Shown: positions 1-64,000 of the stretch, piece after piece
Layout: each line of letters starts with the position of its first letter
Position numbering within the stretch: the stretch's first letter is position 1
Source of the DNA: Nymphaea colorata
Lineage: Eukaryota > Streptophyta > Magnoliopsida > Nymphaeales > Nymphaeaceae
Direction of reading: 5' to 3'
DNA: 64,000 nucleotides
Assembly (NCBI RefSeq): GCF_008831285.2
Contig: NC_045138.2
Span: 17,331,934 to 17,395,933 of the forward strand
The notes under the pieces: generated by a model
The model's database searches: none
Told to the model about the DNA's origin: nothing
What the model saw: the letters and a program-made list of their open reading frames with translations, nothing else
Made by a program: the position numbers and the translations under genes

Positions 1-40
1 TATCTAAGGGCATATTGGCCATGAAGCAAAAGTTGCAACC

Positions 41-47
41 TATAAAT
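41..47 (+). promoter_or_regulatory. TATA box of PR-4 copy 1
   Basis: TATAAAT lies 60 bp before the start codon, which predicts a short 5' leader. The same box is at 5524–5530, 11003–11009 and 16485–16491 for copies 2–4. Confidence 0.7.
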
Positions 48-106
48 GGACGTTGCCCCTGCATTGCTTTGATATCGTAAGAACTTCGGTGCAGTGAAGG
101 TCTCCT

Positions 107-898
107 ATGGCTCTTAGCTGCCAAGCAGTCTTTCTGGTGTGGGTGGCGGCCATGGCTGCCGGGCTGGCTGTGGCTCAGGCAACCACAGTCCGAGCCACCT
201 ACCACTACTACCGCCCTGTCCGTAAAAACTGGGACCTCACTGCTGCAGGAGCATATTGCGCCACTTATGATGCCGGGAAGCCGCTAGCCTGGCGCCAGAG
301 GTTCAAATGGACTGCCTTCTGCGGTCCAGACGGGCCTGGATTCCCCGGTGCCTGTGGAAAATGTTTACAGGTGAGGGTAAAGTAATCCTTAGAGTATACA
401 TATTAAATGGCATTAGATTCAGCCCCTTTGAAACATTTCATGCCTAAAAGATAGGAATATATGAAGCATTTTCTTTTTATGAGGATGCCCATATCTAACT
501 AAGCAGATCTCTGCCAGTTTAAGCCAAGACAAGCACCATGGTAATTGAAATATTATTGACCTCCTTTACTTCAAGGGGTGTGGCTCAACAGGTTCGGCCG
601 GCGGCTCATCGGCAGCCAGTCACTGGTTCAAATCTTAGGTCATGGGCATGCAACAAATTAAGTTTCTTATCAATGGATGTGTACCAAAATTAGCACGATG
701 ACCTAAGTTGAAGAAGGTTTTTTGATTCAGGTGACGAACCAAGCAACAGGATCGCAGCTGAAGGTGAGGATAGTGGACCAGTGCGCTAATGGAGGACTGG
801 ACTTGGACTGGTCTGCATTCAAGCAATTGGACACCAATGGCAACGGCTATCAACAAGGGCATCTCATGGTAGACTACCAATTTGTAAGCTGTGCTTGA
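107..898 (+). CDS. PR4: Barwin-domain PR-4 protein, copy 1 (secreted, class II type)
   Basis: Two exons, 107–370 and 731–898, with a phase-0 intron (gtgagg...ttcag), give a 143-residue protein. Residues 1 to about 23 are a hydrophobic signal peptide ending AGLAVA before QATTV. The rest is one barwin domain: ATYHYY, the WDL segment, [20 protein letters not shown], then VRIVDQC and GGLDLDW in exon 2. All six barwin cysteines are present, four in exon 1 and two in exon 2. There is no hevein chitin-binding domain, so it is of the short (class II) type. PR-4 proteins are secreted or vacuolar antifungal proteins, and several have RNase/DNase activity; that is family knowledge. A TATA box lies at 41–47 and AATAAA at 959–964. 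Reading on past the donor gives only VRVK and a stop, so splicing is needed. Confidence 0.93.
576..636 (+). mobile_element. tRNA-derived SINE-like remnant in the PR-4 intron (unit 1)
   Basis: The intron contains TGGCTCAACAGGT (resembling a pol III A box) and, about 40 bp later, GGTTCAAATCT (resembling a B box), the arrangement found in tRNA-derived SINEs. The same remnant is at 6059–6119 and 11538–11598. No target-site duplication was identified. The copies in units 1–3 end shortly after the B box. Confidence 0.4.
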
Positions 899-1960
899 GT
901 GACTAAATGGGCAGGAGGAGAAGGCAGCCCTAGCTGCTCACTAGCAGCAATATGTATCAATAAAGATGCCTTCTTCATAAAACAAAAACTCTCTCTCTCT
1001 CTTTCTCATGGTCGTATGATTGCCTCGGATCTTATATCTAAGGTTGAATTTTAATCCATGTGAGGTGAAATTCACATTTTAAGCAAGCAACAGATTTAAC
1101 AACTGTGGTATAAAATAATTACCTTATGTGGTAGCTTTAGATCTCATATGGGTCCCGCAAAATTCAGATCGGACAATATCAAACTTATCCTAAATGTCTT
1201 TTATGGGGCACGTGGTGAATTTTCAACCAATTTTTTTTTTTTTTCGCGGGGGGTGGCTCAAAAAACATATTTTAAAAAAATTTTATATAGGTAAACTAAA
1301 ATTTTAAAATTTTATATATAAAAATACGAATTCTAGAAAAACTGATATACCAAGTAGCCCTCTTCCCAAATATTAGACTTATGTATATGGTTAGCTCAAA
1401 CATGTGATATTTGTTTACATTTAATAGGAAGAGCCATTCCAGAAAATGAATTTGTGCGACAATGGAAGACTTTGCCAGTCGATGATTCACTACAACAATA
1501 TGGTCAAACAAGATTCATCAAGGCATTATCAAAGGCAATCTGTGTGTGTGTGTGTGTGTGTGTGCACGCACGCGTGCGTGCGTTAACAAGCCAAGTCAAT
1601 GTAGTGTATAGTCTGAAGATGACTCCACACCATTTCAGTATTATTGGTGAGACAAATTTTGCTAAATTATTTTCCATAATGCATGGAACCGCTAAAATCA
1701 CAATTGAAGCTTGCCCAACATAATGGGCCATTAATTCGAACAATGAACTTGTTTGAAATTGAAAGAATAGGAAAGACATGTTTTTGTTCCAAAAACAAAC
1801 CAAAAAAAAAGTTGATATGATTATGCTCAATTTTGTATTCATGGATTCAGAAGCAACATCTATAATGACGTCATGTTTTCTAAAAGAATAACATATTATA
1901 TATCTAAAAGATAAAATGTTCTTCTTATCAAACACTCTCTTTTAAGGTTGTTCAAAATTT
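899..1960. other. PR-4 unit: 3' flank and first intergenic block
   Basis: This holds the PR-4 3' UTR with AATAAA at 959–964, a CT microsatellite at about 989–1003, AT-rich DNA and a GT/Z-DNA-prone tract. Positions 1611–1775 are the first member of an internal duplicate pair (see the repeat at 2671–2832). No gene is seen. ORFs here on either strand have no family features, and one runs through the GT repeat. The equivalent blocks are 6382–7441 and 11861–12919. Confidence 0.6.
1541..1582. repeat. GT microsatellite fused to a perfect 18-bp GC-rich palindrome
   Basis: A (TG)n run passes without interruption into GCACGCACGCGTGCGTGC (1564–1581), which is its own reverse complement. The whole tract of about 40 bp alternates purine and pyrimidine, the classic Z-DNA-forming pattern. 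Repeated at 7021–7062 and 12500–12541. Confidence 0.85.
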
Positions 1961-2095
1961 CAAATAACCACAAGTTATATCTATTGTATATCCTACCATG
2001 TCTAAAAATAGTAAAAATGGGCAGTGACATGAAACCATTCTAAAAAACCTATGGGCACATTGGCCATTAAGCAAGCGGTACAACCTACGTACATT
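1961..2095 (+). pseudogene. Relict PR-4 promoter without a gene (unit 1)
   Basis: This stretch aligns by eye with the real PR-4 promoter at 5398–5535. Shared words include CAAATAACCACA, AATAGTAAAAATG, GCAGTGACATGAAA, CATTCTAA, GGGCA.ATTGGCCAT and GCAAC/ACAACCTA. The similarity stops just before the place of the TATA box, and no barwin exon follows. It appears to be the left-over of an older PR-4 copy whose gene was deleted or replaced. Confidence 0.75.
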
Positions 2096-2670
2096 AGCTC
2101 CCCAGTGAGACATATTTTCTTCATTATAATATAAATATATATTTATATATGTATTTTATTTTATTTATTGTGTGTGTATCTAAAGAAAAAAGTCCTCGAG
2201 TTGTCAATTTCCTTCCCTCGACCGAAGTCGTTGCTGTATCATTCTTAACTGGAAAGTTAAGGGGCATTATAGGAACTAACTTCAGTTCTCCACGGCGGCC
2301 CGCTGCCTGACGAGGGCCAGTGGAATCTGCCTTCATCATCTTGTCATAAATTATCAAAAAGGGACATCTTGGCCCGATCTGGGCCTCCAAAAGTCATTGT
2401 GTAAGTGCTTTTTTTTTTTTTCATATGAGTGATGTTAAATTTATGATTACATTTATTATTGATATTATTAGAAAACAATGGTCATAAATATTTTTAAATT
2501 TTGTGTGTGCGTGTGTGTGTAGGGCGGAGCAAGGGCCGTTGGCCTTCCTTAAAAAAAATTAAAAATTACGTATAAATTTTAAGATAAATTATTTATCTTA
2601 CATAAAAAATTTATATTTTGGTTTCTATTAAAATTTTGAAACTAAAATTTCTAACCTAACTCCTACTTAA

Positions 2671-2832
2671 GCTGAAGAAGGCTCCATACCATCTTGGTTT
2701 TAATAGTGAGACAAATTTTGCCAAGTTCTTTTTCCACAGCGCATGAAACCGCTAAAATCTCTACTATAGCTTTCCCAACATAAGGGGTCATTAATTTGAA
2801 CAATGAACTTGTTTGTTATTGAAAGAAAGGGA
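2671..2832 (+). repeat. Second member of an internal direct repeat within the PR-4 unit
   Basis: About 160 bp resemble 1611–1775 in the same orientation. Shared words include GAGACAAATTTTGC, CATG.AACCGCTAAAATC, CCCAACATAA and GAACAATGAACTTGTTTG. It is visibly diverged, with many substitutions. Together with the relict promoter, it shows that the 5.48 kb unit came from an older duplication of a shorter unit. Copies lie near 8151–8312 and 13631–13792. Confidence 0.75.
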
Positions 2833-2970
2833 TTGCATTAAGCTTGATAAGTTCGAGGGTTGATCATTTTTAGAATTCGTCCGCAGCTTGTCTCAGTCTC
2901 ATTGCTGTCTGTGCACCCTTTAGCAGATCAACAGCTATCCCTCGATTGATTTTAGATGTTGTTTGATAAA

Positions 2971-3330
2971 CATACAATATAGTTTCATTAGTATGAAAAC
3001 TGGCTCAAGCATGCCAATTGGCAATTAACCAATGTAATTGATAATACTAAAAAAAAAAAGCAATTTCCTCAATATGGAAACTGCCTTCAATGATAGACTA
3101 TTTATTTTGTTTTCTTTAAAGTTTTTACACAACACCATGACTTGATAAAGTGTTAATGGTCAATTTTCTTTTTGAGTGTGAGCAGCTTCACATGCTCAAT
3201 CAACAGCGATCACTTCCTCTCTCCTTTTAAGAGTAATACTTCTGTTCCACTCTCACAAATAAAGCTAAGACATCTGAAACGTTGAAATTTTATTTAGTTG
3301 CATGAATAACTAGTCTCATTTTTAAAATAT
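2971..3330 (+). repeat. Dispersed repeat R1, copy in PR-4 unit 1
   Basis: About 360 bp match 59469–59830 in the same order: ATTGATAATACT, the CCTCAATATGGAAACTGCC-like word, AATAGACTATTTATTTTG, TTTCTTTAAAGTTTTT, and the AGTGTGAGCA..CACATGCTC segment. A shorter related piece is at 39821–39960. The other array copies are 8451–8809 and 13931–14290. It is probably a non-autonomous transposable element fragment; the ends are not defined. Confidence 0.7.
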
Positions 3331-4287
3331 AACATGGATGAAGATCTTCAGTAAAATTCAGAAAGGTGTTAAATCCAAAACATTGCCACCTACATTTATG
3401 TACTAGAGATGAATATGGCTGAGAGTAGCTTTTTTGGATCTTGATCAAGTCTTTCGGAAATAGATGAGTGAGAATAGCAGGCTATGTCAACTAAATGTGT
3501 GGTACCACGGGTGCAAGTGCCGGTGCGAATGCCGGAACGGCACATCTCAAAAAATTTAAGTGCAGCAGTGCAGTGAAGATATTTTATTTTTAAAAAAAAA
3601 ATTATTATATATATAACAGAATAAGCATTTATATATTATTATTACAATTTAGTTATTAATGTATATAACATACTAAAATAATTATATTGCATAGAAAAAT
3701 ATCAAAACAACATATATTATATAAGTAATTGGTAATATGACATTTTAACTGGCCTCGGGTGTGAGTCGAAGCCGCACCCATGTCCGGTGTGCACCCGACT
3801 CGATGCGACTCGGGTGCGGCAGTAAAATAAAAAAGTCCGAGTGACTTAGATAGCAGGCTACGAATGCTAGAGGAAATTGGCAACATGTGAGAACCAGCAC
3901 ACCCTATGTTTCAAATGCAAGTGCATGTGAAATGTAAAAGTGGTCAAGTATGAAACCTATTTCAAGACCCAGTAGAGTCATACAGCACAGTATTATCACC
4001 GAATTACCTTAGGGCTCCTATCAACCGCATCTCCCTGTGCTGCGGTATCATCGATCAACTTCAACACGTTAGTCAAAAATAATTCGTACAATACCTTATT
4101 TAGCAACATACAAATTACGTTTGCAAAAACAAGTTATTGCACATCAAAACTCATAGACGATTATTATAGCTGGCATTCTGAGGTAAGTATCTATATACAT
4201 CTAAAAATGCAGCAGAAGCTTGTACAAGTTCTTTTTGTTGCTTCCATGGTTAATCCACCAACCCATACTTCGCGGACTATCGGCACA

Positions 4288-4452
4288 TTAATCATCAGAA
4301 TCGTCACTTTCACTTCTAACAGGATCATCATCAGCCCCTCTTGTACCAGTATTCTCTGGCTTCTCAGGTGGTGCATGTCTGTTTTTAGCGCCAACGTCAT
4401 TGGCATCTTCATGCTCCGTAGCTTCAGTGCGTGAACTGCGATTTGTCAAGGT
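4288..4452 (-). CDS. Possible terminal coding exon with an acidic tail (unit 1), unidentified
   Basis: On the minus strand, a splice acceptor (tttcttgttag at 4453–4463) is followed by 54 open codons and a stop. The translation begins TLTNRSSRTEATEHED and ends DDPVRSESDDSDD. The hydrophilic, Asp/Ser-rich C-terminus looks like a real protein tail rather than chance. I found no upstream exon within the unit, so it may be a captured gene fragment. Repeated at 9766–9930 and 15248–15412. The family is not recognised. Confidence 0.3.
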   Translation of the reverse strand, partial: TLTNRSSRTEATEHEDANDVGAKNRHAPPEKPENTGTRGADDDPVRSESDDSDD

Positions 4453-5589
4453 CTAACAAGAAATTTAAATGAAGTAACCTACTAGGAGAAAGTCCAAAGA
4501 ACCAACAATACAGAAACCAAGACGAATCTGAATCCCAGGAAGAACACATTTTTTTATATTGACATAGCCTCCTGATTCTGAGGCACACAATCACAGAACC
4601 AGTGGAGATGCTCAAAAAGGGAAAAAAATACTGTATAGATCGTATCACAGAAAAAAAAAAAGATGACATGAAAAAGGATATCTACATTCTCTGTGGTACC
4701 ACGATATGTGAGAATGTTGACAATATCTCTCTCTCTCAAGAATAAATTGTTGTTCTTATCAAACACTCTTTTAAGGCTGCAACAGCTGGTAGAAGTCTAG
4801 TTTGAAGATTTTGTTAGTTTCCAAAGTACCAAAGCTGATTCTAATCTGCCAATACTTATTTGCTGTCCTGGACTTGATTATTTTGCAATCTTAATCAGGC
4901 ATCGTAGATGTGACATACTTTCTCATTAGAGATCAAAGTTTGAGACCTTTTCTCTACACTAAGAATTCTCTTTTATTGTTAAACCCCAATAAAATTTCAT
5001 CATAGCATGACTACCCCAAACTACTGAATGATGTTTTTTGGGTTTTTAATTGTTTGACTGGCCGATGTTCGATTAGTAAATCATGAGAGGGTTTATGCCA
5101 TGGCTTTGGGTGGGGGGTTAGTAGGCAGCTGATCTCCATTTCAAATGTCAATGGCATCAACTACTTATACTGCAAAAGGAAGGTCACCGACGCCAAAGTT
5201 GAAGCGTACCAGGGACATAAAGGATTAAGTGGGAGCTTCAGCTCTTTGACAATGGGTGTGTGACGCATCTCCCCTCCAATTTAGCACTTTCACTTCATAT
5301 GGAATGCCACCAATCAATAAAGTTCTGTGTAGACTGTAGACCATACTTTAATATTTACATCAAGGTTTTACCCCATTAGATGCACTTTGTCATCCTTCAA
5401 ATAACCACAGTCTATATTTACTGTATAGCTTACCATGGCTCCAAATAGTAAAAATGAGCAGTGACATGAAATCATTCTAAGAATATCTAAGGGCATATTG
5501 GCCATGAAGCAAAAGTTGCAACCTATAAATGGACGTTGCCCCTGCATTGCTTTGATATCGTAAGAACTTCGGTGCAGTGAAGGTCTCCT

Positions 5590-6381
5590 ATGGCTCTTAG
5601 CTGCCAAGCAGTCTTTCTGGTGTGGGTGGCGGCCATGGCTGCCGGGCTGGCTGTGGCTCAGGCAACCACAGTCCGAGCCACCTACCACTACTACCGCCCT
5701 GTCCGTAAAAACTGGGACCTCACTGCTGCAGGAGCATATTGCGCCACTTATGATGCCGGGAAGCCGCTAGCCTGGCGCCAGAGGTTCAAATGGACTGCCT
5801 TCTGCGGTCCAGACGGGCCTGGATTCCCCGGTGCCTGTGGAAAATGTTTACAGGTGAGGGTAAAGTAATCCTTAGAGTATACATATTAAATGGCATTAGA
5901 TTCAGCCCCTTTGAAACATTTCATGCCTAAAAGATAGGAATATATGAAGCATTTTCTTTTTATGAGGATGCCCATATCTAACTAAGCAGATCTCTGCCAG
6001 TTTAAGCCAAGACAAGCACCATGGTAATTGAAATATTATTGACCTCCTTTACTTCAAGGGGTGTGGCTCAACAGGTTCGGCCGGCGGCTCATCGGCAGCC
6101 AGTCACTGGTTCAAATCTTAGGTCATGGGCATGCAACAAATTAAGTTTCTTATCAATGGATGTGTACCAAAATTAGCACGATGACCTAAGTTGAAGAAGG
6201 TTTTTTGATTCAGGTGACGAACCAAGCAACAGGATCGCAGCTGAAGGTGAGGATAGTGGACCAGTGCGCTAATGGAGGACTGGACTTGGACTGGTCTGCA
6301 TTCAAGCAATTGGACACCAATGGCAACGGCTATCAACAAGGGCATCTCATGGTAGACTACCAATTTGTAAGCTGTGCTTGA
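5590..6381 (+). CDS. PR4: Barwin-domain PR-4 protein, copy 2
   Basis: Exons 5590–5853 and 6214–6381 encode the same 143 residues as copy 1, and I see no difference in the coding sequence. The signal peptide, six cysteines and intron position are identical. The promoter is fully visible here: the TATA box is at 5524–5530, and the upstream sequence back to about 5397 is the stretch that is also found as a gene-less relic inside each unit. AATAAA lies about 60 bp after the stop. Identity extends through the intron, so this is a duplicate too young to have diverged in function; dosage is the most likely effect. The role is as for copy 1. Confidence 0.93.
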
Positions 6382-7441
6382 GTGACTAAATGGGCAGGAG
6401 GAGAAGGCAGCCCTAGCTGCTCACTAGCAGCAATATGTATCAATAAAGATGCCTTCTTCATAAAACAAAAACTCTCTCTCTCTCTTTCTCATGGTCGTAT
6501 GATTGCCTCGGATCTTATATCTAAGGTTGAATTTTAATCCATGTGAGGTGAAATTCACATTTTAAGCAAGCAACAGATTTAACAACTGTGGTATAAAATA
6601 ATTACCTTATGTGGTAGCTTTAGATCTCATATGGGTCCCGCAAAATTCAGATCGGACAATATCAAACTTATCCTAAATGTCTTTTATGGGGCACGTGGTG
6701 AATTTTCAACCAATTTTTTTTTTTTTCGCGGGGGGTGGCTCAAAAAACATATTTTAAAAAAATTTATATAGGTAAACTAAAATTTTAAAATTTTATATAT
6801 AAAATACGAATTCTAGAAAAACTGATATACCAAGTAGCCCTCTTCCCAAATATTAGACTTATGTATATGGTTAGCTCAAACATGTGATATTTGTTTACAT
6901 TTAATAGGAAGAGCCATTCCAGAAAATGAATTTGTGCGACAATGGAAGACTTTGCCAGTCGATGATTCACTACAACAATATGGTCAAACAAGATTCATCA
7001 AGGCATTATCAAAGGCAATCTGTGTGTGTGTGTGTGTGTGTGTGCACGCACGCGTGCGTGCGTTAACAAGCCAAGTCAATGTAGTGTATAGTCTGAAGAT
7101 GACTCCACACCATTTCAGTATTATTGGTGAGACAAATTTTGCTAAATTATTTTCCATAATGCATGGAACCGCTAAAATCACAATTGAAGCTTGCCCAACA
7201 TAATGGGCCATTAATTCGAACAATGAACTTGTTTGAAATTGAAAGAATAGGAAAGACATGTTTTTGTTCCAAAAACAAACCAAAAAAAAAAGTTGATATG
7301 ATTATGCTCAATTTTGTATTCATGGATTCAGAAGCAACATCTATAATGACGTCATGTTTTCTAAAAGAATAACATATTATATATCTAAAAGATAAAATGT
7401 TCTTCTTATCAAACACTCTCTTTTAAGGTTGTTCAAAATTT

Positions 7442-7575
7442 CAAATAACCACAAGTTATATCTATTGTATATCCTACCATGTCTAAAAATAGTAAAAATG
7501 GGCAGTGACATGAAACCATTCTAAAAACCTATGGGCACATTGGCCATTAAGCAAGCGGTACAACCTACGTACATT
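7442..7575 (+). pseudogene. Relict PR-4 promoter without a gene (unit 2)
   Basis: Same relic as at 1961–2095, carried along in the duplication of the whole unit. It differs from unit 1 only by one A in a homopolymer. Confidence 0.75.
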
Positions 7576-9765
7576 AGCTCCCCAGTGAGACATATTTTCT
7601 TCATTATAATATAAATATATATTTATATATGTATTTTATTTTATTTATTGTGTGTGTATCTAAAGAAAAAAGTCCTCGAGTTGTCAATTTCCTTCCCTCG
7701 ACCGAAGTCGTTGCTGTATCATTCTTAACTGGAAAGTTAAGGGGCATTATAGGAACTAACTTCAGTTCTCCACGGCGGCCCGCTGCCTGACGAGGGCCAG
7801 TGGAATCTGCCTTCATCATCTTGTCATAAATTATCAAAAGGGACATCTTGGCCCGATCTGGGCCTCCAAAAGTCATTGTGTAAGTGCTTTTTTTTTTTTT
7901 TCATATGAGTGATGTTAAATTTATGATTACATTTATTATTGATATTATTAGAAAACAATGGTCATAAATATTTTTAAATTTTGTGTGTGCGTGTGTGTGT
8001 AGGGCGGAGCAAGGGCCGTTGGCCTTCCTTAAAAAAAATTAAAAATTACGTATAAATTTTAAGATAAATTATTTATCTTACATAAAAAATTTATATTTTG
8101 GTTTCTATTAAAATTTTGAAACTAAAATTTCTAACCTAACTCCTACTTAAGCTGAAGAAGGCTCCATACCATCTTGGTTTTAATAGTGAGACAAATTTTG
8201 CCAAGTTCTTTTTCCACAGCGCATGAAACCGCTAAAATCTCTACTATAGCTTTCCCAACATAAGGGGTCATTAATTTGAACAATGAACTTGTTTGTTATT
8301 GAAAGAAAGGGATTGCATTAAGCTTGATAAGTTCGAGGGTTGATCATTTTTAGAATTCGTCCGCAGCTTGTCTCAGTCTCATTGCTGTCTGTGCACCCTT
8401 TAGCAGATCAACAGCTATCCCTCGATTGATTTTAGATGTTGTTTGATAAACATACAATATAGTTTCATTAGTATGAAAACTGGCTCAAGCATGCCAATTG
8501 GCAATTAACCAATGTAATTGATAATACTAAAAAAAAAAAGCAATTTCCTCAATATGGAAACTGCCTTCAATGATAGACTATTTATTTTGTTTTCTTTAAA
8601 GTTTTTACACAACACCATGACTTGATAAAGTGTTAATGGTCAATTTCTTTTTGAGTGTGAGCAGCTTCACATGCTCAATCAACAGCGATCACTTCCTCTC
8701 TCCTTTTAAGAGTAATACTTCTGTTCCACTCTCACAAATAAAGCTAAGACATCTGAAACGTTGAAATTTTATTTAGTTGCATGAATAACTAGTCTCATTT
8801 TTAAAATATAACATGGATGAAGATCTTCAGTAAAATTCAGAAAGGTGTTAAATCCAAAACATTGCCACCTACATTTATGTACTAGAGATGAATATGGCTG
8901 AGAGTAGCTTTTTTGGATCTTGATCAAGTCTTTCGGAAATAGATGAGTGAGAATAGCAGGCTATGTCAACTAAATGTGTGGTACCACGGGTGCAAGTGCC
9001 GGTGCGAATGCCGGAACGGCACATCTCAAAAATTTAAGTGCAGCAGTGCAGTGAAGATATTTTATTTTTAAAAAAAAAATTATTATATATATAACAGAAT
9101 AAGCATTTATATATTATTATTACAATTTAGTTATTAATGTATATAACATACTAAAATAATTATATTGCATAGAAAAATATCAAAACAACATATATTATAT
9201 AAGTAATTGGTAATATGACATTTTAACTGGCCTCGGGTGTGAGTCGAAGCCGCACCCATGTCCGGTGTGCACCCGACTCGATGCGACTCGGGTGCGGCAG
9301 TAAAATAAAAAAGTCCGAGTGACTTAGATAGCAGGCTACGAATGCTAGAGGAAATTGGCAACATGTGAGAACCAGCACACCCTATGTTTCAAATGCAAGT
9401 GCATGTGAAATGTAAAAGTGGTCAAGTATGAAACCTATTTCAAGACCCAGTAGAGTCATACAGCACAGTATTATCACCGAATTACCTTAGGGCTCCTATC
9501 AACCGCATCTCCCTGTGCTGCGGTATCATCGATCAACTTCAACACGTTAGTCAAAAATAATTCGTACAATACCTTATTTAGCAACATACAAATTACGTTT
9601 GCAAAAACAAGTTATTGCACATCAAAACTCATAGACGATTATTATAGCTGGCATTCTGAGGTAAGTATCTATATACATCTAAAAATGCAGCAGAAGCTTG
9701 TACAAGTTCTTTTTGTTGCTTCCATGGTTAATCCACCAACCCATACTTCGCGGACTATCGGCACA

Positions 9766-9930
9766 TTAATCATCAGAATCGTCACTTTCACTTCTAACAG
9801 GATCATCATCAGCCCCTCTTGTACCAGTATTCTCTGGCTTCTCAGGTGGTGCATGTCTGTTTTTAGCGCCAACGTCATTGGCATCTTCATGCTCCGTAGC
9901 TTCAGTGCGTGAACTGCGATTTGTCAAGGT
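9766..9930 (-). CDS. Possible terminal coding exon with an acidic tail (unit 2)
   Basis: Identical copy of the 4288–4452 candidate exon in the second array unit. Confidence 0.28.
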   Translation of the reverse strand, partial: TLTNRSSRTEATEHEDANDVGAKNRHAPPEKPENTGTRGADDDPVRSESDDSDD

Positions 9931-11068
9931 CTAACAAGAAATTTAAATGAAGTAACCTACTAGGAGAAAGTCCAAAGAACCAACAATACAGAAACCAAGA
10001 CGAATCTGAATCCCAGGAAGAACACATTTTTTTATATTGACATAGCCTCCTGATTCTGAGGCACACAATCACAGAACCAGTGGAGATGCTCAAAAAGGGA
10101 AAAAAATACTGTATAGATCGTATCACAGAAAAAAAAAAAAGATGACATGAAAAAGGATATCTACATTCTCTGTGGTACCACGATATGTGAGAATGTTGAC
10201 AATATCTCTCTCTCTCAAGAATAAATTGTTGTTCTTATCAAACACTCTTTTAAGGCTGCAACAGCTGGTAGAAGTCTAGTTTGAAGATTTTGTTAGTTTC
10301 CAAAGTACCAAAGCTGATTCTAATCTGCCAATACTTATTTGCTGTCCTGGACTTGATTATTTTGCAATCTTAATCAGGCATCGTAGATGTGACATACTTT
10401 CTCATTAGAGATCAAAGTTTGAGACCTTTTCTCTACACTAAGAATTCTCTTTTATTGTTAAACCCCAATAAAATTTCATCATAGCATGACTACCCCAAAC
10501 TACTGAATGATGTTTTTTGGGTTTTTAATTGTTTGACTGGCCGATGTTCGATTAGTAAATCATGAGAGGGTTTATGCCATGGCTTTGGGTGGGGGGTTAG
10601 TAGGCAGCTGATCTCCATTTCAAATGTCAATGGCATCAACTACTTATACTGCAAAAGGAAGGTCACCGACGCCAAAGTTGAAGCGTACCAGGGACATAAA
10701 GGATTAAGTGGGAGCTTCAGCTCTTTGACAATGGGTGTGTGACGCATCTCCCCTCCAATTTAGCACTTTCACTTCATATGGAATGCCACCAATCAATAAA
10801 GTTCTGTGTAGACTGTAGACCATACTTTAATATTTACATCAAGGTTTTACCCCATTAGATGCACTTTGTCATCCTTCAAATAACCACAGTCTATATTTAC
10901 TGTATAGCTTACCATGGCTCCAAATAGTAAAAATGAGCAGTGACATGAAATCATTCTAAGAATATCTAAGGGCATATTGGCCATGAAGCAAAAGTTGCAA
11001 CCTATAAATGGACGTTGCCCCTGCATTGCTTTGATATCGTAAGAACTTCGGTGCAGTGAAGGTCTCCT

Positions 11069-11860
11069 ATGGCTCTTAGCTGCCAAGCAGTCTTTCTGGT
11101 GTGGGTGGCGGCCATGGCTGCCGGGCTGGCTGTGGCTCAGGCAACCACAGTCCGAGCCACCTACCACTACTACCGCCCTGTCCGTAAAAACTGGGACCTC
11201 ACTGCTGCAGGAGCATATTGCGCCACTTATGATGCCGGGAAGCCGCTAGCCTGGCGCCAGAGGTTCAAATGGACTGCCTTCTGCGGTCCAGACGGGCCTG
11301 GATTCCCCGGTGCCTGTGGAAAATGTTTACAGGTGAGGGTAAAGTAATCCTTAGAGTATACATATTAAATGGCATTAGATTCAGCCCCTTTGAAACATTT
11401 CATGCCTAAAAGATAGGAATATATGAAGCATTTTCTTTTTATGAGGATGCCCATATCTAACTAAGCAGATCTCTGCCAGTTTAAGCCAAGACAAGCACCA
11501 TGGTAATTGAAATATTATTGACCTCCTTTACTTCAAGGGGTGTGGCTCAACAGGTTCGGCCGGCGGCTCATCGGCAGCCAGTCACTGGTTCAAATCTTAG
11601 GTCATGGGCATGCAACAAATTAAGTTTCTTATCAATGGATGTGTACCAAAATTAGCACGATGACCTAAGTTGAAGAAGGTTTTTTGATTCAGGTGACGAA
11701 CCAAGCAACAGGATCGCAGCTGAAGGTGAGGATAGTGGACCAGTGCGCTAATGGAGGACTGGACTTGGACTGGTCTGCATTCAAGCAATTGGACACCAAT
11801 GGCAACGGCTATCAACAAGGGCATCTCATGGTAGACTACCAATTTGTAAGCTGTGCTTGA
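11069..11860 (+). CDS. PR4: Barwin-domain PR-4 protein, copy 3
   Basis: Exons 11069–11332 and 11693–11860 give the same 143-residue secreted barwin protein as copies 1 and 2. The 360-bp intron carries the same short SINE-like remnant. The promoter TATA box is at 11003–11009. Coding sequence, intron and flanks appear identical to those of its neighbours apart from homopolymer lengths elsewhere in the unit. The function (antifungal PR-4, possible RNase) comes from family knowledge. Whether all three copies are expressed cannot be told from sequence, since their promoters are the same. Confidence 0.93.
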
Positions 11861-12919
11861 GTGACTAAATGGGCAGGAGGAGAAGGCAGCCCTAGCTGCT
11901 CACTAGCAGCAATATGTATCAATAAAGATGCCTTCTTCATAAAACAAAAACTCTCTCTCTCTCTTTCTCATGGTCGTATGATTGCCTCGGATCTTATATC
12001 TAAGGTTGAATTTTAATCCATGTGAGGTGAAATTCACATTTTAAGCAAGCAACAGATTTAACAACTGTGGTATAAAATAATTACCTTATGTGGTAGCTTT
12101 AGATCTCATATGGGTCCCGCAAAATTCAGATCGGACAATATCAAACTTATCCTAAATGTCTTTTATGGGGCACGTGGTGAATTTTCAACCAATTTTTTTT
12201 TTTTCGCGGGGGGTGGCTCAAAAAACATATTTTAAAAAAATTTTATATAGGTAAACTAAAATTTTAAAATTTATATATAAAAATACGAATTCTAGAAAAA
12301 CTGATATACCAAGTAGCCCTCTTCCCAAATATTAGACTTATGTATATGGTTAGCTCAAACATGTGATATTTGTTTACATTTAATAGGAAGAGCCATTCCA
12401 GAAAATGAATTTGTGCGACAATGGAAGACTTTGCCAGTCGATGATTCACTACAACAATATGGTCAAACAAGATTCATCAAGGCATTATCAAAGGCAATCT
12501 GTGTGTGTGTGTGTGTGTGTGTGCACGCACGCGTGCGTGCGTTAACAAGCCAAGTCAATGTAGTGTATAGTCTGAAGATGACTCCACACCATTTCAGTAT
12601 TATTGGTGAGACAAATTTTGCTAAATTATTTTCCATAATGCATGGAACCGCTAAAATCACAATTGAAGCTTGCCCAACATAATGGGCCATTAATTCGAAC
12701 AATGAACTTGTTTGAAATTGAAAGAATAGGAAAGACATGTTTTTGTTCCAAAAACAAACCAAAAAAAAAGTTGATATGATTATGCTCAATTTTGTATTCA
12801 TGGATTCAGAAGCAACATCTATAATGACGTCATGTTTTCTAAAAGAATAACATATTATATATCTAAAAGATAAAATGTTCTTCTTATCAAACACTCTCTT
12901 TTAAGGTTGTTCAAAATTT

Positions 12920-13054
12920 CAAATAACCACAAGTTATATCTATTGTATATCCTACCATGTCTAAAAATAGTAAAAATGGGCAGTGACATGAAACCATTCT
13001 AAAAAACCTATGGGCACATTGGCCATTAAGCAAGCGGTACAACCTACGTACATT
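12920..13054 (+). pseudogene. Relict PR-4 promoter without a gene (unit 3)
   Basis: Same relic as at 1961–2095, carried along in the duplication of the whole unit. Confidence 0.75.
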
Positions 13055-15247
13055 AGCTCCCCAGTGAGACATATTTTCTTCATTATAATATAAATATATA
13101 TTTATATATGTATTTTATTTTATTTATTGTGTGTGTATCTAAAGAAAAAAGTCCTCGAGTTGTCAATTTCCTTCCCTCGACCGAAGTCGTTGCTGTATCA
13201 TTCTTAACTGGAAAGTTAAGGGGCATTATAGGAACTAACTTCAGTTCTCCACGGCGGCCCGCTGCCTGACGAGGGCCAGTGGAATCTGCCTTCATCATCT
13301 TGTCATAAATTATCAAAAAGGGACATCTTGGCCCGATCTGGGCCTCCAAAAGTCATTGTGTAAGTGCTTTTTTTTTTTTTTCATATGAGTGATGTTAAAT
13401 TTATGATTACATTTATTATTGATATTATTAGAAAACAATGGTCATAAATATTTTTAAATTTTGTGTGTGCGTGTGTGTGTAGGGCGGAGCAAGGGCCGTT
13501 GGCCTTCCTTAAAAAAAATTAAAAATTACGTATAAATTTTAAGATAAATTATTTATCTTACATAAAAAATTTATATTTTGGTTTCTATTAAAATTTTGAA
13601 ACTAAAATTTCTAACCTAACTCCTACTTAAGCTGAAGAAGGCTCCATACCATCTTGGTTTTAATAGTGAGACAAATTTTGCCAAGTTCTTTTTCCACAGC
13701 GCATGAAACCGCTAAAATCTCTACTATAGCTTTCCCAACATAAGGGGTCATTAATTTGAACAATGAACTTGTTTGTTATTGAAAGAAAGGGATTGCATTA
13801 AGCTTGATAAGTTCGAGGGTTGATCATTTTTAGAATTCGTCCGCAGCTTGTCTCAGTCTCATTGCTGTCTGTGCACCCTTTAGCAGATCAACAGCTATCC
13901 CTCGATTGATTTTAGATGTTGTTTGATAAACATACAATATAGTTTCATTAGTATGAAAACTGGCTCAAGCATGCCAATTGGCAATTAACCAATGTAATTG
14001 ATAATACTAAAAAAAAAAAGCAATTTCCTCAATATGGAAACTGCCTTCAATGATAGACTATTTATTTTGTTTTCTTTAAAGTTTTTACACAACACCATGA
14101 CTTGATAAAGTGTTAATGGTCAATTTTCTTTTTGAGTGTGAGCAGCTTCACATGCTCAATCAACAGCGATCACTTCCTCTCTCCTTTTAAGAGTAATACT
14201 TCTGTTCCACTCTCACAAATAAAGCTAAGACATCTGAAACGTTGAAATTTTATTTAGTTGCATGAATAACTAGTCTCATTTTTAAAATATAACATGGATG
14301 AAGATCTTCAGTAAAATTCAGAAAGGTGTTAAATCCAAAACATTGCCACCTACATTTATGTACTAGAGATGAATATGGCTGAGAGTAGCTTTTTTGGATC
14401 TTGATCAAGTCTTTCGGAAATAGATGAGTGAGAATAGCAGGCTATGTCAACTAAATGTGTGGTACCACGGGTGCAAGTGCCGGTGCGAATGCCGGAACGG
14501 CACATCTCAAAAAATTTAAGTGCAGCAGTGCAGTGAAGATATTTTATTTTTAAAAAAAAAATTATTATATATATAACAGAATAAGCATTTATATATTATT
14601 ATTACAATTTAGTTATTAATGTATATAACATACTAAAATAATTATATTGCATAGAAAAATATCAAAACAACATATATTATATAAGTAATTGGTAATATGA
14701 CATTTTAACTGGCCTCGGGTGTGAGTCGAAGCCGCACCCATGTCCGGTGTGCACCCGACTCGATGCGACTCGGGTGCGGCAGTAAAATAAAAAAGTCCGA
14801 GTGACTTAGATAGCAGGCTACGAATGCTAGAGGAAATTGGCAACATGTGAGAACCAGCACACCCTATGTTTCAAATGCAAGTGCATGTGAAATGTAAAAG
14901 TGGTCAAGTATGAAACCTATTTCAAGACCCAGTAGAGTCATACAGCACAGTATTATCACCGAATTACCTTAGGGCTCCTATCAACCGCATCTCCCTGTGC
15001 TGCGGTATCATCGATCAACTTCAACACGTTAGTCAAAAATAATTCGTACAATACCTTATTTAGCAACATACAAATTACGTTTGCAAAAACAAGTTATTGC
15101 ACATCAAAACTCATAGACGATTATTATAGCTGGCATTCTGAGGTAAGTATCTATATACATCTAAAAATGCAGCAGAAGCTTGTACAAGTTCTTTTTGTTG
15201 CTTCCATGGTTAATCCACCAACCCATACTTCGCGGACTATCGGCACA

Positions 15248-15412
15248 TTAATCATCAGAATCGTCACTTTCACTTCTAACAGGATCATCATCAGCCCCTC
15301 TTGTACCAGTATTCTCTGGCTTCTCAGGTGGTGCATGTCTGTTTTTAGCGCCAACGTCATTGGCATCTTCATGCTCCGTAGCTTCAGTGCGTGAACTGCG
15401 ATTTGTCAAGGT
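15248..15412 (-). CDS. Possible terminal coding exon with an acidic tail (unit 3)
   Basis: Identical copy of the 4288–4452 candidate exon in the third array unit. The partial fourth unit ends before this point. Confidence 0.28.
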   Translation of the reverse strand, partial: TLTNRSSRTEATEHEDANDVGAKNRHAPPEKPENTGTRGADDDPVRSESDDSDD

Positions 15413-16550
15413 CTAACAAGAAATTTAAATGAAGTAACCTACTAGGAGAAAGTCCAAAGAACCAACAATACAGAAACCAAGACGAATCTGAATCCCAGGA
15501 AGAACACATTTTTTTATATTGACATAGCCTCCTGATTCTGAGGCACACAATCACAGAACCAGTGGAGATGCTCAAAAAGGGAAAAAAATACTGTATAGAT
15601 CGTATCACAGAAAAAAAAAAAAGATGACATGAAAAAGGATATCTACATTCTCTGTGGTACCACGATATGTGAGAATGTTGACAATATCTCTCTCTCTCAA
15701 GAATAAATTGTTGTTCTTATCAAACACTCTTTTAAGGCTGCAACAGCTGGTAGAAGTCTAGTTTGAAGATTTTGTTAGTTTCCAAAGTACCAAAGCTGAT
15801 TCTAATCTGCCAATACTTATTTGCTGTCCTGGACTTGATTATTTTGCAATCTTAATCAGGCATCGTAGATGTGACATACTTTCTCATTAGAGATCAAAGT
15901 TTGAGACCTTTTCTCTACACTAAGAATTCTCTTTTATTGTTAAACCCCAATAAAATTTCATCATAGCATGACTACCCCAAACTACTGAATGATGTTTTTT
16001 GGGTTTTTAATTGTTTGACTGGCCGATGTTCGATTAGTAAATCATGAGAGGGTTTATGCCATGGCTTTGGGTGGGGGGTTAGTAGGCAGCTGATCTCCAT
16101 TTCAAATGTCAATGGCATCAACTACTTATACTGCAAAAGGAAGGTCACCGACGCCAAAGTTGAAGCGTACCAGGGACATAAAGGATTAAGTGGGAGCTTC
16201 AGCTCTTTGACAATGGGTGTGTGACGCATCTCCCCTCCAATTTAGCACTTTCACTTCATATGGAATGCCACCAATCAATAAAGTTCTGTGTAGACTGTAG
16301 ACCATACTTTAATATTTACATCAAGGTTTTACCCCATTAGATGCACTTTGTCATCCTTCAAATAACCACAGTCTATATTTACTGTATAGCTTACCATGGC
16401 TCCAAATAGTAAAAATGAGCAGTGACATGAAATCATTCTAAGAATATCTAAGGGCATATTGGCCATGAAGCAAAAGTTGCAACCTATAAATGGACGTTGC
16501 CCCTGCATTGCTTTGATATCGTAAGAACTTCGGTGCAGTGAAGGTCTCCT

Positions 16551-17420
16551 ATGGCTCTTAGCTGCCAAGCAGTCTTTCTGGTGTGGGTGGCGGCCATGGC
16601 TGCCGGGCTGGCTGTGGCTCAGGCAACCACAGTCCGAGCCACCTACCACTACTACCGCCCTGTCCGTAAAAACTGGGACCTCACTGCTGCAGGAGCATAT
16701 TGCGCCACTTATGATGCCGGGAAGCCGCTAGCCTGGCGCCAGAGGTTCAAATGGACTGCCTTCTGCGGTCCAGACGGGCCTGGATTCCCCGGTGCCTGTG
16801 GAAAATGTTTACAGGTGAGGGTAAAGTAATCCTTAGAGTATACATATTAAATGGCATTAGATTCAGCCCCTTTGAAACATTTCATGCCTAAAAGATAGGA
16901 ATATATGAAGCATTTTCTTTTTATGAGGATGCCCATATCTAATTAAGCAGATCTCTGCCAGTTTAACCAAGACAAGCACCATGGTAATTGAAATATTATT
17001 GACCTCCTTTACTTTAAGGGGTGTGGCTCAACTGGTTTGGCCAGCGGCTCATCGGCAGCCAGTCACTAGTTCATATCTCAGAGGCACCCGCTCCTTTCAA
17101 CAGTACATGCAGGCCAAGACCTAAGGCCTAAGGTCCGAGAAATGACCATGGGACATTTATGTCATGGGCATGCAACAAATTAAGTTTCTTATCAATGGAT
17201 GTGTACCAAAATTAGCACGATGACCTAAGTTGAAGAAGGTTTTTTGATTCAGGTGACGAACCAAGCAACAGGATCGCAGCTGAAGGTGAGGATAGTGGAC
17301 CAGTGCGCTAATGGAGGACTGGACTTGGACTGGTCTGCATTCAAGCAATTGGACACCTATGGCAACGGCCATCAACAAGGGCATCTCATGGTAGACTACC
17401 AATTTGTAAGCTGTGCTTGA
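16551..17420 (+). CDS. PR4: Barwin-domain PR-4 protein, copy 4 (terminal, diverged 3' half)
   Basis: Exon 1 (16551–16814) is identical to that of the other copies. Exon 2 (17253–17420) differs by two replacement changes, giving DTYGNGH where the others read DTNGNGY. The intron is 438 bp instead of 360 bp because it keeps about 78 bp of a SINE-like insert that copies 1–3 lack. Substitutions begin abruptly near 16941 in the intron and continue through the 3' UTR, while everything to the left matches. The protein is still 143 residues, with the six barwin cysteines and the signal peptide intact, so it looks functional. As the last member of the array it escapes homogenisation on its right side. 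AATAAA lies at about 17479–17484. Confidence 0.9.
17016..17160 (+). mobile_element. Longer SINE-like insert in the intron of PR-4 copy 4
   Basis: This is the same A-box and B-box-like start as in the other copies, with several substitutions, followed by about 78 bp of body that copies 1–3 lack. It is probably the fuller ancestral form, with the other units carrying a deletion; the reverse order cannot be excluded from sequence alone. Confidence 0.4.
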
Positions 17421-17783
17421 GAGACTAAATGGTCAGGAGAAGGCAGCCCTAGCTGCTTACTAGCAGCAATATGTATCAATAAAGATGCCTTCTTTTCATA
17501 AAACAAAACTCTCTCTCTCTCTCTCTCGCCTTCCTTTTGTTTGCAATTAAGGTCAAACCGATATGGATGGGGAACAGATAACAGCGCGGTTCAATCACAA
17601 TACGTGAGTCTACATCCACTATCAGAAACACCTCTTTCTCACTCTGTTTCTTTTCACCAACATTTATTCCACACCATTACAGACACACACACACACACAC
17701 AGATTCCTCTCTTATTTATGCTCAGTACCTATTTTGAATACGCAAGCTTTTACACGTAGTTGATTTTGTGGATGTAGATTGAT

Positions 17784-18075
17784 GTGGTGTTGGAATTATG
17801 ATTTCAGAATTGGAATTATGAATGTAGAATTTTAGAATTTTTTTATCTCTCTCTAGGGCATATGTTATGAATGTTTTAATTCATGAGTTCCAGAATTTTA
17901 ATTCATGTTTATCATACACGTCATTCTCAATTTTGAAATCAAAATTAGAGACTATCAAACGCACAGGGAAAATAAAACTAGAATTGCCATTCCAATTTCA
18001 ATTTGAGGTATAATTTTGTTTCTAGAATTAAATTTTGTGTCTAGAATCGAAATTCAAGGTAGTCAAACACCACTT
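17784..18075. mobile_element. MITE-like element
   Basis: The stretch starts with GTGGTGTTGGAATTATG and ends with TAGTCAAACACCAC, whose reverse complement starts GTGGTGTTTGAC. The inside is rich in AATTCTA/TAGAATT words arranged as imperfect inverted repeats. No clear target-site duplication was found. Terminal motifs of this kind are common in plant MITEs of the hAT and Harbinger groups, but I cannot assign the superfamily. Confidence 0.4.
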
Positions 18076-18083
18076 AATGCAAA

Positions 18084-18378
18084 ACGAGGTGAACTAAGGG
18101 CTTTTGACACTAAATCAGCAATCTGCTCAGTGGTAGAAATATAACGAACTTGAAACTGATTTTGCTAAATATAGTGACACAAAAACTGAACGTCAATATC
18201 TAGATGCTTTGTGCACAAGTGGTTGAGAGGATTAACAGATAAATTAATAGGCAGTGAAAACATTTCTGCACCAAAGAATAGGTTATGTTTGCGAGGTCAC
18301 CTTAAGTTCTTTCAGTAGATAAGTAAGCCAGAAGACTTCAGCAGTAGCATTGGGAAGAGAACGATACTCTGCTTCTAT
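18084..18378 (-). mobile_element. Fossil Ty1/copia fragment (RNase H end of pol)
   Basis: Read on the minus strand, the translation shows hallmarks of the copia RNase H region: IEAEYRSL, then ATAEVFWLTYLLKEL, and further on KHLDID and an EQIADL-like end. Only this short 3' part of pol is present. No LTRs, integrase or reverse transcriptase are seen nearby. It is a small broken remnant, probably old. Confidence 0.8.
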
Positions 18379-18411
18379 ACTATAGTATAGAATGGCGCTG
18401 CAGAGTATCGT
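18361..18411. repeat. Fold-back inverted repeat with a nested palindrome
   Basis: ACGATACTCTGC (18361–18372) recurs inverted as GCAGAGTATCGT (18400–18411). Between them, 18373–18392 (ttctatactatagtatagaa) is itself a perfect palindrome. The left arm lies in the copia fragment. Confidence 0.85.
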
Positions 18412-18621
18412 TTTTATCCAGCGCTTGGTGAGTATCACCTATTTTAGGGTGTCCTTGGAATAGCGTGTTACAGATACCAAACGCCCTCTAAGCGAACAAC
18501 ACCAATATCATGTTGAGGAGTTTCACCTTTGATAGTCAACTAGCTTAGTAATGTTGCTAATTACATTTTCTTTTGTTAGCAATCAGTTGGTGTTACGTAT
18601 TTTCGTATTGCGGTGATCACT

Positions 18622-18812
18622 TGCCCTGGTTGGTACCTGCATGGCGAGCTCCACGGGGGTGTGTGTGTGTGTGTGTGTGTGGAAAAGAAGATGAAAAGGC
18701 AAATACAATGTGTGCCTGGTTGGTACCTGCATGGCGAGCTCCACTGGTCATGTCCGTGGAGCATAAGCAATGGAAAAGAAGATTAAAGGGCAAATTTGTG
18801 TGTGTGTGTGTA
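18622..18812 (+). repeat. Two tandem copies of a segment of about 95 bp ending in GT microsatellites
   Basis: CTGGTTGGTACCTGCATGGC at about 18627 recurs at about 18716, each followed by GAGCTCCAC, a GGAAAAGAAGAT-type stretch and GGCAAAT. GT runs at 18659–18681 and 18797–18812 accompany the copies. Confidence 0.75.
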
Positions 18813-19112
18813 TATAAAAAAATGGGACGAATTTGACAACTTCATAGGAAAGCTTTTAATGTCATAAATGCTTAGTTATCTGATTAATCAACACATCGTC
18901 ATAGTTTATTCGCAGTCGTAGAGTTTTAGTAACTTTTATTAAGGCATCTTTTGTACTTGTTTCATAGAATTTAGTAGCAGGAGATTTGTCTACTGGCTCA
19001 CGTGTGGATCTAAGACCTCCAAGCTGTTGAAGGGCCCTTGCCCAACAACAAATGAGTGGAATTCTAGTGAACCTTTTTATTATATGCGTGCAAAATTCCC
19101 GTTTCATGGTTT

Positions 19113-19285
19113 CATACTTGTCGCCAAGGAACTTGGCAACAGCAGACCAGACAAAGGAGCGGATAGTGAGCTCGCGGAGGGCTGGACCTGGACCGGGCTG
19201 TATTCCAGCAGCTGCATGCCAGTGGCTGGCGCTAGCAACAGGGCTGCGTGATGATTACACCATCAATTTGTCAGCTGCTAGATAG
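19113..19285 (+). pseudogene. Decayed PR-4 exon 2 (pseudogene)
   Basis: The DNA matches the PR-4 second exon: the GGCAACAG and GGATAGTG words, then a stretch translating GGLDLD...F.QL, then GGC.GGCTA.CAACA.GG, an ATG word and a closing CAATTTGT.AGCTG. The reading frame is lost: it needs frame changes before GGLDLD and has a stop (TAG) just before the QQG motif, and the cysteines are not retained in frame. A polyadenylation-type AATAAA follows at 19396–19401, as in the intact genes. No matching first exon was found upstream. It is therefore an old member of the same tandem family, left outside the young array. Confidence 0.75.
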
Positions 19286-19565
19286 TGATGGGGAGCAAAT
19301 TTTTCTGCAGTGGAATATGGGAAGGTGCGAGGCGGCCATCACCTGCCTACACAACGCAAATGCACCAGCCTGCCTGGTTAAAAATCATATTTATGAATAA
19401 AGTTCCCTTCTTGGTGAAGCCAAATAAAGGTCAGGTTAGATGACAAACACGTGCTTACATCAAGGTAATGAGTCTAAACAATCTGGTCTGCAATAAGGAG
19501 AAAAACAAACAAGGTCTGTGCTTATTGATAGCATAAGATGGAATATCCAGAGAGTTACAGACACA
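19286..19565. other. Spacer between the PR-4 relic and the kinase gene
   Basis: It holds the relic's AATAAA (19396–19401) and the presumed 3' UTR of the minus-strand kinase. No further gene is seen. Confidence 0.5.
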
Positions 19566-22500
19566 TCATTGATTGAAATCCACAGAGCAGATAACCAAAT
19601 CCGCGTTTTTCTTTGACTTCATAATAAGCTCTGCGTTAGGTCTGTCATTATATTCAACCTAACAATCACCAAAAGAAAGGGAAAAAGTTAATATATCAAA
19701 AGATAGCCAGCACAAATTATTAATACCACATAGAAGGATCAAAATGAACTAAACACCAAATGGTTTAGGCTTACCCGCCATTCAGCAACATCTGGTGCTT
19801 TCCCTGTGAATGTCGACAGTGACGGTGGATGGTCAAGGTTTAATAAGCGAAGGAAGCTCAAACTTGCAAGAAGAGTAATGGAAAAACAAACCTGTTGCAA
19901 TATGCCGATTCACAACTCGCTTCATCGATTTGTCAATGTCAATGTCAATAAACCTTAGTTGAGAATGTGGAAATGATTAGGAACATAAAACCAGGATACA
20001 CTTAAGGCAACTGAGTTAAATAGCCTCTGATCAAGATGATCACCATTTCTCATCAAATACACGTGAAATATCCTTCCAAACTCCATCATCCAAGAGCAGA
20101 TAATTTCCTTCTACTATAACTAACTTTTGCCTGCATTTATGTGTGTCAAGGCAAAATATCAAAAACGTTAAGGTCAATAATCCACAGAAAGTTAAAACTA
20201 GGAAAACAGAACCCATGTTTTAAAACCATTTACCAGATAACCCATTATATTTCACCATATACAGAATGTGTAACAGTAGTAGTATTTTGAGAACTAGCTG
20301 AACTGGGTTTCAGAAGACAAACAAATATATTCTTAGTATGAGCATCAAACAACACGCCATGTGCAAATACAAGTCATAGCAACAAGGCATGCAGCATCTG
20401 GCTGGACTGATTGGCTTAAGCCCTTTTAAGTTGAAGGAGGTTAACTGTATAGCTCAGGTTCAAATTATATATCCAGATTCCAATCTACAGTAATTATGCC
20501 TATAAAGTTCCAATTAGTATGGCCACTAAGTCACTAGTTTAAAGGTCACGTGTCTTCCAGTACTCCAATGCTGCAAACCGTTTTTTGTCTCAGAAATTGT
20601 AGCCAACTGGAACCCTTGACACTATATGTGCCGCTTGAATAATTATTAAACCTATACGCAGCAGCATCTGTACTTTGCCACATTCAGTTACTTTATCAAA
20701 TGGCAAGATGCTTGAATTTGGTCTTCGAACTAAGATATGCACTTTTCCATGACATTGTCACGCTGGGAGAAGGGACTTGCATTTAACTCCACAGGTTTTA
20801 GCTCCAGTGAGTAAATTGAAAGAAAGTAAGAAAACAACAGGATATAAGGGATCCTGTCTCAACAAGATGGACTTTACCTAACTGAAACCTGGTCACTTGT
20901 GTGCACGAACAGGATGTTTGTTTCATTGCCTATGGAATGGTACATCCAATGGGCAGCAAAAAGCAACAAATCTGCAGAATGTCAAAATGTCAAAATGTGC
21001 CAAAATGGCATTCTGCAGCAGAACAGAAGCTCCATGTTGTTATGCAGTATCCGTTTCACTCGGCACATACATGGCCCCTCACCGGTATCCAGGAACAGGA
21101 AATCAAACGTGCCTAAGCAACATATTTTGTAACATCAAACACCTAGCTTTAGCTTAATAGAAATAAGTAAAGTTCTGACACAAATAATGAAGGAAGACAA
21201 GAGTTGATTGACTTACTTCATACCCACAAATATATCATCTTCTACAGGATCTCCGACACCATGATCAAAAGATGGTACATAAACAGATCCCTGATGGAAT
21301 TAGAACAACAGCAGAAGAACGCAAAATCTAATTTCAGATTTTCAGCCAAGCTCATGGCAACAGCCTATCAAACTCAAACACACCCAATTTCTCCAAAATT
21401 GACAACCAATGATATATCCAACTCTTCATCAAATGAGTCTCCTATGTTTTCAAACATCACGAGGATACTAAATTTTGTCAAGCACAAGTATTTCAAACTT
21501 CAGTGAGTGATTCAAAACACAAAGCCTGGAAAAGGTGACTGGGAAGAACACAAACTTCTTGTACATAAGTTTGTAACCACAAACTGACACAGAAACAAGG
21601 AAAATGTAAAAAATTTACCTTTTCTTTCAAGGTCGTAAGACATGCTAGCAGTCGTACTGGATCAAACGTCCATGGAGCTGAGATTAAGGATATCAAGATC
21701 AGTATCATATTATGCTTCACTACTTTTATGCATCATAAATTGGAAAAGCTCACCTCCTCTCCTTGCATGTGCTTCGTCTGGATCCTACAAATTAAAAGTG
21801 ATTAAAAAATTTAGAAATTATTAAATAGCAAGAAGATTAAGTGTATTTCCATCACCACCACCAGAAACAGCAAGATCTACAGAGTCCTCTTCATCCAAGT
21901 AACAGATAGTAAGATATGTACTCGGCAAACATTCATATATACTAACCTCCATTGCATCAAGCTGAGAGCGGTAAAGATGAAATCCATCCATTGGCACGAC
22001 AGTTGCAAAATTGCTAGCTTCTACAAGACCATCAAATGAAGGAGCTTTTTGGGGACATATCATGTTCAGACGCCGAACTACTTCATTTGCAAGAGTTGAC
22101 TTGCCAGCTCCAGGAGGACCAGCTAGCCCTACAATGTATCTGTTAGCCATGCATATAAAAGCAGAAAATTAAAATAAGGAAACAGTTGTACTACCCAAGT
22201 TGACCATCAAGCAAATTACTCTTTGTGCCATTCCTGGTAACCTCAACCAAAGAGACATGCTACTTGCCCTAGACTCTAAGGTGCCATATTGCCTTCATGT
22301 TTTCATACTTAAAAGTTGTGTACACCAGATGGCCCTGCATTTTTACTGCATTATGTGGATTTGTCTGAATCGACTAGTTGTTTGAGCTACTCCATTAGTT
22401 CAATTACTTAGAAACACTTTTTCAACAAAGAATAATTAAGAAAAAACAAGTTTGAGGCAGCAACCAAAAACAATGCAGTTGAAAAGACTAAAGTACACGT

Positions 22501-24621
22501 AAAAACAGGATAAGATTACAATTTATATCGCTATGAGGCAATGCATGATGATTAGCAAGTTCAAAGCAGCTCAAGAGGATGAGAGACTCTTACACTTAAT
22601 GTTGAGTGCAGAAAACAACCCAAGTTACAAATCTTTCCCATCAATTATTACCAAATATGATTCAGTTCAAAACATAACATACTCCTAGACTTAAATTTGA
22701 AACTAGAAATATATAACTTTATCTGCCTAAAAGAAGTTTCCATTGAAGGAACAGACAGAATTCCCGTACTTACTTTGAGGTAGTCTGGTCTGATGTATCA
22801 GCCACAGGAAGAAGTCGTTCAACTAGGGCATCATATATTTCATCAATGGACCTTCGAGAAATCCGAGTATCAGCTACTCATGAATATAAAAGGAAAAAAC
22901 AAAAAGAATTGCTTCAGATAGGAAGAGAAATACAGAGCATTGAACGACATATATCATATATTCTATAATACAGATGCCTTACCCAGTACGTGCATCCTCT
23001 ACTCACACAAAGCAACAGAGGAGTGTCACGAATTACATCACACGAATGTATTGTCAATGCAATGCCCCCAACTTCAGACTTACTTTATAATCATTCATTT
23101 TATTAGATTCTCAGGTTCTTGCTTCTAATAAGTACATTGGATATTTTATGCTCGGTGATATACCAGTTTCCAGTATATTGTTCAGGACAGTTGAATGAAT
23201 GAAGAGACATGCATGCAGGTACAATCTCCCACATACACATCCTCATTTTACAAGTATACGACTGTAGGAAATACACAACCTTTTTAAAAAAAAAAGGCTC
23301 ATCATTGTAACAATAGGATTTCAAATCAAAATTTCTTGTCAACATAGTCCACCGATTTAAGAGATCAATTGCACTCCTGATCACGCAAGTTATCTTGGAT
23401 TTTTACTGCCCAAGCTTAAGACTGTAATTTCCACCTTCCAAAATTTTCTGAACTCAGTATGAATACAAAACCGAGTTGCCATCAAAATTCTGTAAAATGA
23501 TAAACGTCAAATACTTTTGGAGCTACCAAGGAAGGACGTTTAGAGAAATAAACAGAACATTAACCCAAATTGCCTACACTAACCAATCAGGGAACAAAAG
23601 GTCGACCATTTTACACCTTCAATATAAATCCCTCAATTCATAGCGAACGCATACCTGGCCTTTAATACTAACGCTTCCTTGTCATGACTTGAGAAAACCT
23701 ATAAAAAGAACCATCAATCCATATAATATCAATTTAAAAAATGAAATAGTTACAAAATTAGAATAATAGTTAAGTCACCTTGAAGCAACTTCTTTTTTGA
23801 ACAACAATCTGCTTTGACCCATTTGAAGCGTTGCCACTTTGCCATCCACGAACGTCGATTTTGCGTTTCTCCAGCAACCAACATAGTTACCCGCTTTAGG
23901 CCTTAGCCTTTCTGCAGCTAAAAGACATTATACGATTGCTTTCAAAGTTCAAAAGCCCAAAAGACTCTTAAGCCTGTCTAATCAGGAACTCGTGATTTTG
24001 GCTCAGCAGTCAATCTATGTGCATGTTCAAGACAAGGTCAGTAAAATGTCAAAAAGCGTGAGTTCAACAAACTTGCACTAAATCGCCACAAAATTTTCCT
24101 GTTTGCTGGCATTTTCTAAAGAAAAAAGAACAAATATTGAATAGCATGTAGCTCCCTTGTTCAGTATTTCTCTGCATTCTTAACCAAAAGAAAAAGGCAA
24201 ACAAATCTATCCTCAACCAAATTCACGGGAATAAGTTATCCGCCAAAAAAAGTTGCCGTGAGAAAGAGAGAAATATAAACTAATTTCAATCTCTGGCCAA
24301 TTGATTTTCGAAAGTACAAAGGAATGCGAAGAATGAAACGAATCGAAAAATGTCAACTGACCAACCTCTAAGAAGAGGGCATTGCAAGCACATGACGAAA
24401 TTGAATAACCCATTTAAGAAAAACAAGGATTGTGGAGGGATAGCGTTGGGCTCACCTGATGCAACATTCGAGGAGCACTGTGGGGATGCAAATATGTTCC
24501 TGTCACGACCAAAACCAGTTCACGCTCTCAGCGAACAACAGAAAAAGGAAAGAAATATATATCTGCTTTGTATAAATAAACGACTCAATAACCTATTTTG
24601 AAAGAAGACTGGAGACTCCAT
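19566..24621 (-). CDS. P-loop kinase, uridine kinase/phosphoribulokinase-like (12 exons)
   Basis: Minus-strand exons in order: 24621–24593, 24477–24456, 23868–23779, 23698–23655, 22851–22774, 22139–21947, 21784–21754, 21677–21619, 21290–21217, 20130–20044, 19953–19892, 19803–19775, 19658–19566. The first two are joined by a short intron with a weak GTTATT donor, so I count twelve firm exons plus a tentative first. The product is 296 residues. A Ser/Lys-rich N-terminus of about 60 residues could be a plastid transit peptide. SIDEIYDALVERLLP precedes the kinase core: Walker A GLAGPPGAGKST, PMDGFHLYRSQLDAME, RRGAPWTFDP, PSFDHGVGDPVEDDIFV, VIVEGNYLLLD and YNDRPNAEL near the C-terminus. The order and length match the plant protein often called putative uridine kinase C227.14 (Arabidopsis At1g03030 type, from memory). 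The real substrate is not established. Three exons are very short (22, 31 and 29 nt). Confidence 0.85.
20131..21216 (-). other. Large intron of the kinase gene
   Basis: This 1086-bp intron separates the PSFDHGVGDP exon from the VIVEGNY exon. Plus-strand ORFs inside it (around 20897–21157) overlap each other in three frames, have no family features and are taken as chance. No RNA gene or transposon was recognised. Confidence 0.6.
22852..23654 (-). other. Intron of the kinase gene
   Basis: About 800 bp between the VLKA exon and the SIDEIYD exon. I see only AT-rich sequence. Confidence 0.55.
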
Positions 24622-27600
24622 GTCGTTGATCCGAAGAGGGAAGGAGAGAAAGATGATCAACGGGCAAAAGCAAGAAGCGAACTAGCGAATGTGAAGACCT
24701 TACTGGAATTCTTTAGAAATTCTCCACGATGCATCCATTTTGGAAAACTATAATTCCAGTGAAGCGTCTCCAAGTTTCACTTATTTCCGATTCATAAACG
24801 AATTTGATAGAAATTCGCGTAAACCTTCTCCCTCCATTCTCCGTGAAACAGAACTACTGTAATATAAATCGGTTTCGTGAACTCGTGGTAAAACTTTGTC
24901 TCCTTTATTATTGTTCCTCTAATTTTAGAGGCTGATTTGTCGTTGGCCCATTTATTTGTTTGGTCTTTGTAATGTTTTAAAAACCTATGTTTGAAAACCT
25001 CATTAAAACAGTGAGGGGTGTTTGGGTGACACTTGTTGCCTTCAAAACGAAGTTTTTAAAATGTTTGAGTACCATTAAAACTGAGTTTGAAAAAAAAAAC
25101 TAGATTTGATAAAATCTGTTTTTTTTTTAATGAATGAAAAAACTAGTCTCCTTTAAATTATTCAAAAACGGCGTTTAAATATGTCACTCAAAGAAAATTT
25201 TTAAGATTGATTAAAAAACTTTGTTTTCATAGGATCCAGAATGGAAACCAAGTTTTATAAAACCTGTCTTCTAGCATCATCCAAATATGGCACAAATGGA
25301 GGGAAGGGGGGCGGTGTAGGCAATGGTCCCACCCTGGCCAATGAAAAAAAAAACTTTTACATTAAAAAAATATTATTTTTTAATCATTCTATGTATTTTT
25401 TTAAATTTAAATTCAGTTTAGTCCTATCCAGATCTAGAAGTTGCCAGTAAGCACAGTGTTTTAGAGCCAAAACGAGGCCTTGGAGGAGAATGGAAGTTGT
25501 CATCCAATCGCTCTTAAATTTTCATAAAACCTAAGTTTCCAACATGTATTAAATAAAGATATCATCCAAATGTCACACCAGTGTAAAAGGCAAATCAAAG
25601 TTGTCGACTTTCAGGGTTTGATGCCGCTTGGTGAGAGATACAAAGGCAAAAAAAGAAGCGTAGGCGTCTTTTCTTGTGGACTTGCATGTCACGTCACTAA
25701 TTGTTGGATTGAACAAACTGACCCCTGGAACGTCAAATCCATTTTAGAATGTGTTTCGGATCCGGACTTGCCCATCGATTGGATGACAGGTGATGCCCAA
25801 CAGCCGAAGGCTACCTTTCTGCCCTTCATTTCTGCCTTTTTGGGGTGTAGCCTTTTTGCTTTTTTTTACGTACAAGATGCTTCTCATGGCGTAAATAAAC
25901 CCAACAAAAATATGGGCTGATTTTCCTTATATATATATATAATTTTTAAATTGATTTTTATGAATGTTACGTTTACGCGTCATGAGAGCACCAATATAAG
26001 TTGAAGTTGAAGAGAGCACAACTGTCATCACTAGTAGCAAGCAACAAGCACAACTCCAAATTTCAAAGAAAAAAGTAATAAAAAAAAACCTTCAAGCCCC
26101 GTTCCAAACAATAGGGATGAACTGAAAATATGTTTTTATAACAAATAAATAAATAAATCCACTTAATTCCAATACCCATATATAAATAAATAAAATTTTG
26201 CCTGGTATCATACGCCTGGCAACACTGAATTGTATCAACCAACGTTCTAGCTTTTACATGAATCCACCTATCGATATTGTATTTTGCTCATCGTATTTTT
26301 TACCATAAAAGGTCTTATTTACCATAAAAGGTCTTAAATGATGCTCATTGAAAACCCAGGGAGGCGGGCACTGGGGGTGCCCCCTCTCCTCCTCTATTAG
26401 AGGTGGTGGAATGAACTATTCACCTTTAAAAAATAAAAAAATAAATAAATAATAGTAAGGTTTAGGACTTAACTTTAACTTTTTTTACATTTTCCCCCAA
26501 CAACAATGCCACTTGTGTGCTTAATCCTGAATATCAGCCAAGTGGGCAGCATTGACGCAAATTTTTAAAAAATGCATAGTATGCAGTTTATAGTTTGTTC
26601 TTTGAATTAACATAACTACATGTACACAAATGCAATATGGTGTATAATACAAGGGGATTCAAATATGTTATATAATTGATGTTGTTGAATGTTAAAAATT
26701 AAAAATTTATTACTAAGAGCACCATATGCTGTTAAAAACTGTAAGTCATCACTCATCACTTGTGCTCATTTATTTTTTAGTACTCGATATCTGGTATGCT
26801 TGAATTCTCATTCTGCACTAACACATAAAATTTAGGTTGCATTTGATAGATGCATTAACATTAAAAATTATGCTTTAGAAGATTTGGGGATCCAAGTAAT
26901 TTGGACCTTAAATCGATGCTACATATTAAAACCCATTGAATTTGAGGTTAGATCGTGGGGAGGGGGTCCGACCTTAAATCAATTATTTTGAGATCCGCTC
27001 TGAAACAAACACAACTTAATTCACACATGTATATAAGAATGGTTGAAGTGAACCAAGCGAGCATTACCTTTTAAAAATTGACTCGATTCAACAAATCAAG
27101 TTGAGCTCATAAAATGGCTATTTTTAGGCGATCCAAGCTCGCACCCACTTGCTTTTTCATTTTCAATACACTATTTCAAAACTGCCCAAAAAAAATGGTG
27201 ACAATTAAAGATCTCCGGTTCCAAACTTTCTTTTTAAGGTTTAGAAATACAAGTAAACATCGTCCATCTGATGTGAGTCATACACAGAGTTGTCAAATGA
27301 ACAATGTATTGTTGTCAAAGTGATACCAAAACACATTAAACAGTAAAATGATATTTCTAAGTGCTTTGAATCAGATTGCTCATCGAATTCAAATTCAGCC
27401 TGCAGTTTTACAAATGAATCCGAACACGAGTGCTAGTCGTATATGAATTTGCTTTGAAAGCTAAGATGTGGAGTTGAGTTTGAATCGAGTATTATAAGTT
27501 AAAAGCTAGATTCTGCCTGAATTTTTTGGGGACACATTGTTATTCATTGTCAAATGATTCACGCAACAGTGTGTGTGCTATAGAATGTCATGAATCTGCT

Positions 27601-29950
27601 TCATTTTTTTTTTTTGAACAAATTCATATGACAGTAACAATGTGTTACTATTATGTACATAATATAGCTCATGTGATAGTTCAAGATTCCACCCGTCTGG
27701 TAGAAAACTTGATTTTATTGACTCAATGCTTTGCATATTAGTTTCTTCGTTTGTTACTAAGCTTTTAAATGAAATAATAGCTCCTTTAATACAACGCGGT
27801 ATTTTACGTAAATCCAGATGATGGGATTGAATTGCCTGAACTGTCCTGGTGTTTGATACCCAGATCGTGTTTGTGCCCTTTTATGTGGACAGAGAGAATC
27901 AAACATGGAAAAAGCAGGCTCTGCTTACCTTTTTGTGTTATTCCGATAATTTCATGATTTTCTTTTGTTTGCAAATTTATGAGTCGTGATTTTCTTCCCC
28001 ATTGATTTGGGGAAAAACAAAGAGGGCGTTCCTTTTTGGTGTATAGATCGCATCAATTTCAAAGTAGATTTCCAATGAGTTTGCATAATGTCAGATTAAC
28101 CAGGTTTTTGGGGATTTCCATAAATATAAAGATTTTTCAATTCATTGCAATATAATTTCTTTGTAGAGAGACTTTCTAGAGCCGGATCATGGAGGATGGA
28201 CTTTCACACGAAAACGATGTTTGTTTCCATCGGAAAAGATGATCAAGAAACTACAACAAACAGTGTGAAATGGAAATCCCCATGTAATATGCAAGCGAAT
28301 TTCTCATAGTTATAAAAGATATGAGCAACATGAGAGCTAGGCATTGCATTATTGAACGAGTAAACTGGGCTTGGATATGGATTGGTAAGTTTCAAACCCG
28401 ATTCATTTTGCAGCATTACTGGGTCTGGTGACGGATCCGATGGAGGGGATTGTCTGAGATTTTTTTTCCAATGGTGGAGATTGGTGGATTTATTCGAGAG
28501 ATTTGGTGGATTAAATGAGATATCCAACTAGGGATATTTTCAGGCCCATGATCGAGATGCTAGGGTTAGGGCAAACTCATCAACCTACCCATTTCAGTGC
28601 ATAAACGAGGCATTATTGGATCGTACTATAAACGGAACGAATCGGATCGGGTCTCATAAGTACGCCCAATCAGAACCCTTTCAAGCTTCGATGTTGCTTT
28701 GCTCCCAAATCTGAAACCAAATCCAAGCCGACCCATATCCATATCCATATCCAAACCCTGAGTGCCAGGCACGAGCCTTATCCAAACCTCATACGAGATG
28801 GTTTGATCCATTGTCCGTATCAGATCCACAGATCAGTTCAGTTTTTGATCCATCTGCCCATGAATCCTTTGTTGAGGTTCGGATGTTGGACCCGAACCGA
28901 GAAGAAGAACCGGATCCGATTCATTACTCGGGGGAGGACTCGGGAGAGTGGGTGAATGCCGCCCGTTTGTCGAAAGACCATAAGCCATTCAATAATTGAA
29001 TGCCTTATTTAGCCCCAAACTGGCTTTTCTCAAAGGACGAAAGTGCCCTTCAACTAGGGTTTGGTCAGCGCGGACCAGACTCAATCCAGTGGAATCCGGG
29101 ACGACTTTCCGGGAAACTGAGTTAACCCCAAGCTTAGGGGATCGGGTTTGTATAAAAGAATATGTCCCGATCCAAGTTCATCCAGTTGGATCCATAGTTA
29201 AGAAATAAGAATAGTAACTGAGCCGAGCAATTCTGTGATCGGCTCGGCTCAGCTTGAGAACGAGTAGTATAGGCTTGTTTATCTTTACGTAGACGAGCGG
29301 AGCATGAACAACAGCTTGTTGGCTCAGCTCGTCGAAATATATTATATGCATATTGTGCATATGGTGATTAATTTTGAATTTCATTAGCAACTAATTAAAG
29401 CTAAAACAAGTTGCTTGACATGGGTATGTAAAGCTTGGCATTATAGACGAGTTTATAAACTTAGTTAGGCCAAATCAAATTGCATCTTTGATTAAAATTT
29501 CATCCCAGTGAATGCATTAAATGAAGTTAACTAACTGCTTCAACCTACTCTAACCCCAAAGCTACCTTCTGATCTAGCGCTTAGAGGTTTGGTATGCAAT
29601 ATTTTTAGTTTTGCTTTTGTTTATTCACTATTTCCGGTGCTCAAAAATGGCAAATATTTTACTTTTGATTAAAATTAGAAAAGGGCATTGTCTTGAACAG
29701 TTAGAGGAAGTTAAAAATCACAAACCCGGGTTTGGACTCATTCACGGATGGTATGGACCCGATCCATCGACGGGCCGACTCCCATGATGTCACGAACACA
29801 CACGACCCACTGGGATTCAATGGTCAATTCCCAGAAAGTGAGGGTAGGTTTGGAAATGTACTCTCCTTCCTCACGTCTCTCTCTGGAAAGTTAAAAACGC
29901 CCGCCAAATACAGAAACTCCCGCCATCTCTCTCTCTCTTCCCTCCACTAT
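24622..29950. other. Gene-poor intergenic region between the kinase and FBL17
   Basis: The kinase promoter should lie just right of 24621. Positions 25010–25570 look like transposon debris: GGGGTGTTTGGGTGAC at the left and words of the CATCCAAA type (25276, 25564) at the right. Further on there are AT-rich stretches, a (ATCCAT)n-like run near 28736–28756 and GGCTCGGCTCAG-rich repeats near 29222–29340. No convincing gene. The longest ORF, 116 codons at 25570–25920, has no recognisable domain. Confidence 0.5.
29215..29345. mobile_element. GCTCGGCTCAG-rich repeat fragment
   Basis: AGCCGAGCAA, CGGCTCGGCTCAGCTTGAGAACGAG and GGCTCAGCTCGTCG recur in a short span. Words of the type GCTCGAGCTCGGCTCG are common in dispersed plant transposon remnants. 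Ends and class are not determinable here. Confidence 0.3.
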
Positions 29951-30040
29951 TTCTATCCTCTGCCTCCTCCTTCCCACTTTCTCTTTCTCTCTCCCTTTCT
30001 CTCTCTGTCGATCTCTCTCTCTCTAGAAGTTCTATCTAGA
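29925..30040 (+). promoter_or_regulatory. CT-rich leader/core promoter of FBL17
   Basis: A run of CTCTCTCT and CCTCC words ends just before the start codon. Such pyrimidine tracts are common in the 5' UTRs and core promoters of plant housekeeping genes. No TATA box is obvious. Confidence 0.45.
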
Positions 30041-30051
30041 AGGCGGGGAAG

Positions 30052-33000
30052 ATGCAAGGGGGAGGGGCGCCAGAATCCGGCGAGGGTGGTGGCGCAGTCC
30101 ATTGCGTTCCAGCTGCCCGGCTGGCTACTGGCAAGAGGAGGGGGAGCTACAACTGTGGGAGGTGTGGACTCCCCAAGAAGGGTCACACCTGCACCTCCTC
30201 TATCTCCTCCCCCTCCCTTCACCACCCTCCATTTCTCACGCCACCGCCCATCTCCTCCCTTCCTCCGCCCTCCTCCTCCACCACAGCTGCCGCTCCCAAG
30301 AATAAGCCCCCAGCACACTCCTCCGCCTCCCGCCGTCACCTCGACTTTACTGCCGAGGTAGCTGCAGGCTCGGGCGGCGCGGTTCCGGATGGATGTCTGG
30401 CTGAGGTTCTTCGGAGGCTGCCGCCGCCGGCGTTGCTGGCTGCGGCGCAGGTGTGCCGGGAGTGGCGAGAGTGCGCTGCCCTTATCTGGGCAGCTACCGA
30501 GGAGATCCGTATATCGGTTGGTCGGAGGCCAACGGCGTCGATCGGCACTGTTCTGAAGAAATGCCCCATGCTCGCCCGCCTCTCGCTTCGGATCGAAAGG
30601 TTGGGGGAGTGGATTCGCATTTATAGTACCTTGCCTTTCGCGTTTCTTCATCGCCGATATTATTTTTGCTTTCAGTGGTCTCTTTGACCGTGGTGAAATA
30701 GCAGAAAAAGTGTTCAACTTGCGAAATGTTTTCCCTTTTGTTGGGTTTCCTGGTCGGCGACCTGATCTTAGAATACTGGTTAGGTGTGAGATGCGGCAGA
30801 ACGTATAATCTCTAATGGATGTGAACTGGTTTTTTCACAGTGAGATCGATGCTACCGTTTTGGCGTATATCGCGTTCATCTGTCCCAATTTGGAGGGGTT
30901 GGAGATCCGGATAGCTGAATCTGCAGCTAATAGGATAACTGGGTTTGTATTCTTCTCTCCTGTTTGATGCTCTTCCAGTTTAGTCCCTTCACTTGGTCAC
31001 GCTTGAGTTTTGGGTCTCCTTTTTGAAACATCTAGTCTCTATTTTGCAAGTTCTTGGTTAGCGTATTAGCGATTTGGCGATTATTTGGGTCCGTATTCTT
31101 TCATTACTTTCTCTCTTTGATGACGATGATGGTGACCGAACTCGAAAATCTGTTCAATCTACCTGGCCTTAACTATTCTACTCAAAGAAGCCACAAGGGA
31201 GCTCGGATGGATGCTAATGGTGATGATAATAACGATCACAGCGGCAATGGCTGCGGTGATGTTTCGTTTGTCCTGATCGAACCTTTTCTGATGTTGATAG
31301 TGGTGTATCGGGTGATTTTGGTTGTAAATCGGTTATTAATATTGATTTCTATATTGATCTGGGTGGTGCTGCTTCTACCATATACTGCATAATCCAGCTC
31401 TTTTAAGCATGGAAGGCTTATTCGATATGTTTAGGGTTATGCGCTCTTTTCAATATTTTTTCATGCTTTTTTTTGTCCAGACTATCCATTAGATGTATGC
31501 GATCCAGCACCCACGACGGTTAGAGATGTGCTCTTCTGTTTTTCCGATTATTTTCTCTTGTTTAGTTAAGTACAACATGTGATCCATTAGTTGCATGTGC
31601 CGCTGTGCACTCACGCCCGCAAGGATCTTGAATCTGTGTTTCTTGCTCTTGTATATGCTAAATATCATCCTCATGGCCCGTGTTGCACATTTACTTTATG
31701 TACTTATAATTGTACTTTACGGTCTTGATGTGGCTTTGTGGTGGTTGAGGAGGATGTCGTTTTAGGATCCCTACATTTTCCCTCTTTTTGTTTTTCCCCT
31801 TTTAGCTGTACCGCATCTGCATCATCTAACCTTTGCAAGCCTGTGGTAGTTCTTCTTAGTTCACTTTTTCTCATGACATGCGTGCAGCTCAATGACTTTG
31901 TTTCTGTCATCTTCTGTGATTTGGGTTCGTGGAATTCTTTGCTAACACTAGCACTAGCTTTCCCTCCTTCATTTCTGAGCCACAACTTTTATTCTGCAGG
32001 GATGAGCTTGGCCGTTTTGTTTCAGAAAGCAAATATCTTTCTGTTTTAAAGATTGAAGGCTGTACAAATCTTGGTCGTCTTGTACTGTACTCATCAAGTC
32101 TAGTAACCCTCTGGTTGTCAGATCTCTACTGTCTGAGTGAAACGGTACCTAGTGCTTGTTAAGTTGCTGCAGTATATCACCACTTTACTGTGCTCAAATT
32201 TCTTATGCATTTTTTTCTTGCACTGTCTTAATATTGTAGGTGCTGAACTGTCCTAGCCTGAAAGAGCTTTCTCTTGATTTTGTTCGGGATGAAAATGATT
32301 CAACTGATCTATGTAGCATGGCAGAAAATCTTGGAAGAAGCTGTCCAAGGTTGCGAAACGTACATATTGCTTCTGTTCGGCTATCTCATAACTTTGTCCT
32401 TGCACTTACCAGTGCAAACTTGAGGTTTGTATTGCTTCTGATCGCAGAACAAATTGGGGTTTTGTGGGCATGAACAGATCACTAATTGTAGCTTGAGAAT
32501 GCAGTTAGCGTCATTATGATACCAGTTCGTGTTTTTTTATTTTTAACTCTTCATTTGTCAACCGTGTACAACAAGCAAGCATACATGCACACTCTCGACA
32601 GTTAGGAGGGAAAGGAAAAGCAATATTTTCTTGTTTCCTACAATGTTAAATTCACTTAAGATTTTGTTCTAAAATCTTCAGTTCAACACTGTAGCCTATA
32701 TTTTGCATGTCTGCATTCTATACTTACCTTTTCACTATGTTTCGTTTAGCTTGTCAGCAAGCTTGGTTATGTTCCTTGTTATAGTATGTTCTAAGTCTGC
32801 TGTCTTTTGTCATCTGCTTTTTTCTGCAAATTGGTCAATGGTTATGCATTGCTGGAACTTCCTTTTCTCTTTTCTCGCTTTGGGATTCTCATGCCATGGC
32901 TTTACAAGTTAGTGTCTGTTTATGCAGGAGTCTACGCATGCTTGCCCTGTTGCTTGGTTCAGAAATTACAGATGCATCTGTAGCTGCCATTTCCTCAAGC

Positions 33001-34774
33001 TATAGTTCTCTAGAATTGTTAGATCTTAGTGGGTATGTTTGGTTCTTTTAGCAGGATATTTTTCTTCATTGTTGAAAATAATAAACATGGATGTTTATTC
33101 TATACTTAAGTTTTCTCTATATGGGTGCTGATTAGTTGCTAATTCTGTTTTCAGCTCAAGCATTACTGACAATGGCATTGGAATGATATGCAATGTTTTT
33201 CAGAGATCTCTATCCCGACTTCTACTTGCATTTTGTCCTAACATCACTTCCAGTTAAGATCTTTTGAACTTGATTACACCATGTCCTTTCCTTTGTCGTC
33301 AAAAATTGAACTTCTATAATATTTTTACCAAGTCCATTTGCATGGACTTCGGCCCAGTTGACATGTCAATTAACCTGTGAAGATGCATTTTTATAGATTC
33401 ACTTCATTATGAGTTGAGAGTTGGGTCAGCTGGAGGCTTTGATGCCATGAGTGTGATGTAGGTTCTGCCGTGGACGAATTTACACAACTCTGATCTTTAT
33501 TGGTCTAGAGCTGGTAGAGTTGTCTGAGCATATGATAGGCACAAAATCCTTTACTTGCTGTATTACTTATCATGGGACAACAAATATTCTAATGTGATTT
33601 TTCTGTTCTTTCTCAGGTGGGATTCAATTTGCTGCTGCTCAGTTGCCACTTCTACAGCTTATTGATTGTGGAATGCCAATACTAGATCCCTGCTCTCGTG
33701 ATGATGCTTCTGATGCCAAAGGAATGTTGACAGACAAAAATGAATTGGGTCATGGCTACTATCCGAAGCCACCTGTTGTTAAATTGCAATCTATTTGTCA
33801 AAAGCTAATTATTAAGCACTCACGGTTGAAGAAACTTAGCTTATGGGGTTGCTCTGGTTTAGATGTATGTTATCCCTAACTAAAACCATTAGGATCCTAT
33901 TCACTTTTTGGGGTCTAAGTGTTTGGCTTAAATGCAGGCCTTATACCTAAACTGTCCAGAGCTTCAGGACCTCAACATCAATTCATGTACGAACTTGCAA
34001 CCAGGTATATTATTTAGGTTCCATTATTAAGCTCATATGTTGTTTGAATCCAATACCAAATGGATGTCAGTTAGAGTATATTGCAGGAGAGATCTTGGTT
34101 TGATTTTCGTGCAATATTGTTATTTCAGAGGGTGTCATTCTTCAATGTCCCAACTTGAAAACCGTTCATGCTTCTGGGTGCAAAAAAAAGCTGATCGGAG
34201 CAATTGAAGATCAGGTACTCTTCATACTCGCTGCATATCAAATAAATTTCTTTGAACTCCACTATTAGCAACTTTCTCAGAAGTTTACATCTGTCAAAAA
34301 TTTTGGGCTTGTCTATGATCATGGATGAGTTGTCGACTTGTCTCTGTTATGCTTCCACATCTCCTTTTTTCGTCAATTATGAGTACCAGATCAAGCTCTT
34401 CCGAAACTTGGCTTCAAGCGTCTCATCTTTGTTGTATGTTACATATATTAGTCTAACAGATTACCAGTTTTCATTTGACCTTATCAAGTTTTCCCCTTCT
34501 TCCTTTTCTTTTTTGCAGGTTTTCAATGATTTTGCTAGCCTAACCAATTCATTTCAGTCTAAGCGGTTGGCTGATGGGTCCAAAAGGGTTCAAGTTCCCC
34601 AGTTTGGCATCCAACATGTAAGTACTTGTAACATGTATTCTTGATCTTTTGTATTCAGAAAAATCTATTTTTATCTTTGGCTCTCCTCTAATATTGGCAT
34701 TGCAGTTGCAGTCATACGACGAGGACACCAAAAAGATCAGCTCGCGGCCCAGATGGAGGCTGAAAATTGATTAG
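30052..34774 (+). CDS. FBL17: F-box/LRR protein, FBL17 orthologue (11 exons)
   Basis: Exons: 30052–30599, 30841–30942, 32000–32144, 32240–32424, 32928–33032, 33155–33252, 33617–33864, 33938–34004, 34129–34214, 34519–34617, 34706–34774, giving 583 residues, all in phase. The N-terminus carries RGSYNCGRCGLPKKGHTC, a Cys motif I recall from Arabidopsis FBL17. Residues about 118–160 are the F-box (PDGCLAEVLRRLPPPALLAA, CREW). Leucine-rich repeats follow: LKIEGCTNLG, LWLSDLYCLSE, RLRNVHIASVRLSH, LELLDLSGSSITD, KKLSLWGCSGLDA. KRLADGSKRVQ lies near the C-terminus. In Arabidopsis, SCF-FBL17 promotes degradation of CDK inhibitors (KRP proteins) and is needed for pollen mitosis II and S-phase; the role here is inferred by orthology. 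The 5' leader is CT-rich (about 29925–30040); AATAAA is at 35125–35130. Confidence 0.93.
30943..31999 (+). other. Intron 2 of FBL17
   Basis: This 1057-bp intron between ANRITG and DELGRF contains T-rich DNA. ORFs in it on either strand are not conserved-looking. Nothing else is recognised. Confidence 0.7.
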
Positions 34775-37442
34775 TTAATGCTCTCTTGTAGAGTAGGCTG
34801 ATAGTATCTTCAACCGTAGGGATCTGATAAGTGGCGTAGCCTGACAAATGGACGTTGATACTTGGTAATCTCATCAACTTTTTAGCATCTTGTGAGGGGG
34901 TCTGTAATTTTCCCCCCTCCCACGGTCAAGTTCTCGTGCTGCGACTTGTACCAATGTCAGGTAACGTATACCTGTTCGTATCGATCTTCGCTGATGGAAA
35001 GACTATCCTAGTATTTCTGTCTTGAAGAGGATGCCCTCTTTAGCAAGAGGGCAATGGTGTTTCTTGTATGAAATGAAACTTGATATTCCAATTTGAAATG
35101 GACATGGAACTAATTTTTTTCCACAATAAAAAATAATTGTTACATGTAAAGAGTTTCTGTTGTCATTTTTCAAAGGTTTTTTATATAACCAGAATTCTTC
35201 CTTCAAAGGCCATGCTTGATTGGTGCAAAACTTACCTGTTCCTTACTAAGGGCAATCACACACCATGAAGTTCAAGACTTTCTTCAACACTTTCTAAGTT
35301 CTTAGTCTTGAAATTGGAAAAAAAAAGTACATAGAGGGGGAAAGGGCTGTTTCTTCACTCTGAATACGCCAGGGAGCATTATCGAAGCACTTAAATTTGT
35401 CAACGAATGCATGTCTAGTCTTACATACTAGATGACTGATAACACTGCTTGTCATTTTTGGGTTCACCTCTTCCTGTTTTTTCGGGTTTAGCGAGCAATT
35501 CGCCTTCTAGGATTGACCTTAGATCTCTTTATCTCAATGTTGTAAATTTGGGTTCCGATGCTATTACGGTTTGCTCACTGATAATTGTTACCTATGATCT
35601 CGTACGTCCTTATTTTTTGACTTTTGAATCTTACAATGATTTAAAATTAAACATCCCGATATGATGTGTATTGAGCGATAAACTCCGATTAGATCCATCT
35701 TGACGTTGATACATTAGGTGATGCCTTCATTTTTCTATTTGAATGAACCATATCCAATTCAAAATAGTGATCGATGTCCAGCCGAGGGTTATCTTGATTC
35801 ATCTAAGCGTATCTGCCGTATCATCAAAGTAAACCATTAAACGGGTTGTCCTATTTGAAGAGAAAATCCAATTGCATCCAATCAATTGTCAGCTTTCTTT
35901 GTCATCCAATCAATAGAAAATGTTTTCAAATTTATTCAAATTTGTTTCAATTTCATAAAGAGTAGCTTTCTTTGATTTACACATCCCATCCTGTTCTTAT
36001 CACTCAAATTTTCTTAGAAGCATTTGAATATCTAGTGCGCGATCGAGAAAAGGAAGTCATGCTCGGATGTTTGTCCATTCAGATTCAAGTAGCAAAGAGA
36101 AAATAATCAATCCATATCCCAAAAAGAAACAGAAAAAAAAAATCCTGCAATCTGAACTTTATTGAAGCCTAAATACATATTAATGTGATCCTGCTTTTAA
36201 TAATAAAATGAACATCCAATTTGAAAAGTTGAACTTGGTAAAGTTAAATGGGCAATTTACATTGAAGATGATATTCGATGCTGATCAAATGTTTATATAA
36301 CGCCAAATGAGAATCCAGATCTGATCAGATGTCATAGAACCATATCCAAATTTCAATGTGGACTTCAATTTTTATATTTCCAATTGATTTAATGTGGTTT
36401 TATTGGATACCCAATTCAAATATGATCGATTGACATCCCTACTTTGACATAAGATCTAATATGAATTTGATGCATTTAATAATGAAGGATTTGATGTTAT
36501 GCAAACGGCTAACTGCACATATTAGATAAAAGGCGAAAATATTCTTGTTAGATTGGATAATGGGCAATCCAATATGAATCTGGACATTGTTGGAATCCGC
36601 TTCCTAAAACTCTTGCATCAAACAAGGGATGCAAGGAACTAGAACATCATTTTATGTATATGGGCCGGTCGACTTTCCTAGTGAAATTTGTGGAAGAGAA
36701 AGCCTTGTTTAGGAACTTGTATTTTGTTTCAACCGGTGTTGTAAAAATCGGTTTGTGAATCGAATCGGTGAGGCTGGTGAATAGCCAAAAATATTTTAAA
36801 AAATCATTTAAAAAATAAACGAAAAAAATATATAAGAGATAAATAAAAATATTTTTTAAAATATATCAGGAAACTAGTGGAAACTTGACATGTGACACTA
36901 TTGAATTTGATATAGAATTGAATTGCTTTGCCACCGATTTGGTTCAAATCACCATTCTGATAATACTGGTTTCACCAATCAACCGCATTGTATGTCCGAC
37001 TTTAAGATCGTTAGTTTGATGAAGCATAAAATTATATACGAGTCTCTGGCCATTCTACATGGCAAGATCAAACCATACCGTTATATTCAAGAAGTTGAAT
37101 ATCGTGATGCATTGGAGATCAAAGTTTTTTACAAGTAAACCAGCTTACTTCAAATCTATATAATCCCAAATTAAGTACAGCAAGAAAAAAAAAAAAAAAG
37201 CCTTATCAAGGCAGGCCATGCCATGGAAGTTCTTTATTTCTGTCTTTCTATCAGACATAGAAACAACTAAATCACCACAAAGGATCCAACATAAGAGACC
37301 AAAAACATCACAAAAACTGTAACCCCTATAGGTTATCATTTCCTAAACAGTAACCAACATTGGGGAGAATCTGAAAAAAAAAAAACACGAAAACCCGCTT
37401 ATTTCTGGGATTATCTGGGTTTTCCAAAAATCCTGGATTTTC
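34775..37442. other. Intergenic region between FBL17 and the Ole e 1 gene
   Basis: It contains the FBL17 3' UTR, AT-rich DNA with repeated GATCAGAT/AATCCAATT-like words (about 36260–36600) that look repeat-derived, and the presumed 3' UTR of the minus-strand Ole e 1 gene from 37442 leftwards. No gene is supported. Confidence 0.5.
35125..35130 (+). terminator. Likely poly(A) signal of FBL17
   Basis: AATAAA about 350 bp after the FBL17 stop. It is the first canonical signal downstream that I noticed. Confidence 0.4.
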
Positions 37443-38007
37443 TCACTCTGCAAGTAACTCCTGGAGCAAGGGTCCGCATTCGGGGAGGGGTTCCTTCTTC
37501 AAGAAACCAATAGAGTTCGCGTAGCGCAGGCGGGAAGGCATGCCACTGTTCTTGGCCAGGAGGACTCGGGCCCGGTTGCGGTTAGGTGAGAGCTCGTTGC
37601 AGTCAGCCATGGGGCTTTCTGTTACCATCACCTCACAGATATCATCTTCATGCTCGCCGGCCACCGGAATCTGGTAAGTTCCTGTTTCATCTGTTACTCC
37701 ATCTATGACCACCTTAGGATGGTCGCCTTCGCGATCTTCGCATTCAATTTTGAGAGGCACACCTATAATTGCCCGAAAATCATTACAAGAATATGAAGAA
37801 CACTAAAAACAAACACGCCCTAGAGGATTTTGAGCAGCACTTTGGATCATTACCAGAGATGTAAGTGGTCAGGTTCGTCTCGAACCCGGCTCGGCAAGTG
37901 TCGCAGTAGACTCGGCCTGTGACGATGAAATCCGAGCAGCTGGCCAATCTAACCAGCGACAAACAACAAATGGAGGCAATGGCAATAAAAGCAATGGATC
38001 TTGCCAT
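37443..38007 (-). CDS. Pollen Ole e 1-like secreted protein
   Basis: Exons 38007–37854 and 37762–37443 (minus strand) joined by a 91-bp intron (gtaatg...ttatag) give 157 residues. Residues 1 to about 24 are a signal peptide (ending LVRLASC). The Ole e 1 hallmark VTGRVYCDTCRAGFET follows, then PLKIEC, GVTDETGTYQIPV, HEDDICEV and the C-terminal NSIGFLKKEPLPECG. Six cysteines in the mature part fit the family's disulphide pattern. Ole e 1-type proteins are secreted, often pollen-tube or cell-wall associated, and include pollen allergens; their biochemical role is uncertain. The second exon has no ATG at its start (it begins with the split GGT codon, then GTG), so the first exon is required. Confidence 0.92.
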
Positions 38008-38349
38008 CCTTTCTCCCTCAACTCTTTTCCTTCAATGGCCTCTTACTTCTGTCCGGTTCTAACCTCGAGACAATTTACAACGGAGAGTTTGCAGCCTCGG
38101 GCATGGTTTAAAAAGAGTAGAGCAATTGAATCTGGCAGTTAGAAGCAGTTACTCTCCATTCTCTTTATATGGTGGAAATGGATCCGACCGACCATTTCTT
38201 CGGACTCTCAAATCTAACAAACTGCTATATATAAGTTGTGAACCGAAGGAAGGGCAACAACTCGTATGTTTGGGATGCAAAATGACCAAAAAGTTCCCGA
38301 AATTTAAAAATGAAAAGCTCTCATATGAGAACAACAACAAAGGAAATGA

Positions 38350-38545
38350 AAAAAAAGGGGAACGAACGTTGAAGTATTTTTATTCATTAAATGACCAAAA
38401 TACCCCTCACAAACCATGCAGGGTCAAACCGACGTCTAATATAAATGAAAAAAAAAAGAGAACGAACGTTGAGGTATATTTATTCATTAAATGACCAAAA
38501 TACCCCTCACAAACCATGCAGGGTCAAACCGACGTCTAATATATA
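38350..38545 (+). repeat. Two tandem copies of a segment of about 100 bp
   Basis: GAACGAACGTTGA.GTAT.TTTATTCATTAAATGACC, followed by AAAATACCCCTCACAAACCATG and CAGGGTCAAACCGACGTCTAATATA, occurs at about 38359–38455 and 38460–38545 with few differences. The second copy ends in an AT microsatellite (38538–38556). Confidence 0.9.
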
Positions 38546-38556
38546 TATATATATAT

Positions 38557-39820
38557 GATAAGCAATGTGGTCCAATTAGACCTATATCTATTACTTAAAT
38601 AATAACTGCAACATCAAGAAAAGTTTGAGGGGAATAAGCTTCTCATGCAGAAACCAGCTAAATGGTGGCATGTCATCAAAGCAACTAACGAATCAAAGAT
38701 CAGTATCTATGACATGCGCTTGGCTTAAATAATAGATATACATGGCCTAAGCTTGGGAATGAATATGTTAACAGTCTAGTTATATAGTGGCCACGCGTAT
38801 GATCCACATGAAAACGTTTTATACCCGCCAGCAGAGACATATAGCTAACTTAACAAATAGATTAATTCCACATGTTGCTCCCTGACAGCGTTTGATAACA
38901 GGAAAACTGGATTAATGTTACATGAATCTCTATGAATTTGTCATGATCTTTGGCACAGACTCAGAGAACATTACAATAAGCCTCCTTTATATAACAAGAC
39001 AAGTTCACCTCGATGATGAAAGCATATATCTTGCAGTAACACTTATCTGTATATATGGTGGGCAAACATTGATACAGGCAAACAGAAGATAAGTTTTTTT
39101 TTCTGTCAACAGAAGCCCTTTTTCTGTTAGCGAAAATCTGAAGGTTCAGTACCTTCTGAAAAATGAGGACACCTACGACAACTATTTTCTGCTCAAATTA
39201 AAAGGTCGAGACCTGGATCCGGGGATCATCAAATTGTTCGAGTAATTTAATTACCTAACAACTCGAAAACATAAATTCATAGAGACTAATTGAAACTTAG
39301 CACGTAGTTTTTCTTTTTAATTTCTTATATTAGTCAAATGAATTAAGACATTTTTAAAATGAAACTTTTGATAGGCTGGTGTGGGCAGCCCCCATGTATC
39401 TTTACCACCGGCCATGGCTCTTCCTCGATGGTGCCACTCAAGTGCAGCAGGAGCTCCTCCTCATCATCACCAACCTTCAAAAAAGCACGGAATAGGCAAA
39501 AGCTGGACCTTGACAGCGTGATCAGCAAATGTGTGTGAGGATCTTTGAGTTGCAGAGTTTTTTTCTCAGAGATATATTGCTGGGCAACAATTCAAAGTTA
39601 ATCAGGACAAGTGCATGCTTAGTCTAATTAGCACAAAGAGATGTCAGTACCCTTTGCAGATGGATGGTTGGCCGAATGAACAAAAAAACCCTCTCTTTAT
39701 ATATATATAAAATCAAAAGTTTGGTGTGTGTTTCTTTCCTTTCTTGAACAAGAAAGCTGCACCTAAATAAACTTTTCAGAAAAATGACAGCGAAGTGCTC
39801 TTCCAAATACACATATAAAA
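38557..39820. other. Intergenic region
   Basis: AT-rich. The minus-strand stretch 39370–39480 has higher GC and an open frame (HLSGTIEEEPWPVVKIHGGC) that resembles transposon-derived coding sequence, but it is too short to assign. No gene is supported. Confidence 0.4.
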
Positions 39821-41433
39821 CACATACAATACAGTTTCCATATTAACCATACAAATTTACCAATAAAATTTATAAAAAAACGTTTCATTAATATGAAAAC
39901 TTCCCTCAACAATAGACGATTTATTTGTTTTCTCGAAAAATTTCAACATAAGCTCCACATCTTCAATATCGGTAAAAGTAAATATATATAGTTTAAACTA
40001 TTAGTTTCTTAATTTCAATGCAATATTCAATTATATATGAATATTACTAAATATGGTTAAATATGTGAATACGAAATAATCTAATTAAGTTTGTCTTCAT
40101 TAAAAGCTTGTTCGTTTCCTGTCACGTTAATCACAGTTTAAATTAGTAACCGATTGACAAAAAGATGTTTCTGTTTTCTATTACAGTTGATTCTTTTGTT
40201 GAAAACGTTCCTCTTTTTTAACATTAGAAAGGTTGCCAAAACCAACGAGTATTTAAAGGGTGTCTGTAACTTTTTCATGAATAAATATTCCCTTCCAAAT
40301 GGCCCAATCGTGGCACTAATAGGCGTATATCAGAAAATACATTTGAAGCACATGTAGTTTGAAATAGCACAAATGGGCTAATTGCTAATTAAAAATGTAC
40401 GACCATGGTGTGTTTTCTATTATATTCGATTCTTTCATTCAAAAGTTTTCTCTTTTTTGACTTAAGCTAGTTATTATTTTCAAATTTAATATTAGTACGT
40501 TTTTTTTCTTCAAATGGAACTTCAAATATATGCTTCATCAAAGACTGACCCAAACTATACCTTAAAGTCACATTATGTTGATAACCAATATGATTTATTT
40601 AAGTATATGTATTAATAAAACATCTGACCTACAACTTCCTTTTATCCCTCAGCCACCAACTGACAAATTGACAATTTTTTACAATAAGAATATGCTATAT
40701 AGAGGGACCTAGCTAAGTGATTCGAATATTGCCTTAAAAGATTTAAAATCCCACTAGTTCAATTTGTTTTTTTAATGCATTTGGAACATTAGACCCAAAT
40801 CATTCGTGTTTTTAGTTATACTTAAAGCAAAGCAAGAACAAAAATAGATTTAAATCCTCCCCTTCATCAACATTGGTAAAAACAAAGATATATAGTTTAC
40901 CTTATTTTAGCTTAGCTCAATGTAATATTTAATCTTCTGTTACATTACTAAGTATAGTTAAATACGTGAATACAAAATAATCCAATTAAGTTTGTCTTTA
41001 TTGAAAACATATAAGTTTTCTGTCACATGAATACTAGCTTAAATTAGTAACCAATTGGAAAAAAAAGGTTTCTAAGTGCAGAACCTTGGCTCATTTTTAA
41101 CAATATAAAAAAGTGATGTTTCGACCTTTTTCTATTCTAGTCATTGAAAAGTTTTGGCTTTTTTAACTTTGGAAAAGTCCGCAATAACAAACAAGTATTT
41201 AATTTTTTTTTCAAGAATAAAATCTCCCTTTTAAAGTAATCACCCAACCGTGTTGCTCACAGGAGTATATTTGATAAAGCACAAAAAAACCGCGTGCAGT
41301 TTGAAATAGCATAAATAGGCTCTTTGCTATATAACATGGTTGCGTGACTTCATGTGGAGGTTGAAAGAGAAAACGAAAGCTCACAGACTTCTCTTTGATT
41401 CTGAGGGCGAACAACTGCTGTCTTACTGAAAGT

Positions 41434-41440
41434 TATATAA
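41434..41440 (+). promoter_or_regulatory. TATA box of small gene 1
   Basis: TATATAA inside GTTATATAAAGGG, 67 bp before the ATG. The paralogue has the same GTTATATAAAGGG at 60923–60935. Confidence 0.65.
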
Positions 41441-41500
41441 AGGGTGAGACAGATCCAAGAGCAGGATATTAAACTCGAGAAAAAGAGAGAGAGAGCGACT

Positions 41501-41988
41501 ATGGCGCCTAAACGGGAAGCAAGGGCAAGTGTAGCGAATTCAAATATGAGAGAAGGGAAAGCAATATGTAATCACTTTCGGCAACGGAAATTCTGGAGGA
41601 GAAACGTTGACACACAATTTCAAACAGTACTTAGTTTTTATGTGAATTATATTTCATTTAGATTATGATTAAGCATGTCGTAATATTTTTACTTTGTTTT
41701 TTCTTTTTTGCAGCCACTCATCTCTGGGGTAACAGAAGAAGAAGAACACATCATAAAGGTGTCAGACAACGATCAGCTGGAGTTGTGCATCGCTGCCCGG
41801 CGTGATGATCCGTATGTGTTACTGCCTTTTGCTTTTTATATGATCATCGGATTTTATCTGTCATTTTTCTTAACGCTTGATCATGTTTTCTTAGGAAACT
41901 GGTGTTTTGCCTGCGGATTCCTGCAAACCTGGAAGATCTTAAACAAAGGGCCGAAGCAGCAGGTTTTAAAGTAGAGGTGGAGCCTTAG
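41501..41988 (+). CDS. Small three-exon gene 1, unknown family, 105 residues
   Basis: Exons 41501–41626, 41714–41811 and 41895–41988 join in phase. The paralogue at 60985 has the same splice phases and the same 98-nt middle exon. The protein starts MAPKREAR with a basic N-terminus of about 42 residues. Exon 2 gives GVTEEEEHIIKVSDNDQLEL. Exon 3 gives FCLRIPANLEDLK, RAEAAGFKVEVEP and a stop. The acidic middle followed by a strand-like LRI segment weakly recalls a PB1/OPCA-type fold, but the match is too poor to assert. I do not recognise the family. It has its own TATA box. No signal peptide or membrane segment. Conservation of exons 2–3 between paralogues supports a real gene; expression is unknown. 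Confidence 0.65.
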
Positions 41989-44340
41989 AAGAAGCATGAC
42001 AGGCGCTTTCTTCATTTTCTTAAGTTCAGTTTAGGGTTCTGTAATAATGAAGATCAGACTATCTTTGCACTCTTTATGCATGCATGTGTGATTTTACAAT
42101 CAGATGTGCATTTCTGTTTACTTTATACGTTTTTCCAGGTACTGTGCTGTAGTAGTTGAAGTGTGACTCACTATAATATATAGTCAATTAATGCACCTAG
42201 TTCTTCACTTCTTAGATTATTAGTTCTTAATTTTTCATTTCTTAGATCATACTAACGCAGCCAAAACTCGAAGGGGGTCTAGATTCACAGATGTAAAAGC
42301 AGGAGTCGGCTTATAGATCCATTAACCTGATCCGATTAGTCACAATGAGGACCATATAATCAAACCGCCGTATCCTTTTTTGCAGCCACTCGTAGTTTCC
42401 CATATCCAAAATTGAGCAATCATGTTATCTACATGGACCCGATCCGGAGACACGCTGCAGAAAATTGAACCATCTTGACACGTATCTGGGTTTTGAAAAG
42501 TTGATCCATTTAGGTATATGTTCAAGGTTGTGAAACTTTCATACTAATATCTTCCACGACGTTGGGCTTTCAAGAAAGATATCCATTTTCATGAACAAAA
42601 ACTCCAAACGGCACTTCCTTTAGGTGTTCGAACCAGAGTCAGATATGATTTGTTAATTCCACATCCTCCCATTCCAATTTTGATGTTGACACAACCCCGA
42701 TTTTGATCCGGTTCTGCAAGATCGGTATTTTTATTGGACTTAGTCTTTCGTTCCCACATTGGTTCAAGTTGGGGAGTAAGAAAACCATTGATAATCTAGT
42801 TAATTAGTTTAAGTTCAAGGGAAGTCAAGATTTTCAACCGTCGGAGCATTTTGTGAGTGTTTTATGAATCTACCTTAAATATTAAAGTCTATTCATGAAA
42901 CACTAGTACTAACTTTCTATGAATTTGCACCAATCATTACAGTAGATTCAAAGTATTTCATTTGCCAAACGAGTCACGACCATTGAAGGTGGCATAATAG
43001 GGTCTGCCTGAGCTCAACTTATTAATTTCCAAAAAATGGTACAAATTAATTTGATTTACCGGCAGATTCAAGAGTGTCGCATTGTTGATAACAAAGTAGG
43101 ATGTATATGAGTTACTTAGGCTGCTTTCCAAGGCATCAGTAAATACATCAAAAGGATAGGATAATGAAAATCATATATAGATCATATGTGGAAAGACTAA
43201 GACTATGCAAAGTATAACCATGATATACATAGTCCATTTATAGGGTGAGCAGAAATTACTAAGGCCCCCTCCTTCTTCTCTCAGCCCCAAGATTTAGAGC
43301 TGCTTTGGTACCAAGTGGTGAGATCTCTACATCGTGCAAGTTATGTTTGGTTAGGTACAACAAAGACAATGCCGCTATCATCTTTAGACAAGAACATTGA
43401 TAACATAAATTGTTTTGACTTAGCAAGTGATCTATACTAAATTATCCAAACACCACTATGGAAACGGCAAGAGGCGGAGTTAGCCAGGATTTTTGTCTTG
43501 TGGGGGCTGAGCGGCCAAATGGAATTACATACATATGATATATACACACTTTGAATATCAAAAAATATAAATATCTGAAACATTTTCCCAGGAGCCCATT
43601 ATAATTTTCTGAAATTCTAACAGAGGAAAAATTATTATTTTTGAATAAAATGACCGGTAAATTTGGAGTTGAAGTTTCAGTCTAGGAGCTCAAATAGGGG
43701 GATGCACCAGGTAGAGTATTATTCACCTACGAAATCCGAATTAAGTTCCAAGTTCTTCAAAATCCAAACTCAGTTAATTGAATTCGGTAATTGAAAAGTT
43801 GATCAGACGTCTTTTAAAACAACTCATCTGATTCAATTGATCTTTGCCGAATAATAGCGTTTAGAGGCAATATAGTATCTTGTCCACTACTGCTCATTTG
43901 TGGGAGGAGGAAGAGGCGGTGGCCACTACTGTGCGGTGCACGACATCCAGTCCTCGATACACGTTTGACCTTACCTGCCAAATACGGAAGGCCACTCTCC
44001 GTTGCTTTTCTATTTTTTTTTTAATTTTTGTTTCTTGAATCAGTAAACCAAGATTGATCGGTATTTATTGAAAAACAAGATTGATCGGTATTTATTGAAA
44101 AACAAGATTGATCGGTACTCGGTAGTTATTGAAAAACAAGATTGATCGGTAGTTATTGGAAAACAAGATCGATCTGTACTGTGGCGGTTATCCTTTTTTT
44201 TTTTAATTTTTGTTTCTTGAATCAGTAACCCAAGATTGATCGGTCTTTATTGAAAAACAAGGTTGATGGGTAGTTATTGGAAATCAAGATCGGTCTGTAC
44301 TGTGGCGGTTATCCTTTTTTCCCCCGCCTTTTTTCGTTTC
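41989..44340. other. 3' flank of small gene 1 and intergenic DNA
   Basis: The 3' UTR/flank shared with the paralogue runs to about 42180. Beyond it lie AT-rich DNA and an element-like stretch at 42845–42975 (starting GCATTTTGTGAGTGTTTTATGAATCTAC, ending in ATTTGCCAAACGAG) with relatives near 62815–62900. No gene. Confidence 0.45.
44048..44310 (+). repeat. Minisatellite of an AAGATTGATCGGTA-type unit
   Basis: Units of about 26–32 bp of the form AAGATTGATCGGTA(TT)TATTGAAAAAC repeat five times at 44048–44195, ending CTGTACTGTGGCGGTTATCC. The block then recurs in shorter form at 44230–44310 with the same ending. A T-rich GTTTCTTGAATCAGTAA stretch precedes both blocks. Confidence 0.85.
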
Positions 44341-44364
44341 AAAAGTCTCGGTTCTAATCTCTGT

Positions 44365-45385
44365 CCCTAATCCGTCTCTGCAAGGTGCGCACATTCTTTT
44401 TCCTCCTCCTTTTGTTTCCTCTCTTTTCCTTGCGAGAATTTTTTTCGGAGACTCTGATCTTTTTTTGAGGTCGTCTCTCCCTCTCTCTGTTTACTGTCTG
44501 CGTGGCGTTCTCCGGGAGCGAAGCTTCGAAGAGGAAGACGAAGCAGTAGGGTTTTAGTCACCCAAAATCACCTTCCAGCAGCAGGAAGACCGGCTCCAAT
44601 CCGTCGGAATCTCCAGTCTCTAGCCGACTGGGTCTGGGGTTCATCGACCGCCGCCGGATCCTTTTCCCGGTAGGGTTTCGCCCATCTAGTTGTTCTCCAC
44701 GGGTTTCGATCTCCAGCTGGAGTGGGGTCCCCTACTGCTCCACCTGCTCCTCTGCCTCTCCCTTCTACTTTTCACCCGCCTGCACCTCCTCAGCTGGTGT
44801 TTTCGCCTGTGCGAAGCTACTGCAACTGCACGGCCGTTTCCTAAGCTTCGCTTCTCGTCTCTCAGGCCCTAATCTGTCTCTGTAAGGTGGGCGTCCTCTT
44901 TTTCTTCCGTCTTTGACATCTTTCTGTTGCCTCTGTTTTTTCCTTGCGTGATTTTTTTTCTGAGAGTATCATCTTTTTTTTTTTGGGCGGGGTCACCTCT
45001 TCCTCTCTCGTTTTCACTCTCTGTGGGGTTTTCCTGGATCGAAGCTTCGAAGAGGAAGACGAAGCATTAGTGTTTCAGTCACCCAGAATCACCCTCCAGC
45101 AGCAGGATGTCCAGCTCCAATCCGTTGGAATCGCCCGTCCCTGGCCGACTGGGCCTCGGGTTCATCAACCGCCGCCGGATCCTTTTCCCGGTAGGGTTTC
45201 GCCCATGTACTAATTCTCCACGGGTTTCGATATCGAGCCTGAGCAGGGGTCTCCTACTGCTCCACCTGCTCCGCCTCCTCCCTTCTCCTTTTCACCCGCC
45301 TTCACCTCCTCAGCTGGTGCTTTGGCCGGTGCGAAGCTACTGCAACTGCGCCGCCACTTTCTAAGCTTCGTTCTCGTCTTTGACA
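44365..45385 (+). repeat. 503-bp tandem duplication, GC-rich, promoter/first-exon-like
   Basis: Copy a, 44365–44867, and copy b, 44868 to about 45385, share CCCTAATC.GTCTCTG, GAAGCTTCGAAGAGGAAGACG, CGCCGCCGGATCCTTTTCCC and GTAGGGTTTCGCCCAT. The composition (CTC-rich, CpG-containing) contrasts with the AT-rich surroundings and looks like a plant 5' UTR/first exon. Both copies keep the potential donor CCCG|GTAGGG. Divergence is visible, so the duplication is not recent. Confidence 0.9.
45107..45190 (+). CDS. Possible first coding exon of an unidentified gene
   Basis: In copy b of the duplication, ATG at 45107 opens 28 codons (MSSSNPLESPVPGRLGLGFI, then Arg-rich, ending ILFP) up to the donor GTAGGG at 45191. 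Copy a has AAG in place of this ATG and so could not start here. No clear partner exon in matching phase was identified. Confidence 0.3.
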
Positions 45386-46183
45386 TGTAAGTGCCTGATA
45401 TGTAAGTGCATTTTGCGTGCATCTTTGACAAATTGGAACTCAAGATTCCATGTTTTCTTGGTATATTTTCTTGAGCCTTCGGAGATGAAACATTGGTTGC
45501 TGCATCGGACTGTTGGTTTTGTAATCTTCATTTGCAATTTGAAGTGTTAAAATTTCAAATCATGTGACAAAGGACTTTTGATTATGTCTTTGTGCAAAAT
45601 TTTGGTTTCCTTTCTGCTTTCTCGTCTCTTTGATGGGCATCTATAATTTAAAATTTAAATACTTAAATTATTCAAGCTTCTGAATTTTTACCTCTGTTTC
45701 ATTGAATTCTTAAGCAAGTCAATCAATATTGTCCATTATACTAAATATTGAAAAGACTTTGTTCAAAGCAGCCAACCTTTGATGGTGATTGTTTTGGTTT
45801 TAACCTAGATACAAGAGAACAAACTTTTTCTTCACATGGGCCATAACATGGAATCAGATTTGTTTTCTCGTTCAAACACTCATATTTTTGTAATATTTTT
45901 GTGTTGTACCTTATACCTATTTGACACATACATCAGGGGTTGTTTACTTCTTGAAGACTGGTCAGCTTGCCTACCTTTTGAAAATGGAAATGTTATAAAA
46001 CTATTAGTATTTTGTTTGGTCTGGTGCGACAACTTGTTATATATGCCATGTCTTAAGCAACTATGCACCATGCTTCATAGTGCAGGTTGTGTGACCAGAA
46101 TATATCCATATGCTGGTTGCTGAATCCATACTTTTCTTTGGGGAGACAATAAGGGTTCTAAGGAACCCTTGTCCTACTTTCAG

Positions 46184-46353
46184 GTGTGAGGCTGATCTTC
46201 TTCATCATTGAGTTCCAAGAGGATCCAACAAATATCAGGGACTGTTTGGATGCTTTCCTCAAAAGGAGCCTTGTATTGACATTAATTGTTGGAGAAGAAT
46301 TGCTCCCTCAATCTGAAGTAAATAACATTGTTGGTATGCTTGAAGAATTAAAG
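46184..46353 (+). CDS. Probable internal exon of an unidentified gene
   Basis: The acceptor TACTTTCAG and donor AAAG|GTACTC bracket one fully open frame: VRLIFFIIEFQEDPTNIRDC, then LDAFLKRSLVLTLIVGEELL and PQSEVNNIVGMLEELK. Its helical, leucine-rich character and clean borders suggest a real or formerly real exon. It begins with two bases of a split codon, which does not fit the phase of the 45107–45190 candidate. A further open stretch at 46551–46800 (to a stop after NKLGLFF) could belong to it. I do not recognise the protein. Confidence 0.35.
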
Positions 46354-46875
46354 GTACTCACCATCCATCTTTGTTTTCCTTCAAATGTTAGTATTGCTTG
46401 AATGCAACATGTTCTCTTTAATATATTGTGAATTTTATGTGTGAATTAGGCTTTATGATAGACATATGAAAAAAGTTACAGTTTGCAATCAGTTGCTTTT
46501 CTTCCCTGTATTATTTTTCAACAAAACTTTTCTGATTTTAGATATCTTGCATGAGTTTCCTTCGATCTAGTAATCAATCTTGGACAATTGTTTTGATGAA
46601 AAGAAAGAAAAGAACGAACTGGGAGTGGGAGCCTACATCAAAGGTTGCTTGCCCCGAGTTTGATAAGAGGTCATTCAAACATACTGTCCAATCATATGAT
46701 AGCAGGTGGTCATCGTTGGCAGGTGGGGGCTGTTGGCAATATAATTGTGCACACATATGCAAAGGGAGAGAGCTCATGAACAAGCTAGGACTGTTCTTTT
46801 AACTTTTCATTGTCCTCCCACGCCTACTCATGAAATTATTACAAAATTAAGTGGGGGGTTGAGACAATACTAAGG

Positions 46876-49800
46876 GGGTGTTTGGATGACACCCTCTTCA
46901 AACTAGGCTATACATGTTTTGAATCCTTGATCTAAGACCAAAATCCAACAACTAAACCAAGTCGGAATAGAATTTTGATCCACAATGTAAATCTTCACTT
47001 CAAATTCAACACCAAATCCGAGTCAGATCAGACCTCTGACCCAACCTACTTCATGTATGATCAGTTGTAAATTTGATTGTTCATCCAAATAACCATCTGA
47101 TTATTTTTTATATCCACTAGAATTGTGAAGATTTAGCCCAACACTCTGAATCCAACGTTTAGGCCAATATTTGATTAGACCTTCGATCAACACGGCGGAT
47201 CTAAAACTGAAATGCAACATCTTAAACCGATCAGATTAGACCTCTGATCAAAGCCTTGTTTTGAAAGCTCTTCCAACATCTAAACCAGATCAGATTAGAC
47301 CTCTGGTCTGGAGCAGTGATGCAAAAGTGAAATCTGACATCTAAATCAGATGATGATTGTGCTTGCGATCTTGCTTGTTTGTTCATCATTCAAATCCATC
47401 ATACGAAGCTGATCATATTTCCCATGTGTTTTGAATACTTGAGCTAAAACCAAAACACAACAACTAAAGTAGGTGAGATTAGATGTTTGATCTACATTGT
47501 AAATCTTTATTCCGAATTGAACAACAAATCAGGGTCAGAACAGACCTCTGATCCAACCTACTTCAAGATAGATCAATTTGGTCATTCATCAAAATTACCG
47601 TCTGATTATATTTTATATCCAATTGTTCTTGTATGATGCAAGTGATGTTATTATATGATTAGATAAATGTTTGTTGTAGCATCACTTGTTTGAGAAGTTG
47701 GTCGGTAATAGTTTTAGGAAATGAGCTGTAAATGATATGAACGTTGTATGATCTCGAATGGTTCTTTGTATAGCGTTGGCAAGAAGATTGTTTTATCAAC
47801 GATTAAGACATGTATTTGTTAGAAAGTTAACTTTGATGTCGCCATCAAAAGAGCTTGAATTGAAGATTTCATATTTGATATATGTCTACATGGGAAAATT
47901 GGAATATTTATCCTTGGACAAAGATATAATTTCATTACAATGTCCTTCTTGATTGTTTATTCGGATATTTGAAAGTTAGGCCACATTATGTCAAGACATG
48001 GAATTGTTGAGATTTAGCCCAACATCTGAATCCAACGTTTAGGCCAATATTTGATTAAACCTTCGATCCACACGGCGGATCTAAAACTGAAATGCAACAT
48101 CTGAAACCGATCAGATTAGACCTCTGATCAAAGCCTTGTTTTGAAAGCTCTTCTAACATCTAAACCAGATCAGATTAGACCTCTGGTCTGGAGCTGTGAT
48201 GCAAAAGTGAAATCCAACATCTAAATCAAATGATGATTGTGCTTGCGATCTTGCTTGTTTGTTCATCATTCAAATCCATCATACGAAGCTGATCATATTT
48301 CCTATGTGTTTTGAATCCTTGAGCTAAAACCAAAACATAACAACTAAACTAGGTGAGATTAGATGTTTGATCTACATTGTAAATCTTTATTCCGAATTGA
48401 ACAACAAATCAGGGTCAGAACAGACCTCTGATCCAACCTACTTCATGAAAGATCAATTTGGTTGTTCATCGAAATTACCGTCTCATTATATTTTATATCC
48501 AACAGATCTTGTATGATGCAAGTCATGTTATTATATGATTAGATAAATGTTTGTTGTAGCATCACCTGTTTGAGAAGTTGGTCGGTAACAGTTTTAGGAA
48601 ATGAGCTGTAAATGATATGAACGTTGTATGATCTCGAATGGTTCTTTGTATAGCGTCGGCAAGAAGATTGTTTTATCAACGATTAAGACATGTATTTGTT
48701 AGAAAGTTAACTTTGATGTCGCCATCAAACGAGCTTGTATTGAAGATTTCATATTTGATATATATGTGTACATGGGAAAATTGGAATATTTATCCTTGGA
48801 CAAAGATATAATTTCATTACAATGTCCTTCTTGATTGTTTATTCGGATATTTGAAAGTTAGGACACATTATGTCAAGACATGGAATTGTTAAGATTTAGC
48901 CCAACATCTGAATCCAACGTTTAGGCCAATATTTGATTAGACCTTCGATCCACACGGCGGATCTAAAACTGAAATGCAACATCTGAAACCGATCAGATTA
49001 GACCTCTGATCAAAGCCTTGTTTTGAAAGCTCTTCCAACATCTAAACCAGATCAGATTAGACCTCTGGTCTGGAGCAGTGATGCAAAAGTGAAATCCAAC
49101 ATCGAAATCAGATGATGATTGTGCTTGCGATCTTGCTTGTTTGTTCATCATTCAAATCCATCATACGAAGCTGATCATATTTCCCATGTGTTTTGAATCC
49201 TTAGCTAAAACCAAAACACAACAACTAAACTAGGTGAGATTAGATGTTTGATCTACATTGTAAATCTTTATTCCAAATTGAACAACAAATCTGGGTCAGA
49301 ACAGACCTCTGATCCAACCTACTTCATGAAAGATCAATTTGGTAGTTCATCAAAATTAATTGTCTGATTATATTTTATATCCAAGAGTTCTTGTATGATG
49401 CAAGTGATGTTATTATATGATTAGATAAATGTTTGTTGTAGCATCACTTGTTTGAGAAGTTGGTCGGTAACAGTTTTAGGGAATGAGCTGTAAATGATAT
49501 GAACTTTGTATGATCTCGAATGGTTCTTTGTATAGCGTTGGCAAGAAGATTGTTTTATCAACGATTAAGACATGTATTTGTTAGAAAGTTAACTTTCATG
49601 TCGCCATCAAAAGAGCTTGTATTGAAGATTTCATATTTGATATATGTCTACATGGGAAAATTGGAATATTTATCCTTGGACAAAGATATAATTTCATTAC
49701 AATGTCCTTCTTGATTGTTTATTCGGATATTTGAAAGTTATGCCACATTATGTCAAGACATGGAATTGTTAAGATTTAGCGCAACATCTAAATCCAGCGC

Positions 49801-52800
49801 TTAGGCCAATATTTGATTAGACCTTCGATCCACACGGCGGATCTAAAACTGAAATGCAACATCTGAAACCGATCAGATTAGACCTCTGATCAAAGCCTTG
49901 TTTTGAAAGCTCTTCCAACATCTAAACCAGATCAGATTAGACCTCTGGTCTGGAGCAGTGATGCAAAAGTGAAATGCAACATCTAAATCAAATGATGATT
50001 GTGCTTGCGATCTTGCTTGTTTGTTCATCATTCAAATCCATCATACGAAGCTGATCATATTTCCCATGTGTTTTGAATCCTTGTGCTAAAACCAAAACGC
50101 AACAACTAAACTTGGTGAGATTAGATGTTTGATCTACATTGTATATCTTTATTCCGAACTGAACAACAAATCTGGGTCAGAACAGACCTCTGATCCAACC
50201 TACTTCATGAAGCATCAATTTGGTCGTTCATCAAAATTCCCGTCTGATTATATTTTATATCCAACAGATCTTTTATGATGCAAGTGATGTTATTATATGA
50301 TTAGATAAATGTTTGTTGCAGCATCACCTGTTTGAGAAGTTGGTCGGTAACAGTTTTAGGAAATGAGCTGTAAATGATATGAACGTTGTATGATCTCGAA
50401 TGGTTCTTTGTATAGCGTAGGCAAGAAGATTGTTTTATCAACGATTAAGACATGTATTTGTTAGAAAGTTAACTTTGATGTCGCCATCAAAAGAGCGTGT
50501 ATTGAAGATTTCATATTTGATATATGTCTACATGGGAAAATTGGAATATTTATCCTTGGACAATGATATAATTTCATTACAATGTCTTTCTTGATTGTTT
50601 ATTCGGATATTTGAAAGTTAGGCCACATTATGTCAAGACATGGAATTGTTAAGATTTAGCGCAACATCTGAATCCAGCGCTTAGGCCAATATTTGATTAG
50701 ACCTTCGATCCACACGGCGGATCTAAAACTGAAATGCAACATCTGAAACCGATCAGATTAGACCTCTGATCAAATCCTTGTTTTGAAAGCTCTTCCAACA
50801 TCTAAACCAGATCAGATTAGACCTCTGGTCTGGAGCAGTGATGCAAAACTGAAATCCAACATCTAAATCAAATGATGATTGTGCTTGCGATCTTGCTTGT
50901 TTGTTCATCATTCAAATCCATCATACGAAGCTGATCATATTTCCCATGTGTTTTGAATCCTTGTGCTAAAACCAAAACGCAACAACTAAACTTGGTGAGA
51001 TTAGATGTTTGATCTACATTGTATATCTTTATTCCGAACTGAACAACAAATCTGGGTCAGAACAGACCTCTGATCCAACCTACTTCATGAAGCATCAATT
51101 TGGTCATTCATCAAAATTACCGTCTGATTATATTTTATATCCAAGAGTTCTTGTATGATGCAAGTGATGTTATCATATGATTAGATAAATGTTTGTTGTA
51201 GCATCACTTGTTTGAGAAGTTGGTCGGTAACAGTTTTAGGAAATGAGCTGTAAATGATATGAACATTGTATGATCTCGAATGGTTCTTTGTATAGCGTTG
51301 GCAAGAAGATTGTTTTATCAACGATTAAGACATGTATTTGTTAGAAAGTTAACTTTGATGTCGCCATCAAAAGAGCTTGTATTGAAGATTTCATATTTGA
51401 TATATGTCTACATGGGAAAATTGGAATATTTATCCTTGGACAAAGATATAATTTCATTACAATGTCCTTCTTGATTGTTTATTCGGATATTTGAAAGTTA
51501 GGCCACATTATGTCAAGACATGGAATTGTTAAGATTTAGCCCAACATCTGAATCCAACGTTTAGGCCAATATTTGATTAGACCTTCGATCCACACGGCGG
51601 ATCTAAAACTGAAATGCAACATCTGAAACCGATCAGATTAGACCTCTGATCAAAGCCTTGTTTTGAAAGCTCTTCTAACATCTAAACCAGATCAGATTAG
51701 ACCTCTGGTCTGGAGCAGTGATGCAAAAGTGAAATCTGACATCTAAATCAGATGATGATTGTGCTTGCGATCTTGCTTGTTTGTTCATCATTCAAATCCA
51801 TCATACGAAGCTGATCATATTTCCCATGTGTTTTGAATACTTGAGCTAAAACCAAAACACAACAACTAAACTAGGTGAGATTAGATGTTTGATCTACATT
51901 GTAAATCTTTATTCCGAATTGAACAACAAATCTGGGTCAGAACAGACCTCTGATCCAACCTACTTCAAGAAAGATCAATTTGGTCATTCATCAAAATTAC
52001 CGTCTGATTATATTTTATATCCAATTGTTCTTGTATGATGCAAGTGATGTTATTATATGATTAGATAAATGTTTGTTGTAGCATCACTTGTTTGAGAAGT
52101 TGGTCGGTAACAGTTTTAGGAAATCAGCTGTAAATGATATGAACGTTGTACGATCTCAAATGGTTCTTTGTATAGCGTTGGCAAGAAGATTGTTTTATCA
52201 ACGATTAAGACATGTATTTGTTAGAAAGTTAACTTTGATGTCGCCATCAAAAGAGCTTGTATTGAAGATTTCATGTTTGATATATGTCTACATGGGAAAA
52301 TTGGAATATTTATCCTTGGACAAAGATATAATTTCATTACAATGTCCTTCTTGATTGTTTATTCGGATATTTGAAAGTTAGGCCACATTATGTCAAGACA
52401 TTGAATTGTTAAGATTTAGCCCAACATCTGAATCCAACGTTTAGGCCAATATTTGATTAGACCTTCGATCCACACGACGGATCTAAAACTGAAATGCAAC
52501 ATCTGAAACCGATCAGATTAGAGCTCTGATCAAAGCCTTGTTTTGAAAGCTCTTCCAACATCTAAACCAGATCAGATTAGACCTCTGGTCTGGAGCAGTG
52601 ATGCAAAAGTGAAATCCAACATCGAAATCATATGATGATTGTTCTTGCGATCTTGCTTGTTTGTTCATCATTCAAATCCATCATACGAAGCTGATCATAT
52701 TTCCCATGTGTTTTGAATCCTTGAACTAAAACCAAAACGCAACAACTAAACTAGGTGAGATTAGATGTTTGATCTACATTGTAAATCTTTATTCCGAACT

Positions 52801-55800
52801 GAACAACAAATCTGGGTCAGAACAGACCTCTGATCCAACCTACTTCATGAAGCATCAATTTGGTCGTTCATCAAAATTACCGTCTGATTATATTTTATAT
52901 CCAACAGATCTTGTATGATGCAAGTGATGTTATTATATGATTAGATAAATGTTTGTTGTTGCATCACCTGTTTGAGAAGTTGGTCGGTAACAGTTTTAGA
53001 AAATGAGCTGTAAATGATATGAACGTTGTATGATCTCGAATGGTTCTTTGTATAGCGTCGGCAAGAAGATTGTTTTATCAACGATTAAGACATGTATTTG
53101 TTAGAAAGTTAACTTTGATGTCGCCATCAAAAGAGCTTGTATTGAAGATTTCATATTTGATATATGTCTACATGGGAAAATTGGAATATTTATCCTTGGA
53201 CAAAGATATAATTTCATTACAATGTCCTTCTTGATTGTTTATTCGGATATTTGAAAGTTAGGCCACATTATGTGAAGACATGGAATTGTGAAGATTTAGC
53301 CCAACATCTGAATCCAACGTTTAGGCCAATATTTGATTAGACCTTCGATCAACACGGCGGATCTAAAACTGAAATGCAACATCTGAAACCGATCGGATTA
53401 GACCTTTGATCAAAGCCTTGTTTTGAAAGCTCTTCCAACATCTAAACCAGATCAGATTAGACCTCTGGTCTGGAGCAGTGATGCAAAAGTGAAATCTGAC
53501 ATCTAAATCAGATGATGATTGTGCTTGCGATCTTGCTTGTTTGTTCATCATTCAAATCCATCATACGAAGCTGATCATATTTCCCATGTGTTTTGCATCC
53601 TTAGCTAAAACCAAAACACAACAACTAAACTAGGTGAGATTAGATGTTTGATCTACATTGTAAATCTTTATTCTGAATTGAACAACAAATCTGGGTCAGA
53701 ACAGACCTCTGATCCAACCTACTTAATGAAAGATCAATTTGGTCGTTCATCAAAATTACCGTCTGATTATATTTTATATCCAAGAGTTCTTGTATGATGC
53801 AAGTGATGTTATTATATGATTAGATAAATGTTTGTTGTAGCATCACTTGTTTGAGAAGTTGGTCGGTAACAGTTTTAGGAAATGAGCTGTAAATGATATG
53901 AACGTTGTATGATCTCGAATGGTTCTTTGTATAGCGTCGGCAAGAAGATTGTTTTATCAACGATTAAGACATGTATTTGTTAGAAAGTTAACTTTGATGT
54001 CGCCATCAAAAGAGCTTGTATTGAAGATTTCATATTTGATATATGTCTACATGGGAAAATTGGAATATTTATCCTTGGACAAAGATATAATTTCATTACA
54101 ATGTCCTTCTTGATTGTTTATTCGGATATTTGAAAGTTAGGCCACATTATGTCAAGACATGGAATTGTTAAGATTTAGCCCAACATCTGAATCCAACGTT
54201 TAGGCCAATATTTGATTAAACCTTCGATCCACACGGCGGATCTAAAACTGAAATGCAACATCTGAAACCGATCAGATTAGACGTCTGATCAAAGCCTTGT
54301 TTTGAAAGCTCTTCCAACATCTAAACCAGATCAGATTAGACCTCTGGTCTGGAGCAGTGATGCAAAAGGGAAATCCAACATCGAAATCAGATGATGATTG
54401 TTCTTGCGATCTTGCTTGTTTGTTCATCATTCAAATCCATCATACGAAGCTGATCATATTTCCCATGTGTTTTGAATCCTTGAGCTAATACCATAACGCA
54501 ACAACTAAACTAGGTGAGATTAGATGTTTGATTTACATTGTAAATCTTTATTCCGAACTGAACAACAAATCTGGGTCAGAACAGACCTCTGATCCAACCT
54601 ACTTCATGAAGCATCAGTTTGGTCGTTCATCAAAATTACCGTCTGATTATATTTTATATCCAACAGATCTTGTATGATGCAAGTGATGTTATTATATGAT
54701 TAGATAAATGTTTGTTGTTGCATCACCTGTTTGAGAAGTTGGTCGGTAACAGTTTTAGGAAATGAGCTGTAAATGATATGAACGTTGTATGATCTCGAAT
54801 GGTTCTTTGTATAGCGTCGGCAAGAAGATTGTTTTATCAACGATTAAGACCTGTATTTGTTAGAAAGTTAACTTTGATGTCGCCATCAAAAGAGCTTGAA
54901 TTGAAGATTTCATATTTGATATTTGTCTACATGGGTAAATTGAAATATTTATCCTTGGACAAAGATATAATTTCATTACAATGTCCTTCTTGATTGTTTA
55001 TTCGGATACTTGAAAGTTAGGCCACATTATGTCAAGACATGGAATTGTTAAGATTTAGCCCAACATCTGAATCCAACGTTTAGGCCAATATTTGATTAGA
55101 CCTTCGATCCACACGGCGGATCTAAAACTGAAATGCAACATCTGAAACCGATCAGATTAGACCTCTGATCAAAGTCTTGTTTTGAAAGCTCTTCCAACAT
55201 CTAAACCAGATCAGATTAGACCTCTGGTCTCGAGCAGTGATGCAAAAGTGAAATCCAACATCTAAATCAGATGATGATTGTGCTTCCGATCTTGCTTGCT
55301 TGTTCATATTTCCCATGTGTTTTGAATCCTTGAGCTAAAACCAAAACGCAACAACTAAACTAGGTGAGATTAGATGTTTGATCTACATTGTAAATCTTTA
55401 TTCCGAATTGAACAATAAATCTGGGTCAGAACAGACCTCTGATCCAACCTACTTCATGAAAGATCAATTTGGTCGTTCATCAAAATTATCGTCTGATTAT
55501 ATTTTGTATCCAACAGATCTTGTATCATGCAAGTGATGTTATTATATGATTAGATAAATGTTTGTTGTAGCATCACCTGTTTGAGAAGTTGGTCGGTAAC
55601 AGTTTTAGGAAATGAGCTGTAAATGATATGAACATTATATGATCTCGAATGGTTCTTTGTATAGCGTTGGCAAGAAGATTGTTTTATCAACGATTAAGAC
55701 CTGTATTTGTTAGAAAGTTAACTTTGATGTCGCCATCAAAAGAGCTTGAATTGAAGATTTGATGATATTACCCATGTGTTTTGAATTTGATGATATTACC

Positions 55801-55870
55801 CATGTGTTTTGAATCCTTGTTAAAACCAAAATGCAACTACTAAACTAGGTGAGTTTTTATGTTTGATGTA
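46876..55870 (+). repeat. Tandem array of an 880-bp monomer (ten copies plus a truncated edge unit)
   Basis: The motif TCGAATGGTTCTTTGTATAGCG (CAAATGG in copy 6) recurs with its ATG at 47758, 48638, 49520, 50400, 51280, 52160, 53040, 53919, 54799 and 55649. The spacings are 880, 882, 880, 880, 880, 880, 879, 880 and 850. The left edge (46876–47127) is a diverged unit lacking several hundred bp. The last unit breaks off after AGAGCTTGAATTGAAGATTT near 55760 and is followed by a short duplicated ATTACCCATGTGTTTTGAAT piece. Copies differ by a few percent. Most contain a 64-codon ORF starting MVLCIA, probably a by-product of homogenisation. Confidence 0.95.
47128..48008 (+). repeat. Representative monomer of the 880-bp array
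   Basis: It runs from AAGATTTAGCCCAACA to the next such start. It contains several variants of one short word: TTTGATTAGACCTTCGATC, CGATCAGATTAGACCTCTGATC, CCAGATCAGATTAGACCTCTGGTC and GGTCAGAACAGACCTCTGATCC. Two have inverted arms (GATCAGA...TCTGATC and CCAGA...TCTGG types). The monomer therefore seems to have grown from a shorter palindromic unit. Confidence 0.8.
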
Positions 55871-57026
55871 TTTGCTTTGCTAATGATGGTGAATGATGTC
55901 ATTGTAGTTCTCCCATTTTATTGCCCCCATTAGTTCTTGTTTCACAAATGAAATAATAAGAGAAACTTACACATGGTCATTGATGTAATATCTTTATGCT
56001 AACACAAAATCATGAACAATAAAAATCTGTCGAGTTGTTTTGCTAAATAGAAAAGTTAAAGGTAAAGAAGTAAGGTTGGACCCTGTGGGACCTGTTAAAG
56101 ACTTTCCAACCTAAAGCCCTGGTGCTCTTTGGCTTTGTCTTCTTTTGCTGGAGTCTTGCATGTCAAATAGAGCTTGCTTTTTTCTCCTGTGTCACATGCT
56201 TGGGAATATTGAATAAGAAGACAAGTGCTGGTGAAGGCTGACGGATGGAAGACAGCAAGATTTTGCCAAATAAGTAACCTGGGATCATGTTATTGGTTTG
56301 CTAACACTTTCTATTAGTTTCTGTAAGTCTGCTTGCCTTTTAAGATTGCACCATGGATTTCATCATGCAGTCTCGCAGGTTGTAAGCACAAGAATAATGT
56401 GCATTCTGTGGAGAAGAGGTTGAACCTTTGCAACCACTTGTCTGGAGTCTGGACAAATCATTGTACAAAACACATTCTTGACTCTAGCAGCTAACAAGTA
56501 AGGTGCTCACAGAAGAGTGGCTCCATTAGAACAAGAATAACCACCTAAGGCCAACAGAAAAATGGAGATACCGAGGAAATGCTAACATGTTTGCCGATAA
56601 ACACTTTGATGGTATCATGATTTTATCTTCTTTTCCATGTTTTATTATGTAAAATGCCATTTTTGCTCGTTATTATTGACTTTATTATGTGTTTGATTGT
56701 CTTAAAGATAACCTCTTTAGTTAATGTGTATTTGTGTTTTTAGGTGGATGTCAGAGTCTCAGGAATCTTTCGCAATAAAGTCTTCAAGGCTCACATGATA
56801 TCACAGACCTTCTGAGCTTCCATCTGGAGTAAGTAGCGGTTTGCCTACTACATATTCCCCTCTTTTCTTTTTCCTTTGGGAAAGCTTCTTTACGTAAAAG
56901 GAGGATCGACTGAACTGGGTATATATTATTTTTCCTTGATAAACTAATTCAACCAACAAATTCCTTCAAGTAATTATTTCCTTATATGATTTTTATAATA
57001 AAAAGCCCTTAAAAGTATAGGGCGTG

Positions 57027-57120
<94 letters not shown>

Positions 57121-59468
57121 AAATATCACTATTTTTTTACCTAAATGATCGTCAATAAAGAGAAAACGTATTTAACTGGAATATTACACTGCATTTCAAA
57201 AAATGGCAAAATAAATTTATTGCAATGTCTCACAACTTTTATGTCTGTTTTAATGCCATTCTTTTCTCTTTAACTTATATTTCCTCTTTCAAAAACAAAC
57301 CTGCACATGGTGAATAGATTCATAAAAATTGATAAAATAAATAATCAAATCAGGTGTATAAATTGGATTTTACAGGTTTCAAAAATTAATATTCTCACCT
57401 TTCTCGACTAATAAAATCCATTCTAGACCTTGGATTTTAATAGGATGATAATGGTTTTGTTGTAACGAGAGACTGTTCGATGGTTTCTTCCTGGTAGGTT
57501 GATCTTGTTTCTGTTGTGTCATGAAAATGTTTGATACTTTCTTCCTAATGGGATGAAGTTGGTAGTGCTGCAGGGTACTAGGGTGTGGCTTGTGTCCGAG
57601 GTTCTAGCATGACAATTAATTAAAAGTTGGATAAGGTTATCTGCAAATACACACAAAAAATTAAGTACTAAATTCTGGGATACTTTAAAAAATATTATTG
57701 AACAACTAAAATAGAACAACATGTAGCTGCGTTAGGTCCTTTTTAATCTTGAGTGTGAAGCCTGTTTGAACAATCCGGAAGTTCCCCAAGTATGAACATG
57801 GGTGCGGTAGGTGTCTGCCGGTATTGTGGAAGTGCCTTTTGTTTCATAGATTAAGATGATTTTGTGGTTCAGTACTAAGTTTATCTTTTGAACCAGCTAG
57901 GACTTGTTGAGTTTACTGAATTTGCGATCTTCAGTTTATGACGAAAACTTGGGTTTCAGGCCGGATGGAAGAAGGGTTGGACGGTGGATCTGAGGTTCCC
58001 AATTATTGGTTTTGAAAGGCTCCCTAAAATATTTTCAAGACTGGTAAAAGGTTACACCACTTAGATTTTTCTGATGTTTGTTTTGTTAATTAAAGTAGCC
58101 AACTGGTACATCATAAAATTGCTTATGGATAGAACATAAAATGCGGTATGTTTCTTTAAAATTTACGAATCGTCGAAAAAAAAATTAATTCTTTTAGAAA
58201 ACTGCTGGCATATAAATTGGTATGTTTGATATTTTCCCAATATATATTTACTTTTGAAATAAAAAAATAAAACTAATTAATAATAGTATTAACAGACATT
58301 TAAAGTAAACAAACATTAAGCTTGTAAATTCATGTTGTAAGCCTATATTTCCAAAATTCATTGCATGTAATTGTTTACAAAAGTAAGTTGCTTAACTTAG
58401 AGCATGAATAAATATATATTAATTATGATTTTTCTCAAAATTCTATTAATCAGGTTTTTTAATTATAAAGTGTAATTGTTTCTTTTCGTTTTAATTTCTT
58501 TGCGGATCGACCTTGATTTTGACCAAAAAAATTTATGGAAATAATGGTCTGAATGCCATGGCCGGCCGGTTGGATGTAGTCCGGACCGGACGCCGTGTTT
58601 TTTTTCCACCCACAGTTGGGCGAGGGCAAATCAAGCACCACTTTATATAAATTTTTAATTAGTCACAGAAATAACAAATAAAGTATTTTTGTGCAAATGA
58701 ATGGATAAGAAATTTAAAATGCGTAGACAGTTTGAAGTTGATTTAAGATTTCCTAAGCAATTGACATTTCTTGAGATAGATGGGCGTGCTGCAGAAACAG
58801 GTTAGGCAAAGCAGTCAATTTCACTCTGAGCTTTTACCTGTTTAATGAGAATATTATCTGCGTTAAATATACCAAACAATGTAAAACTATTATTCAGCAA
58901 GAGCAAGATAAAGAAAGATACAAAAGCCAGACCATGGTATGTGTGTGAATACGTTTGCATATAATATATTGGGAAACGGGTGGAGGAACAGAAAATTGTA
59001 GTTGAGGAACATTAGTTATAAAATTTTAAAATTTTAGGAGCACCAATATGTAAATGAGGAAATTTCACTGAAATATTCATATGAACTAAGAACTTTTGTG
59101 GGTCTGTGTGGTCAGTTGGCCACACAGTGCCCGCACTGCCTCCGCCCCTGTTAATGAATGAAGGGGAAGAATTGCAAATGAAAATACTTGCATTTGTAAT
59201 ACCTCCGGCCCTTCCCCTCTCCCCTCTCCCCCATCTTCGTCAGTGTTACAAAACCAGTTTTTGTGAAAAATGAGTTTTGGTCTCAAATTCATTTTCCGTG
59301 CTATCCAAAGACACTCAAAACCAGGCAACATTACTAAGTATACATAATCATATATGGAAAGTTCGGCATGTTTTTTCTTTTCTTTTTTACACCAGAAAAC
59401 TGTATTCAAATAATGCCATAATACGTCATCAGTTTTTAGAAACATGACTTTGCACTGCGCTTCATATG
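55871..59468. other. Intergenic region right of the 880-bp array
   Basis: AT-rich, with the long AT microsatellite at 57027–57117. Splice-like and T-rich stretches around 56100–56850 could be a non-coding transcript or gene debris, but no protein family is seen. The 119-codon minus-strand ORF at 59086–59445 has no recognisable feature. Confidence 0.4.
57027..57117. repeat. (AT)n microsatellite, about 90 bp
   Basis: A nearly uninterrupted TA run; one irregular step (TATAATATA) at its left edge. Confidence 0.97.
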
Positions 59469-60924
59469 GTACATATACAGTAGAGTTTCATTAATATGGA
59501 ATTGAACTGGATTAAACTCAAAAGATAGAATTTCCTTATAATTGATAATACTCAAAAAAGTAGTTGTATTAATACGAAAACTGCCCTCAACAATAGACTA
59601 CTTATTTTGTTTTCTCTAAAGTTTTAGCACAAGACAATGACTTGCTAAAGTCTTAATAGAGGCCGGTTTTTATTTTTGAGTGTCAGCAACATTGCATGCT
59701 CGATCAATGTGACCGCTAAGGAGTACATCTGCTGCTTTTTCGGACATTAAAAATGTTGAAGATTTGTGTAGTTGCCTCAATAACATGTCTAGTATAAAAA
59801 AAAGAATTAGAGCGTTTTCTCTAGAGTTTGAGTCTATTTCAAAAAGGACTTAAATCCATAATTTTTGTACCCACATTTATACTTAAGAGAATTAGAGTTT
59901 TTTTTGCGTAATTATCGATAAAAAATCTTCAACATTTTGTTTCTAAATCACCAACCAACAAATTGACAATGTTGAAAATAAATATTTGCTATAAAGAAAG
60001 ACCTGAACGGTGCGAATATGATTTTGAAGATTTGGCTTTTCCCACATTTTAGAAAATCCCAAAAATCCAAGTTGTTTTCAATGCATTTGATCAAACTCAA
60101 ACCATTAGTATCAAAAAGAGAATTAAAATTGATCAAAATCCTCATTGTGACCAATATTGGTAAATTAAAAGCTTATACTTTACCTTATTTAAATTTGCTT
60201 CGATGTAATATTTAAGTACATATTATCACTATAGTTAAATATGTGAATACAAATAAATTTCTTTGAACACTGTTTGTGTCTATTTTTGTATATAAAATCC
60301 ACATGGTTCGCTCTTCATAGTTCAAAATCGCTGGTCCAATTTGTTTTCGATGCATTCGAAACATTTGAACTGATCAAACCATTTGGATTCTTAAGTACAC
60401 TTAAAGCAAAACAAAAACTGAAATAGATTTCATTCCTCTCCACCATCAATGTAGGTGAAAGCAAAAACACATGGTTTATCTTATTTTAGTCGATCTCGAT
60501 GTAATATTTAATTTTATGTTGGCATTACTAAGTGTAGTCAGACATGTGAATAAAAAAGCAATCTAATTAAGTTTATTTTGGTTTTCTCTCACATTAATCT
60601 CAACTTTAATTTAGTAACGAGTCGACAAAAAGAATCTTGGTCGGTTTCTAACAATATAAAAAAGTTGCTTTCCGTTTTCCATTATAGTTGATTCTTCTAT
60701 TTAGATAGGCCAACCTTAGCACATAAAAATCGCATGCATTTTGAAATAACATAAGTGAGTTGTATATAGAAGAACATAACTGCCCTCAAACTGAAACCTC
60801 CATTTATAACCTTGTTCACATTGACTCCATAAGAAGGTTGAAAGAAGAAAAGGAAAACTCATACGGAGTTCTCATCTCTGTGACTGTGTGGTCGAAGCAT
60901 GTGAGCAAAAAGCCTGCTGGACGT

Positions 60925-60931
60925 TATATAA
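60925..60931 (+). promoter_or_regulatory. TATA box of small gene 2
   Basis: TATATAA within GTTATATAAAGGG, 60 bp before the ATG, conserved with small gene 1. Confidence 0.65.
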
Positions 60932-60984
60932 AGGGAGTGGCAGACTAAGAGAATCCCGAGCGACATAGAAAGAACAGAGGGAGT

Positions 60985-61454
60985 ATGGCGCCTAAAGATA
61001 AGAGAGTAGCATTACTGGAAGCATTAAATGGTCGCCTTCGGAACCGGGCAGTCAAATTGGGGATAGAAGAGAAAACTGTAACTAGTTTTCATGCTAACCA
61101 TTTTGTACATTACATTTTTTTATCATTGAATACGTAGTAATGTTTTTCATTTTTTCCAGCCAACCATTATGGGGATAACAGAAGATGGAGACCAAATCGT
61201 AAGGGTATTGAGCAACGATGAGCTGGAGACATGCATTATTATCGGGCGTCATAGTCCGTATGTGTTATTGGTTTTTGTTTTCATATGATCATTGGCTTTT
61301 AATTATCTATCTGTTGGTTCTTTTCACCTTTGATCTTTTTTTTCTTAGGTTTTCGTCTTTTTGCCTGCGGATTCCTGCAAACCTACAAGTTCTTAAACGA
61401 AGGGCTGAAGCAGCTGGTTTTAAAGTGGAGGTGGAGCCTTTGAAGAAACTTTAA
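60985..61454 (+). CDS. Small three-exon gene 2, paralogue of gene 1, 98 residues
   Basis: Exons 60985–61077, 61160–61257 and 61349–61454 join in phase, with the same phases as gene 1. The protein starts MAPKDKR and has a basic 31-residue first exon. Exon 2 gives GITEDGDQIVRVLSNDELET, and exon 3 gives FCLRIPANLQVLK, RAEAAGFKVEVEP and then LKKL before the stop. Relative to gene 1, exon 3 is nearly identical from FCLRIPANL onward and exon 2 is clearly alignable. Exon 1 shares little beyond MAPK and a short R-x-R word and is 33 nt shorter. No family is recognised. Both members remain open and correctly spliced in the model, which argues for selection on the C-terminal part. Confidence 0.65.
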
Positions 61455-61640
61455 TGACGCTTTCTTCTTTTTCTTAAGTTCAGTTCAGGGTTCTGTAATA
61501 ATGAAGACCAGACGATCTTTGCACTCTTTATGCATGCATGTGTGATTTTACAATCAGATCTGCTTTCTGTTTACTTTATACGATTTCCCAGGTACTGTGC
61601 TTTGGAAGTTCAAGTGTGAGTCTGTGACTTAATATAATAT

Positions 61641-62199
61641 CGTTGTCAAATGACGCCACAACTTTTTTTCTTTTGCCGGTTCTTCACCTTTTAGATTAGT
61701 TCCGTTTTTATCTTTTCTTAGATCAGAGTCATAATGAATCCACATCTGTAAATTTGAAAAAACAACATTCCATGAGCTTGTGTTTACATGAAAACAGGTA
61801 AATTAAGACTCCGAATACGAGCAAGAGTAGGATGTTGCTTTGGATGACAGATCCAGATAAATAGATCTAGATCTTTTCATATGATCCAGACAAAGCTCTC
61901 GTTTTCTACATGGTGCAAAATCCTCGGGTCTTTAAATCTTCCCAACGACCTGCAAAGTTTACAACTTCAAAGTTTGGCAGCATGAAAATCGTGTTTTCAC
62001 TTGCCTAAACGGCCCACTCACCAAGTTAAGAAAACGAAAACAATATTGCTAGTCCATTGGGAACCAAATTAATTGGATCAGTCAATATAGTATGACTGGT
62101 GAGAGTCAATAAACAATCGGTCAGATTATTCTGAATTATTTATAGTATTTTATATGTTAATCTTCTACGATATCAACACTCGAATTCTACATAAGCCTG
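61641..62199. other. Intergenic DNA right of small gene 2
   Basis: AT-rich, nothing recognised. Confidence 0.4.
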
Positions 62200-62400
62200 T
62201 TATGTATTTTGAAACTTAGTAGTTTGTTTAACTCAAAACTGGCTCCAAATGTGTGCTTCATTGAATGGTGGGGACATTCAATATTAAATTCACATTACAT
62301 TGATGAACAATACAATTTATTTTAGTATAATTATTTATGAAACATTTGGGCTACAATTTCATCTTGTCGCTACACTGCCAACTAACAAATTAACAACCAT

Positions 62401-62436
<36 letters not shown>

Positions 62437-62790
62437 GCCTGAGCAGCTGGGGTGTATAGTAATGAAAATTCAGTCTTTCTGCATTGCAGGTAATTCTGCT
62501 AATCCAATCTGTTTTAAAAGTGTTTGAAACATTCAAACTCAAAAAATTGTATCTGTAGTTGAAGCAAAGCGAGACGCAAAATAAATTTAAAATTCCACCC
62601 CATCATCAATATCTGTGTACTTTATTTACCTTCTTTTGGTTTATCCCAATGCAATATTGAACTTTTCTGTTATCATTACTGAGTATACAAAATTATACAA
62701 AATAATGAAATTAAGTTTGCGAAAGGGGGATGGTTTCTGTCACAGTATTCCCAGCTTAAATTAGTAACTAATTGACAATACCATGTTTCT
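62200..62790 (+). repeat. Third, gene-less copy of the D upstream flank
   Basis: It matches about 40510–41060 and 60320–60640: CCAACTAACAAATTAACAA, ATCCAATCTGTTTTAAAAGTG, TTGAAGCAAAGCGAGACGCA, TTTATCCCAATGCAATATT, GAAATTAAGTTTGCG and CAGCTTAAATTAGTAACTAATTGACAA. An AT microsatellite (62404–62433) interrupts it. No TATA box or exon of the small gene follows. Confidence 0.75.
62404..62433. repeat. (AT)n microsatellite, about 30 bp
   Basis: Pure AT alternation within the third D flank copy. Confidence 0.95.
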
Positions 62791-63321
62791 AATGAATGAA
62801 GCAATCCATAAGATCGTTTGGCAAACAGAACATTTTGTGGGTGTTTTGTGAACCTAACACAAAATTTAGGACAAATTCATGGACACTTAGCTTTAATGTT
62901 GCATGAATCTACACTAATCTTTGATGAAGATTGGTAGAACAGTCACGTGGTGTTCCAACTTCCAAATAGCCTCTTAGGGTTCCATCTTAAGTGGATTCAA
63001 AGGGTTTTAACTTGTGTCTATAAATTCTTAGGCTTATGGACTATCAAAAGTCAGGGTAAAGGGTCTCGTGTTTGAAAGGGACTCATTTGGGGGGATGGCA
63101 ATGGGTTCAAGATAGAGTTGTCTGCAAGCTTGGCAATGGGATTTCCTTGAATGAAAACCCAAACTCTCCATGGATTTGGATTTGAAGCGCTAAAGTCAAA
63201 ATTGGTTAATCCACATTGCCTTCTCTAACTCGTTTGTGAAGATTGAGTAATCCAGACACTAATGTTTTAAAGGATTTAGCCTTTTTTATTTCCATGTCTT
63301 ATAAAGCAACAGAGTTTGTAT

Positions 63322-63362
<41 letters not shown>

Positions 63363-64000
63363 CTACGGTTGATAAAATGAGGCATTTGTTTGAGGTTATC
63401 CCGGACAAACAAACCGGAGGAAGAAAAAAAAGATTTGACTTGATTTTTCTTTTTTGGTTTTGATTCGAACACGTAGAAAAAGCATTTTCCTTTCTTGAGG
63501 CAATGAGTATGGAGGATGGAGCAGGGGTGGTGGGCATGATCGGATTAAATTGAGTTTTGGCCGTGAAGAAAAACAGCACACGATTTTGGGGTTCACTTTT
63601 AGTACATGCCTGTTACTTGTTACTAACCATGAATATGCACCTTCTCCCTTCCCCTTTAAGAGCATTTCAAATTCAGCTTCTCTTTCCTTGCATTCTTTTC
63701 TTCTCTCTTCACATTCACATTCTTCGATGCCAGCTGTTGACTAGTTTATTTTGTCGCTCTTTGATTGTTGGCTTTTTGCAGTTTATTTTGTATTCCTTTT
63801 ATTTTTTAGCTCCTTTGTCATAATTTTTGTGATTGAATTTTTCATTTTATCGGTTGTATGTGCACATATAAATAAAAAGTACAGCATGTAAGCCAAAGAC
63901 AAAGTGAGGAGTCAAATGCTGTTTGTTGAGATCGGAGACCGATTGAAATTCACTTATCATTCAAGTGTGCAGCCGATTCCCCCAATGCAACTGATAGATA
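62791..64000. other. Intergenic DNA at the right edge
   Basis: It contains an uninterrupted run of about 40 T at 63323–63362. Overlapping ORFs around 63286–63823 are made by the T run and low-complexity sequence. No gene is supported. Confidence 0.45.

Follow-up and report, generated by a model that had tools for sequence, protein, structure and literature searches.

The window analysed here, a stretch of 64,000 nucleotides from Nymphaea colorata, contains a small three-exon gene (M1) and, further along, a second gene of the same build (M2). Are these two genes members of a family in use, or are they what is left of one? We think it probable that M1 and M2 are intact copies of a small plant gene family, amplified in tandem and undergoing birth-and-death turnover.

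Two genes with a common layout

The first-pass annotation described M1 as a three-exon gene of 105 residues with a TATA box and defined intron phases. Joining of the exons bears this out, giving 105 codons and a stop. The two introns, of 87 and 83 nt, are both bounded by GT-AG and lie in phases 0 and 2. The annotation also reported a paralogue 19 kb away with the same structure, and this too holds. M2 is found 19.5 kb from M1 on the same strand. It encodes 98 aa in three exons, separated by introns of 82 and 91 nt with GT-AG sites, whose places and phases match those of M1. A TATA box precedes both genes, and the spacing from TATATAA to the ATG is 67 bases in M1 and 60 in M2. The start context is shared and both genes start TATGGCGCCTAAA. 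The GC content is 0.43-0.51 in the exons and 0.22-0.31 in the introns. Positions of all parts are given in Table 1.

The two genes are not equally alike along their length. Exon 1 encodes a basic, fast-changing N terminus, with 53 of 93 aligned bases alike, and is 33 nt longer in M1, a difference divisible by three. No gap interrupts the alignment of exon 2 or of the part of exon 3 that both genes have, and 24 of the 30 shared residues of the C-terminal block are alike. The best conserved part of the unit is the 3' untranslated stretch (161/179 bases alike). This is above exon 2 (67/98, p 1e-5) and not significantly higher than exon 3 (78/94, p 0.12). An open stretch beyond the stop was noticed by eye in this 3' region, where the differences are too few to judge it.

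Table 1. Parts of the two genes in the window and places of the family members in the genome (contig C1).
Feature	Window position	Strand	Genome position (C1)	Remarks
Upstream segment of M1	40410..41340	+		Diverged copies beside M2, M2b, C, D, E
TATA box of M1 (TATATAA)	41434..41440	+		Also at 60925 in M2
M1, whole gene	41501..41988	+	17373434	Cluster, 184 kb read
M1 exon 1	41501..41626	+		126 nt, ends in phase 0
M1 exon 2	41714..41811	+		98 nt, ends in phase 2; predicted strands; 67/98 bases alike in M2
M1 exon 3 with stop	41895..41988	+		94 nt; C-terminal strand-helix-strand (predicted; M2 exon 3 peptide modelled), CLRIPANLEDLKQRAEAAGFKVEVEP
3' untranslated stretch after M1	41989..42168	+		M1-M2: 52/60, then 109/119 aligned bases alike
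TATA box of M2	60925..60931	+		
M2, whole gene	60985..61454	+	17392918	Cluster, 184 kb read
M2 exon 1	60985..61077	+		93 nt
M2 exon 2	61160..61257	+		98 nt
M2 exon 3 with stop	61349..61454	+		106 nt
M2b			17421373	Cluster; gene identical to M2
C			17443696	Cluster, 184 kb read
D, exon 2			17447402	Cluster, 184 kb read
E			near 17456833	Cluster, 184 kb read
F		opposite strand	near 17460858	Cluster, 184 kb read
G			23509134	Outlier, from the DNA search with M1

Further copies in the genome

A DNA search of the plant's own genome (assembly of 407.8 Mb, 783 contigs) with M1 as query returned at least 10 matching stretches in at least eight places, M1 included; all such counts are lower bounds. At least six further copies therefore lie outside the window, beyond M1 and M2. 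The family is clustered: seven of the at least eight copies sit inside 88 kb, as seen in the 184 kb read around the window, and the eighth, G, lies 6 Mb away.

The copies are in very different states. M1, M2 with its twin M2b, and D are intact. In D, the three exons are all open, totalling 522 nt, and the introns are bounded by GT-AG. The other four of the eight are damaged. In C, exons 2 and 3 are open and the donor GT of intron 1 is lost. E has lost the acceptor of intron 1 and part of exon 2. F has a recognisable exon 3 without exon 1 or 2, and a 103-base piece of the promoter region is found 1.4 kb off. In G, the frame of exon 1 is shifted, the start of exon 2 is missing and exon 3 carries an early stop. 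In the alignment, M1, M2, C, D and G retain the TATA box, and that of E is changed. Exon 1 of D stands apart from that of the other copies: it encodes an acidic stretch of 110 residues composed of repeats such as TSEDSKA and TIAFEDSRA.

One of the copies is a fresh duplicate. M2 and M2b belong to a block of 7.3 kb present at 17389726-17396997 and 17418181-17425462 of C1. The two versions of the block differ by 67 substitutions, every one within the last 2.2 kb. The gene lies in the first 5 kb, where there is no substitution and a single gap. This pattern suggests two ages or gene conversion. The family is thus turning over, with one fresh duplicate that is free of substitutions over 5 kb and others that have lost a splice site or exons.

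Tests of selection on the coding exons

The first-pass annotation had named a Ka/Ks well below 1 in exons 2 and 3 of the pair as an outcome that would support its reading, and a value near 1 as one that would speak against it. The value found is about 1. For M1 and M2, dN is 0.295 and dS 0.292 by NG86, with YN00 giving 0.33/0.25 and maximum likelihood 0.35/0.24. Exon 2 alone gives 0.458/0.307 (ratio 1.5) and exon 3 alone 0.156/0.293. The 46 differences are spread 16/15/15 over the codon positions, and the exons (145/192) are no more alike than the introns (119/158). That the frame of exons 2 and 3 stays open despite these differences is weak evidence on its own, as chance does so in 32% of simulations; exon 2 stays open in all four copies by chance in 17%.

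Comparison of more copies lowers the ratio. With M1, M2, C and D, dN/dS is 0.83 for exon 2 and 0.78 for exons 2 and 3 together. Exon 3, for which E and F could be added, gives 0.64, and its last 15 codons give 0.20 in the same six copies, this stretch having been picked after seeing the data. M2b, identical to M2, and the broken G were left out, as were E and F from exon 2, where they are damaged; the pairs compared are not independent. In a neutral simulation started from the consensus and ignoring the tree, the values were 0.18 for exon 2 and 0.11 for exon 3, neither rejecting neutrality, and 0.03 for the last 15 codons, where it was rejected for a stretch chosen afterwards. For the M1-M2 pair alone, the values were 0.08 for exons 2 and 3 and 0.025 for exon 3. 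In the four copies, 28 of 63 columns of exons 2 and 3 are invariant. These comparisons of coding sequence hint at a weak constraint that emerges with four to six copies and would be strongest in the last 15 codons. Since the broken E and F retain all but one of the last 15 residues, part of the C-terminal likeness may stem from recent duplication or gene conversion.

Family searches and predicted structure

The first-pass annotation could not place the C-terminal block in a known family, and our searches agree. No significant Pfam match was obtained for M1, M2, their parts, C, D or a consensus, in a scan that drops most matches above E about 0.1. In NCBIfam, M1 and M2 as queries returned a single weak match, a BldN sigma factor at E 0.13. 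Among solved structures (PDB), there was either no match or one at E 0.4 and above. RNase_P_pop3 (E 0.14, consensus) and DUF6657 (E 0.06-0.11) were dismissed as weak, and so were the PDB chains of SPOR, PRDM4, Mnt and DR_1245 (E 0.4-1.4). The best PDB profile match, SPOR-domain chain 1x60, shares a short N-x3-L-x3-A-x-x-x-GF stretch; however, its E-value of 0.42 is not significant and the likeness spans 19 positions.

With M2 as query, no relative was found in viral contigs, prokaryote contigs or plasmids. As these collections are not from plants, absence there says nothing on other plants. The strings AEAAGFKVEVEP, CLRIPANL and EAAGFKVEV occur in none of the open-licence full texts searched, which proves little. 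No known RNA family reached its gathering score in the window.

The exon peptides of M2 were modelled singly, each as a peptide alone with two sequences. The exon 2 peptide is predicted as three strands (mean pLDDT 81, pTM 0.38); for that of exon 3 the prediction is strand-helix-strand (mean pLDDT 84, pTM 0.46).

Possible role of the protein

Each copy would comprise three exons behind a TATA box, with a short 5' leader that is deduced from the distance between TATA box and ATG. The putative product of M1 likely works as a protein. It would most likely be small, soluble and intracellular, no signal peptide being apparent by eye. From the peptides predicted singly, it may consist of an N-terminal tail free to vary, a strand meander from exon 2 and a strand-helix-strand from exon 3. 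Because constraint concentrates in this last part and the N terminus varies freely, the way of working that we would put forward before others, tentatively and with more doubt than confidence, is that of a small binding or adaptor protein acting through the exon 3 strand-helix-strand.

Alternative explanations

M1 and M2 could instead be decaying relics of a gene that no longer works. The cluster would then be disappearing, with frames that chance has left open since duplication happened not long ago. A pairwise ratio of about 1, with differences spread evenly over the codon positions, fits this idea, as does the simulated frequency with which exon 2 stays open in all four copies. Because that ratio comes together with damage in four of the eight copies (C at its donor, E, F and G), decay remains a serious alternative, although we consider it unlikely. 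The start, the splice sites and the frame are kept in M1, M2/M2b and D, the length of exon 1 has changed by a multiple of three, and dN/dS falls below 1 when more copies are compared. The unit might also be mobile, either as an element in its own right or as a gene fragment inside one. The region is rich in local duplications, and the upstream segment recurs after M2 and M2b without a gene copy following closely. Yet the gathering of seven of the at least eight copies found in one cluster is the pattern of tandem duplication. Inverted-repeat pairs occur around M1 (4) and M2 (14), but none of them frames the unit. The proteins match no transposon family in Pfam, and a strong hit to a transposon protein was one of the findings that had been named in advance as speaking against the gene. 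We regard a mobile origin as very improbable.

Descent from a PB1 domain is likewise very improbable: the protein would derive from the latter half of such a domain, made up of the acidic hairpin and the last strand, and would have gained its C-terminal tail anew. Visual inspection suggests a likeness between exon 2 (EDGD...NDELETCI) and the acidic half of PB1 (PF00564), with an acidic stretch followed by NDELE; the predicted C-terminal strand-helix-strand is an addition. A profile comparison (hhalign, six PB1 sequences) beat 198 of 200 shuffles for the whole protein and 200 of 200 for exons 2 and 3 with two copies, and 148 of 150 for exons 2 and 3 with four copies. However, the hhalign probability was 2.8-5.2%, a reversed-protein control came close (15.4 vs 17.5), and PB1 had been picked by eye before testing. 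As a positive control, 43 residues making up half of a PB1 domain were recognised by Pfam at 3.4e-13; M1, M2, C, D, the consensus and exons 2 and 3 gave no PB1 match there. PB1 domains are marked by a lysine in beta-1 and the OPCA core D-x-D/E-x-D/E, a core that type-2 PB1 domains do not require, according to PMC7051960. This core is present in none of the four copies (M1, M2, C, D), anywhere in the protein. As for the beta-grasp fold of PB1, the exon 2 peptide on its own is modelled as three strands (pTM 0.38) rather than strand-strand-helix. A PB1 origin is thus unsupported by Pfam with its control, by the profile comparison, by the core pattern and by the exon 2 model. Finally, the family might be a new kind of small plant protein, with a variable N-terminal tail and a kept C-terminal core, diversifying as in an arms race near the barwin/PR-4 array. 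The diversification is proposed because the M1-M2 ratio of exon 2 exceeds 1; we hold this reading to be improbable.

A probable fast-changing small gene family

Tandem amplification with birth and death therefore stays our preferred account of M1 and M2. Orphan gene families of plants encode short proteins in few exons, match no known family, occur as tandem copies, change fast and include broken copies. The M1/M2 family is like them in each of these respects. Orphan families are lineage-restricted; for the present family, the search among plants covered its own genome. Such lineage-specific (orphan) families (PMC9305701) are the closest known kind. The M1/M2 family looks like a real, fast-changing small gene family, ordinary in kind, and by itself it changes no known mechanism. 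If transcribed, it would bring together intact copies, damaged ones and a fresh duplicate in a compact setting, in which the retention and loss of small plant proteins could be studied.

Neighbourhood of the two genes

The window spans 17331934-17395933 of C1 and is plant-like nuclear DNA, with tandem units that carry barwin/PR-4 exons (PF00967, E 2.4e-25 and 3.5e-22). These gene units, of about 5.48 kb and 99.8% alike, occupy positions 1-17527 of the window and 17326317-17349011 of C1, the array starting about 5.6 kb before the window. A short frame at 18286-18438 (-), without Pfam match at E 0.01, is by eye like the end of what we take to be a copia-type polyprotein. An exon with a P-loop lies at 21824-22168 (-), its Pfam matches all being below the cut-off. 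A short stretch at 42840-42950 and 62828-62959 matches in both orientations, like a hairpin-type transposable element. Between M1 and M2, a tandem array of an 880-bp unit extends over 47120-55760, with a GC content of 0.34. Nine of its units are nearly complete (95.8-98.4% like the first), others are pieces, and the longest open stretch, of 66 codons, is in a doubled unit. At 30040-30684 (+) there is an F-box exon (PF12937, E 1.4e-7); leucine-rich exons may come after it, up to about 34 kb. An Ole e 1-like gene (PF01190, E 3.8e-9) is located at 37446-38031 (-).
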